A stretch of 46,094 bases of DNA. Source: Candidatus Altimarinota bacterium. GTDB taxonomy: Bacteria; Patescibacteriota; Gracilibacteria; BD1-5; UBA6164. Made by a program: the position numbers and the translations under genes. Where the stretch lies: positions 1 to 46,094 of the forward strand of contig JAUXPL010000046.1 in the NCBI GenBank assembly GCA_030683605.1, read 5' to 3'. Every line of letters begins with the position of its first letter. Positions within the stretch are counted from its first letter, which is position 1. The notes beneath the pieces are model-generated. The model saw only the letters and a list, made by a program, of their open reading frames with translations, had not been told where the DNA came from and searched no databases. Below are positions 1 to 46,094 of the stretch, in pieces.

Positions 1-194
1 TAATAATAAAAATCTATATTTTTTAGATAAAATTTATGAAAATAATTTTTTGATTAGCTATTCTAAGCAAAAAATTTTTAAGTAAATTTTAGCAAAAAAG
101 ATAATTTTTTTATAGATGTGAGTTTTTCAGTGTTTCCTTAATATTTTAATTAAAAATAAAATAAAATTAATTAATTTTATTCAAAAAAAATAAA

Positions 195-222
195 AAATCT
201 TGTTATAAATAACAAGATTTTT
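195..222 (-). terminator. Rho-independent terminator of the LysM/CHAP gene
   Basis: A perfect 11-bp stem (AAATCTTGTTA / TAACAAGATTT) with a TAAA loop lies just past the stop at 225. An A-rich tract on the plus strand supplies the U-tail for minus-strand transcription. Positions 1-180 show no convincing gene. Confidence 0.8.
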
Positions 223-224
223 CT

Positions 225-1364
225 TTAGTCTACATATATATATCATTGAATAGTTCTATCATCTTTTGAAACTTTACGATACGTTACTTCATTCAGTCTT
301 CTATAATTCATATCACTAACTAATATTTCAGAATCAGTAACTCATGTTACAATTCATACATGACCATAAACTGGATTATATCATCTACCACTAAATTGTA
401 CAATAGCTCAAACAGATGGTGTATATCATGTAGCTACTCATTTAGCTCTAGCATTTGCCATCCATTGATTCGCATTACCTCTCCATGTAACTTTTTTATA
501 TTGAGCTACATGCCAAGTACAATTTCACCATGCAAATCAACTATTTCATCCTCATCTCTTAACTAAATTATAACTTGATGGTTGAGATATAGATTTATTT
601 CAAGTAGATTTTCAAGAATTAACTAATGCTTTTCAATTGTTTTTTGGTGCAATATAAACAGGTTTTGGTGGTGGCGGCGGTGGAGGTGGTGCTTTTTTAA
701 TTGCTCATGGTATTACAATTACTTCTCATGCTATTAATGTTCATCATTGTTCAATTCAATTTTGCTCAAATATTTTAGCTACAGCTACTTCATATTTTTC
801 AGCAATAGAAGATATAGTATCTCCAGATTTTATTTGATGTATTAAACCAGAAACTGGAGGTACTTTAATAACATCTCATGGATGTAGTGTATGTTTCTTT
901 TCAAAATTATTTGCCCAATAAATTGAATTTGTTGAAACTTTAAAATTGTATGCAATTGAAGAAAATGAATCTCATGCTTTTACCTCATAGTTAACTATTT
1001 CATTTGTTCATGCTACATCTCTTTGATCATCTAAAATTGTATTTACTGATAAAAATGAGCTTATAGATTCTAACATAGGACCTTCTCATTCTCAAGAAAC
1101 TTCTCATCAATAATATGATTCTATAATTGAAGATTCATCAATATCTCATCTATAAAAATCATAACTAGAAGTATTATACATAAAAGAAGCCAAACTTGGA
1201 TATACTGGTATAACCAAAAGAACAAAAATCAAAACAATATTGAAGTGAGAATTTGTTTTTTCTTTAAATCAGTATTTACCTACTCAAATGTTTTCTTTTA
1301 TAATCCTTAAATGCCTATTTAAACGAGCTTTAACATTTACTCTTTTGGTTCAGTTTTTAAACAT
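225..1364 (-). CDS. Membrane-anchored LysM/CHAP peptidoglycan hydrolase
   Basis: This 379-aa protein (UGA = Gly) has a basic N-terminus and one membrane segment at about residues 41-60. Two LysM-like repeats follow at about 122-166 and 172-217 (VKAGDSFSSIA and IKSGDTISSIAEKY), then a run of seven prolines. A C-terminal CHAP domain begins at about residue 260. The CHAP nucleophile cysteine is in WGNCTWHVA and the catalytic histidine in YGHVGIV. CHAP domains are Cys/His amidases or endopeptidases and LysM binds glycan strands, so a cell-wall remodelling enzyme on the outer face of the membrane is likely. It is monocistronic with its own terminator. The family call is firm; whether it acts on the cell's own wall or a host cell's is inference. 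Confidence 0.9.
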
Positions 1365-1580
1365 TTATTATTTTAAAAAATAAATAATTATTTCATTTAA
1401 TAACAATGCAATTATATTAAGATACAAATGGCTGAAGGCATTTATTTAAAAATATAGCATTGAATTTAACACAATCAATTAAATTGTATCTTTAATTTTA
1501 TAATTACATTTATGAATAATTCTATTTTAAATTCCGACTTGGAATATCCATTATATAGATATTTCAAATAAATCAACAAA

Positions 1581-1623
1581 AAATCTTATCTTGTTGTTAC
1601 ATTATAACAAAAAAATAAGATTT
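1581..1623 (-). terminator. Terminator of rplU
   Basis: AAATCTTAT pairs with ATAAGATTT and an inner TTGTT pairs with AACAA. The hairpin sits 12 nt downstream of the rplU stop on the minus strand. The stretch 1365-1580 holds no recognisable gene. Confidence 0.65.
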
Positions 1624-1634
1624 TCAAAATTTAA

Positions 1635-1946
1635 TTATGCAACTGATAAAACTTCAAGTTTAGTTAAATGAGCTCTAAAACCAGTGTTTCTAGTATATCT
1701 TTTTTTAGATTTCTTTTTAAAAACTCTTACTTTTTCACCTTTGAATTGTTCTACAACTTTGAATTCAATTTTAGATCCAGCTACCGTAGGAACTCCTACT
1801 TTAGTAGAATTACCTTCTGCATCAGAAACTAATAATGCTTCAACAGAAAATACATCATTAACTTCTTTATCTTGTCTTTTTACATCAATTATATCTCCTG
1901 TTTTAACAGTGAATTGATTTCATCCTAATTCTATTACAGCTAACAT
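1635..1946 (-). CDS. rplU: 50S ribosomal protein L21
   Basis: A 103-aa protein starting MLAVIELGGNQF, the typical L21 opening (AVIxxGGxQ), with a basic C-terminal half (RVFKKKSKKRYTRNTGFR) that contacts 23S rRNA. Length matches the family. Within the common L21-L27 arrangement rpmA would be expected next; here a terminator follows, so rplU stands alone. The start is the ATG at 1944-1946, about 30 nt from an AT-only repeat (AATTAATAATTAATA). Confidence 0.95.
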
Positions 1947-2186
1947 ACTAATAATAATTAATAATTAATAATTAATAATGAATAATCATTATTTTTATAG
2001 TCAATTTAATCTGCAAATCAAACTAACTCATTTTAAGTCAAAACTTAAAAAATCAAAACCCTAATAGTTCTCATTCCTTAATTTTTAACAATTTTTTATT
2101 TTTATAATCACTCAATAAATAACAAACAATAAGTAATTAATAATCAAAGATTATTCATTATTCATTATTCACTATTCATTAACAAA

Positions 2187-2315
2187 TGGCTGGGATGGTA
2201 GGATTCGGCGCACTTCGTGTCGGCCACCCGTTTTAATTACTCCTATTCGTCGCAATTAAATCCAGCAAAGCTGGACCCTCCTATTCGAATCCACCAAATT
2301 TGGATTCCGATTTAA
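2187..2315. repeat. Partial duplication of the tRNA-Gln 3' end plus 108-bp GC-richer insert
   Basis: Positions 2187-2207 repeat exactly the 21 bases at 2316-2336, which are the 3' end of the tRNA gene (CCA, acceptor strand, part of the T arm). The 108 bases between them are richer in G+C than the surroundings. They contain short palindromes (TCCAGC..GCTGGA and AATCC..GGATT) and no open reading frame. The layout resembles a tRNA-targeted insertion scar or a degenerate tRNA copy. Confidence 0.6.
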
Positions 2316-2390
2316 TGGCTGGGATGGTAGGATTCGAACCTACGCATAACGGAGTCAAAGTCCGTTGCCTTACCGCTTGGCGACATCCCA
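2316..2390 (-). tRNA. tRNA-Gln (anticodon UUG)
   Basis: The reverse complement begins TGGGATGTCGCCAAG and ends CTACCATCCCAGCCA. It folds into a standard cloverleaf, with acceptor TGGGATG/CATCCCA, anticodon loop CTTTGAC (anticodon TTG), T loop TTCGAAT and an encoded CCA end. CAA is the main Gln codon of this A+T-rich genome, so this is probably the chief glutamine tRNA. Confidence 0.95.
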
Positions 2391-2517
2391 AAATATATTT
2401 ATTACCTTGGAGCTTGTGTATTATATAAATATTTGTAAAAAGTCAAAATTAATTTTGTATTTTTTAAAAGTTTTATTAATATCTATTTAATAATATTATT
2501 TTTTAACTAATGAAATT

Positions 2518-2970
2518 ATGATGTGATTTATTAAATTTATGCAAAAAAGACCTACTGATACAACTATCAGAACTGCTAGAATAGTATTTGGTCTAATATA
2601 CATACTTGCACTATATTATAACTTGATAATTCAAGGATGAGCAGTGGAAACTAACTTTTTCTGGGTAGAATTATGAGAAAATAACTCTGAAGTAATTAAA
2701 TATGCTATGATGTCATTATGAATAATTCCAATATTTATGTGAGCAACTAATATATGTTTATTTAAAAAGAAACATATGAGAATAGTTCAATGATCATTTG
2801 GTATAATATTGTTCTATTTATCAGGTAAAATAGTAGAATGACCTGATTTAGATGTAGATTCTCTAGTTGCATTTATGTGATTATTCCCTCTGTTTGCTGG
2901 AATAACTGGTAAATGTATTACTTCTAATTGTTTGAAATACAAAGAAACAATAACTAAAATTAGAGTTTAG
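2518..2970 (+). CDS. Four-helix integral membrane protein, unknown function
   Basis: A 150-aa protein beginning MMGFIKFMQKRPTD. Hydrophobic segments lie at about residues 18-35, 60-80, 88-105 and 115-135. Short basic loops between them (LFKKKHMR) suggest orientation by the positive-inside rule. UGA-encoded glycines are spread through the membrane segments, as expected for a long-resident gene. ATG codons at 2518 and 2521 are adjacent; a third at 2539 would remove seven residues. I do not recognise the family. It has its own terminator, and glmS follows as a separate unit. Confidence 0.75.
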
Positions 2971-2978
2971 AAAAAATA

Positions 2979-3014
2979 AAAAAGATAGTTTTTATCATAA
3001 ACTATCTTTTTTAT
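2979..3014 (+). terminator. Terminator after the 4-TM protein
   Basis: AAAGATAGTTT and AAACTATCTTT form an 11-bp stem followed by TTTTATTTT. It separates the 4-TM gene from glmS. Confidence 0.8.
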
Positions 3015-3078
3015 TTTGCAAAAATAGAGAAAAATATTACTATACAATTGACTTAAAATAATTATTAACTAGAAAATT

Positions 3079-4902
3079 ATGTGTTGAATATTTGCGTATA
3101 ACTGAAAAAACAATTCTATTCCTTACTTGGTAGACTGACTTAGAAACTTAGAATATAGATGATATGATAGTGCTTGAATAGTTTGTGTAACTGATAAATG
3201 AGATGTATACTTGGAAAAATCAGTCTGAAAAGTATCAAACTTAGCAACAAAAATAGAAAAAAATAACGAAAAACTAGATAAATATACTAGTTGAATAGCA
3301 CATACTAGATGGGCAACTCATGGTAAAGTAACTGAATTGAATACTCACCCTCATTATTCTCAAAATGAGAGGTTTTATGTTGTACACAACTGAATAATTG
3401 AAAACTATATTCAATTAAAAGAAGAATTACAAAAAAAGTATGATTTTTATAGTGAAACAGACACTGAAGTAGTAGCTAAATTATTTGAATCACTTTTTGA
3501 TTGAAATATAGTAACAACATTGGAAAAAATAACTAAAAAATTAGTATGAGCTTATGCATTAGCTATTATTGATAATGAAAATCCAAATATTATAGTTTGA
3601 GCAAAGTTATGAAGCCCAATGATTGTATGAATATGAGAACAATGAGTATTCTTATCTAGTGATTTAAATGCACTTAGCAAAGTAGCAACAGAATTTACAT
3701 ACTTAGAAGACTATGAAACAATAGTTATAAAAGACTGAGATTATAAAGTTTTTTCTCTATGAGCTGAAGTAAATAAAACACATGAGAAAATAGATGAAAA
3801 CTTTGAAATTGCTGATAAATGAAAATTTGAAACTTACACTGAAAAAGAAATATTTGAAATTCCATCTGTACTTAGAAATGCATTAAAATGAAGAATAGAT
3901 TTTGAAACAAAAACTATCACAAATAAAACTCTTGACGATTTAAATAAAATAGAAATAGAAAATATAGAAATAATTGCTAGTTGATCAAGTTATTTTGCTT
4001 GAGTTGTATGAAAAAATTGGTTTGAGGAATTAGCATGAATAAGAACAGAAGTAAGAATATCAAGCGAATTTTTGTATGAAACATTTATACCAAACAAAAA
4101 AACACTATATGTATTTATATCTCAATCATGAGAAACAGCAGACGTAAGAGAATGAGTAAAAATGGTAAAACAAAAATGATGTTTAACATTCTGAATAGTA
4201 AATGTAGTTGGTAGTACAATTGCTAGAATGTGTGATATGTGATTGTATACTCATTCAGGTATAGAAATATGAGTAGCATCTACTAAAAATATAGTCTGAC
4301 AATTAGCTTCTCTATTAATTATGTCATTAAGTATGTGACTTAGCAGAGATTTACAAGTTCAAGAAGCTAAAAATATAATTGAAAAATTATGAGAACTAGA
4401 TAAAAAATTAGAATGATTATTAGAACAACATAATTATATAAAAACTTTGGCTAAAAAATATTCTAAATATTCTAATTTCTTTTATCTATGAAGAAATCTA
4501 GTATATTGAACAGCTTGTGAATGTAGTCTAAAAATTAAAGAATTAAGTTATATACATGCAGAAGCATATTCAACATGAGAATTAAAACATGGTCCATTAG
4601 CATTAATTTGACCAAATATTCCATGTGTTGTAATAAATCCAAAATGAATTCTCAGAGAAAAAACTATATCTAATGTAGTAGAGATAAAATCTAGAAACTG
4701 AGTAGTATTATGAGTAATAACTGCTTGAGACAGTGTAAAAGACATATATGATGATATAATTGAAATACCTAAATCACATCCTATTCTAACTCCATTTTTA
4801 CCATTAATACCTTTATGGATCTTCTCAGTAGAAGTAGCAAAAGAATTAGGTAGAGATATAGATAAACCTCAAAATTTAGCAAAAAGTGTTACAGTTGAGT
4901 AA
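3079..4902 (+). CDS. glmS: Glutamine-fructose-6-phosphate aminotransferase (isomerizing)
   Basis: This 607-aa protein converts fructose-6-phosphate and glutamine to glucosamine-6-phosphate, the entry step to UDP-GlcNAc and peptidoglycan. It starts MCGIFAY with the catalytic Cys2 of the N-terminal Ntn glutaminase domain. HTRWATHG and HNGIIENY follow in the same domain. The C-terminal half carries two SIS sugar-isomerase domains ([37 protein letters not shown]) and ends KSVTVE, the conserved C-terminal tail. Length matches the family. Nearly all glycines are UGA. The 5' gap of 64 nt after the previous terminator is too short for a glmS ribozyme. Confidence 0.97.
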
Positions 4903-4908
4903 ACAATA

Positions 4909-4942
4909 AAAAAAATGAAATATAAAATATTTCATTTTTTTT
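4909..4942. terminator. Bidirectional terminator between glmS and the PAP2-like gene
   Basis: AAAATGAAATA and TATTTCATTTT form a hairpin with A- and T-tracts on both sides. It lies between the convergent stops at 4902 and 4941 and can serve both strands. Confidence 0.75.
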
Positions 4943-5357
4943 ATACATAATACAATATTACTGCAACTATTATACCAAGAATACTTCATGCAAATGCTTC
5001 ACTTGGTAAGTGCCCTAATGATTCTTTAAATCTTTTTTCTCAGATAAATTCATTTATTGCCATAGCATGTTGTCAAGCTTCAAATCTAACATTTATTGCA
5101 TCATAAATAATAATAACAGTAAATGCCATAGATATAGCAAATAAATCATGTCATGGTCAATATTTAATAGCTACAGCTGTAGCTAATGCTACTACTACTG
5201 ATGAATGAACTGATGGCATTCATCAACTTCATAATGAAGCAGAAATATCAACTTTTCCAGTTTTTATTTTGATTGAAATACCTTTAAGAAAAACAGTAAC
5301 TACAAATGCAACAGCAGGAACCAAAATTAAATTTTGGTAATAAGAATTAAATTCCAT
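4941..5357 (-). CDS. Divergent PAP2 (DUF212) family membrane protein
   Basis: A 138-aa membrane protein with the DUF212 signature SGGMPSVHSS, followed by a long helix and a region resembling the acid-phosphatase/haloperoxidase-related fold (YDAINVRFEAGQHA, then LGHLPSEAFAG). About four membrane segments are visible. Proteins of this family are thought to be lipid-phosphatase relatives, but their activity is not settled. It is the last gene of the minus-strand run beginning with secE, 21 nt downstream of greA, and is probably co-transcribed with it. Confidence 0.85.
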
Positions 5358-5378
5358 GTTTTTTATAAAAAGAAAATA

Positions 5379-5855
5379 TTATTTAATACTAAGTATTTTG
5401 TACTCAAAAGATTCTGATTTTGCTTTAATTGTTACCTTATCTCACTTTTTCTTTCATAATAATGCATTTCATACTGGACTTTCATTTGATATCATTGGGA
5501 TCTCTGCTAATATATCAGATTCAGTAGAACCTACGATTTTAAAAGTCTCAATTTCTTTTGTTTCAACATTTTGCACCTCTACTTTTGATCACATATTAAC
5601 TTTTTCTGACTTATCACTAGTTTCTTTAATTATCTCAACTTTTTTTAATTGTTCTTCTAAATCTGATATTCTTAGTTCTACTTGTGCTTGTTCATTTCTA
5701 GCATCTTCATACTCCGAATTTTCTGATAAATCTCAAAAAGATATTGCTTCTTTTAATTTAGCTGCAATCTCAACTCTTTTAACACTCTTAAGATTTTCAA
5801 GTTCTTGCTCTAATTTAACTAATCATTCTTTCGTTAAAAAAATAGTATTAGACAT
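5379..5855 (-). CDS. greA: Transcription elongation factor GreA
   Basis: A 158-aa protein with an N-terminal coiled coil carrying the diagnostic GDLSENSEYEDARNEQ (about residues 43-58); its acidic tip reaches into the RNA polymerase secondary channel and stimulates transcript cleavage. The C-terminal FKBP-like part (SPVGNALLGKKKGD) binds polymerase. Length is normal for the family. It lies in a run with nusG and secE, so several transcription-elongation genes are grouped. Confidence 0.95.
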
Positions 5856-5876
5856 ATTTTTATAGGTTATTAAATA

Positions 5877-6560
5877 TTATTCACTTTTTAATGAATCTAG
5901 TTTTTGTTTGACTATATCATATTGAGTTTTTTCAACTTTTACTCAAAAAACAATTCACTTATCTGATATCAACATTCTAATAAATCTATCAGAAATATCT
6001 TTATTTAAATTTATATAAAATGATTTTTCTCAAAAATTATTAACCTCATTAATTTTAAATGGTAATTCAGTACTTAATACAGAAAATATATCAAATACTT
6101 CTTTATAAGTTTTAGTAGGAAATAAATATAGAGTTAAATCTTTTGAATAATACTCATAATAATTATCAGGATACTCATCTGTAATATCAAATAAATAAGA
6201 ATTTACATGCAATTTATTAATACTATAACTAGAAAATAATTCCAATATATCAAGATAATTTTTTCATAATAAAACTTCTGATTGCTTTACTTTAGATCAA
6301 TTATTTTCTTGATTATTATTTTTATCAATTAGTTTTTTAGTATTATTTATTTCTGAATTATTATCTTTTTTTTCATTTTGTAGTACTATTTTTTCATCCA
6401 TTAAACTATCACTAAAAGATTTTTCCTCTAATTTTAAACTATTATCAACTCACTTTAGTTCTTTTAAAAAATCTCTATAATCTTCAGATAAGAAATAGAA
6501 TCAAATATTTACAATAAAAATAATAATTAAAAATATTAGAAATAATATTACTTTTCTCAT
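5877..6560 (-). CDS. Single-pass membrane protein, unknown function
   Basis: A 227-aa protein with an N-terminal membrane anchor at about residues 3-24 (VILFLIFLIIIFIVNIGFYF). A low-complexity Lys/Asn/Glu-rich linker to about residue 95 follows, then a folded C-terminal part ending VKVEKTQYDIVKQKLDSLKSE. Tyrosine is frequent in the middle (DEYPDNYYEYYSK). I do not recognise the family. Its place between nusG and greA, 18 nt from the nusG stop, suggests co-transcription rather than a shared role. Confidence 0.75.
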
Positions 6561-6578
6561 AATTATTTTTTAAGAAAA

Positions 6579-7109
6579 TTAAACTTTAATATCTGAAAAT
6601 TCTATTTCTATTGGAGTATCTCTTCATAGTAAATTCACATTTATTTTCACTACTCACTTTTTATCATTTACTTCAGAAATAATTCATTCATTTCATTCAA
6701 ATGGTCATCTTATTATTAAAGCCATATCTCAAACTTTGTATTTAGTTTCAAAAGTTTCTGAATGCTCTAAAATTTTTCATTTTAATTTTTCTAATTCTGC
6801 TCAAGATACTGGTACCGGAATATTTCAAGCTCACAAAAATCATGTAACATTTGGAGTATTTCTAACTATATACCAACTTTCATTTGTAACATTCATTTGT
6901 ACTAATATATATCAAGGAAGAATATTTTTCTTTTTTGTTACTTTTTTTCCTCATGCTCTAACAGAAACTACATCATGAGTAGGTACAAATACATCTAAAA
7001 TATAATTTTCTAATCAAAAGCTCTCTCTTCTTTGAAAAAGAGAAGAACTAACATTTTCTTCTGTTCAAGAAACTACTTGAATAACGTACCATTCTGGTTT
7101 ATTTAACAT
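6579..7109 (-). CDS. nusG: Transcription termination/antitermination factor NusG
   Basis: A 176-aa protein. The N-terminal NGN domain starts KPEWYVIQVVSGTEENV and includes LPGYILVQMNV, the segment contacting the polymerase clamp. The C-terminal KOW domain reads VGDMALIIRGPFEGNEG. The family links RNA polymerase to Rho or the ribosome. It lies 18 nt downstream of secE, the usual secE-nusG pairing. Ribosomal protein L11 normally follows nusG but is replaced here by a membrane protein and greA. Confidence 0.97.
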
Positions 7110-7127
7110 ATAATTTTTTTTATAATA

Positions 7128-7313
7128 TTAAGCTGAAACTATTTTTCTCAAATATAAAATTCATTCAGAAAATGCAGTACTAAATACTAACAAATAAATT
7201 CAAAATAAAACTAAAACAATCAAAACTATCATAAAATAGTTTTTAGTTTCTTGTCTAGTAGGCCAAACAACATGTTGAAGTTCTCTAAAAGATGCTTTAA
7301 AAAATTGTATCAT
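7128..7313 (-). CDS. secE: Preprotein translocase subunit SecE
   Basis: A 61-aa protein with the amphipathic SecE motif ASFRELQHVVWPTRQET, followed by one membrane segment (FMIVLIVLVLFGIYLLVFS). SecE clamps the two halves of the SecY channel. The short single-helix form is typical of bacteria outside the enterics. It is the first gene of the minus-strand run. The upstream leader contains a TTGACA-like box at 7368-7373 and a hairpin at 7333-7368. Confidence 0.95.
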
Positions 7314-7332
7314 AATTTAAAATAATAATTAA

Positions 7333-7368
7333 TAAAAAAATGTTACAATGAAAAATCTTGTAACATTT
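7333..7368 (-). promoter_or_regulatory. Hairpin with U-tract in the secE leader (attenuator or terminator)
   Basis: AATGTTACAA (7339-7348) and TTGTAACATT (7358-7367) form a perfect 10-bp stem. On the minus strand it is followed by seven Us, so it has full intrinsic-terminator form, yet it stands only about 26 nt upstream of the secE start. It could attenuate the secE-nusG operon or end an upstream minus-strand transcript. Confidence 0.55.
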
Positions 7369-7472
7369 GTCAATAACTATAATATTTAAATATTCTAATT
7401 AGTCAAACTAAAAACTAAAAACATTCTGAATTAATTCAAAGCTTTTAGTATATAATATTATATTATGCTTTT

Positions 7473-7501
7473 TTGATTTTTTAATAAAAATATGATATAA
7501 T
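7473..7501 (+). promoter_or_regulatory. Sigma-70-type promoter
   Basis: TTGATT (7473-7478) and TATAAT (7496-7501) are separated by exactly 17 bases. Transcription would start near 7508, just before the inverted repeat at 7513 and 145 bases before the LemA-like gene. Confidence 0.6.
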
Positions 7502-7507
7502 AATTTC

Positions 7508-7630
7508 AAAGAAGATCTGAAAAAGTCACATCTAGAAGAAAACATTCTTTTTTACTAAAATTTATTCAAAAATTTTATCAAAAAAATAACAATTTTTATT
7601 CTTACTAAGGACTTTTTCAGACCTTACTTA
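7508..7630 (+). ncRNA. Possible structured RNA or long structured 5' leader
   Basis: TCTGAAAAAGTC (7516-7527) and GACTTTTTCAGA (7610-7621) pair perfectly. The pairing extends outward by three more base pairs after one A-C mismatch, enclosing an A/U-rich loop of about 82 bases. A good promoter starts just upstream and there is no ORF. A closing stem with a large internal bubble is reminiscent of 6S RNA, but no sequence signature confirms that. A cis-acting leader for the next gene is equally possible. Confidence 0.35.
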
Positions 7631-7652
7631 ATATAACTTAAAATAGAAAAAA

Positions 7653-8156
7653 ATGATTTACTTTTTAATATGAATATGAATATTATATTGTATTTTTATA
7701 ATATTTATTTATCTACTTAGTTTTAAAATAGATGAATTAGAGCAAAATATTATAAAATTATTTAATAAAAAAAATAATCAAATCCCTAGTATATATGAAG
7801 TAACTAAGGATTATTTAATGAAACATGATGATATATTCAATGAACTAATTGTTTTAAAAAAACAAGACTTTGCTGAAAATACTTTTTATAATAAATTAGT
7901 AGAAAAAACTAATACTTACAAAAGAATACATAATGAATTAAATTTTGTATTCAAAGTATGTAATAAGCATCAAAAAATAAATAAAAATCATAAATATTTA
8001 TACATTAGAGATATAATTGTTGAAGTAAGTGCAGAACTATGAAATAAACTAGAAATATATAAAAAAATAGTCAAAAAATTTAATAATCTAGTAGTAATTA
8101 AAAATATTACACTTATATGATTATTATTCCCTATTTCAAAAAAAGATTCACTATAA
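7653..8156 (+). CDS. LemA-like membrane-anchored helical protein
   Basis: A 167-aa protein with an N-terminal membrane helix (about residues 3-24) facing a helical extracytoplasmic part. NNQIPSIYEVTKDYL, with a proline before a long helix, matches the LemA core pattern (NLVETVKGY). YKKIVKKFNNLVV followed by FPISKK resembles its C-terminal helix ending in FP. LemA proteins form a three-to-four-helix bundle of unknown biochemical role. The match is from motif memory, so the family call is moderate. Confidence 0.6.
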
Positions 8157-8190
8157 AAATACTCTAATCAAATGATTAGAGTATTTTTAA
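8155..8190. terminator. Terminator after the LemA-like gene
   Basis: AAAAATACTCTAATCA and TGATTAGAGTATTTTT form a perfect 16-bp stem ending in a T-tract. It stands between convergent genes and may act on both strands. Confidence 0.85.
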
Positions 8191-8229
8191 TAATTATTTT
8201 TTGTATATATATTTATTAGAATTTATTTA

Positions 8230-8907
8230 TTAAGATTTTTTTGATTTCAACATAAATGCACCTAATCAAAGTAATATAGATAATAATAATATAATAATGT
8301 GTTCTGGACCTGTAGCTGGTAAAGCATTAGCTTCTGTAGCAACTGTATCTAAAGATTCTTCTCAAGTAGAAGTTTCAGTTCAAGCTAAATTTGTACTTGT
8401 ATTTGTTGGTTCTGATACTTCCATTGCTGCATTTAATTCAACTAATGGTTCATTACCATAATTATTAATTACTTCTTCAATAGTAGGATATTCAGTTTCA
8501 GAAACCACAAATGCTTCTGTACTATCTATTCCAGATTCTATATTATTACCACTAGCACTTTTTATAGCAATAACAGTTACTTCATATTCTTTAGTTTTTT
8601 GAGTATCTTTATCTAATGCTAACAACAATTTAGTATTATCTTTTGGATTCAACATAGAATCAACAACATTAAAAATATCCAATGAATCTGATTTGTTAAC
8701 TATTTTGAATTCTCTAACTGCATCTTCACTATCTTCTAATGCTTCTGTAAATGTTAACTCAATAGCATTTAAAGATAGAACATTAATTGATTTAATAGCA
8801 AATTCAGCAGTTTGTTCAACACTTGTAGTAGCAGCATAAGAACTTAATGTAGTAGAAAATAACAATGTAAAAATAGACATCAAAGTAAAGAATTTTTTCA
8901 TAATCAT
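8230..8907 (-). CDS. Secreted surface protein with LPATG sortase signal
   Basis: A 225-aa protein starting MIMKKFFTLMSIFTLLF with a Sec signal peptide ending near SSYAA. A beta-rich middle follows (residues about 35-130, Big/invasin-like spacing AIELTFTEAL). The C-terminus is a textbook cell-wall sorting signal: LPATG at 198-202, a hydrophobic stretch and the basic tail KSKKS. The second ATG at 8899-8901 would give 223 aa. The protein should be cleaved after Thr and attached to the wall or a pilus by a sortase; a sortase domain occurs at the other end of this window. Ligand unknown. Confidence 0.85.
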
Positions 8908-9021
8908 AAGAATTTATAAAATAAATTTGTTAGTTATTTTTTTATGTATAAACTAATAACATCATATTAAATATTTTTTATTTTATATCAAATATTTTTT
9001 TTATTTTTTATTGACATTTTT

Positions 9022-9621
9022 ATGAATTTAAAGCTAACAAAAAAAATCTCTTGATTAAATGCAAAACAAGATAAGAAAGGATTCACACTAATTGAATTAT
9101 TAGTAGCTATTGCAATAATTACTATTTTGGCTTTATGAGCAACTAATTTGGATTTAAATAGATTAAGTAATAAACAAAAACTAGAAATATTTACAAATTC
9201 GGTAAAAACTAATTATGAAACTATTAGAAATAATTCCCTATCATGAAAATGAATTTGACCAAATTTAGTTGTACCTAAAAAATGGAAAATAGACTTTTCA
9301 AAATCAAACAGTTGAACAATTTTAACAAGTTATTCAATGGATTGAACAAGTTGGACAGGTGCTTCTAGCCTAGATTTCCAAAATAATTTTGAAATATCTA
9401 CTATTAGATGTAAAGATATTAATTGAACTTTAGTTTGAAATGTTTTAAATGATACAGAAACTTGAAGTATAGAATTAGAATGAATTAAAACTGAACTAGG
9501 TTGAGATAGTTTTTGTGATGATGTTAGTTCTAAAATTATTGAAATAAGATTTTGGAATAAAATTAACGAATTTAAAACACTTGAAATAAATACTTTGAAT
9601 TGATTAGTAAGCACAAAATAA
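9022..9621 (+). CDS. Type IV pilin-like protein (prepilin N-terminus)
   Basis: A 199-aa protein with a type III (prepilin) signal. A short basic leader ending KKG20 is followed by F21TLIE25LLVAIAIITILAL, containing the required Gly(-1), Phe(+1) and Glu(+5). The rest is a globular domain rich in Ser, Thr and Asn. Prepilin peptidase should cleave after Gly20 and the helix should pack into a pilus or pseudopilus. pilB lies 0.7 kb further on the opposite strand, which fits a type IV pilus system. Major versus minor pilin cannot be decided. Confidence 0.85.
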
Positions 9622-9647
9622 TCCAGCAATTGCTGGATTATTTTTTT
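9620..9647. terminator. Terminator of the pilin-like gene
   Basis: AATCCAGCAA and TTGCTGGATT form a 10-bp stem followed by seven or more Ts, overlapping the pilin stop codon. Confidence 0.85.
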
Positions 9648-9668
9648 GAATTTTATTGATAATAAAAA

Positions 9669-9950
9669 CTATGACAATTTTGACACAGAATAATTTTGCT
9701 CATTTGCTGCCTTCATTGTTTCTCATGAAACCTTGTTTTTTCATAAACTAATAATTCTATCAATTTTTTCCAATACTAAAGATGCTGCTTGAGAAATTTC
9801 TATATCAGTTGAATATTTTTCCTTAATATTATTAAAATGATCTCATAAAGCTCACAATTGATCATTATTTACTAAATCAACTGGAGTTTTTATAATTTCT
9901 TGGACATTTGGCTTCTTATTATCTAAATGTCTGAATTTTTCAATAGTCAT
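9669..9950 (-). CDS. Small hypothetical protein (93 aa)
   Basis: Starts MTIEKFRHLDNKKPNVQEII and is predicted largely helical and soluble, with no membrane segment, Cys motif or recognisable domain. UGA glycines occur at four or so positions. It is the last gene of a minus-strand group, 16 nt after the next small ORF, and probably shares a transcript with it. Real-gene status rests on the full open frame under code 25, tight spacing and a terminator on its 3' side. Confidence 0.6.
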
Positions 9951-9966
9951 TTTTGTATTTTTATTT

Positions 9967-10221
9967 TTATAAATTTCAAATCTTATCACCATAATTTGAA
10001 TAAAAAGATTCTATGTCTTGAAATAAATCTCATATAAGTATTCTTCTTTCTAGATTTATTTCTTTATTAATTTGTTGAATTTTGAATGCAAATACATTAA
10101 AGTTATTCAATAAATTTTGTTGTTTTTTCATTGGTAATAATCAAAATATTTGATTAATTTCGTACTTATTTTTTTCTGAAAAATTATATATTTCAAATAG
10201 TTTTTCTAAACGTGTATTCAT
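9967..10221 (-). CDS. Small hypothetical protein (84 aa)
   Basis: Starts MNTRLEKLFEIYNFSEKNKYEI and continues FGLLPMKKQQNLLNNFNVFAFKIQQINKEI, mostly amphipathic helix. It is 94 nt downstream of the pilB stop, so it may be the distal part of the pilB transcription unit. No known family recognised; a small cytoplasmic helical accessory protein is the most that can be said. Confidence 0.6.
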
Positions 10222-10315
10222 TTTTATAAGTATAAGTAAATATTATCACATTTTATTATACTTAGCAAAAAATATTATCAACTTTTTTTATTTTTTAACT
10301 AGACTTTTAGTTTTT

Positions 10316-11659
10316 TTATGTCCCCAGCACTGATAATATTTCCTCTATAGAGGTTTCACCAAGTACAGCTTTCAATATTCAATCTTCTTTTATCGGTATC
10401 ATACCATCTCAAATAGCCTGTATTTCTAATTGCATTCTAGATGCATTTTGTAACATTAAAGCTTCTAATTTATCTGTCATTTCAAGTACCTCATATAATC
10501 ATACTCTTCAATTATATCATTTGTGATTACATTTATCACATCAATTTTCATTTGCTTTATATAATTTTAAATCTACTTTGTCTTTCATATATCTTCATAC
10601 TTTTCCTACGATATAATCTCTGATTTTATCGCTAGGTTTATATGCAATTTTACAATGAATACATAATTTTCTAGCTAGTCTTTGAGATATTATCATTCTC
10701 AAACTGGAACTAATTAGTAATGGATCAACTCACAAGTTAACAAGTCTCTGTATAGTATGCGTTGCTGAATTGGTATGTATAGTAGAAAAAACAATATGTC
10801 ATGTGATTGATGCTTCTACAGCCAATTTTGCAGTTTCTTCATCTCTGATTTCTCATACCATTATAATATCAGGATCTTGTCTAAGCATACTTCTTAGTCA
10901 TTTAGCAAATGTGAAACTAATAGCTGGATTTATTTGTGTATGATTTACTCATGGTATTCTATATTCTACTGGATCTTCTAGTGTAGAAATATTATTTTCT
11001 TTGGGATCAAATTGACTAAGAAGTGAAAATAATGTAGTAGATTTACCAGAACCAGTTGGTCAAACAGCAAGTATCATTCAATAATTGTCTTGTAAATGTT
11101 TTTTTATTCTCACCATATTATAAGGCATGATTCACAAATCCTTTAATTCTGGTGGTTTATCATCTTTTTTCAATAATCTGATAACACATTTCTCTCAATA
11201 AATTGTTGGAATAATTGATATTCTCATATCAATAGATTTTCAACCATACAATTTATAAGCTATTTTTCAATCTTGAGGCATTCTATGTTCATCTATTCTC
11301 AAATATGACATTATCTTTATTCTAGCAACTATTGAGTCTCTAAGTGATAAATCAATAGTTTTATAATCGATGAAATTTCAATCTACTCTAAATCTAACAT
11401 TTACAGACTTATCTCTAGGCTCAATATGTACATCCGAAGCTTTTGCCTTCATAGCATGTAAAAATATATCATTTACAATATTGATTACTTCTCAATCTTC
11501 AGCCTTTTCTCAATATGAACGAATATTTAAATCAGAATCAATGTGTGATTTATTATTGACACCACTTTGGCTTGAGCTAGCAAACAAATCCTCTACTTTA
11601 ACATTTTTAGTAGAAGAATTATTTGTTCATCATTTTTTTAAAAAATCTGATATGCTCAT
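10316..11659 (-). CDS. pilB: Type IV pilus assembly / type II secretion ATPase (PilB/GspE family)
   Basis: A 447-aa AAA-type ATPase that would power pilin polymerisation at the inner face of the membrane. In order it shows the arm-like domain with ASDVHIEPR, Walker [11 protein letters not shown] (about 220), the Asp box ([11 protein letters not shown]), Walker B ([16 protein letters not shown]) and the His box ([10 protein letters not shown]). A tetracysteine zinc site (CIHC ... CDKC) is typical of GspE/PilB rather than retracting PilT. The N-terminal MshEN domain is largely missing, so the protein is shorter than the usual 560 aa. The zinc site and the nearby pilin-like gene favour PilB. Confidence 0.92.
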
Positions 11660-11720
11660 TTGCTTATTATTATTAATACAATAATTAATATAATTTTAAC
11701 ACATTGTTTTAAAATAAACA

Positions 11721-11749
11721 AAAAAACTAGTATTATTTACTAGTTTTTT
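11721..11749 (-). terminator. Terminator of recQ
   Basis: AAAACTAGTA and TACTAGTTTT form the stem with flanking A- and T-runs. It begins one base beyond the recQ stop on the minus strand. Confidence 0.8.
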
Positions 11750-14610
11750 CTACAAATCTCATTTTTTTATCATAGCTATTGCCACATTTATATCTACCCG
11801 AGATACTTCTTTTCACTCTTCACTACATTTATCTTTTATTTCTTTCAATCACTCATATCAATTTGAAAAGTGTGTTTTTAATATATTTTTTATAAATTTA
11901 ACATTTTGAAAATCTATAAGTTTCATTATAAAATTCAATCATATTTTTCATGTTAAATATAAACTTACTAGATGATTTTCTATTGTTTGTTGTTTTAGTC
12001 ATCTTATTTCCGATATTTCAGATACTGTTTTTCATTCTTGAAACAATCTATATGTTTCATTATATGTCTCTCATTTCTCTTTTTTTTCTTTTGTTTCAGT
12101 TTTAAATGATGAACTTTTTTTACTAACTTTTACACTATTTCACAATTTCATTTTGATATAATGTTGTAGTTCTCTATTATCATCTTTTAAAAAACTATCT
12201 TTTATAATAGCTACTTTACCTGCATCTGTTATTCATAAAACTGGATATTTTCATTCAGTTTTATATAAATAATCAAGAGAAATAAGTGCCTCAATTACTG
12301 CTTGAATAAGATCTGAGTTCAAATCCTCTAATGCTCAAAAATTTTCTCTCTTATCCAGATTCCATTCACTTATTTTTTTATCTTTACTTCACCATAAAAA
12401 CTTAGTCATCATAACAACTCATATCTTTGAATCCATTGATTTTACTACATCAAGTACTAGAGCAAATACTGAAGTATTTACATAGTTTTCTATTTCTGTA
12501 TTTGCAAATTTTTTCTTTTCTATACAGTAATCACAAGATCAACAGTTTTCAGGAAGTGTAGCTAAATCTTCTTCATCACCAAAATAATTAAGTATAAATC
12601 TCTTTCTACAACTTGGGTAAAATAATAATTTTTTAATTTGTTCTAGCTTGAAATATGATTCTTCTTTTAATAAATCTTGATGAGCCCAATCAATAAGTAA
12701 ATGATTATGTTTTCTTTTTTCTTGATAAAGAGTCAATCATCTACCTCTGAAATCATCATCCATCAAATCTGAATCTACTCATCTCTTTACTATTCAGTAT
12801 TTTTCTAGTACTCTAAGTGCACTTCACACTTTCATATCATTATATATTCATGATTCTTTAGCTATTGTGAAATAAGTTTTTTGAACAGTTAATCATTTTC
12901 CAGTTCATTCCTTGATATCTTTGTACAAATGATCATAAACAGTAAGTATTTCCTGTTTAGTTGGATAAGTATTTTCTATAAAAAATTCTTGTATCTTGGT
13001 ATCACCAAATGAAGCAATAACTATTCAATAACTATTTTTTCCATCTCTTCATGCTCTTCATACTTCTTGATAATAATTTTCTATACTACCTGGTAGATTA
13101 TAATGGATAACAAATCTAATATCTTTTTTATCTATTCACATACCAAAGGCATTTGTCGCTACTATTACCTTGTATTTATCATTCATGAAATCATTTTGTT
13201 CTCTTTCTCTATTTTCAGGAGTCATAGCTCAAGTATATATTCATGCAGCTATTCAATTATTTATTAAATCATCATATACTTCTTTTACTGATTTTCTAGA
13301 TGCACAATATATTATTCATACTCCTGGAGTTTTTTCTAATATTTCAGCGACTTTTTGCATTTTTTCTTCTCTTTTTGATATTTCTCTAACTATTATAGAT
13401 ATGTTTTTTCTATCAAATCAACTAGTAAAAATATTATGATGTTTTAATCAAAGCCTATCTACTATATCTTTTCTTACTTTTTTTGTTGCAGTTGCAGTCA
13501 ATGCCATTATAGGGAAAGAAGGTTTTTGTGTATCATCAAATCCCCCTATCCCATTTTCAAAACCTCACCCCTGCCCTCTCCTAATATCTTCTTGCCCTCA
13601 CCTAACCTCTCCCAAAGGGAGAGGAATATAAGGAATAATTCTATTTAATATAAAATCTAGTTTATCAAATACATCTTCATTTTTAAATCTTAATACTGAT
13701 ACTCAATATTTAGATATTATGTCATCTCTAATTTCATCATATTCTTTTTGATTATCGTGAATTTTTCAATCTAATTCTATTACTATTCTTAATTCATCAC
13801 AATAAAAATCTGCTATATATCTACCAAATGGATGTTGTCTTCTAAATTTTAAATTATTTAATTTTCTATTTCTAAGTACTTCCCATAGAATTTCTTCAGC
13901 TTCAGTTTGTTGTTGTCTTAATTCTTTTGATAATTCTACTATATATTTAGGATTATATTCTTTCTGACAATAAATAATTTCTCTTCCTTCTATCCCCTCT
14001 CCCCTTGGGAGAGGGCTAGGGTGAGGGCTGGTTTGTGATAGGCTAGGGTGAGGTTGTTCCTGTTGGCTAGGGTGAGGTTGTTCTATGTTAGGGCTAGGGG
14101 AATTATTTTTTAAGCTATCCAAAAATCATTTTATCTTCATATAACTTGGTCTGAAATCATGTCACCATTGGCTTATACAATGAGCTTCATCAATAGCTAC
14201 CAAAGCAATTTTTACCCTAGAAAATACTCTGATAAATTCATCACTATTAAGTCTTTCAGGAGCTATGTATAAAAATTTTATATCCGTATCTGGTCTAGAT
14301 AAATCATTCAAAATAATTTGTCTATCATAATTATCAATAGTACTATTTATAAGTTCTACTCTTATTCAAAGACTATTTAATTTATCTACTTGGTCCTTCA
14401 TTAATGATATAAGAGGAGAAATAACCAAAACTACTCCATCCAAATATACTCAAGGTAATTGATAAGTCAGAGATTTACCTCATCCTGTTGGCATAAATAC
14501 AATAGTATCATTTCATTCTACTACACTTTTTATTATATCTTCTTGTCTATCTCTAAATGATTCCAATCCAAACTTATCTTTTAATATCTCTTGTAATTTA
14601 TCTTTCATTA
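11750..14610 (-). CDS. recQ: RecQ-family DNA helicase with inserted DUF559 domain and N-terminal frameshift
   Basis: A superfamily 2 3'-5' helicase with motif I (MPTGGGKSLTYQLP), motif II DEAH (AIDEAHCISQGGHDF), motif III ALTATAT, motif V/VI (NAFGMGIDK; QEVGRAGRDGK) and a zinc site (CRKRF ... CGSCDYC) as in RecQ-Ct. About 190 residues are inserted between motif II and motif III, flanked by proline-rich repeats and containing a DUF559 domain. The best start, ATG 14608-14610, is out of frame with the helicase. Six As at 14579-14584 (minus strand) need one more, or a shift, to join MKDKLQEILK to DKFGLESFRDRQ. This may be a true frameshift, slippage or an assembly error. Confidence 0.9.
13541..14106 (-). 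mobile_element. DUF559 nuclease-like domain bracketed by GC-rich repeats, inserted in recQ
   Basis: Within recQ, a DUF559-type PD-(D/E)xK domain (NPKYIVELSKELRQQQTEAE; FRRQHPFGRYIADFYCDE; RIVIELDGKIH) is preceded by PHPSPLPRGEG-type repeats at 13986-14106 and followed by PYIPLPLGEVR-type repeats at 13541-13626. Free-standing DUF559 proteins are about 110-130 aa and related to Vsr endonucleases, so the unit looks like a small nuclease gene that landed in a helicase surface loop and stayed in frame. Whether it is still mobile or active is inference. Confidence 0.6.
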
Positions 14611-14648
14611 TTGTTTTTTATATAGCTATTAATACTTTTTTATAAATA

Positions 14649-14775
14649 GTGTAAACTAGTTTTAACCCCTCCCCCCTTCGTTGCACTTCGGGTACTCCCT
14701 TTAAAAAAGGGAGAAATTTCTGCCCCTTTCAGGGAAAGTACCCCGCAGGGGGGTAGGGGTAGAACCAGTGTACAC
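14649..14775. repeat. MITE-like GC-rich palindromic element with terminal inverted repeats
   Basis: The ends GTGTAAACTAGTTTTAACCCC and GGGGTAGAACCAGTGTACAC are imperfect inverted repeats of about 21 bases. Between them lie several G+C-rich palindromes (CTCCC/GGGAG, GTACCCCGCAGGGGGGTA). The 127-bp element fills most of the gap between recQ and the next gene and encodes nothing obvious. Confidence 0.55.
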
Positions 14776-14850
14776 AATTAATAATCATTATATCTCCAAT
14801 ATAACCAAAATTTTTAATAAAACAAAAAAGAATATAATTTTATACTCTTT

Positions 14851-16326
14851 TTATATACTTTTTAAGTATTCTTTCATACTATTTACATGTTCTAGTCTCA
14901 AATCTTTTACATTGCTTAGCCCGCTTTTTTCCAAGAAATATCTACACTGTGTATTTTTCCAATATTTTTCTTTGATATGATTTCTTGTTAATTTATCTAT
15001 ATTTAATCACTCAGAATTCAAAAAATTAATAAATTTTTCTTTATGTTCCTTGTCTGTTAATTCTTTGTATCATAATATTTTTGAAATAGTATCTAAATCA
15101 TTTAAAGTTAACAAAGGAATAATAACTCATACTTTTGATTTAATAAATGTATTTACTTCATTGTACCGAACTTTACCTATGTTTTTTTCTTTTAATAATG
15201 TTTTAAACGCATAAACTCAATATAATTTCAATGAATAATCACAATCTACAGAGTGATTAGATAATTTTAATATCATTCTATCCTTTATAGAATTTTCATC
15301 TGATTCTCTTTCTTCACATATTCACTCCAATCATACAAATCTAGCATATCTTTTCAAATGATCTTCTCTAAAGTCTTGTAAATACTCTACTCAAAATCAT
15401 TTCAATATATCTCTACTTACTCGATCTGTTCATAACAAATCTCTAGCTCAATTAATTCATAATTCTCTTAAATCTGAATATTTTACAATTCAATTTGATT
15501 TTAAAAATAATTGTAGATTTTTTGATTTATCAACTTTTACATTTTTAAGTCCTATACTTTCTCAAATAGTAAATAAATCATCTTTAGTTAAATATTTTAT
15601 TTTTATTCATAAACTTTGAATATATTTCAAAAATTTAGGATTAGTAGTAATATATTTTTCTCTGAATTCTCTTACTTTTATTTTTTCTAAATCTTCTAAA
15701 TAATTTATTCAATCTTGTTTAAATTTAGTAATTACTTCAGTAATTATTGTGTTTTTATCTAAATAAACAAATCATAGAATTTCATGCAATGTAATTAATT
15801 CACTCAATTCTAAATTTGATAATCATTTAGACATTTTTTTATAAGCATAATACTTTATGTAACTGTTATCTTTAAAAGTTTTAATATATTTATTTAATCA
15901 ATAAACTTCTAAATCATTCAAATTTTTAATTCATACATTATTTACATCACTAATTATTTGATCTTTTAACTCATTAATATTTAACTTATTAAAACCTATA
16001 TTTTCTGCAAAAGTTAGAATATTATTACTACTTGCATAAGAATTTTTTATATTTTCTTTTCAAACCAAATTATTAAAAAATTTTCTAAGACCATTGTTTT
16101 GGGTCAATAAACTATTAAATTCTTTTGATTCAAAATAATAAAAATCATAATAATTTTTTAATCATAATTTATCAAAAAATAATTTAACTTGAGTCTTATT
16201 ATCTAGAGATAATATGTCTGCTACATTTATTTTTAGATTTTCTACTAATTCATTTACATTCACTGGCAATTTTACTTGCTCTGTTGATATTTCTTGATTC
16301 TCTAATCAATTTAATTCTTTCACCAT
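14851..16326 (-). CDS. Large helical protein of unknown function (491 aa)
   Basis: Starts MVKELNGLENQEISTEQ and ends VNSMKEYLKSI. It is Lys/Asn/Leu-rich with no signal peptide or membrane segment. Several similar units recur every 50-60 residues: a helix, then xxLGIKxxxDL or xxGLxNVKDLR, as in ELGINGARDLLG, SIGLKNVKVDKSKNL and KSGLSNVKDLRLEHV. They resemble helix-turn units with a conserved leucine-glycine turn. This could be a repeat scaffold or a nucleic-acid-binding array, but I do not recognise the family. UGA glycines are abundant, so it is long resident. Confidence 0.75.
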
Positions 16327-16364
16327 TTTTATAGATTTAAAACTTAATTTTTTAAATTCCAAAA

Positions 16365-16404
16365 ACCCCTCCGTCCTACGGACACCTCCCCTTATCAAGG
16401 GAGG
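16365..16404. repeat. GC-rich double palindrome between the 491-aa gene and mnmA
   Basis: GTCC/GGAC and CCTCCC/GGGAGG stems stand side by side in an intergenic gap. The sequence is unlike the A+T-rich surroundings and similar to the inserts inside mnmA and recQ. Confidence 0.55.
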
Positions 16405-16463
16405 ATAAAAGGATTTTTATAATAATAACACATAAACAAAAAAATATCTAAAATATAGATATT

Positions 16464-17744
16464 TTAATTTATAACTCCACTCATAACTAATTCATCTCAA
16501 ATATATACTGCACATATTTGCCCAGATGCTATAGCTCTTTGTTTATCTTTAAATTCTACTCTATATATATCATTTTCTTTATAAATAGTACAATCTTGAT
16601 CTGCTTGTCTATATCTTATTTTGCATTTTGCTGATAATCCCTCCCCCTGCGGGTATACCCCAAGAGTACTTCCTTCGGGACGCTCCCTTTGAAATAGGGA
16701 GAAATTATCTTTTATACCATGTTTTAAAGGTAGTGGACATAAAAAATGAAATTCTTTTACAAATAATTTATCATCATATAATTCTAAATCGCTCGTTGTT
16801 CCTACTATTATTTCATTTTTTTCTATATCTTTTTTTACTATAAAAACTGGTTCTTTTTGACCTCATAAATCTAGTCACTTTCTCTGACCAATAGTATAAT
16901 AAAATACTCATTTATGTTCTCATAATACTTTTCAAGAAGTATCTAGTATTTTACCTGGTTTTGGGTCTATTTTTTTCTCTAAGAATGTAGTTAAATCTAC
17001 TTTTCATACGAAACATATTCACTGACTGTCTTTTCTATTTGCATTTGGTAATCATGCTTCTTGAGCTATTTGTCTAACTTGTGATTTTTCATATTCTCAT
17101 ATTGGAAAAAGTGCTTTTGATAATTGGAATTGATTAAGTCAAGCTAAAAAATATGATTGGTCTTTATTTGCATCTACTCATTTTAGGAGATGGAAAAGCT
17201 CCCCCTCAGTCCCCCTCAATTCCTGCCCTCACTCAGTCTCTCCAAATTCTAGCCCTCACTCAGTCTCTCCCAAAGGGAGAGAAGTAGCTACAGTTAATTG
17301 GTCTATTCCCTCTCCCATTGGGAGAGTGTTATGGTGAGGGCTGTATTTTGAATACTTTGAGGTAGTTATCCTAGCATAGTGTCACATAGCAATTCAGTCA
17401 AATCAGTGTGCTAATGCTTCGTCCAAAAATACTTTGAATTTCACTTCACTATTACACATGATATCAGGATTTGGAGTGATTCATTTTTTATATCATTCAT
17501 ACATATAACCAAGTACTTTTTCAGCATAGTCTTCCCTATAATCAAAAGTAAAAAAAGGTATATCCAAATACTTAGCTACTTTTTTAGCTTCTTCTATATC
17601 ATCACGTGTAGGACAATATTCTCATTCTGGTGCTAAATAATTTATCATAAATCAAGCCGTGACATCATATCACTGCTTTTTTAATAAATATGCGCTTACA
17701 GCACTATCTACTCAACCAGATAATCAAACTAAGATTTTTTTCAT
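16464..17744 (-). CDS. mnmA: tRNA 2-thiouridylase MnmA with two in-frame repeat insertions
   Basis: A 426-aa enzyme that thiolates U34 of Lys, Glu and Gln tRNAs. It shows the PP-loop LSGGVDSAVSAY (residues 8-19), tRNA-contact GHYARI (121-126), nucleophile Cys98 in MCNSEVKF and the second catalytic Cys244 in GICF. Normal MnmA is about 360-370 aa. The excess lies in residues about 135-184 (THHNTLPMGEG-like, LPLGETEGG repeats) and 350-370 (QRERPEGSTLGVYPQGEG), both encoded by GC-rich palindromic repeats that keep the frame. They sit in surface loops of the family, so activity may survive. Confidence 0.95.
16636..16706 (-). repeat. GC-rich repeat inside mnmA (C-terminal loop)
   Basis: Contains CCCTCCCCCTGCGGG and TTCCTTCGGGA/GCTCCC palindromes. 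It encodes about residues 346-370 of MnmA without a stop and uses GGN glycines, unlike the rest of the gene. Confidence 0.6.
17187..17345 (-). repeat. GC-rich repeat cluster inside mnmA (N-terminal domain loop)
   Basis: Tandem copies of GCCCTCACTCAGTCTCTCC-like units and CTCTCCC/GGGAGAG palindromes encode about residues 134-186, including two copies of a GETEGG peptide. It sits between the conserved GHYARI and the GVDANKDQSYFL motif. Confidence 0.65.
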
Positions 17745-17940
17745 TTATTGAATATTAATATTTTTGTTTTATAATATATTATTTATATTGTATAATCTTT
17801 TAGAATAATTGCAAATAAATTTTAACAGCTAAATAAATTTAAAACTTGATTTATTATACACTATATATATACTATAAATAATACAAATTTTAACTAGATA
17901 ATTATACAAAAAATCAATTTATAAATAATTTTACTTTAAA

Positions 17941-18246
17941 ATGTCTGATTTAATAAAAATAGTTCAAAAATCTTTTGAAGATATAAAAATAACTGATGAA
18001 ACTTGATTTGAATTTTGGTCTGCTAGAGATTTGATGAAAACTTTATGATATGTAAAATGGCAAAAATTTCAATGAGTAATAGAAAAAGCAAAAGAATCTT
18101 GTAAAAATAGCTGACAAATAGTAGAAGATAATTTTTTATCTCAAAATGAGTTTTTACCGGAACCGGTAAAAACCTCAATTAAGTGATGAAGACAAATTGA
18201 AGAAATTAAAAAAAATGGAATTTTTATTTTAATGAGGTGGAAATAA
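17941..18246 (+). pseudogene. C-terminally truncated DinD/BRO-like antirepressor protein
   Basis: The 101-aa frame MSDLIKIVQKSFEDIKITDE continues FEFWSARDLMKTLGYVKWQKF and VIEKAKESCKNSGQIVEDNF. This matches the N-terminal domain of DinD and related DNA-damage-inducible or phage antirepressor proteins. DinD normally continues for another 150 or more residues (the SRYACYLI region), absent here; the frame ends after IKKNGIFILMRWK. UGA glycines show the remnant is host-adapted, unlike the restriction genes that follow at 18351. The 104-base gap after it holds nothing recognisable. Confidence 0.6.
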
Positions 18247-18350
18247 AGTATTTTTTGCTTCCTTACTAACAATAAATGATTATTTAAATTTAAATGGAAA
18301 AAACTAACGAAATGAGTATATTGTAAATGTAAAATTATATTTTATAACAT

Positions 18351-19337
18351 ATGATTAATATGGTTACTACTAATTCAAAACAAATGACTACTGGAAAAGC
18401 ATTTGAATATGCTTTACTAACTCAATTTGAAGAAAAATTGAAATATAAAACAAATATTGAAGTGATTAAAAATTCTTCATTTCATATTGCTAAAGGATGT
18501 TTTGAAAATACAAGCAAAATAGAACAAAGTGATTATTTACTAACAGCTAGCTTTGCAGTTAATTTTCTTATGGATATTGAACCGAGATTATCAAATGATG
18601 TTGGAATAAAAGATATTCTTCAACTTGAAATATTGTCTGATGATCATGGAAAATCTGGTGATGTTAGAGATGTACTAGCAATTAGATTATTACAAAAATG
18701 GGAAATTGGTGTTTCTGCTAAAAATAATCATAATGCTGTAAAACATTCTCGTTTATCACATTTAATAGATTTCGGTGAAAAATGGTTAGGTGTAAAAGTT
18801 TCAAAAGAGTATTTTTATACAGTTACTCCTATTTTTCAAAGTTTAGAAAAGTTAAGAAAAGAGAGTAAAGCAACAAAAAAATGGAGTGAATTAGGAGATT
18901 ATCATACTTCTGTATATGTTCCAATTTTAGAAGCATTCATGAAAGAACTAAAAAATCTTAATGAAAATAATGATAATATTCCTTCAAATCTTGTTTCTTA
19001 TTTGATAGGAAACAAAGATTTTTACAAGGTAATAAAAAGTAAAAATATAGTAGAAATACAAGCATATAATATAAATGGAACTTTGAATTTACCATTTGAT
19101 AAAATTGAACCAAAATATAAAACACCAAAAATTCCATTGCCAACAGAAATAATTGATATTTCTTTTAAAGAAAATAGTAATACAACTGTCATAATAACCA
19201 TGAATAATGACTGGACTCTGTCTTTTAGAATACACAATGCAAGTTCAAGAATAGAATCATCACTAAAATTCGACATAAATCTTTTGAAATCTCCAAAAAA
19301 GTTATTCAAAAATACTTTAAATATTAGCAAAGATTAA
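18351..19337 (+). CDS. Type II restriction endonuclease, HaeIII family (probable GGCC specificity)
   Basis: A 328-aa protein with SGDVRDVLAIR and WEIGVSAKNNHNAVKHSRLS, the conserved block of HaeIII-type endonucleases. It is close to HaeIII itself in length and sits directly before a methyltransferase strikingly like M.HaeIII. All of its roughly 11 glycines are GGN and the frame is open under the standard code, unlike the host genes around it, which points to recent acquisition. ATG at 18351 is used; an ATG at 18360 (MVTTNSKQ) is an alternative. Specificity GGCC is inferred from the methyltransferase match. Confidence 0.85.
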   Translation: MINMVTTNSKQMTTGKAFEYALLTQFEEKLKYKTNIEVIKNSSFHIAKGCFENTSKIEQSDYLLTASFAVNFLMDIEPRLSNDVGIKDILQLEILSDDHGKSGDVRDVLAIRLLQKWEIGVSAKNNHNAVKHSRLSHLIDFGEKWLGVKVSKEYFYTVTPIFQSLEKLRKESKATKKWSELGDYHTSVYVPILEAFMKELKNLNENNDNIPSNLVSYLIGNKDFYKVIKSKNIVEIQAYNINGTLNLPFDKIEPKYKTPKIPLPTEIIDISFKENSNTTVIITMNNDWTLSFRIHNASSRIESSLKFDINLLKSPKKLFKNTLNISKD

Positions 19338-19339
19338 TT

Positions 19340-20416
19340 ATGAAAATAATATCATTATTTACTGGTGCTGGTGGTCTTGATCTTGGTTTTCATAAAGCCG
19401 GTTTTGAGACTATTTGGGCAAATGAATACGACAAAACGATTTGGGAAACTTTTGAACACAATTTTCCAAATACTTTTTTAGATAAAAGGAGTATTGTGAA
19501 TGTTCCTAATTCTGATGTGCCAGAATGTATGGGGATTATCTGAGGTCCTCCGTGTCAAAGCTGGAGCGAAGCAGGAGCTGGAAGAGGAATAAACGATAAA
19601 AGAGGTCAACTTTTTTTTGAATACATAAGAATTTTAAAAGAAAAAGAACCTTTATTTTTTCTTGCTGAAAATGTTTCAGGCATTTTATTACCAAAACATA
19701 AAGATGCTTTTCAAAATATATTAAATGAATTTAAATCTCTAAATTACAATGTTTCCTATTTTCTTTTGAATGCGAATAATTATGGAGTTCCTCAAGATAG
19801 ACAAAGGGTCATCATCGTAGGGTATCATAAAAAAATGGTGAAAATGTTTGCACCTCCAAAAGAAATATTACCAAGACCAATTTTAAAAGATGTAATTTGG
19901 GATCTAAGGCTTGCAAAACCTGCAAAAGACAAAAACTATGCAAACGATATTTGTGATCTCCAATGTTCAAATCATGAATATATGAATGGTGGATTTTCTA
20001 CTATTTACATGTCAAGAAATCGTGTCAGAAGTTGGGATGAGCCGAGTTTTACCATTCAAGCAGGAGGTCGTCATGCTCCACTTCACCCACAAGCCCCAAA
20101 AATGCAATTTATAGAACAAAACAAAAGAATTTTCGTCCCTGGAAAAGAAGATTTATACAGAAGACTTTCCGTTCGTGAATGTGCCAGAATACAAACTTTC
20201 CCTGATAATTTCCTGTTTAAGTATAAAAGTATCGCTGATGGTTACAAGATGATCTGAAATGCCGTGCCAGTAGAGTTTGCAAAACACTTAGCAAATGTGA
20301 TTTATAAAGATGTTTCTGAATATTTGAAACTTCATCAAATGCAAAGATCAGAGCTTTTGGAAAAAAAGAAAGTTTTTGTTTCAAAAGAAGTGAAGAAGGA
20401 TTTAGTGGAAGTTTAG
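19340..20416 (+). CDS. DNA (cytosine-5) methyltransferase, M.HaeIII type
   Basis: A 358-aa C5-methyltransferase protecting host DNA from the endonuclease 2 bp upstream. Motif I is SLFTGAGGLDLGF, motif IV GGPPCQSWSEAG with the catalytic Cys, motif VI FFLAENVSG, motif VIII QDRQRVIIVG, and motif X DGYKMIGNAVPV. The target-recognition region (STIYMSRNRVRSWDEPSFT) closely follows M.HaeIII. Of about 22 glycines only two are UGA: the first Gly of GGPPCQ (19541-19543) and the Gly of IGNAVP (20255-20257). Both are invariant in the family, so the gene needs code 25 to be functional. Confidence 0.95.
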
Positions 20417-20435
20417 TTTTTTTAAAACAAAAATT

Positions 20436-21392
20436 ATGAAGATTTTTTTTGAATATCTAAAATCCTTATTTACTCAATGGTATGTTTACATAGTATTTAT
20501 ACCAGAGTTTCTAGATTTAATATCTGCATATTTTCCAGAAAAATATCATTTTCAAATTCCAGTTTTTTATACTTGATTATTTTTAATAATAGTTTTTGTT
20601 TATGCAAATTTTAAAATTTGGAAAAAAACACTTTATAAAAACAAGTCTCCTAAAATTATCATTGATTATGATTTATCATCATTCAATATTGTTTATTTGG
20701 AAATTAAAAATATAGGAAATGATTATGCAAAAAATATAAAAATTACTTTTGATCCAGATTTAGAAGATAATGGTGAAAAAATAAACGATAAAAAATTCTT
20801 AAAAAACATTCCATTACTTGAACCTATATCTTTAAATCAAAGTAAAAAAATAAGATTCTTTTTTGGAACTTTTCTTCAAGAAAAGTATTTACAAACATTT
20901 GACGTAAAAATTAGTTATTCAGATATAGAAGGAAAAAATAAATTTTCAGAGACTCAAATAATAGATTTATCTTCATTTATTGGCACCTCACCTCAAAAAC
21001 AAGAAAATGAAATAGTAAAAGAACTAAAAAATATCTCTGGACATTTAAAAGACTTAAAAGATAATTCTAAAAAAAATATTGAAACTTTAAAAAATGGTAT
21101 AAATATAAGAAATTCTAATCTTAATAGTTATTCATATGATGAAATTAAATCTGTACTAAAAAATATTTTGCAATATGGAAATAAAGAAGATTTATGGTTA
21201 AATCCTCATATATATGATACAAAACAAATTATAAAATTATTCAGAGAAAAAATACTTGCAAAAAAAGATTTAGATGAAAATGATAAGAAAATTATAGAAC
21301 AAATAAATATTTTACATAAATATCAATTTCATTGTGGTGCAAATGATAAATTTGATACTTCAATTCAAGAGTTGAGAAAGTTAATATGATAA
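20436..21392 (+). CDS. Two-TM protein with cytoplasmic C-terminal domain, unknown
   Basis: A 318-aa protein with two hydrophobic segments near the N-terminus (about residues 15-35 and 45-66). A beta-rich domain (LEIKNIGNDYAKNIKITF, an Ig-like or transmembrane-associated fold) and a lysine-rich helical C-terminus follow. Only two UGA glycines occur, one in the second membrane segment and one as the last residue before TAA. It lies 20 nt after the methyltransferase and before the first attC-like site, so it probably arrived with the restriction locus. Family not recognised. Confidence 0.7.
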
Positions 21393-21485
21393 GGAATGAA
21401 AAAATATTAAAAAATACATTTTTAGGGATATTGAATTTTATTTTTCTTCCATTCCATTACATTAAATTACAGAAAAATCACCCTC

Positions 21486-21579
21486 GCCTAACAGTTTCTA
21501 TGAGGTTCGCTCGTTACACTTAACTCTCCAATATTTTGCTCATACTTCGCAAAACATCTCATAGAAGCAAACGTTATTA
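21486..21579 (+). repeat. attC-like palindromic site A
   Basis: Left end GCCTAAC fits the integron inverse core RYYYAAC. The right end is CAAACGTTATTA, carrying the core GTT. TTCTATGAG (21496-21504) pairs with CTCATAGAA (21558-21566). The palindrome lies directly after the restriction locus and its orientation (GTT to the right) matches plus-strand cassettes. Confidence 0.5.
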
Positions 21580-21615
21580 AAGATAATTTTATATATAATT
21601 ATTAATTAAAAATTT

Positions 21616-21753
21616 ATGACGATTACTAAAAATTGAAAAATATATCATACAATAGAAGAAGCAATTGTTTTATGAAATCAAAAAATAAATAAAAGAGCTA
21701 AAAAATTATTTATTCAAGCTAAAAATAATAGATTACAGAAATGTAGAGGTTAA
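21616..21753 (+). CDS. Small basic hypothetical protein (45 aa)
   Basis: MTITKNGKIYHTIEEAIVLG followed by a Lys/Arg-rich helix (KINKRAKKLFIQAKNNRLQK). It has two UGA glycines and starts 37 nt after attC-like site A. A nucleic-acid-binding or antitoxin-like role is possible from charge alone, but no family is recognised. Confidence 0.4.
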
Positions 21754-21842
21754 TCTTCTATTAATTTATTATATAAAAACCTCCATTGCATTTCCCTAAA
21801 AATCAATACAATTAAATCATAGCTTAAAATTAAATTTTATAT

Positions 21843-22016
21843 ATGAAAACTATACAATTAAATACATCAAAAAGAATGATTAATATGGTTAAACCTAAAA
21901 CAAGAATTAAAAAAAATAAAAAAGTTTGAGATATATTAAAAAATCTATGACTAAATATAATTTGAACATGAAAAAATGATTTAAGTATAAATCATGATAA
22001 TATATTATATAAATAA
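21843..22016 (+). CDS. Putative antitoxin of PIN-domain pair
   Basis: A 57-aa basic protein (MKTIQLNTSKRMINMVKPKT) with UGA glycines in DILKNLGLNIIGTGKND. It ends 2 nt before the PIN-domain gene and is the right size for a VapB-type antitoxin. Its identity rests mostly on position, since no AbrB or RHH motif is clear. Confidence 0.5.
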
Positions 22017-22018
22017 TT

Positions 22019-22411
22019 ATGATTAGTTATATATTTGATACTTCTTTTTTAATATCACTTTTGGATATTGATGACATAAATCATATTAAAGCAATAGAAT
22101 TAATTTCTGAATTAGAAATTTGAAATTATAAAAATAAATTTTTTATTAATGATATAATTTTGAATGAAACATATACAGTTTTAAATTATAAAAAATGATT
22201 TGAGTTTTTAAAAAAACTTGAAGATTTTTTTGATTGAATTGAAATAATCTATCTTTCTTGAAATAATGAGGAGTATATTTCATATTTTAAAATGATTAAG
22301 TGAAAAGTATCAGTTGCTGATAGTAGTGTATTATACGATAGTTATAAATACAATCTAAAAATGCTTACATTCGATAAAGAAATGCTAAAAATATCAAAAA
22401 ATTACCTTTAA
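22019..22411 (+). CDS. PIN-domain ribonuclease (VapC-like toxin)
   Basis: A 130-aa protein starting MISYIFDTSFLISLLD with the first catalytic Asp of PIN domains. The later acidic positions are LNETYT and VADSSVLYDSYKYN, followed by LKMLTFDKEM near the C-terminus, matching the PIN layout D...E...D...D. VapC toxins cleave tRNA or rRNA and are held in check by the preceding small protein. Length and the 2-nt spacing from its partner fit a toxin-antitoxin operon. It ends 5 nt before csaA. Confidence 0.75.
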
Positions 22412-22416
22412 AAACT

Positions 22417-22755
22417 ATGAAACAAATAACTTGGGATGAATTCCAAAATGTAGAATTAAGAGTTGGTACAATTATTAATGTAGAAGATTTCCCTGAAGCA
22501 AAAATACCTGCATACAAAATAACTGCAGACTTTTGAGCAGAAATAGGGATTAAAAAATCTAGTGCTCAGATAACAGTATTATATACTAAAGAAGAATTAT
22601 TAAACAAACAAATAATATGAGTAGTGAATTTCCCTATTAAACAAATAGGTCCTTTTATGTCTGAATTTTTAGTTACTTGATTTGTAAATTGAAACTGAGA
22701 AGTAATATTAGCAGTGCCTGATAAAAAAAGTATAAATTGAACTAAATTAGGATAA
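22417..22755 (+). CDS. csaA: CsaA-type tRNA-binding-domain protein
   Basis: A 112-aa protein made of one EMAP/tRNA-binding OB fold. It begins MKQITWDEFQNVELRVGTII and includes AYKITADFGAEIGIKKSSAQIT, VVNFPIKQIGPFMSEFLVTG and EVILAVPDKKSINGTKLG, all typical of CsaA. CsaA is a dimeric tRNA-binding protein with reported chaperone-like export activity. Its last 38 codons and following 41 bases are repeated at 33417-33574. UGA glycines are frequent, so the gene is resident in this lineage. Confidence 0.9.
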
Positions 22756-22796
22756 ATTCCTAAACAATCTTAAATTTTACATTATTTAATTAATTT
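22639..22796 (+). repeat. 158-bp direct repeat, left copy (3' end of csaA)
   Basis: Begins AAACAAATAGGTCC inside csaA and ends in the A+T-rich spacer after it. It matches 33417-33574 over 158 bases with 4 mismatches and no gaps. Confidence 0.9.
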
Positions 22797-22839
22797 ATAT
22801 AATTATTCAAATAATTAAAACTAATTTTTTTTTAAAATT

Positions 22840-23102
22840 ATGCAAGATTCTAAACAAATATTTTTTTATAAATCACAAACTTGAAATATAAAAATATATA
22901 TTTATTTAGAGATTGAAAAAATGCTAATTTTTCTTCAAAAAGCTGTCCTAGTTCATCTATGGATATTATTAATGCTGAAGTTGTAGTATGTATTAGAAAT
23001 ATTTTAAATTGAGATTATACTGTTTGAGAAAGACAAATAAATGAAACTACTGATGAAGAAAGAAAAGAATTACTACATCTTCATAATTCATATTGGAATT
23101 AA
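22840..23102 (+). pseudogene. RhuM-like N-terminal fragment, frame-disrupted
   Basis: The ATG at 22840 opens MQDSKQIFFYKSQTGNIKIY, like the N-terminus of RhuM/Fic-associated virulence proteins (xxYxTxDGxxKIEVxLEDE). A different frame then continues NIYLFRDGKNANFSSKSCPS and VVVCIRNILNGDYTVGERQINE to the stop at 23100-23102. Either one gene is broken by a frameshift near 22905 or a small 70-residue gene in the second frame begins at an unusual start. Neither is certain. Confidence 0.35.
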
Positions 23103-23126
23103 TTTTATTTTTTAAATTAAATTTTT

Positions 23127-23540
23127 ATGAAAAAAAAATATGTTGCTTGTGCATTATTACTTAATAATAAAAATAAACTTCTTATTCAAGATAGAAAATG
23201 AATTTCTAAATACTGAGAAGAATGGTCTTTTTTTTGATGAGGTATAGAAAAATGAGAAAATTCAAAAGAGGCATTAATAAGGGAAATACAAGAAGAATTA
23301 TGATATGATATTTCAAATTGGAAAATTCTTTATCTATGAGAAATAGTTCACTATATTAAGACCATTGATATAGAATATCATAGATTTTTATATTGAATAA
23401 AAATACCTAATAATATAGAAAACTTTTATGATAATGAATGAAGTTGAGCTGTATTTTTTTCTTTAGATGAGGTTAAAAAATTAAAATTTAATACAAATAT
23501 ATTAGCAGAAATTATGCAATTAGAAAATAACTTTATTTAA
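23127..23540 (+). CDS. Nudix hydrolase (1 of 3)
   Basis: A 137-aa Nudix protein whose box reads GGIEKGENSKEALIREIQEELGY, fitting GX5EX7REUXEEXGU. The metal-binding glutamates are present in REIQEELG. The closing region VHYIKTIDIEYHRFLYG carries the variable substrate face, so the nucleotide or other substrate cannot be told. Glycines in the box are UGA codons. It is followed by an attC-like palindrome (site B), which would make it a single-gene cassette. Confidence 0.9.
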
Positions 23541-23709
23541 AAATTCAAGCTCTGTGGAACTCTCTCTGGACTATCGTCCAGCCCTTCTTTTTTAAAATTT
23601 AGAAACAAAATAATCTTTTACAAAAAGAAAAATGCTTTTACAAAAAGAAAAATCCAAAAGAAATACGGTAAACCCTCGTTGCACTCTCGCACATACTTCG
23701 CTCGGGTCT

Positions 23710-23797
23710 GACAACAGCTTCTATGAGGTTCGCTCGTTGCACTTCGCTCTCCCATATCCCGCTTAAGCGGGACATCTCATAGAAGCAAATGTTATAC
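23710..23797 (+). repeat. attC-like palindromic site B
   Basis: GCTTCTATGAG (23717-23727) pairs with CTCATAGAAGC (23776-23786). Inside is a second hairpin TCCCGCTTAAGCGGGA (23757-23772). The left end has GACAAC and the right end CAAATGTTATAC, with GTT as in integron cores. It shares GGTTCGCTCGTT and ACATCTCATAGAAGCAAA with site A. Confidence 0.5.
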
Positions 23798-23834
23798 ACA
23801 ATTCAAAAAAATATTTTATAAATATACTTAGCTT

Positions 23835-24215
23835 ATGAGAATAGCAATTAATTCAGCAATTATAAATAACAATAAAGAAATATTACTTGTAAAAAAACGT
23901 GATACTTGGATTTTGCCATGATGAAAACCTGATGAATGAGAAAGTGATTTAGAATGTTTAAATAGAGAAATAAGTGAAGAATTAAATTGAGCAAAGTTAA
24001 GAAATACACAATTTTACAATATTTTTGTATGACAAACTCCTTATAAATGAGATCAATTAGAAGCTAGAGTATATTTTGCAGAATTAATAACAGATATATT
24101 AAGTGCTTCAGCAGAGTTATCAGAAGCTAAGTTTATTAAAGATTTTGATAATTACAAAATTTCTGATATAACCCTTAAAATTTTAAACTGATTAAAAATA
24201 ACGTGAAATCTATAA
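23835..24215 (+). CDS. Nudix hydrolase (2 of 3)
   Basis: A 126-aa Nudix protein with the box GGKPDEGESDLECLNREISEELN. The terminal Gly-hydrophobic of the box is replaced by NG. The N-terminus RIAINSAIINNNKEILLVKK and LPGGKPDEGE resemble MutT/DIM-type small Nudix enzymes. It stands alone between attC-like sites B and C, with 37 bases before its start, so it has the shape of an integron cassette. Substrate unknown. Confidence 0.9.
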
Positions 24216-24246
24216 AATATATTTTTTGAACTCAAGGTGTCGTTGT

Positions 24247-24313
24247 ACTTCGCTCTCCCATATTCTTCTTCGCTAAAGCTACGAAGAACATCTCATAGAA
24301 GCAAACGTTAGGC
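24247..24313 (+). repeat. attC-like site C, left half missing
   Basis: Contains TACTTCGCTCTCCCATAT as in site B, an inner TTCTTCG/CGAAGAA hairpin (24266-24288) and ACATCTCATAGAAGCAAACGTTAGGC. The final GTTAGGC (24307-24313) is a perfect integron core (GTTRRRY). The matching left arm CTATGAGG is absent. Confidence 0.5.
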
Positions 24314-24378
24314 AATATCTACTTTTTGTTTTACACAGTATCATCTTGAATACTGAAAATCAGCGAAACCAAAAACTT

Positions 24379-24405
24379 TTTTGCCCTATCGGGCAATTTT
24401 ATTTT
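24379..24405 (+). terminator. Terminator between attC-like site C and the radical SAM cluster
   Basis: TTGCCC/GGGCAA hairpin with loop TATC, followed by TTTTATTTT. It isolates the cluster from the Nudix gene upstream. Bases 24406-24504 contain no gene. Confidence 0.6.
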
Positions 24406-24504
24406 GGGGAGGGAGAAAAAAGGAACAATGATTTTTAGAAAAAAAGTTGTATTTAAAACAAAAATTAGTATAAAGTCAATAATTTATTTTATAAATTTTG
24501 TAAT

Positions 24505-26055
24505 ATGGTAAATTGAAAACTTATGTTGATCGTACCAAATGGTACTTCCCCTGAGTGAAGAGATGTAAGAAATCATGTACCATTAGGAGCAATTAGTGTT
24601 TTATCAGAAGTAAAAAAGGCTTGTTATGATGTTTTGTTATTAGATAGCGTATGAGAGTCTCGTAAACAATATTATTTATGAAATACTGATTCATATTTTC
24701 ATGATGAAGAAATACAATGAGATATTTTTAGGAAAACTTGATTAGAAGTAGAAGAAATTTTAAAAAGAATAGCAAAAGAAAAACCAACTGAAATATGAGT
24801 GAGTTGTTTAACGATAGTAGATAGATCTGAAACATTAAAATTAATAAGAAACATTAAAAAAGAATTTCCTAATTTACCAATAATATTATGATGACACGAA
24901 GCAACTCAATCTTATAAAGAAATATTATGATTTTGAGAATATGAAGTTGAAAAAATACCAGAAGTTGATTATATTGTTGTATGACCTTGACAGCCTGTAG
25001 TTGTAAAACTACTTGAATATTTAAGATGAAATTTAAATAAAGATAATTTAGAATGAGTTGCTTTTGTAGAAAATTGAAAACTACAATTTATTCCTCAATT
25101 TTGAAAATTTAATCCTGATAATTATGCATTGCCTGATTATAGTTTATTACCACAAGTAAGTGTTTTATGAAGGGAAAAACCTATTGATATTTATTCCTTG
25201 ATTTGAAATACACATGCTTGAGAAGTTAAAAATTTACTGTGATTGAGTAACAATGAAATTGTTTCTTATTTAGCATTAATAACATCTTATTGATGCTGAT
25301 TCTCATGTACTTTTTGTGATAATCCTCCAGATTTAATTCGTTATTCTCCAGAAAATGTTATTAAAATGATTGAACAATTTAAAGATCTATATTGAGTTGA
25401 CTATATTGATTTTATGGATAATAATTTTTGATGATGAAATAGAGAATCTAGAGAAATTGTTTTTGAAATATTAGAAAGATTGAAGTGAAAAAATCTAAAT
25501 TTCTGATTTTCAAATGGATTAACATTTGAATCAATGGCAAGAGAAGATTTTAGATTATTAAAAGCTTTAAAGTCAGCTTGAAATCTTAGACATCTTGCAT
25601 TTCCTATAGAAAATTGAAATGATAGAGTTTTAAAAATGGTTAAAAAACCACATACATTAAAAATGGTAAATGAAGTTTTAGAAGCTTTTAAATCTATTTT
25701 TGAAGACGAATTAGATCATATAAATAGAGAAGCTTTTTTTATATGATGATTTCCTGATACAAGATGATTACCAGCTGAAACTCCCGAAGAAGTAGAAAAA
25801 AGTATACAATTAATGGAAAAACTTTTAAAAGAATGAAAACTAGACCAAGCAATTTTTCTAACTTTATCTCCAGTAACTAATTCTTATAGGCAAGTTTGGA
25901 GACAAAAACATCCAGATTGAGCATTTGAAAAAGCACTTTTTTCTAAATGAACAGATTTATGGCCTTATTGAATGGATTTTATAAAAAGTATACATGAAAG
26001 AGTAAAATTAATTAATCAAAGATATTGAAAAAGCTCAATCACTAGAAAACTTTAA
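24505..26055 (+). CDS. Cobalamin-binding-domain radical SAM protein
   Basis: A 516-aa protein. Residues about 5-175 resemble the B12-binding Rossmann domain (LMLIVPNGTSPEGRDVRNHVP, EIGVSCLTIVDR, PIILGGHE, VDYIVVGPG). Residues about 255-480 form a radical SAM barrel with the iron-sulfur motif C264GFSC268TFC271. Such enzymes use SAM and often methylcobalamin for methylation or rearrangement. The canonical B12 DXHXXG motif is not evident. Start ATG 24505 is in frame with a second ATG at 24523. It opens a cluster with a second radical SAM protein, a PanD-like protein and a Nudix enzyme. Confidence 0.9.
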
Positions 26056-26073
26056 TTTTATAAAAAAATTTAT

Positions 26074-27330
26074 ATGAAAACTATAAGATTAGAAAATACA
26101 AGTTATCCTAAAATGGATAATAAAAAAAGGAATAAAATATTGGTATGAGATGATGCAACTTGATATATAAAAGCCATATCAATTCCTGAGGTAGAAATTA
26201 ATGAAAGTGAGGATTTGGAAATATTAATAGACAGAATTAAATTACTACTATGAAATATTTTAGATTTCTGAAATATTTGAAATTATAGAATAATTAATAA
26301 CTCTCCTATAGAATGATGATATTCAGCTCCTTTTAAAATTTATTTAGATTTATCTGATAAATGTCAATTATCTTGTAAATTTTGTTTAAGTTCTTCATCT
26401 ATTGAATGAACCAATGAATTAAACATTGAACAACTGAAAAGAATAATACAAGAGATGTGAGAATTGTGAGTTTTTAGAGTAAAATTGTGATGATGAGAAC
26501 CATTAATATACCCTTATATTTTTGATGTTATTAAATTATTAAGAGATAATCATATATTTGTCTCGTTAAGTACAAATTGAAAGAAAATGAATAGAAAAAT
26601 TGCACAATTATTAAAATTATATTGAGTAAAAGTTTCTGTTAGTATGGATTGAAATTTAGAAAATAATGACTATTTAAGATGAAAATGAACTTATAAACAA
26701 GCCATTAATGCTATAAAAATATTAAAAGAAGAATGAGTTGTTAATTTATCTATTAGAATGAATATAATTCCTGTGAATTTTGAAGATATATCTCATATTG
26801 TAGTATTAGCAAAATCACTTTGAATAAAAGCAAAATTTTGTTTTTGTAGACCATCTTGAAGAGCAAGTATTGATAGTTCTATGTTAGTTTGATTTGATAA
26901 TTCAAAATACTATTATGAAGTTTTAAAATATCTAAACTCTCCTGAAATTTTACCATTTGTTTCAATAGATGAATCTATGATGTTTGAACAACCAGAAGAG
27001 TTAAAAACTTATATTTGGTGAGAACAAATATGTTGAGCAGCTAATAGATCTATGCATATAGACAGCTCTTGAAAAATATCTCCATGTGTATATATGTGAA
27101 AAAGTTATCAACAATGAAAAATATATGAAGATTGAAGTTTAATTAACTTTTGGAGATGAGAAATTTGAAATGCTTTTGCAAAAATGAGAAATTTACAAGA
27201 ACCAGAATGATGTAAAACTTGTGATAGATTATGTAAATTTGAATGTCCAGCAAATAGATCACATTTTAATGGTTGAGATACAACTTGACCAGACCCAGTA
27301 TGTTTAAAATATATTACTAATAATTTATAA
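26074..27330 (+). CDS. Radical SAM / SPASM-domain protein
   Basis: A 418-aa protein with the radical SAM cluster motif C97QLSC101KFC104 in DLSDKCQLSCKFCLSSS, a GGEPL SAM contact (KLGGGEPLIYP), and a C-terminal SPASM region with clustered cysteines (EQICGAANRS; ISPCVYMG; EGCKTCDRLCKFECPA) able to hold auxiliary Fe-S clusters. SPASM enzymes usually modify peptides or proteins, so a small peptide partner is expected, but none was found nearby. It begins 18 nt after the previous gene and ends 16 nt before the PanD-like one, indicating one operon. Confidence 0.92.
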
Positions 27331-27346
27331 TTTAACTTTAAATAAT

Positions 27347-28144
27347 ATGGAAAAATTAGTTAAAAGAAGTGCTATACATAATATAGTAATAAATAAATGT
27401 AACTCTAGTATATCTAATTGAGAAATTAATGAATGACTAGTGATACCTAAAAAAATATTAAATGCTTGTGATATAAAAAATGGAGAACAAATTATTGTTA
27501 CAAAAATTTATTGAGATAATTGGATAAATAGAGTAAAAACTTTTGTTATAGAGTGAAAAGATGATTGAATAGTAGAAGCAAGATGAAGTTTAGCAAATTT
27601 TTATAAAGAATGAGAAATAGCTTGTATTGTAACCTTTACATTATTAAATGAAGAACAATTCAAAGATTATATAAATGATAAATACCCTATTTTTGATATT
27701 TGATTTAATCCTGATACAAATAAAGATAATTTAGAATTTAATCTAAATATTGAATTTAGAACTTTCAAAGAATTTAATGTAAAAGAATATTGAAAATATT
27801 TAGAGTATAGAAAAAATATTAGTAGAGTACAATTATCTACTTTGATATTATGACTTAAAGTAAATCAAACTCATCCAGATTGTTTACAATGAAGTGCAGA
27901 GTTACCTTGAAAAATTATGGATAAATGAAACCTATCAAGATATGAATGAGTAGCTGTTTATAATGTATCAAAATGATGAGCATCTGAAACTTATGCTGTT
28001 CCTATGCCTGATAAAGTTGTTATGACTACTTGAGCTATGGCAAAATTTGCTAAGGTGTGAGAAAAAGTTAATATAGCTTCTTTTGTTATTAGTAAAGATG
28101 CCATAATTCCAAGTATTGTTTTTACTAAAAATAATGATATTTAA
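27347..28144 (+). CDS. Tandem PanD-like (pyruvoyl decarboxylase-fold) protein
   Basis: A 265-aa protein with two successive domains that each follow aspartate 1-decarboxylase (about 125 aa each). Domain 2 (about 165-250) keeps the self-cleavage Gly182-Ser183 (LQGSAELPGKI) and Thr215-Tyr216 (SETYAVPM), and ends VGEKVNIASFVI like PanD's VGDIVIIASFV. Domain 1 (about 5-97) keeps an Arg62 and Thr65 (INRVKTFVIEG) but has no serine at the cleavage site (NEGLVIPKKIL). PanD makes beta-alanine from aspartate via a serine-derived pyruvoyl group. The shared active site here may be built from both halves. Substrate unknown. Confidence 0.8.
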
Positions 28145-28165
28145 TTTTATTATTAATACTAAATT

Positions 28166-28807
28166 ATGGATAAATATATAAATGATCCTGAAGCAGATTT
28201 ATCAACTGCATTAGTTACTTTAACTGATAATTGATTTTGTTTTATAATCCAACCTGAAGATAGATGGTGAAAAAAAGATAATTGAGATACTTTAATTCCA
28301 ATTTGATGAGTATGATGAAAATTAGAAAAATGAGAGACTCTTGAAGAATGCCTTAAAAGAGAAGCATTAGAAGAAATAGGTGTAAATATAGAAATACTTG
28401 AAGTTTGAAAGCAATTTTTAGTTATAGATCCTAATCAGATAGTTTTTGAAAGTAATAATACTGAAAATAATGTAACTCCTTTATTTGTTTATCGTAATCC
28501 AAGAAGTGAAAAATGAAGAAAACCGTTCACAAATGTTTTTGTGTATTTAGCTAAGCTTAATGTCAAAGAGATTAAATTGATAGATAATCCAGCTATTATA
28601 GAGTTAGAAGAGAATATCTTACAGCAAATTATTTCACAAGAAATTACTATTGAACAAGCCTTACATCAATGATGAAAAGTTAAATCTAAAATAAACTTAC
28701 CACAAAATTGAATTTTATTACCTCTTCCTACAGTTAAGTGAATAATTAAATTTCTTTCAGTTGTATCTGAAGATGTAAAATCTAAAATAAAACATATATT
28801 ATCTTAA
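28166..28807 (+). CDS. Nudix hydrolase with C-terminal extension (3 of 3)
   Basis: A 213-aa protein. The Nudix box is GGKLEKGETLEECLKREALEEIGV, near residue 55. It is preceded by GFCFIIQPEDRWGKKDNGD and followed by an 80-residue C-terminal extension with many charged helices (TIEQALHQGGKVKSKINLPQN). The gene is last in the cluster, 21 nt after the PanD-like gene and before a terminator, so it is likely co-expressed with the radical SAM proteins. It could process or detoxify a nucleotide intermediate; that is inference. Confidence 0.88.
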
Positions 28808-28811
28808 CTTT

Positions 28812-28834
28812 ATCCGACTATCGTCGGATTTTTT
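28812..28834 (+). terminator. Terminator of the radical SAM/PanD-like cluster
   Basis: ATCCGAC and GTCGGAT form a 7-bp G+C-rich stem with a TATC loop, followed by TTTTTT. A degenerate copy occurs at 30566-30583. Confidence 0.75.
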
Positions 28835-28855
28835 CTTACCCCATAAAAAAGCTCG

Positions 28856-28905
28856 TTATCACTCGCAAAAAAGATTTTGGTTTATTCTGAAAATCATCTA
28901 TAATA
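28856..28905 (+). promoter_or_regulatory. Promoter module, copy 1
   Basis: TTGGTT (28877-28882) and TATAAT (28899-28904) are 16 bases apart. The whole 50-bp segment from TTATCACTCGC to TATAATA is repeated with few changes at 30602-30651, in front of another acquired-looking gene. Confidence 0.6.
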
Positions 28906-28978
28906 CAAAAAATCAACAAAAACAAAAAGTAGAAGTAAAGGGTCGTTACACTTGATTTTTATTATTAAGGAAATATTT

Positions 28979-29464
28979 ATGAATAATCTAAACGAGCATA
29001 TTGCTGTTTACAAAGAACAACTTGCAAAAGGTAATATAAAAATTGCTTACGATGGAATTGTAAATTTTACAACGAACTTAAAAACTATTTTTTCAAAAAA
29101 CTTGTCTGATAGATTTTCATTCAATGGAATATTTAAAGGATATATGGATTATACATATTTCTATTTCACTAATGATTATTTAAATGATAGAAAATTAAAG
29201 TTTGGACTTGTTTTGAATCATAATGAAATGAGATTTGAGTTATGGCTCTTGGGACAGACGAAAAATATTCAAAAAGAATATTGGGATTTACTAAAATCAA
29301 GCAAGTGGAATAAAGATAAAACAAAAATGCCAAAATATGCCGTATTAGAATCTGTGCTTATAAAAAATCCAGATTTCAATGATTTAGATTTACTTTCTCA
29401 AAATATTGAGAAAAATTTGATAAAAGTTTCTGATGAGATTATTAGTGAATTAAAAAAACTCTAA
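28979..29464 (+). CDS. Conserved hypothetical protein (DUF7000-like)
   Basis: A 161-aa soluble protein beginning MNNLNEHIAVYKEQLAKGNI. GIFKGYMDYTYFYFTNDYL, GLVLNHNEMRFELWLLGQT and SSKWNKDKTKMPKYAV match a conserved family I recall from Firmicutes (DUF7000); function unknown. ATG 28979 is preferred over 28952 because AAGGA lies 8 bases before it, an unusually clear ribosome binding site here. No UGA glycine occurs; all are GGN, unlike the neighbouring cluster, which suggests recent arrival. Promoter copy 1 lies just upstream. Confidence 0.8.
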   Translation: MNNLNEHIAVYKEQLAKGNIKIAYDGIVNFTTNLKTIFSKNLSDRFSFNGIFKGYMDYTYFYFTNDYLNDRKLKFGLVLNHNEMRFELWLLGQTKNIQKEYWDLLKSSKWNKDKTKMPKYAVLESVLIKNPDFNDLDLLSQNIEKNLIKVSDEIISELKKL

Positions 29465-29528
29465 TATAAGGAATTTTGAAAAATAAAATTAAAGCTCTTG
29501 AAAAAAAATAAAAAATTAAATATAATTT

Positions 29529-29951
29529 ATGGATAAATTTGAACACAAATATGGAATAATAGAAGATGAAAAAGTGAAAGCTTTTCATAAAAGTAGAAGA
29601 ATGTTTTGTATATATAAAAATGAACTTTTTGTTGCAGATTCTAATTCCCCTTATTCTCATGCTTCTTGGTTTGAGAGAGAATGATGGATGACAAAAGAAA
29701 AAGATGAATTAATTAATAAAATAACAAGATGAATAATAGACAATAAAGGTAACATATACTTTTACATTGGTTATGATTTTAGAATAAATGACGATATTGA
29801 AAAAGTATTTTTCTCTCATTTGAATATACTTAATAATAAAGTAAAACTTAATATTGATGCTTTTATTTACGGTTGATTAATAAAAGCTGAACCTGGAAAA
29901 ATTTGGCCACCAGATAAAGAATATGGTAAAGTTAGTAAATATTTAAAATAA
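29529..29951 (+). CDS. Hypothetical protein (140 aa)
   Basis: Starts MDKFEHKYGIIEDEKVKAFH. NSPYSHASWFEREGWMTKEK is followed by ITRGIIDNKGNIYFYIGYDF and AEPGKIWPPDKEYGKV. It has a mix of UGA and GGN glycines and no membrane segment. An alternating beta/alpha pattern with conserved-looking aromatic residues is visible, but I cannot assign a family. It lies 64 nt after the DUF7000-like gene on the same strand. Confidence 0.65.
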
Positions 29952-29954
29952 ACT

Positions 29955-30528
29955 ATGAAACAATATACATTCATACAAACTTTAATAAAGTTTTTATATC
30001 CGATGAAGGAAAAGAAAGAACTTTTATATTTTTCACTTACATATTTCTTGTCAGACGCTATTATAAATATATGACTTTTATATTTATTTAAAATTATAGT
30101 TGATGACATTACACTTTGAATAAATATTTATTTTTATTTATTTATAGTTTTTGTATTTATTAAACTTATAATAATTGTGTATTTTAGAAATTTTTTTGGA
30201 ATATTTTATCCAGAAATGAGAAAATATTTTTATAACAAATATCTTAATGAGTATTTACAATTAGATAATAATAAATCGGAACTTCACGGAACTGGGAAAA
30301 TTATAGCAGTAGTTGAAAAATCAACTAATGTTTGGGTTGATCAATATGAATAATCTTTTTAAGGACAAAACAGTTATAATTGTTGCTCACAGACTTCAAA
30401 CTGTTAAACATGCTGATAAAATCATTGTATTTGAAAATTGAAAAATAATTGAAGAGTGAAATCATTATGATTTATTAAACATAAAATGAAATTACTATAA
30501 AATGATTGAATTACAAAGCTGATTCTAA
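29955..30528 (+). pseudogene. ABC transporter (permease-ATPase fusion) remnant with internal deletion
   Basis: The 5' piece (132 aa, 29955-30353) resembles the N-terminal membrane helices of an exporter half-transporter (LIKFLYPMKEKKELLYFSLT). The 3' piece (60 aa, 30346-30528) is the tail of an ABC ATPase with the H-loop histidine (KTVIIVAHRLQTVKHADKII, then FENGKIIEEGNHYDLL). Walker A, signature and most of both domains are missing. The pieces overlap by 8 nt in different frames, so an internal deletion joined them. Non-functional as a transporter. Confidence 0.8.
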
Positions 30529-30601
30529 ATAATATATATTTTAAAATAGAAATTATTTAACTTTTTCCGACTATCGAAAGATTTCCTTCACCAAAATATA
30601 A

Positions 30602-30651
30602 TTATCACTCGCAAAAAAAATTTTGATTTATTCTAAAAATAATCTATAATA
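30602..30651 (+). promoter_or_regulatory. Promoter module, copy 2
   Basis: TTGATT (30623-30628) and TATAAT (30645-30650), spacing 16, lie 46 bases before the DUF389 start. Homologous to the module at 28856-28905, including part of the terminator sequence before it (CCGACTATCG at 30567-30576). Confidence 0.6.
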
Positions 30652-30696
30652 AGAATAAAATTACAAAAATAAATATAAAATTAACAAATACTGAAA

Positions 30697-32043
30697 ATGA
30701 AAAATAAAATTTTAAATTTTATTAGTCTTAATAATGGTGAAGAAGAACAAAAAAAAGTAATAGATAACATAAAATCAAATGTTTCTTTTAGAGGTGCAAA
30801 CCTATGGATATTAGCTTGTGCAATTGTTATTGCTTCGATAGGTTTAAATGTCAATTCAACTGCAGTTGTTATAGGAGCAATGCTAATTTCTCCACTTATG
30901 TGACCAATTGTAGGAGCATGACTTGCTTTGTCTATTTATGATTTTGAATTACTTAAAAGATCAGGAAAAAATTTATTTATAGCAACTATAGTAAGTTTAA
31001 TTGTAGCAACAGTATATTTTTATTTAAGCCCATTTAAAGAAGCACAATCTGAACTTCTTGCAAGAACTTCACCAAATATTTATGATGTTCTAATCGCCTT
31101 TTTTGGTGGTTTAGTGGGTGTAATTGCAATTACAAGGGTAGAAAAAGGTAATCCAATACCAGGTGTAGCGATAGCCACTGCATTAATGCCACCACTTTGC
31201 ACAGCTTGATATGCACTATCGATGGGTAATTTTTCATATTTCTTTGGTGCTATTTATTTATACTCTATCAACTGTTTTTTTATTTGTATATCTACTTTTT
31301 TTATTCTCAAATATTTAAAATATGAACCACTAGAAGAATTAAATCAAAAGTTTGAAAAACAGATAAAATACGGTATTTCTATACTAATTTTAATAATGAT
31401 TATTCCTAGTTTCTATTTAGCAAATAGACTTCTTCAAGAAAATAAATACAATCAAAAATTAGAGCAATTTATAAATATAGAGTTGATAAATAAAGGTCAT
31501 ACAATAATTTACAAAAGAACAAATTTCAATAAATCCCCTAAAGTAATTGAGCTTGCCTTTTTAAACAAAAAATTTAATGAAACTGAAACTGAATTTCTAA
31601 ACCAACAACTCTCAGAATACAATATTGACAATACAGTAATAGAAATAAAACAAGATACAAAAGATTTAAAAGGTGAAATATTGAATGAAATAGGAATTCA
31701 AAACAAAAAATTTACTGAAAAAGATCTTTTAATAAATAACTTGCAAACAGAGTTAAACGAATATAAGGTTTCTAATACGGAAATATTAAAAGAGATTGCA
31801 ATACTATTTCCTGAGATGAGTAATGTATCAATGGGTAAACATCAAATCAATACAAACACTGATAGTTCAAAGTTAGTTACAATTTTTTTGTATCAAACTG
31901 ATAATACAATAAATTTAGATACTAATAAAATTGAAAAATGGTTAAGCCAAAAATTACAGACAGAAGATATTGAATTAGTGAAAAACAATAAGGTAAAAGA
32001 ATCACAGGATATACAAGAAATTTTAGATTCAGAAGCTGAGTAA
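30697..32043 (+). CDS. DUF389 family membrane protein
   Basis: A 448-aa protein. After a short soluble start come five or six membrane helices with the family motifs [39 protein letters not shown] and CTAGYALSMG. A soluble Glu/Lys/Asn-rich C-terminal half follows. DUF389 proteins are of unknown function, possibly transporters. Three UGA glycines interrupt the standard-code frame (30901, 30919 and 31207 region), all at family-conserved glycines; the remaining glycines are GGN. That is the pattern of a gene being adapted to code 25. Promoter copy 2 is upstream. The following 206 bases show no gene. Confidence 0.9.
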
Positions 32044-32249
32044 AGCTTTGTTTATAATAGTTAGTTTTGTGTTTCTAAGTACTCAAAATCAATTATAAGC
32101 AAAATCTATGTATAATAATTACATCTTTTCCTCCTATCAAAACATATCAAGTACACTCATTCCGAAAACTACGATCAGTTGCCTACATTATATTCAATAT
32201 GATTGATGACTAAAAAGAAGAGGTAATTATAAAATTTTACTTATCCAAT

Positions 32250-32795
32250 ATGACAAATATAACTTTTATTACAGGCAATCAAAGTAAAGCAGATTACTTA
32301 TCGAAATATCTTGGTCATCCCCTAGATCATGTCAAACTAAATTTGGATGAAATTCAATCTACTGATCTAAATGAAATTGTAGAACATAAAGTTAGACAAG
32401 CTTATTATATAATTCAGAAACCGGTTATTGTAGAAGATGTTTCTTTAGAATTTAATGCACTTGGTGGTTTACCTGGTCCTTTCATAAAGTTTTTTGTAGA
32501 TAAGGTTCCATTTGAGTTAATATGTTCTATGATACCTAGTGATTTAACAAGAAAAGCAAAAGCAAGATGTGTTTTTGGTTATTTTGATTGAACAGAGTTA
32601 AAATTATTTGAAGGAAGTTTAGATGGAGAAATTGCAACAGCTCCTTCAGGTGAAAATGGCTATGGGTGGGACAAGATATTTATTCCACAATGATATACTA
32701 TCACAAGAGCATCGTTATGTGAAGAAGATGACCAAAAAACATATTTGAAAATTAAACCATTTGCAAAACTGAAAAAATTCCTAGAAACAAAATAA
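32250..32795 (+). CDS. Ham1/RdgB-like non-canonical purine NTP pyrophosphatase
   Basis: A 181-aa protein starting ITFITGNQSKADYLSKYLG (the T/SGN-K motif that binds nucleotide). VIVEDVSLEFNALGGLPGPF carries the catalytic Asp/Glu, and PSGENGYGWDKIFIPQGYT is the family's GYGxDPIFxPxGY motif. The enzyme removes ITP, dITP and XTP by hydrolysis to monophosphates. Two UGA glycines (FDGTEL and PQGYT) against several GGN again suggest a partly recoded import. It may complement the Nudix enzymes in nucleotide sanitation. Confidence 0.9.
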
Positions 32796-32874
32796 ATATC
32801 ATATATAATAAAAAGTAGCTAAGAAACTTCACATAAAAAAGAACACTGTGATATATATTTATTAAAACTCTCCA

Positions 32875-33426
32875 ATGAAATACACAGAATTTTGAAGCCT
32901 TTATGAACATTGAATTGATTATATGATACTAGATATTAATTGATATGAAGACATATGAGATGCTCTCAAAATGGATAAATATACTTGATTGAATTTGAAT
33001 TGTTTACCAAAAGATTTAAAAGAAAAAATTCTAAAATCAAAACCTGTAGATAATATAATAGTTAATTGAGCTAATTACTGAATAGTTTTAGCTGAAATTT
33101 TTAAAGAATTGTGAATAAAATCATATAATATTGTTACAGATAATAATGATAGAAATATTGAAAGTCTAAAAAGACATTGAGTTATTTATATTTGAAGTAT
33201 AAACGATTTTTTAGATCTAAATATACAATCTATTAATTGACACTTTAATTGCTTTAGATATGGTTTTATTAATAGAAATTCTTTTACTTGAAACTTAAAC
33301 TTGCCATATGTATTATTTTATGAAAATGAAGATTCAGAAAAATCTATAAATAAATTAATCGAATCTGTTAAGTTAAATAATCAAAAAACATTAAATACTT
33401 ATCCAAATAAATTATGAAACAAATAG
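32875..33426 (+). CDS. Hypothetical protein (183 aa) ending in the csaA repeat
   Basis: Starts MKYTEFGSLYEHGIDYMILD with alternating beta/alpha elements (DNIIVNGANYGIVLAEIFKE; YNIVTDNNDRNIESLKRHGV) that suggest a Rossmann-like fold. Glycines are nearly all UGA. Its last codons (LGNK, stop TAG 33424-33426) lie inside the right csaA repeat, so its 3' end was probably set by the recombination that created the repeat. Family not recognised. Confidence 0.7.
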
Positions 33427-33532
33427 GTCCTTTTATGTCAGAATTTTTAGTTACTTGATTTGTGAATTGAAATTGAGAAGTAATATTAGCAGTGCCTGAT
33501 AAAAAAAGTATAAATTGAACTAAATTAGGATA
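33414..33532 (+). pseudogene. csaA remnant with internal deletion
   Basis: ATGAAACAAATA, identical to the first four codons of csaA, is joined directly to the codons for GPFMSEFLVTGFVNGNGEV through to the stop at 33530-33532. In the intact gene AAACAAATA occurs both at codons 2-4 and at codons 75-77, so a deletion between these 9-base repeats explains the structure. The 39-residue frame lacks most of the OB fold. Confidence 0.8.
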
Positions 33533-33574
33533 AATTCCTAAACAATCTTAAATTTTACATTAGTTAATTAATTT
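33417..33574 (+). repeat. 158-bp direct repeat, right copy (3' end of csaA)
   Basis: Ungapped match to 22639-22796, with mismatches at four positions. The two copies stand 10,778 bases apart in the same orientation and enclose the radical SAM/PanD-like region. Confidence 0.9.
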
Positions 33575-33596
33575 TAATACAGAATACAAAAAATTT

Positions 33597-33623
33597 AAAA
33601 CCCCTTATTTTGTAAGAGGTTTT
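33597..33623. terminator. Terminator after the csaA remnant
   Basis: AAAACCCCTTA and TAAGAGGTTTT pair with one mismatch. It lies between the plus-strand remnant and a minus-strand small gene and can serve both. Confidence 0.65.
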
Positions 33624-33630
33624 ATAAAAT

Positions 33631-33831
33631 CTAATCTTCCAATTTTTTTTCCATACGACGAATTCTAGTCTTTTTTTGACTTATCTTATGTTTTAGCTTT
33701 AACGGTATTTTTTTATGCTTCCTTTCATAATTATCCCTTTGTTCAATTAATTTCTTTAATTTTGTTTTTTGTTTTTGTATCTGTTTCAAAAGAGATGTTT
33801 TATTTTTATTTTTCTCTTTATCTTTAGTCAT
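33631..33831 (-). CDS. Small highly basic coiled-coil protein (66 aa)
   Basis: MTKDKEKNKNKTSLLKQIQK followed by heptad-like KLKKLIEQRDNYERKHKKIPLKLKHKI. Nearly half the residues are Lys, Arg or His and no glycine is present, so code use cannot be judged. A terminator lies directly past its stop. Could bind nucleic acid; no family recognised. Confidence 0.5.
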   Translation of the reverse strand: MTKDKEKNKNKTSLLKQIQKQKTKLKKLIEQRDNYERKHKKIPLKLKHKISQKKTRIRRMEKKLED

Positions 33832-33899
33832 ATTATTCCCCTATTAGTTTAAGATATATTATATATTACATAATATATCTTATTTGTCAAATATAATTT

Positions 33900-34466
33900 T
33901 TATAAATCATCATAGTCACTACTATCATTTACCAATTCAGAAATTAATTCTACTTTATTTTTTGAATCTTTTTCAGCTATTTTTTCTTTTTCTGCATTAA
34001 TAATATGTAATGCTTTACGTGCATCAGGAATATAATTAAATATTCTTACTTGTTCTCTTTGTTGTTCAATAACTAAATTTCAAAATCAAATAATATTTGC
34101 AATAATTCACCTAGTATAAGTATCAATTTTAGTGATTTTACTTATATCTATAAATTCTATATCGTCTACAAACAAAAGAGATGCTTTAATAACAATGATT
34201 TGTCAATCACTAATTATTAACAAATCATTGTAAAACTTTATATATGATAATATTAACTTAATAAAAGCATAATTTATCAATAGAAAAATTAAAGGAAAAA
34301 AAACATAATCAAGGATTTCTTCTCATAATACTAACCTAAATTTAAGACTTAAATAATATAAAAAGATAGCAAATATAAAAAATGTGATAAACTTCAAATA
34401 TTTAAAAAATAGGACTATTCAGTGCTTCCTTATTATCGTATAATCATATTTTGAATAATAAACCAT
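33900..34466 (-). CDS. Membrane protein with PH-like cytoplasmic part (188 aa)
   Basis: Two membrane segments at about residues 22-40 and 52-75 are followed by a beta-rich domain (NDLLIISDGQIIVIKASLLF, DIEFIDISKITKIDTYTRG). A charged tail follows (ALHIINAEKEKIAEKDSKNK). This architecture is like bacterial PH (YdbS-like) membrane proteins; the assignment is by layout only. The start ATG at 34464-34466 overlaps the end of the upstream ORF by 65 bases in another frame. Confidence 0.6.
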
Positions 34467-34680
34467 AATCAAAAAAAGTTATTATTAAAAAGCTAGAAAC
34501 TATAAAAAGTATAATAAATATAAATATTATTTTTCATTTAATAATTGTGTAACCTCTTCATAATGATGATAATTTTGTATCATTCATATGTTTTATGCTC
34601 AGATTCTTTAATCTTTTGATAATAAATGAATACAATAATATCAAAAAAAATAAATACAATATGATAAAAAATATAATCAT
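34402..34680 (-). CDS. Small two-TM membrane protein (92 aa)
   Basis: Two hydrophobic segments (residues 1-20 and about 53-72) surround a basic linker (KRLKNLSIKHMNDTKLSSLG). Its last 22 codons overlap the start of the next gene in a different frame, which suggests translational coupling. The pair may alternatively be one gene split by a frameshift. Unrecognised. Confidence 0.5.
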
Positions 34681-34881
34681 AATTTTAAAATTAATGATAA
34701 TTATACAAATTATATAACAATTAATTTAAAAATCAACTCTAACTATTTTAATTTTAAAAATCAATGATTTTTCACTATTTTAAGATAATCTTTCAATTCC
34801 ATAAAAAAAATTTTTTAATTTCAACATTTTGTAGTATAATGATAAAAAATGAAAACTAAATATAATAATTAAAAATAAAAA

Positions 34882-35967
34882 ATGAAAATTTGACTAGACT
34901 TAAGATTTATCTGAGACAACATTTATTCTACATTTGTATTAGAGTTAGTTATCGGTATTATAGAAAAAAGTAGTTGACAAACATTTGTCATCTATACAAA
35001 TAAAAAGATAGAATGATTAGAACATGAAAATGTAACAATAAAAAATGTATGAATTAAAAACGGTAGTATACAAGAACAATCAAAGTACTTAAAAATACTT
35101 AAACATGATAATAATAATTTGATGATATTCTTCAATCATTTCAAGCCTATTTTGTATACTCTAAATTATTTCACTCTACTTCCTTCATTAAAAGATGTAT
35201 ATTATAGTAATTTTAGTAATTATATAAAAAAATATAGTTATTTATATCTACTTGAAAAAAATCTAAATAATTCTGTAAAAATAATATGTTTTGATACTAA
35301 TACATCTGATGAATTAATAGAAAAATACAATATTTCAGAGAGAAAAATAAATTTATTACAATGATTTTTTCCAAATATTCATATACATGACCATAAAACG
35401 GATTTAAAAATAAATATAAAAACTAGATATGGTATAAAAAATGATTTTTTTATATATTCTTGAGGTGAATGAGTGGAAAAAAATTACGAAAAACTAGTAT
35501 ATGTTTTTGATAAATTAAAAAAAGACTGACACCAAATTGATTTAGTATTTCTATGAGAAGCTATTTCAAAAAATGTAATTCTTAGAAATATAATTATAAA
35601 CCTAGATCTACAAACAAATATACATTTTATATGACATATTAAACAAAGTGAAAAAATAATGTTTTACAATGAATCTATGTGAGTATTATTTCCAAGTTTT
35701 TATGAACCATTTCCATTTAGATTAAGTGAACCACTTCATTTTTGAACAGCAATTATTTCAAGCGAATTAAAAAATATCAGATCTATTTTTTGAGAATCAA
35801 TTAATTATTTTTCAGCTATTTCAGTAAATAATATATACGAAAAAGTAAAAAGTTACATTGATGATAAAGAATGAACTAAATTTCACCATAAACCAGTATT
35901 TGAAAAAATAAAGAAAAAATACTCAAAAGAAAATTCAATAAAACAATTAATAGAAATAATAGATTAA
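34882..35967 (+). CDS. GT-B fold glycosyltransferase (GT4-like)
   Basis: A 361-aa protein. The N-terminal Rossmann domain begins MKIGLDLRFIGDNIYSTFV. The C-terminal part has IYSGGEGVEKNYEKLVYVFD, a hinge typical of GT4. LVFLGEA and IHFIGHIKQSEKIMFYNESM are followed by the donor-binding region VLFPSFYEPFPFRLSEPL, equivalent to the GT4 PSxxEGFGLPxxEA motif. It would transfer a sugar from a nucleotide donor, probably for surface glycans. Acceptor and donor cannot be named. A TATAAT at 34835-34840 precedes it. Confidence 0.85.
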
Positions 35968-35969
35968 TT

Positions 35970-36002
35970 CCCCCTCCTAGCCTCCCCCTTGTAAGGGGAG
36001 GA
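35970..36002. repeat. GC-rich palindrome in the hrcA leader
   Basis: CCTCCCC/GGGGAGG stem 15 bases before the hrcA start and directly after the glycosyltransferase stop. It would weaken or separate read-through into hrcA. No CIRCE operator (TTAGCACTC-N9-GAGTGCTAA) is present here. Confidence 0.55.
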
Positions 36003-36016
36003 ATAACTACTTAACG

Positions 36017-36715
36017 ATGAGTGCATTAACACAAAGAAATATTGATATATTAAAAATAATTGTAGAAGAATATTTGGAAACTGGAGAAGTTTTAGGTAGT
36101 AAATTATTATTACAAAAATATAATTTATGAGTTAGTCCAGCTACTGTTAGACTAGATATGGCAAAATTGGAATGATTAGAATTAATATATCAACCATATA
36201 ATTCAGCAGGTAGATTACCTACATCAAAATGATTAAGAGCATTTGTAAATTATTTGATGCAAAGCAGTCCTGACTATTTTTTGTATACTAAAAATTCAGA
36301 TATTTGAGAAGAAAAAATAGAACAATTATCTGATTATGTAAATAAAATAACATACGAATTAGCAAAAAATACATCTGAAATTGCTTTTTTCTTAGTACCT
36401 GATAAAAACATTGTTAATTATTCTGGAATATGAATATTTCTAGAACAAAATCATAAAAGATTGTGAGATTCAATATTTTCTATTATAAAAATGCTAGAAG
36501 ATAAATTTAGTTTTTCCAAATTTATTAAATCATTTCCTATCAATACTGGTATCAATCTATTCATATGAGAAGAAAATATATTACCTTTCTTAAAAGATTA
36601 TACTATAATAGTTAAACAAGTGAATATTAATTGAAGTATGTGATATATTTGAATTATATGAAGTTTGAAAATGAACTATAGTTTCAACTTAAGTGCAGTA
36701 AAATGAATAATATAA
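36017..36715 (+). CDS. hrcA: Heat-inducible transcription repressor HrcA (short form)
   Basis: A 232-aa repressor whose N-terminal winged helix is clear: LTQRNIDILKIIVEEYLETG, then VSPATVRLDMAKLEGLELIY and SAGRLPTSKGLRAFVNYLM. The C-terminal GAF-like part (NYSGIGIFL; GSMGYIGIIGSLKMNY) retains the family's GPxRM-like end. HrcA binds CIRCE and represses chaperone operons. Usual length is about 340 aa; here the dimerisation insert is much reduced, as often seen in small genomes. No dnaK or grpE is in view. Confidence 0.9.
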
Positions 36716-36717
36716 AA

Positions 36718-36751
36718 GTAGTGAACGATTGCAATCGTTCACTACTTTTTT
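36718..36751. terminator. Bidirectional terminator between hrcA and trxA
   Basis: GTAGTGAACGATT and AATCGTTCACTAC form a perfect 13-bp stem, followed by TTTTTT on the plus strand. Convergent genes end on both sides. Confidence 0.85.
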
Positions 36752-36774
36752 GGTGCTTGTTTTGATTAATATTC

Positions 36775-37086
36775 TTATAAATATTTTCAGCAAATTTCTG
36801 TTAATTTATCTATTTGTTGTACTCAAACCATAGTTTCAACAGCTTGTCAGTCTTTGAATACAATAAGTGTAGGAATAGACATTACTCTAAATTGTCCAGC
36901 GATTTCTGGAGATTCATCTACATTTACTTTTGCAACAGTCATTTTATCATCCATTTTAGTAGAAAAATCTTCTAAAATAGGAAGCATCATTTGACATGGT
37001 CCACACCATTCAGCCCAAAAATCTACCAATGTAACTCAAGAATTAATAGTTTTTTCAAAGTTCTCTTTGTTTAATGCAACAGCCAT
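36775..37086 (-). CDS. trxA: Thioredoxin
   Basis: A 103-aa thioredoxin with the redox site WCGPC ([17 protein letters not shown]), the buried Asp in VDFW, and the cis-proline loop [12 protein letters not shown]. It reduces disulfides in the cytoplasm. Length matches Trx exactly, with no signal peptide. The start ATG 37084-37086 gives the usual short helix before the first strand. Confidence 0.96.
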
Positions 37087-37151
37087 ATTTTTCTCTTAAT
37101 TAATAAATAAACTACTGAGGGATTATAGTAACAAATCTTATAAAATCAATT

Positions 37152-38138
37152 TTAAATATCTTTCTTTGTTAAAAAATCTCAAAAAATGTCTTTAAAAACA
37201 CTAATAGCAAGTTCTTGGTTTATAAAAAATGGTGATGTAGAAACAGTAATAATTGAAGCTTTTTTTGCTGCATCAAGTACTACTTTTTTCTTTAATTCAT
37301 AGTCTATATAATCCAAATCTGGCTGAAAAAAATCTAGATCTAAATTGAGAATGATCCCATTTCACTTAGTTTCTTCCTCCATTCAGACCTCACCCCCTGC
37401 CCCTCTCCTTAGAGGAGAGGGGTGATTGTATAATAATTTATTTATTCATTCTATTCCCTCTCCTCTAAGGAGAGGGCTAGGGTGAGGTTGGTCTAAGTGT
37501 CTAGTGTGAGGGCTATTTTGTGTAAGAATATTATGGTCTAAATATTCTATCAAATTACTTTCATTTCTGATTTGAATTATTTCTCAGATTATTCATTCTT
37601 CTTTTGCTGGAATAATATAATCACCTACATTTAATACATTATTTGTGAAATCAAACACTTTTTGTAAATCATAAGAATCCGGCTTCAATAAATGTTTATC
37701 ATTATCCCTAGTATCTGCATGCTCATCTATATGTACAAGTATATTATTGTCTCAAATCAATCACTCACTTCTAGCTAAATACCAAAAATAATAAGCATGA
37801 TTATGATTATCAAAGAGATAAATACTTTTATTAACAATATTAGATTTATTTGTATAGGGACTCCCCTTGTGGTTGTCCTGAAAATTAGCTAATTTTATCT
37901 TATAAAAATTTTTTAATCAATAATTAGTAGATAATTTATCATCAAAATCATAGTCTTCAAATGCAACCTTATTTTCCCTCTCCTGTAGGAGAGGGCTAGG
38001 GTGAGGTTGAAGCTCTATTTGTTCTAAATCATCTATTTCTATGAGATTTGGAACATATATTTGTTTATTTGTTCTAGTCTCATATGAAAAAGCATTGTTT
38101 CATACAGCTTCGGTTATATAAAAAGGTTTTATATACAT
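37152..38138 (-). CDS. UPF0489-like protein with repeat insertions
   Basis: A 328-aa protein. IYLFDNHNHAYYFWYLA, ILVHIDEHADTRD and GIILNLDLDFFQPDLDYID form a metal-binding Asp/His pattern characteristic of the UPF0489 family, which looks like an arginase-fold relative. Two or three GC-rich insertions encode QPHPSPLLQER (about residue 44) and QPHPSPLLRGEGIEG with NHPSPLRRGAGGEVG (about 215-250). They interrupt the protein between conserved blocks without breaking the frame. Biochemical role unknown. Confidence 0.75.
37384..37512 (-). repeat. GC-rich repeat cluster inside the UPF0489-like gene
   Basis: Two opposed CCTCTCC/GGAGAGG palindromes enclose about 40 A+T-rich bases, the same layout as the pair bracketing DUF559 in recQ but with almost nothing between. 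It may be an empty or deleted version of that unit. Confidence 0.6.
37976..38013 (-). repeat. Second GC-rich repeat in the UPF0489-like gene
   Basis: CCCTCTCCTGTAGGAGAGGG palindrome followed by CTAGGGTGAGG, encoding the PHPSPLLQERE peptide near residue 45. Confidence 0.65.
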
Positions 38139-38270
38139 TTTTGTATTTTAAAAATTATATTCTTAAGTATTATAGTGAAAAATATTCTAAATACAATTAT
38201 TGACTATTTATTTATTTTATATATTATTTAAACATTAAAATAAAAACAAATAATATTTAATAATATAATT

Positions 38271-38876
38271 ATGAAAATAACTTTACATACTTGAGAAACT
38301 TATGAAGTTGAATTACCTGAAACTTCTCATACTTATGAGGAGATTTTAAGTGAGCTTGAGAAAAAAAGTGAAGATGCTCATAAATATTTATTGAGACTAG
38401 TAAAAGAGTGGCCTCAAACAAAACAAGTTGTTCAATATTTTTATGAATATATATTTGCTACTAATTATAAAGATGCAGAAAAATGATTTATAAAAAGTTT
38501 ACTTAATTTCCCATCTACATATGAAGCTGAACAAGTTATATTTTCATTGTTTGATGTTACAGGTAGTTTATGAATTCCTGCATTAATATGAAAAGAATAT
38601 TTAGAATTAAAATGAATTATAGAGCCTGTATGTACACTTATATGAGATATAAAAGAATTTGGAAATTGATACAATAACATTTGACTAATATCATGGAAAC
38701 AAATTAGAATAGTATTAGAAGATTGTCAAAAATCATTTAATACACTTGTAACATGGGAAAAAAAAATTCATGAAGTAGAGTATTTTTCAAATAAAGTAAG
38801 CAAATTATATGAAAAATACCCTGAACTTTGAGACAGAGTACTTTACGAAAAAATAGATGAGCTTGAAAATTTCTAA
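38271..38876 (+). CDS. Hypothetical helical protein (201 aa)
   Basis: Starts MKITLHTGETYEVELPETSH and continues as soluble helices (EEILSELEKKSEDAHKYLLR; WPQTKQVVQYFYEYIFATNY). It has UGA glycines and no cysteine or membrane motif. A helical TPR-like layout (about 35-residue periodicity) is possible. Family not recognised. It stands alone, with a terminator about 90 bases after its stop. Confidence 0.65.
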
Positions 38877-38963
38877 TCTAAATATAGGAGACTAAAAGAC
38901 AATCAATAAATAATATACAAAATAAAATTCGTGAACTTGAAAATCAAAAATGATTCAAAAAAC

Positions 38964-38993
38964 AAAAACCCTCAATAAAATGAGGGTTTTTAC
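38964..38993 (+). terminator. Terminator before nth
   Basis: AAAAACCCTCA and TGAGGGTTTTT form an 11-bp stem with loop ATAAAA. It closes the unit of the 201-aa protein. Confidence 0.8.
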
Positions 38994-39058
38994 ATTTTTA
39001 TTTTTTAAATACTATATTATGAATATTATATGTAAAAATAATAAATTAATAAAACATA

Positions 39059-39694
39059 ATGTTAAAAAAAGATATAGATTTTTTTGCTACTACATTGTAC
39101 AATATGTATCCAAATGCAAAAACTGAACTAGAATATAATAATGATTTTCAGCTACTTATTGCTATTTTGATGTCAGCACAAACTACTGATAAACAAGTAA
39201 ATAAAGTAAATGAAAAATTTTTCAAAGTACTAGTAAAACCACAAGATTGAGTGGATATGTGAATAGAATTAATAAAATCATATATTAATACTATATCATT
39301 TTTCAATAATAAAGCTCAAAATATTTACAAAACATGCAAAATATTATCAGAACAAAATTTAGATGAATTTGATACACTCGAAAAACTTACTTCGTTAGCA
39401 TGAGTATGAATAAAAACCGCTAAAGTTTTCCTAGCTGTAACAAAAGACGCTCCATATTTAGCCGTAGATACTCATGTACATAGAGTATTAAATAGAGTAT
39501 GACTAGTAAAAACAAAATCACCTGAAGAAACAGATAAAATAGCTGAAAATATATTTACAAAACAAAATTTAGCAGATTTACATCACTCTCTTATCCTATT
39601 TGGTAGATATCATTGTACAGCAACAAGAAAGCCAAAATGTAAAACCTGTCCACTACTAGAAAAATGTAGTTATAAAAATAAAAATATCAGTTAA
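39059..39694 (+). CDS. nth: Endonuclease III
   Basis: A 211-aa DNA glycosylase/AP lyase for oxidised pyrimidines. The helix-hairpin-helix is LTSLAGVGIKTAKVFL with the catalytic Lys, followed by YLAVDTHVHRVLNRVG with the catalytic Asp. The C-terminal Fe-S loop C-x6-C-x2-C-x5-C appears as CTATRKPKCKTCPLLEKC. Two UGA glycines fall in the HhH turn (GVGIK), so UGA-to-glycine decoding is needed for function. Confidence 0.96.
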
Positions 39695-39769
39695 AAATTG
39701 ATATTTTTTTGCATTATAATTAATTATATAATAATATTAATATATAAATTTTATTACTAATATTTTTAA

Positions 39770-42700
39770 ATGAAAAGACTAAAAAAAATTGTTGCGAAAA
39801 TATCAATTGTTGCAATATTATTAAATACTACATTAGCTGCTATAGCATTAGAAACACAATATAATTTTGATAATAATAATACATCAAATGTATATGCTTT
39901 TAATTGAGTTTCAAGCCCTAACTACTTGAATTGATCAAATTTAGATTTAACAAAATCAAATTCTAATATACTTAGATGGAGATGAAATTGAAATGGTTGG
40001 TGAATTGATTCATGAGAAAAATGAAATGACAAATTGGAAATAAATTCAAATGAAGCAATATGATTCAATTTATGAACAACTACTTCAACTGCATGATTTA
40101 ATATAAAACATGACAAAGATAATAAACATAATTATGAAAATTTTCAATTCAAAGCATTTGCTTCGAATTTTGCACCAGTTACAATTACTACAAGTTTTGA
40201 CAGTCATGATCAAGCTAAAACTAATGTAACTATAAAATCATCAAATCAATTTCAATATGTAGTGATGATTTGAAGTACTGATTGATTAAATATTTTATCT
40301 GATTCTGATGTAACTACTTGATGTTCTGGTGGTTCTACAGTATCTAATTTAACAAAAAAATGATTTCCATTAAGTACTTATATGTCAGGAAGTTATTTGA
40401 ATTTCACTCAAACTTCATTAGCATTTTGAGGTTCTCAAAATAATCCTATAGATTGGTGAATACAAACTTCAGCATGAGATAAATCAAGAGTAGATCCAAA
40501 TGAAGTATTTGCATTAGATTTTTGATCTACATCAGTAAAATCTAGTGTATATATAAAAGACTTAAATAATAGATGAACAAATATATGAGTAAATATTAAA
40601 GCATTTGATGTAAATTTACAAGAAATAACATGAATATCAAAAACTATATCAGCATCTTCTAATCCAGTAACTTGAAGTTTAAAAATAGATATAACTGCTC
40701 CAAGTGCATATAGATATATAACACTTAATCCAGTAGATTCTAATAATATATTTTCAGTTTATGATACTATAGATGTTTATGATTATAGTTGTGGTAAAAT
40801 GACTAATGATTTCAGACTACAAAATGAAAACTGACCTTTAAATGAACCTGGTGATCAAGTAAAATATTTTGTAGAAATATGAAACCCTTGAAATGTTGAT
40901 TTAACATGAATAAATGTAAATATAAATATACCTAGTCAATTTATAAATTTATGAAATATCATTATACCATCGTGATCAACAAATAACTCAAATACAAATA
41001 CTGTTTCTATTTCTGGAATAAATGTAGCAGTATGAACAACTAAATTAGTAACATATACTGTAAATGTTAATACATGAGTTTCTTGAAATATAGATACCTT
41101 AGTAAATGTTTCTGACTCAAATGAATGAGTTGCATGATGAACATGAACAATTGTATTTAATGTATGAACACCTGATATTACAAGTAATATTACAAGTTTA
41201 GATATAAACTGAGGAGATTTAGTTGCTTGAGATATAGTTGCTAATACATGAACAATAACAAATATTTGAAATGCTATTTGAAATGATGTAAATGTAACAA
41301 TTAACTATTGAACAGGTACTAGCTATCAATCGTGAAGTTTAAATTTCAATGAAGCTAGTTTAGATTGAACTACTATATGAAGTTCGATAATTTCATCTTC
41401 AATTACCATTAATGATACAAACAAAACTATAGTATTCACAATAAAAGATTTACCAGTAAATATTCCAGAAATAATCAGATTTAACACAATTGTAAATTGA
41501 ACATGATCTATTGTAAATAAATTAAATTTAAATATGGAATGATGATTTACACAAGAACAAACAAGTAATCCAATCATAATAACAACTACAAATCATAATC
41601 CTATCGCAAATGATGATAACTTTTCTACTTCTGAAGATACTCCTATAAATATAGATGTTTTATTAAACGATACAGATTCTGATAATGATAATTTAAGTAT
41701 TATTTCTGTAACATGATCTACTAATTGAACTGCTCTAATAAACTGAACATGAATTTTATTTACTCCTAGTACAAATTATTACTGAACATGAAGTTTTTCA
41801 TATACTATAAGTGACAATAATTGATGAACATCTACTGCTAATGTATATATTCTAATTAACTCTGTAAATGACAATCCTATTGCAAATGATGATAGTGCTA
41901 TTACACAAATGAATTGAAATGTAACAATATATGTATTATCAAATGATTCTGATATTGAAAATAATACACTTACTATTCAGTGAATATCAAATGAAACTAA
42001 CTGAACAGCAAATATATCTTGAACAACTATTATTTTCACTCCAAATACTGATTTTGTATGAACTTGAAGTTTTAGTTATACGATAAATGACTGAAATTGA
42101 TGAACAGCAACAGCTAATGTACAAATAACTATTACTAATTCTCCTGCAATAAATATATCTACTATAGCAAGTGATGATGTAATAAATATGATTGAACATA
42201 ATCAAAATTTAACTATAACATGAATAACTGTAAATGTAGAAGACTGAAATATTGTTAGTTTAGTTTTGAACTGAAATACATATACATGAACTGTAAATAA
42301 TTGAGAATATTCTATAAATGTAAATTCTTGAGATGTTTCAAATTTAGTAAACAACAATAATTATACAGTTTCTGCTAATGTATCTAATAGTTTAGATATA
42401 AATGCAACAGAATATACAAGAAGTATAAATGTAAAACTTACTCCTCCAGCTATAAAGATATTATCACCTAAATCATGAGAAATAATGATTACAGATAATG
42501 TATCTGGAACATGAACAAATGTATGAGATAATGTATATTTAACTTGAACTACAAATTTTTGAGATACTTTTAATTGTAACACAACAGTTTTATCAAATCT
42601 TACATGGAAATGTAATTTATGAATCTGAAATAATCATGACTGAAAAATTATTAGTATAGAATCAAGAGAATATGATATATATTGAAATTACTGAGATAAT

Positions 42701-44701
42701 AACACATATTGAATAACTTTAAAACTTACTCCACCTCCAATTAATAACTCAAATTTTGGTATAGATTCACAAATAAAACTATGAACTTGAAATATACTTG
42801 AATTGGAATCAAATTGTACAGGTTCTGGAACTTTCATAGATGTATATAATGATAATATAATTCCAAATCCTACAACATATGAATGTAATTGAGAATGAGA
42901 TGTTACTATAAATCTACATATGAATCCATGATTAGAATGAACTATTCAAGAATTCAAAGTAAAAAGAAGAGATAATTTTTGAAATGTAATAGAATGAGAT
43001 ACTAAATCAGTATGACTTGATGACTTAGATTGAATATCAAAAGAAATTGAAAATGATTGACCAAATTGATGAGATTGAAATTGAGATTGAAAATTGGATT
43101 CAACACAACCAAATGTTACTTCTATAGTTAACATAAATAATTCTAAATATAACTCTCTTTCATTAACATGAAGTGATTGTAGATATATTTCAAAATTTGA
43201 AAACATAAGTGAAAATAATTTATCTACAAAAGATCCACTAAATAGAAGCTATCCTCTATGATTATGGAATATAAATATTGAATGTATTAATCCTTGAGAT
43301 ACTGCTTATATAAGTATCTATTTAGATAATTTATATGATACTTCAGGATGGGGATATAGAAAATATAATGAAACAACTAATGTTTATAAAGATATATCAA
43401 ATATTATTACATATACTACTGAATTAGTATGAACTAAAAATGTTACAGTTGTAAACTATAATATTACAGATTGATGAGAACTTGATGATGATTGAGTTGC
43501 AAATAGATACATAGTTGATCCAGCTTGACCAACAATGATTATTACACCTAATACACCAACAAATAGTATAAATAATAATTTATGAGGATGAAGTAGTAAT
43601 TGATTACCAATTACTAATAAAATAAGCATTAAAGACAATCCCAAAAACACTGTAGAACTTATTTGAAATAATGAAAATGAAGAAAGTAATAATACAAATA
43701 ATAATAAATTATTTAATATAAATCTAGAAAATCTTAAAGAATCATATTTAATAATGAAAAATGATTTAAATAGATTAAATGAAGATAATAATAAAGCAAA
43801 AGAAATAAATGGAAATAAATGATACTCTCTTCTTAATAAATTACCAAATATACTACCAAAAACTTGATCAGATATTTCATTAAAAATTAATACACTTGAT
43901 AAAGAAAAAATAGAAACAAAATTACCAGAATGGATAAAATCAGATTGATTATCTCAAAACGAAGATTTATCTTATTGGTTAAATAAATTACCATACGAAC
44001 AAGATAAAAAAGAAAATGAATATATTGTTTTACCAAGTATAGGTATGATAGTACCTATAAAGTCTGTAGAAAATAACAATTCTGATTATGATAAATTAAT
44101 CAATTGAAAAGAAATTGAATTCAATAATTATCTGAAAAATTGAGCAATGAAATATCCATGAACATCTAGTAATAGCTATTGAGAATTATGAAATACAGTA
44201 ATATTCTGACATAGTTCATATTGGAAAAAAGATGATGGTAGATATAAAACAGCTTTTCAATCAATTATTTGACTTGATCAAAATGATGAAATTTTGATTT
44301 ATAAAAAAGATATTAACAATTGAGAATACAAAATTTTTAAATATATAGTTGAAAATTCATACGAAACTAAAGCATCTGATACTAGCATATTAAAAGAAAC
44401 AGATTGAAAAAATTTGACTCTATTCACATGTACACCAATCTGATGAATAGAGTGAAGATGGATAGTAAGAGCAAAATATGTAGAAAAAGAAACTAATACA
44501 AATGTATTTTCTATAAAAATAATAAATCTAACTAATAAATTATTAAATAAAATAAATAAATTAGATGACAATAAGAGAAAACAAACAATTATATATATTT
44601 ATAGTATTTTGTTATGAAATAATGAAAAGAAAATAAGTATAAAAAATGAAAATGATTTAAGATATATTAAAAATGAATTATTAAAAAATTATTTTAATTA
44701 A
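39770..44701 (+). CDS. Giant cadherin/Ig-repeat surface protein with internal LPKTG and C-terminal sortase domain
   Basis: A 1643-aa open frame (UGA = Gly). A signal peptide (MKRLKKIVAKISIVAILLNT) is followed by long Asn/Thr/Gly-rich beta repeats, including two 92-residue cadherin-like units starting NPIANDD at 610 and 702 with LNDTDSDNDNL and GTGSFSYTISDNNGG. A flexible Asn-rich linker, LPKTG at 1362-1366, and a sortase domain at about 1400-1600 follow. The sortase has His1481 (GHSSYW), Cys1554 (LFTCTP) and Arg1563 (EGRWIV). No membrane helix or charged tail follows LPKTG. A fused substrate and sortase acting in cis is inference. Confidence 0.85.
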
Positions 44702-44703
44702 TC

Positions 44704-44750
44704 AAAAAAAAATGGAAAAAGAACAAAATTCAGTTTCCATTTTTTTTGTT
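44704..44750 (+). terminator. Terminator of the sortase-fusion gene
   Basis: AAAAAAAATGGAAA pairs with TTTCCATTTTTTTT around a 15-base loop, immediately after the TAA. Confidence 0.75.
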
Positions 44751-44793
44751 TTTAAGTATTCTTACAATAAATATATATAATAATAATTTAAAT

Positions 44794-45810
44794 ATGAGAA
44801 TATCGTGGATAGATAATCTGAGATGATTATGAATAATATTAATAGTACTTTGACATAGTTTTTTCCCTGATAATAGCTTACTTGTTAGATATTTATTTTC
44901 TTTTCATGTAATACTTTTTTTCTTTTTATCTGGTTATTTATACAATGATGAAAAACACAATGATATAATAGTATTTATAAAAAATAAATTAAATAGACTT
45001 ATTGTCCCTTTTATAGCTTTTAACATAATTATGTTTTCATACTATAAATTTGCTCACATCGTATTTTGAGAAGAATACTATGTATGATTAACACAATTTA
45101 TTAAATGATTGTTATACTGAATATATATTCCAACTCACCCAGATTTAATCTTGGCAAATGTACCGACTTGGTTTTTGGTTTCATTATTTATGGTAAGTAT
45201 TTATTATTTTGTGATTAATAAATTTATAAAAAATAGGTATTACAGAATAGCCTTTCTTTTCATACTTTCTATACTGATTTTTATAGAATCAAAAAACATT
45301 ACATTTAGACTTCCATGGAGTATGGAAATATCTGTTATGGCAACATTGTTTTATTGATTATGACATAGTTTCAAAAGTGAAATAACAAATTTCGTATCAA
45401 AAATAAATTATTATTATTTGATATTAATACCTATATTAGTATGAATAAATCTATATAGCCCTAGCTCTACAAATTTTTCTACTAATTTCTACTGAACAAA
45501 TTACCCTATATTTCTAATAGATTGAATAACAGGAACATTAACATTTGTGATATTTTCTAAGCTAATTTGAGATAATAAAATACTTAGCTATTTATGAAAA
45601 AATTCTGTGATAGTTCTAGGTATGGAATGGTTAAAAATACTAATTTTAATACAAATAATTAGATTTTCATTTGGTCAATTAGTAATGGAAAAGTCATACT
45701 TGATTTGATTTGTACAACTATTTTCTACAATTATAGTTTTGTTCCCTATAATATTTATTATAAATAAATATTTACCATTTTTACTTGGTTTTAATAAAAA
45801 AGAGAAATAA
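44794..45810 (+). CDS. Acyltransferase 3 family membrane protein
   Basis: A 338-aa protein with about ten membrane segments. It starts RISWIDNLRGLGIILIVLGHSFF, the acyltransferase-3 N-terminal pattern (DxLRGxA...VxxGH) with the catalytic-site histidine in LGHS. LFSFHVILFFFLSGYLY and VPTWFLVSLF match the following family motifs. OafA-type enzymes O-acetylate or O-succinylate cell-surface sugars. With a GT-B glycosyltransferase 9 kb away, surface glycan decoration is plausible. It follows the sortase-fusion gene across a terminator. Confidence 0.9.
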
Positions 45811-45956
45811 ATAGCTCAAAAAATAATCCATATCCTGCCATAAAATATACACATTCGGATAAAAAAAGCAGAAATTAGAAAAGAAATAAGGTCAAAAACT
45901 CTCTATCACCTCAGATGATAAATACATTCTTGCATAAATCTTTTATTTATTATATT

Positions 45957-45997
45957 AAAAAATAGGAATAGTATTCATTATACTATTCCTATTTTAA
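45957..45997. terminator. Strong hairpin terminator
   Basis: AAAATAGGAATAGTA and TACTATTCCTATTTT form a 15-bp stem. It lies 26 bases past the stop of the minus-strand partial gene at 46023, and after the plus-strand acyltransferase gene. Bases 45811-45956 hold nothing recognisable. Confidence 0.8.
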
Positions 45998-46022
45998 GTA
46001 GATTATTAAAAATAATGTATTT

Positions 46023-46094
46023 TTAATTTGTAACATTAACAGTTTTTATTACTGTTTTATTTACTGCTGCATCTGTCAAATCAGAATCAAATAA
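46023..46094 (-). CDS. C-terminal end of a gene that continues beyond the window
   Basis: Twenty-three residues before the TAA read LFDSDLTDAAVNKTVIKTVN and VTN on the minus strand. The frame is open to the window edge and is followed by a terminator. Thr/Val alternation suggests a beta strand, but the piece is too short to identify. Confidence 0.45.
   Translation of the reverse strand, partial: LFDSDLTDAAVNKTVIKTVNVTN

Follow-up and report, generated by a model that had tools for sequence, protein, structure and literature searches.

A candidate small-molecule pathway with two radical SAM enzymes and a tandem PanD-like protein in a code-25 Patescibacteria genome

Introduction

Of the enzyme families related to the locus described here, that of PanD is known to catalyse a single reaction. 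Its active site takes Pyr25, Thr57 and Tyr58 from one subunit and Lys9 and Arg54 from the partner subunit (PMC3314653, PMC6969166), and Lys9, Arg54, Thr57 and Tyr58 are among the strictly conserved residues (PMC3314653). The structure of M. tuberculosis PanD places the active site between two subunits, and Arg54 is marked there too (PMC6969166). The formation of the pyruvoyl group needs Thr57, and Tyr58 and Asn72 are dispensable (PMC3975893).

Two kinds of radical SAM enzymes come closest to the other proteins of the locus, namely the mycofactocin protein MftC (TIGR03962), which has a radical SAM/SPASM architecture, and the B12-binding radical SAM P- and C-methyltransferases (NF038361, TIGR04479 and TIGR04013), in which a B12-binding domain is followed by a radical SAM core. 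To our knowledge, biosynthetic operons have rarely been described in the reduced genomes of Patescibacteria. In the present study, we analysed an operon that combines relatives of these families in a window of 46,094 nucleotides, the whole stretch of contig JAUXPL010000046.1 from Candidatus Altimarinota bacterium.

Results

For the window to be read, UGA has to be translated as glycine (genetic code 25), and the four genes are then complete open reading frames. Under table 11, the stretch 24505-28807 has no long open reading frame and the four genes are not open. With table 25, the operon consists of four plus-strand genes in 24505-28807 with intergenic gaps of 18, 16 and 21 nt from gene 1 to gene 4. 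It ends in an intrinsic-terminator-like hairpin on the plus strand (28812-28829), which has a 7-pair stem and a T-run; the feature as a whole is placed at 28812-28835. Three terminator-like sites were found in the region, and 0.7 were expected from shuffles; a further hairpin of this type (24381-24396) lies between the upstream Nudix gene and the operon. The signature motifs are intact in all four proteins, as judged by profile matches and a motif check. These results bear out the sequence-only reading of this DNA, which had proposed an operon of four genes closed by one terminator. Its coordinates and gene calls are correct once code 25 is applied, and its list of parts (a B12-binding radical SAM protein, a SPASM radical SAM protein, a PanD-like tandem and a Nudix hydrolase) is right, with the Pfam domains over their cut-offs. 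A 92-nt intergenic repeat was also seen at 28847-28938 and 30593-30684 (75% identical), each copy directly 3' of a terminator-like site.

Gene 1 (24505-26055, plus strand) encodes a B12-binding radical SAM protein of 516 aa. Its first ATG is at 24505, and the in-frame ATG at 24523 is a possible true start. Both Pfam domains were matched (B12-binding, 44.2 bits with a cut-off of 32.1; Radical_SAM, 56 bits), and the superfamily motif CX3CX2C is present at residues 264-271. The order of the two domains is that of the P- and C-methyltransferases NF038361, TIGR04479 and TIGR04013, but the protein scores 54-71 bits against these models, whose cut-offs are 251-600 bits, and no subfamily fits. All NCBIfam matches were far under the cut-off, the top one being a P-methyltransferase family (71 vs 575 bits). 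TGA is used for 39 of its 42 glycines. The B12-binding domain of gene 1 is the sole one detected in the genome.

Gene 2 (26074-27330, plus strand) encodes a radical SAM/SPASM protein of 418 aa with an N-terminal extension of about 80 residues. Radical_SAM was matched with 83.6 bits, and SPASM (PF13186) with 29.4 bits, over the cut-off. The cysteines of the SAM cluster are Cys 97, 101 and 104, in agreement with CX3CX2C, and the seven SPASM cysteines are Cys 320, 338, 380, 383, 387, 391 and 410, with the spacing CX2CX3CX3C and not CX2CX5CX3C. The closest NCBIfam model is MftC (160.8 bits, 4.9e-47), which gene 2 matches over nearly its full length and with the same architecture. Gene 2 differs from the MftC system in that its score is under the cut-off of 265, it has the additional N-terminal region, and neither a precursor nor an RRE partner was detected. 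There was no plausible small open reading frame for a precursor peptide within or adjoining the operon. In the genome, no match was found for the RRE-type PqqD domain, and the model of the N-terminal region of gene 2 is of low confidence and too weak for an RRE call. No match to mycofactocin MftB was found in the genome, and the control genomes gave none either. The SPASM matches on viral contigs were generic radical SAM proteins and served as alignment rows only.

Elsewhere in the genome, a His-Xaa-Ser system was observed on contig C17 at about 51.9-54.7 kb (L018:8992-11702), with HxsB and HxsD over the NCBIfam cut-offs. This locus also encodes an HxsD-like protein and a protein with (HGS)n repeats that is similar to HxsA, and beside it there are about ten more radical SAM genes together with glycosyltransferase-like and asparagine-synthase-like genes.

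Gene 3 (27347-28144, plus strand) encodes a tandem PanD-like protein of 265 aa, in which Asp_decarbox was matched in two stretches (7.6e-21). The layout is a degenerate N-half (about residues 1-108), a linker and a catalytic-type C-half (about 156-265). The superfamily model PF02261 was passed (74.6, cut-off 25) and the PanD equivalog TIGR00223 was not (44.1 bits, cut-off 106). A MAFFT alignment of the whole tandem put the PanD N-terminus on the wrong half, and the two halves were instead aligned separately with 12 single-domain PanDs and E. coli PanD (13). The E. coli reference agrees with the PDB alignment.

The C-half retains the equivalent of PanD Gly24-Ser25 as Gly182-Ser183 (27890-27895, plus strand; codons TGA-AGT), the predicted self-cleavage site and putative source of the pyruvoyl group. 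Since Gly182 is encoded by UGA, a standard-code host would not read the message through to the pyruvoyl site. The C-half also has the equivalents of Thr57 (Thr215), Tyr58 (Tyr216) and Gly73 and Ala74 (Gly229-Ala230), and it is without those of Lys9, His11, Tyr22, Arg54 and Asn72, with Leu at the position of Lys9. In the N-half, the equivalents of His11, Arg54 (Arg62) and Thr57 are retained, and Ser25 is replaced by Leu, Tyr58 by Phe and Lys9 by Ala. Neither half has Lys9, and Arg54 is present in the serine-less N-half only. The AlphaFold model of the tandem is modest (mean pLDDT 56, pTM 0.45). In this model, the C-half aligns with the PanD zymogen 1pt1_A over 109 residues (Z 13.1, rmsd 2.9). 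The model of the N-half, in which the mean pLDDT per block is 30-64, is of low confidence. Its matches to barrel domains, among them PHS018 and the N-terminal domain of V/A-ATPase, are weak (Z 6-7) and no proof of its fold.

Gene 4 (28166-28807, plus strand) encodes a Nudix hydrolase of 213 aa (NUDIX, 39.9 bits) with a C-terminal extension of about 70 residues. Its Nudix box GKLEKGETLEECLKREALEEIG is intact from residue 51 and fits GX5EX7REUXEEXGU. Two further Nudix genes lie directly upstream of the operon (23127-23540 and 23835-24215; 91-100% TGA glycines), and a gene for a Ham1-type pyrophosphatase (32250-32795) is located in the same repeat-flanked segment.

This segment of about 10.8 kb, with the operon inside it, is bounded by direct repeats of 167 nt, which are 96% identical and 10,778 nt apart. 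The left copy (22635-22801, plus strand) covers the 3' part of an intact tRNA_bind/EMAP-type gene (22417-22755), and the right copy (33413-33579, plus strand) is part of an internally deleted copy of the tRNA_bind gene (33384-33579), in which the start was fused to the interior at the short repeat ACAAATA. The duplicated gene marks the edges of the variable segment. In a genome of the same genus (G499), both flanks are collinear with 84-94% DNA identity and there is a single tRNA_bind gene. The operon is lacking there; other genes occupy its place, and the locus is therefore variable. No integrase was found in the segment between the repeats.

The share of TGA among the glycine codons of the operon genes is 0.93-0.97 (93-97%). 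It is 0-15% in the nearby HaeIII R and M, DUF7000, DUF389 and Ham1 genes. The high share indicates that the operon has long been resident in code-25 hosts, and on this ground we reject the idea that a standard-code bacterium donated it recently. The region in which this long-established operon lies has, however, also received recent imports. The genes for a HaeIII-type restriction endonuclease and a C-5 cytosine methyltransferase (18351-20416) have TGA at 0 of 11 and 2 of 22 glycines, and this near absence suggests their recent import from a standard-code donor.

Among the genomes searched, the four-gene set was seen in one genome only. The tandem PanD was absent from 379 other genomes of the phylum and from 352 other genomes of the class, four of which belong to the same genus (the two sets partly overlap; about 730 in total). 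Apparently ordinary single PanDs occurred in five genomes of the phylum set and two of the class set. There was no match to the tandem on 72,556 plasmids, and no relative on viral contigs or in broader genome contigs, the latter searched with exact short peptide patterns that distant forms can escape. Phages gave ordinary PanD matches only, and a second scan of genome contigs with poorly chosen N-terminal patterns returned MoaA only. Relatives of gene 1 at E<=1e-20 were not found in the phylum sample, nor those of gene 2 at E<=1e-25 in the class. With regard to linkage, neither the tandem PanD nor the B12 protein turned up in any of the other genomes that were searched.

SPASM relatives with 26-32% identity were detected in six genomes of the phylum. 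In one of these (G119), they are clustered with a B12-radical SAM protein, two more radical SAM proteins and two other proteins, one with DUF4922 and one called MazG-like by eye, with no Pfam match. Of the plasmid-borne relatives of gene 2 whose match extends into the N-terminal region, the closest comes from Rhizobium sp. T1473 (27% identity). On the Rhizobium plasmid (L026:6090-11777), two SPASM radical SAM proteins are followed by a MazG-like pyrophosphatase gene, with a dTMP kinase gene nearby. Relatives of gene 1 (24-26% identity) lie directly before dTMP kinase and Nudix genes on three Streptomyces plasmids (L083, L085 and L086), in the order HhH-GPD-like, B12-radical SAM, dTMP kinase and Nudix, and their radical SAM proteins are 62-72% identical. 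No description of this plasmid gene set was found. It shares with the operon a B12-radical SAM relative followed by a Nudix gene, but it has dTMP kinase where the operon has PanD and is without the SPASM enzyme.

Discussion

The four enzyme families are all known, but we did not find their combination or the complementary PanD halves described in the papers that we searched, and the expectation that no described pathway would contain this combination held in our literature search. Overall, the locus is most economically read as a small-molecule pathway, derived from an amino acid or a nucleotide, all of whose reactions we infer. We give a probability of about one half to a biosynthetic operon of accessory, island-borne character whose substrate is a small molecule rather than a ribosomal peptide, with the following steps. 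The SPASM enzyme would carry out a radical oxidation, a C-C bond step or a decarboxylation, as in its nearest family MftC, and the B12-radical SAM enzyme would perform another radical reaction, probably methylation. The tandem PanD would cleave itself at Gly182-Ser183, form the pyruvoyl group and decarboxylate the intermediate at its amino-acid part. The active site of the tandem would be built from both halves of one chain, with the pyruvoyl group, Thr215, Tyr216 and Gly229-Ala230 from the C-half and with Arg62 of the N-half holding the carboxylate. The Nudix enzyme may hydrolyse a nucleoside-diphosphate-linked intermediate or a nucleotide by-product. Several points weigh against the proposed pathway. 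The set is known from a single genome, which is the main limit, the N-half model is of low confidence, Lys9 as one of the two residues that act in trans in PanD is lost altogether, and B12 for the gene 1 product must come from outside.

The tandem protein is central to this proposal. Its C-half is like PanD in fold, in the Gly-Ser cleavage site and in the equivalents of Thr57 and Tyr58, but the protein differs from PanD in being a tandem whose N-half has no serine, in the double loss of Lys9, in the presence of Arg54 in the N-half only, in a TIGR00223 score under the cut-off and in the lack of PanC in the genome. Because Arg54 of PanD comes from the neighbouring subunit, the two halves, judged from their aligned residues, resemble a heterodimer in a single chain, with one active site divided between them. 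The complementary pattern would fit a duplication after which the pyruvoyl side was retained in one half and the arginine side in the other. With Lys9 lost from both halves, the substrate is probably not aspartate, and the position of Arg54 in the half without serine also speaks against an aspartate decarboxylase. The decarboxylation suggested by the sequence-only reading is plausible, but not as that of aspartate. PanC was absent from the genome, and the same search was positive in 9 of 14 control genomes; a role in pantothenate synthesis is therefore unlikely, as the partner is missing. As for nucleotide chemistry, which had been suggested for some step, the dTMP kinase, Nudix and MazG-like neighbours of distant relatives on the Streptomyces and Rhizobium plasmids lend indirect support. 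These neighbourhoods show only that such radical SAM proteins accompany nucleotide-processing enzymes, since the relatives are distant (24-27% identity) and the gene content differs.

A peptide had also been named as a possible substrate. In a RiPP-type route, the SPASM protein, as a relative of MftC, would modify a peptide whose gene lies elsewhere in the genome, and the remaining enzymes would complete the product, as with mycofactocin. The near full-length match to MftC as top NCBIfam model agrees with this, the N-terminal region of about 80 residues in gene 2 could be a peptide-binding domain, and the same genome has a true RiPP-like system of the His-Xaa-Ser type. The MftC score is, however, under its cut-off (160.8 vs 265), and MftB was not found, in a search that had no positive control. 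As neither a precursor-like gene within or next to the operon nor a PqqD domain in the genome was detected, the peptide route becomes less likely and the peptide substrate is not supported; we consider this route unlikely. Somewhat less credit still is given to a module against phages or competitors, in which the radical SAM proteins would make an altered nucleotide in the manner of prokaryotic viperins and the Nudix enzyme would protect the producer. Such a module would suit a variable, repeat-flanked region that has HaeIII-type restriction-modification, a Ham1-type pyrophosphatase and two Nudix genes besides gene 4 nearby, as well as the dTMP kinase-like genes that adjoin relatives of the radical SAM proteins. 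The SPASM protein does match the PADLOC pVip models weakly (3.8e-17), but these matches span the shared radical SAM core only, and other radical SAM families score far higher. The PanD-like protein had no PADLOC match, and we know of no role of PanD in defence. A known defence system was rejected, as the PADLOC matches were at superfamily level only.

It may also be asked whether the four genes belong together at all. They could be metabolic genes that were acquired horizontally and came to lie side by side by chance, without a common pathway, given that the flanking cargo is a patchwork, in which the DUF7000, DUF389 and Ham1 genes differ from the operon in their few TGA glycines, and that the four genes were not found together elsewhere in the genomes searched. 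Against this patchwork on both sides stand the spacing of 16-21 nt, the single strand, the single terminator and the equal use of TGA (0.93-0.97), which point to a unit with a common history, and a chance run appears to us the least probable of the alternatives.

Returning to the small-molecule pathway, a more specific form of it can be put forward tentatively. Two radical SAM enzymes may feed a single-chain heterodimeric pyruvoyl enzyme, whose halves would serve as pyruvoyl carrier and carboxylate clamp for a new substrate, in a new pathway of code-25 Patescibacteria. A duplicated PanD with one active site split across its halves would show how the family gains a new substrate. Furthermore, an accessory pathway that is fully adapted to the variant code speaks for an exchange between bacteria that use code 25, rather than for recent import from donors with the standard code.

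Follow-up and report, generated by a model that had tools for sequence, protein, structure and literature searches.

A fused two-barrel variant of the PanD fold family in a radical-SAM gene unit, and a possible division of its active site between two halves

Introduction

What might a protein do that carries two aspartate 1-decarboxylase (PanD) barrels in one chain? The question is raised by a gene in the window, by which we mean the whole stretch of DNA analysed here (46,094 nucleotides, contig JAUXPL010000046.1 of a Candidatus Altimarinota bacterium). The initial annotation had read this gene as a fused PanD duplicate with complementary loss of active-site residues, and had suggested that its halves make a pseudo-heterodimer with one working site per pair and an altered choice of substrate.

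Results and Discussion

A gene read with TGA as glycine

Under the standard code, 18 in-frame TGA codons interrupt 27347-28144; under code 25, the code of Gracilibacteria and SR1 in which TGA specifies glycine, the same stretch is a single open frame of 265 aa running from ATG to TAA. Its glycines are encoded by 18 TGA codons and 1 GGN codon, a TGA/Gly ratio of 0.95 that is host-like and matches most of the window. The glycine preceding the presumed cleavage serine is one of these (Gly182, 27890-27892), and because this codon is a TGA, the gene is overlooked by standard-code gene calling. The parts of the gene are as follows.

27347..28144, + strand: fused PanD-like protein P0001, 265 aa, with TGA as Gly 18 times (code-25 frame and Pfam)
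27347..27670, + strand: half 1, aa 1-108, PanD barrel without the cleavage Ser; His11, Arg54 (R62) and Thr57 (T65) retained
27530..27532, + strand: Arg62 of half 1, the Arg54 equivalent
27671..27817, + strand: linker, aa 109-157, low confidence in the model; helix predicted for aa 145-156
27818..28141, + strand: half 2, aa 158-265, PanD barrel with Gly-Ser, T215 (Thr57) and Y216 (Tyr58); A212 (Arg54) and L168 (Lys9)
27890..27895, + strand: predicted cleavage site, Gly182 (TGA)-Ser183 (AGT)
27980..27982, + strand: Ala212 of half 2, the Arg54 equivalent

Two PanD barrels in one chain

The protein matches the Pfam family Asp_decarbox (PF02261) in two stretches, with an E-value of 7.6e-21 and 74.6 bits against a cut-off of 25. 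A local PanD profile, made from ten patescibacterial PanDs and the E. coli PanD sequence, gave 32.9 bits for half 1 (aa 3-103) and 46.1 bits for half 2 (aa 181-263); with the halves excised, the scores were 36.3 and 49.7 bits, and the top scores of 5000 shuffled sequences each were 13.1 and 11.5 bits, respectively. Structure predictions are in line with this. When half 1 was modelled separately, together with eight PanDs, it reached a mean pLDDT of 86.3, and its best structural match is 3oug (Z 15.8, rmsd 1.4, 99 residues aligned). Half 2, taken from the full-length model, where its ten-residue blocks have pLDDT values of 86-94 over residues 161-260, best matches 1ppy, the zymogen of the E. 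coli enzyme (Z 18.4, rmsd 1.2, 107 residues aligned); non-PanD barrels in both fold-match lists stay at Z 9.7 or below. The full-length model as a whole has a mean pLDDT of 62.7 and a pTM of 0.46 with no confident half-to-half arrangement; half 1 and the linker have low confidence in it, and the rows of its alignment are almost confined to half 2.

By prediction, each half is thus a double-psi barrel of the PanD type, as the initial annotation had supposed, and shares its fold with the known enzymes (PF02261, TIGR00223; E. coli 1ppy, M. tuberculosis 2c45, H. pylori 1uhe). The protein is a fused variant inside the PanD fold family. BLASTP gives no alignment of one half with the other, both are very long branches in a tree with 23 PanDs, and a clade of the two is neither rejected nor shown (p-AU 0.60).

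The gene unit and the pantothenate pathway

The gene is the third of four closely spaced genes, in the order B12-binding radical SAM, radical SAM/SPASM, fused PanD and Nudix, with gaps of 18, 16 and 21 nt, and the unit is flanked by two terminator-like hairpins.

24381..24396, + strand: terminator-like hairpin upstream of the unit
24505..26055, + strand: B12-binding radical SAM protein P0003, the first gene of the unit
26074..27330, + strand: radical SAM/SPASM protein P0002; closest to the mycofactocin maturase among named profiles, below cut-off
28166..28807, + strand: Nudix hydrolase P0004, the last gene of the unit
28812..28829, + strand: terminator-like hairpin directly after the Nudix gene

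Both radical-SAM proteins fall far under the cut-offs of the named NCBI families among the matches listed, the nearest being P-methyltransferase (71 bits, cut-off 575) and, for the SPASM protein, mycofactocin maturase (161 bits, cut-off 265). At 1e-20 the SPASM protein has no match in 349 of the 353 genomes of the class; one of the four that match is its own genome, and the matches in the other three are 27-30% identical. The B12-binding protein has no match in the 76 other genomes of the order. No convincing precursor peptide was found beside the radical-SAM genes; the only small upstream frame considered (24326-24511) was ruled out as a candidate, as it holds the terminator-like hairpin.

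The three plus-strand terminator-like hairpins found in a scan of 23500-29000 (23566-23581 and the two that flank the unit) share the loop TATC, which is perhaps a preferred terminator loop of the lineage.

A gracilibacterial cluster in a genome of the same family (L031 in G071, 1860-6113) similarly has, in tandem, a SPASM gene and two further genes that are radical-SAM-like, were named B12-type by eye and resemble those of the unit in size. The SPASM proteins of cluster and unit share 29% identity, and kinase-like genes, also named by eye, follow the cluster. Unlike the unit, this cluster has no PanD-like gene, and its accessory genes are different.

The fused protein is the sole PanD match of its genome (G000, 96.6% complete), in which neither PanC (pantoate ligase, PF02569) nor the CoaB family (PF04127) has a match; the same searches of control genomes found PF02569 in 9 of 14 and PF04127 in 14 of 14. 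The protein is therefore unlikely to act in vitamin B5 synthesis. It thus differs from PanD in context as well, being found without the pantothenate pathway and sharing its unit with two radical-SAM genes.

Active-site residues of the two halves

The residues were compared with those of 18 ordinary PanDs, from 10 patescibacterial genomes, 3 genome contigs, 4 viral contigs and E. coli, and the set was extended to 23 by five more from one patescibacterial class, the residues of which were read by eye. All 18 have Lys9, Ser25, Thr57, Tyr58 and Tyr22, while Arg54 and Asn72 are each present in 16 and His11 in 15; in the extended set Lys9, Ser25, Thr57 and Tyr58 are found in 23/23 and Arg54 in 18/23. 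Parts of the published work assign roles to several of these: Lys9 pairs with the substrate alpha-carboxylate (excerpt of PMC3314653), Thr57 is required for activation of the E. coli enzyme, and Asn72 contacts Ser25 in the zymogen (both from excerpts of PMC3975893).

Half 1 retains H11 and has R62 at Arg54 and T65 at Thr57, with A9 at Lys9, F66 at Tyr58 and R79 at Asn72; Ser25 is absent, and five additional residues stand ahead of the cleavage position. Half 2 has the cleavage pair G182-S183, T215 at Thr57 and Y216 at Tyr58, with L168 at Lys9, L170 at His11, A212 at Arg54 and T228 at Asn72. This agrees with what had been claimed for the two halves, namely that the second keeps Gly-Ser and Thr-Tyr and has Ala in place of Arg54, and that the first keeps the Arg and the Thr and has no cleavage Ser. 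Beyond the initial annotation are F66, the Asn72 replacements (R79, T228) and the finding that Lys9 and Tyr22, along with Asn72 and Ala75, are missing from both halves. Unlike PanD, then, the protein has two barrels per chain, neither half is complete, and Lys9 is lost in both. The cleavage site together with Thr57 is found in half 2 only, and of the substrate-binding pair, Lys9 is in neither half and Arg54 in half 1 only.

With four such residues gone from both halves, and with two radical-SAM genes in the same unit, one may ask if the protein is non-catalytic: the double barrel might bind the radical-SAM enzymes or act as their scaffold, and the Gly-Ser pair would then be a relic. Gly-Ser, Thr57 and Tyr58 are nonetheless retained together in half 2, and the title of PDB entry 3tm7 names a processed Asn72Ala mutant, so that, going by this title, Asn72 is dispensable for cleavage. 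We regard a non-catalytic role as rather improbable, though worth keeping in mind.

That the protein is an ordinary but divergent aspartate 1-decarboxylase producing beta-alanine seems very improbable to us. Its PanD profile match does exceed the Pfam cut-off, but it scores only 44.1 bits with the equivalog model TIGR00223 (panD), for which the NCBI cut-off is 106; Lys9 is in neither half, and the genome has no match to PanC or CoaB. Because of the equivalog score, the binding residues and the pathway context, we would not file it as aspartate 1-decarboxylase. The altered substrate choice proposed in the initial annotation fits the loss of Lys9 from both halves and a genome without PanC and CoaB matches.

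A possible shared interface

In PanD, an active site lies at every protomer interface (excerpt of PMC4410942). Among the residues named in a section of PMC3314653, a star marks Lys9 and Arg54 as contributed by the second subunit, and Pyr25, Thr57 and Tyr58 carry no star; parts of PMC6969166 likewise list Arg54* along with the backbone of Ala74 and Ala75 and describe Arg54Ala M. tuberculosis PanD as inactive. These excerpts bear out the premise that PanD sites lie between adjacent subunits, with Arg54 and Lys9 coming from the neighbour. Given this assignment, Arg62 of half 1 is the residue expected from a neighbour and lies on the half that would be that neighbour, and the split of residues fits one live and one decayed interface. 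Since the Arg54Ala enzyme is described as inactive, half 2 by itself would be expected to fail on aspartate.

We counted S25, T57, Y58, N72, A74 and A75 as own residues of an interface and K9 and R54 as partner residues, Asn72 being placed with the former because of its Ser25 contact in the zymogen. With half 2 providing the own residues and half 1 as partner, 5/8 are retained (Ser, Thr, Tyr, Ala74 and Arg); in the opposite interface, with own residues from half 1 and half 2 as partner, it is 1/8, with Ser, Tyr, Ala74, Arg and Lys absent (one-sided Fisher p 0.059). All four positions retained in one half only lie on the side predicted by a shared interface, for which the sign test gives 0.125 if either arrangement is acceptable. 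The complementary split between the halves is thus suggestive, but not proven, at the level of sequence. As a counterpoint, Lys9, present in 23/23 ordinary PanDs, and Tyr22 are lost in both halves, and with Lys9 missing the better of the two interfaces also departs from the standard PanD site.

A different view of A212 comes from the five single-domain PanDs among the 23 that lack Arg54 (L003, L004, L045, L046 and L047). They form one group in the tree, and one patescibacterial class accounts for them, with five of the seven PanDs found there lacking this residue. Like the fused protein, they belong to the PanD family by profile and have Arg54 replaced; unlike it, they are single-domain, keep Lys9, Tyr22 and Asn72 along with Gly-Ser, Thr57 and Tyr58, and have Gly-Pro-Pro after Asn72 in place of the Gly-Ala-Ala of the others. 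They are perhaps a PanD type with a different substrate. Since Arg54 is missing from 5/23 single-domain PanDs, A212 in half 2 does not by itself require a partner, and its loss alone is weak evidence for one.

Half 2 could accordingly be a pyruvoyl enzyme that works without a partner on a substrate not needing Arg54, with half 1 a degenerate barrel that fills the ring and Arg62 a relic. The Arg54-less clade, with its otherwise retained catalytic residues, speaks for this, as do the profile scores, by which half 2 is the better-conserved half. However, the Arg54-less PanDs have the Lys9 that half 2 lacks, the M. tuberculosis enzyme is inactivated by Arg54Ala (excerpt of PMC6969166), and half 1 shows no general decay, with its intact frame and confident fold. 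We therefore find a self-sufficient half 2 unlikely.

We favour the reading in which the protein is an asymmetric single-chain PanD. Two chains would form the standard ring of four barrels, in which the two kinds of half alternate; as each interface of a PanD ring takes the pyruvoyl, Thr57 and Tyr58 from one barrel and Arg54 from the next, only the half-2-to-half-1 interfaces would be complete. Cleavage at Gly182-Ser183 would leave the pyruvoyl on half 2, Arg62 of half 1 would reach that site in trans, and the two remaining interfaces of the ring would have decayed. Given that neither half has Lys9 and that no PanC or CoaB was found, aspartate for vitamin B5 is probably not what the enzyme acts on; more likely, its substrate would be an acidic amino acid or a related intermediate from the pathway in which the unit's two radical-SAM enzymes operate. 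We give an even chance to an asymmetric single-chain pyruvoyl enzyme with Arg62 acting in trans on a new substrate. In a more specific form, to which we hold only tentatively, the protein would be a built-in pseudo-heterodimer of a pyruvoyl half and an Arg-donating dead half, with two live and two dead sites per ring, in which the freed dead interfaces and the lost Lys9 would have allowed a new substrate, an intermediate in an undescribed B12/SPASM radical-SAM pathway of an epibiont-type bacterium. The shared-site mechanism of the initial annotation is, in our view, plausible but not established: Arg62 does lie on the right partner, but Arg54 is missing in 5 of 23 single-domain PanDs and the complementation reaches only p = 0.06.

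S-adenosylmethionine decarboxylase (AdoMetDC) is also pyruvoyl-dependent, though it belongs to a decarboxylase family other than PanD. In trypanosomes, a catalytically dead paralogue, the prozyme, activates this enzyme through heterodimer formation (excerpt of PMC5201418). The pairing of an active with a dead partner is alike in the two cases as a functional analogy only; AdoMetDC and prozyme come from two genes, and the activation is allosteric, not a sharing of active-site residues.

If our reading is correct, PanD went here from a symmetric homo-oligomer to an asymmetric single chain, shedding one class of interface, and the protein would be a compact test case of how a shared active site is divided after gene duplication. 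A pyruvoyl enzyme would, moreover, belong to a radical-SAM pathway, a combination not found in the portions of the literature searched.

The search for fused relatives

Homologues conserving the split, which could have strengthened the initial annotation, were not found: no fused PanD relative turned up in any collection searched, whether genomes, contigs, viral contigs, plasmids or phages. Among 77 genomes of the order, the protein matches only itself; among 353 of the class there are five matches, which are itself, an ordinary PanD (L012), two weak short matches (L014 and L015) and L013. The last was rejected as a relative, as TGA, TAG and TAA all occur in its frame and an open frame for PanD of at least 80 aa was not seen. 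PF02261 has matches in 10 of 379 genomes of the phylum, and the nine besides the one described here are each one open frame of 107-169 aa; in two further classes matches were found in 3/16 and 7/285 genomes, five of these ten being already in the phylum set. L046 has an open frame of 210 aa, in which the PanD part is single.

Of two scans of genome contigs with peptide patterns, the first gave no match and the second four ordinary PanDs, none of them fused. In viral contigs, queries with proteins of the window gave none, and queries with ordinary PanDs gave two and four loci; plasmids held no PanD match, and phages two PanDs. Scans of this kind depend on short peptides that match exactly or nearly so, and they apparently work without back-translation of Gly to TGA, so relatives may escape them. 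In the excerpts returned by a full-text literature search (PanD, fusion, radical SAM, Patescibacteria), no fused or tandem PanD was found.

An accessory segment and other features of the window

The radical-SAM/PanD/Nudix unit lies within 10.8 kb bounded by the two copies of a direct repeat.

22635..22801, + strand: direct repeat of 167 nt, left copy, made up of the 3'-terminal part of a tRNA_bind gene with downstream bases
33413..33579, + strand: direct repeat of 167 nt, right copy (96%), on the other side of the 10.8-kb segment

In G070 (locus L053), which belongs to the same genus, the flanking genes keep their order and match at 77-95% DNA identity. There is one tRNA_bind gene with a single copy of the repeat there, and ~1.4 kb of other genes replace the segment. 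This makes the unit accessory. The TGA/Gly ratio is 0.93-0.97 in the genes of the unit and 0-0.33 in the neighbours at 28952-32795, and this uneven use makes the segment resemble a mosaic; the richness of the unit in TGA glycine suggests that it has probably long been resident in a lineage where TGA is Gly. No recombinase was recognised among the Pfam-scanned proteins of the segment, a scan from which some small frames were left out.

Elsewhere in the window, the genes at 18351-21392, a HaeIII-type restriction gene, a cytosine methyltransferase-like gene (by eye) and an unknown gene, are scarce in TGA glycine (0-0.18) and are probably recent imports. The RecQ-type helicase gene at 11750-14608 has a DUF559 domain (118 bits) between DEAD and Helicase_C; GC-rich repeats occur near it and again at 17247-17339 and 37402-38006. 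Finally, 39770-44701 encodes a surface-type protein of 1643 aa that combines cadherin-like repeats with a C-terminal sortase domain in one chain.
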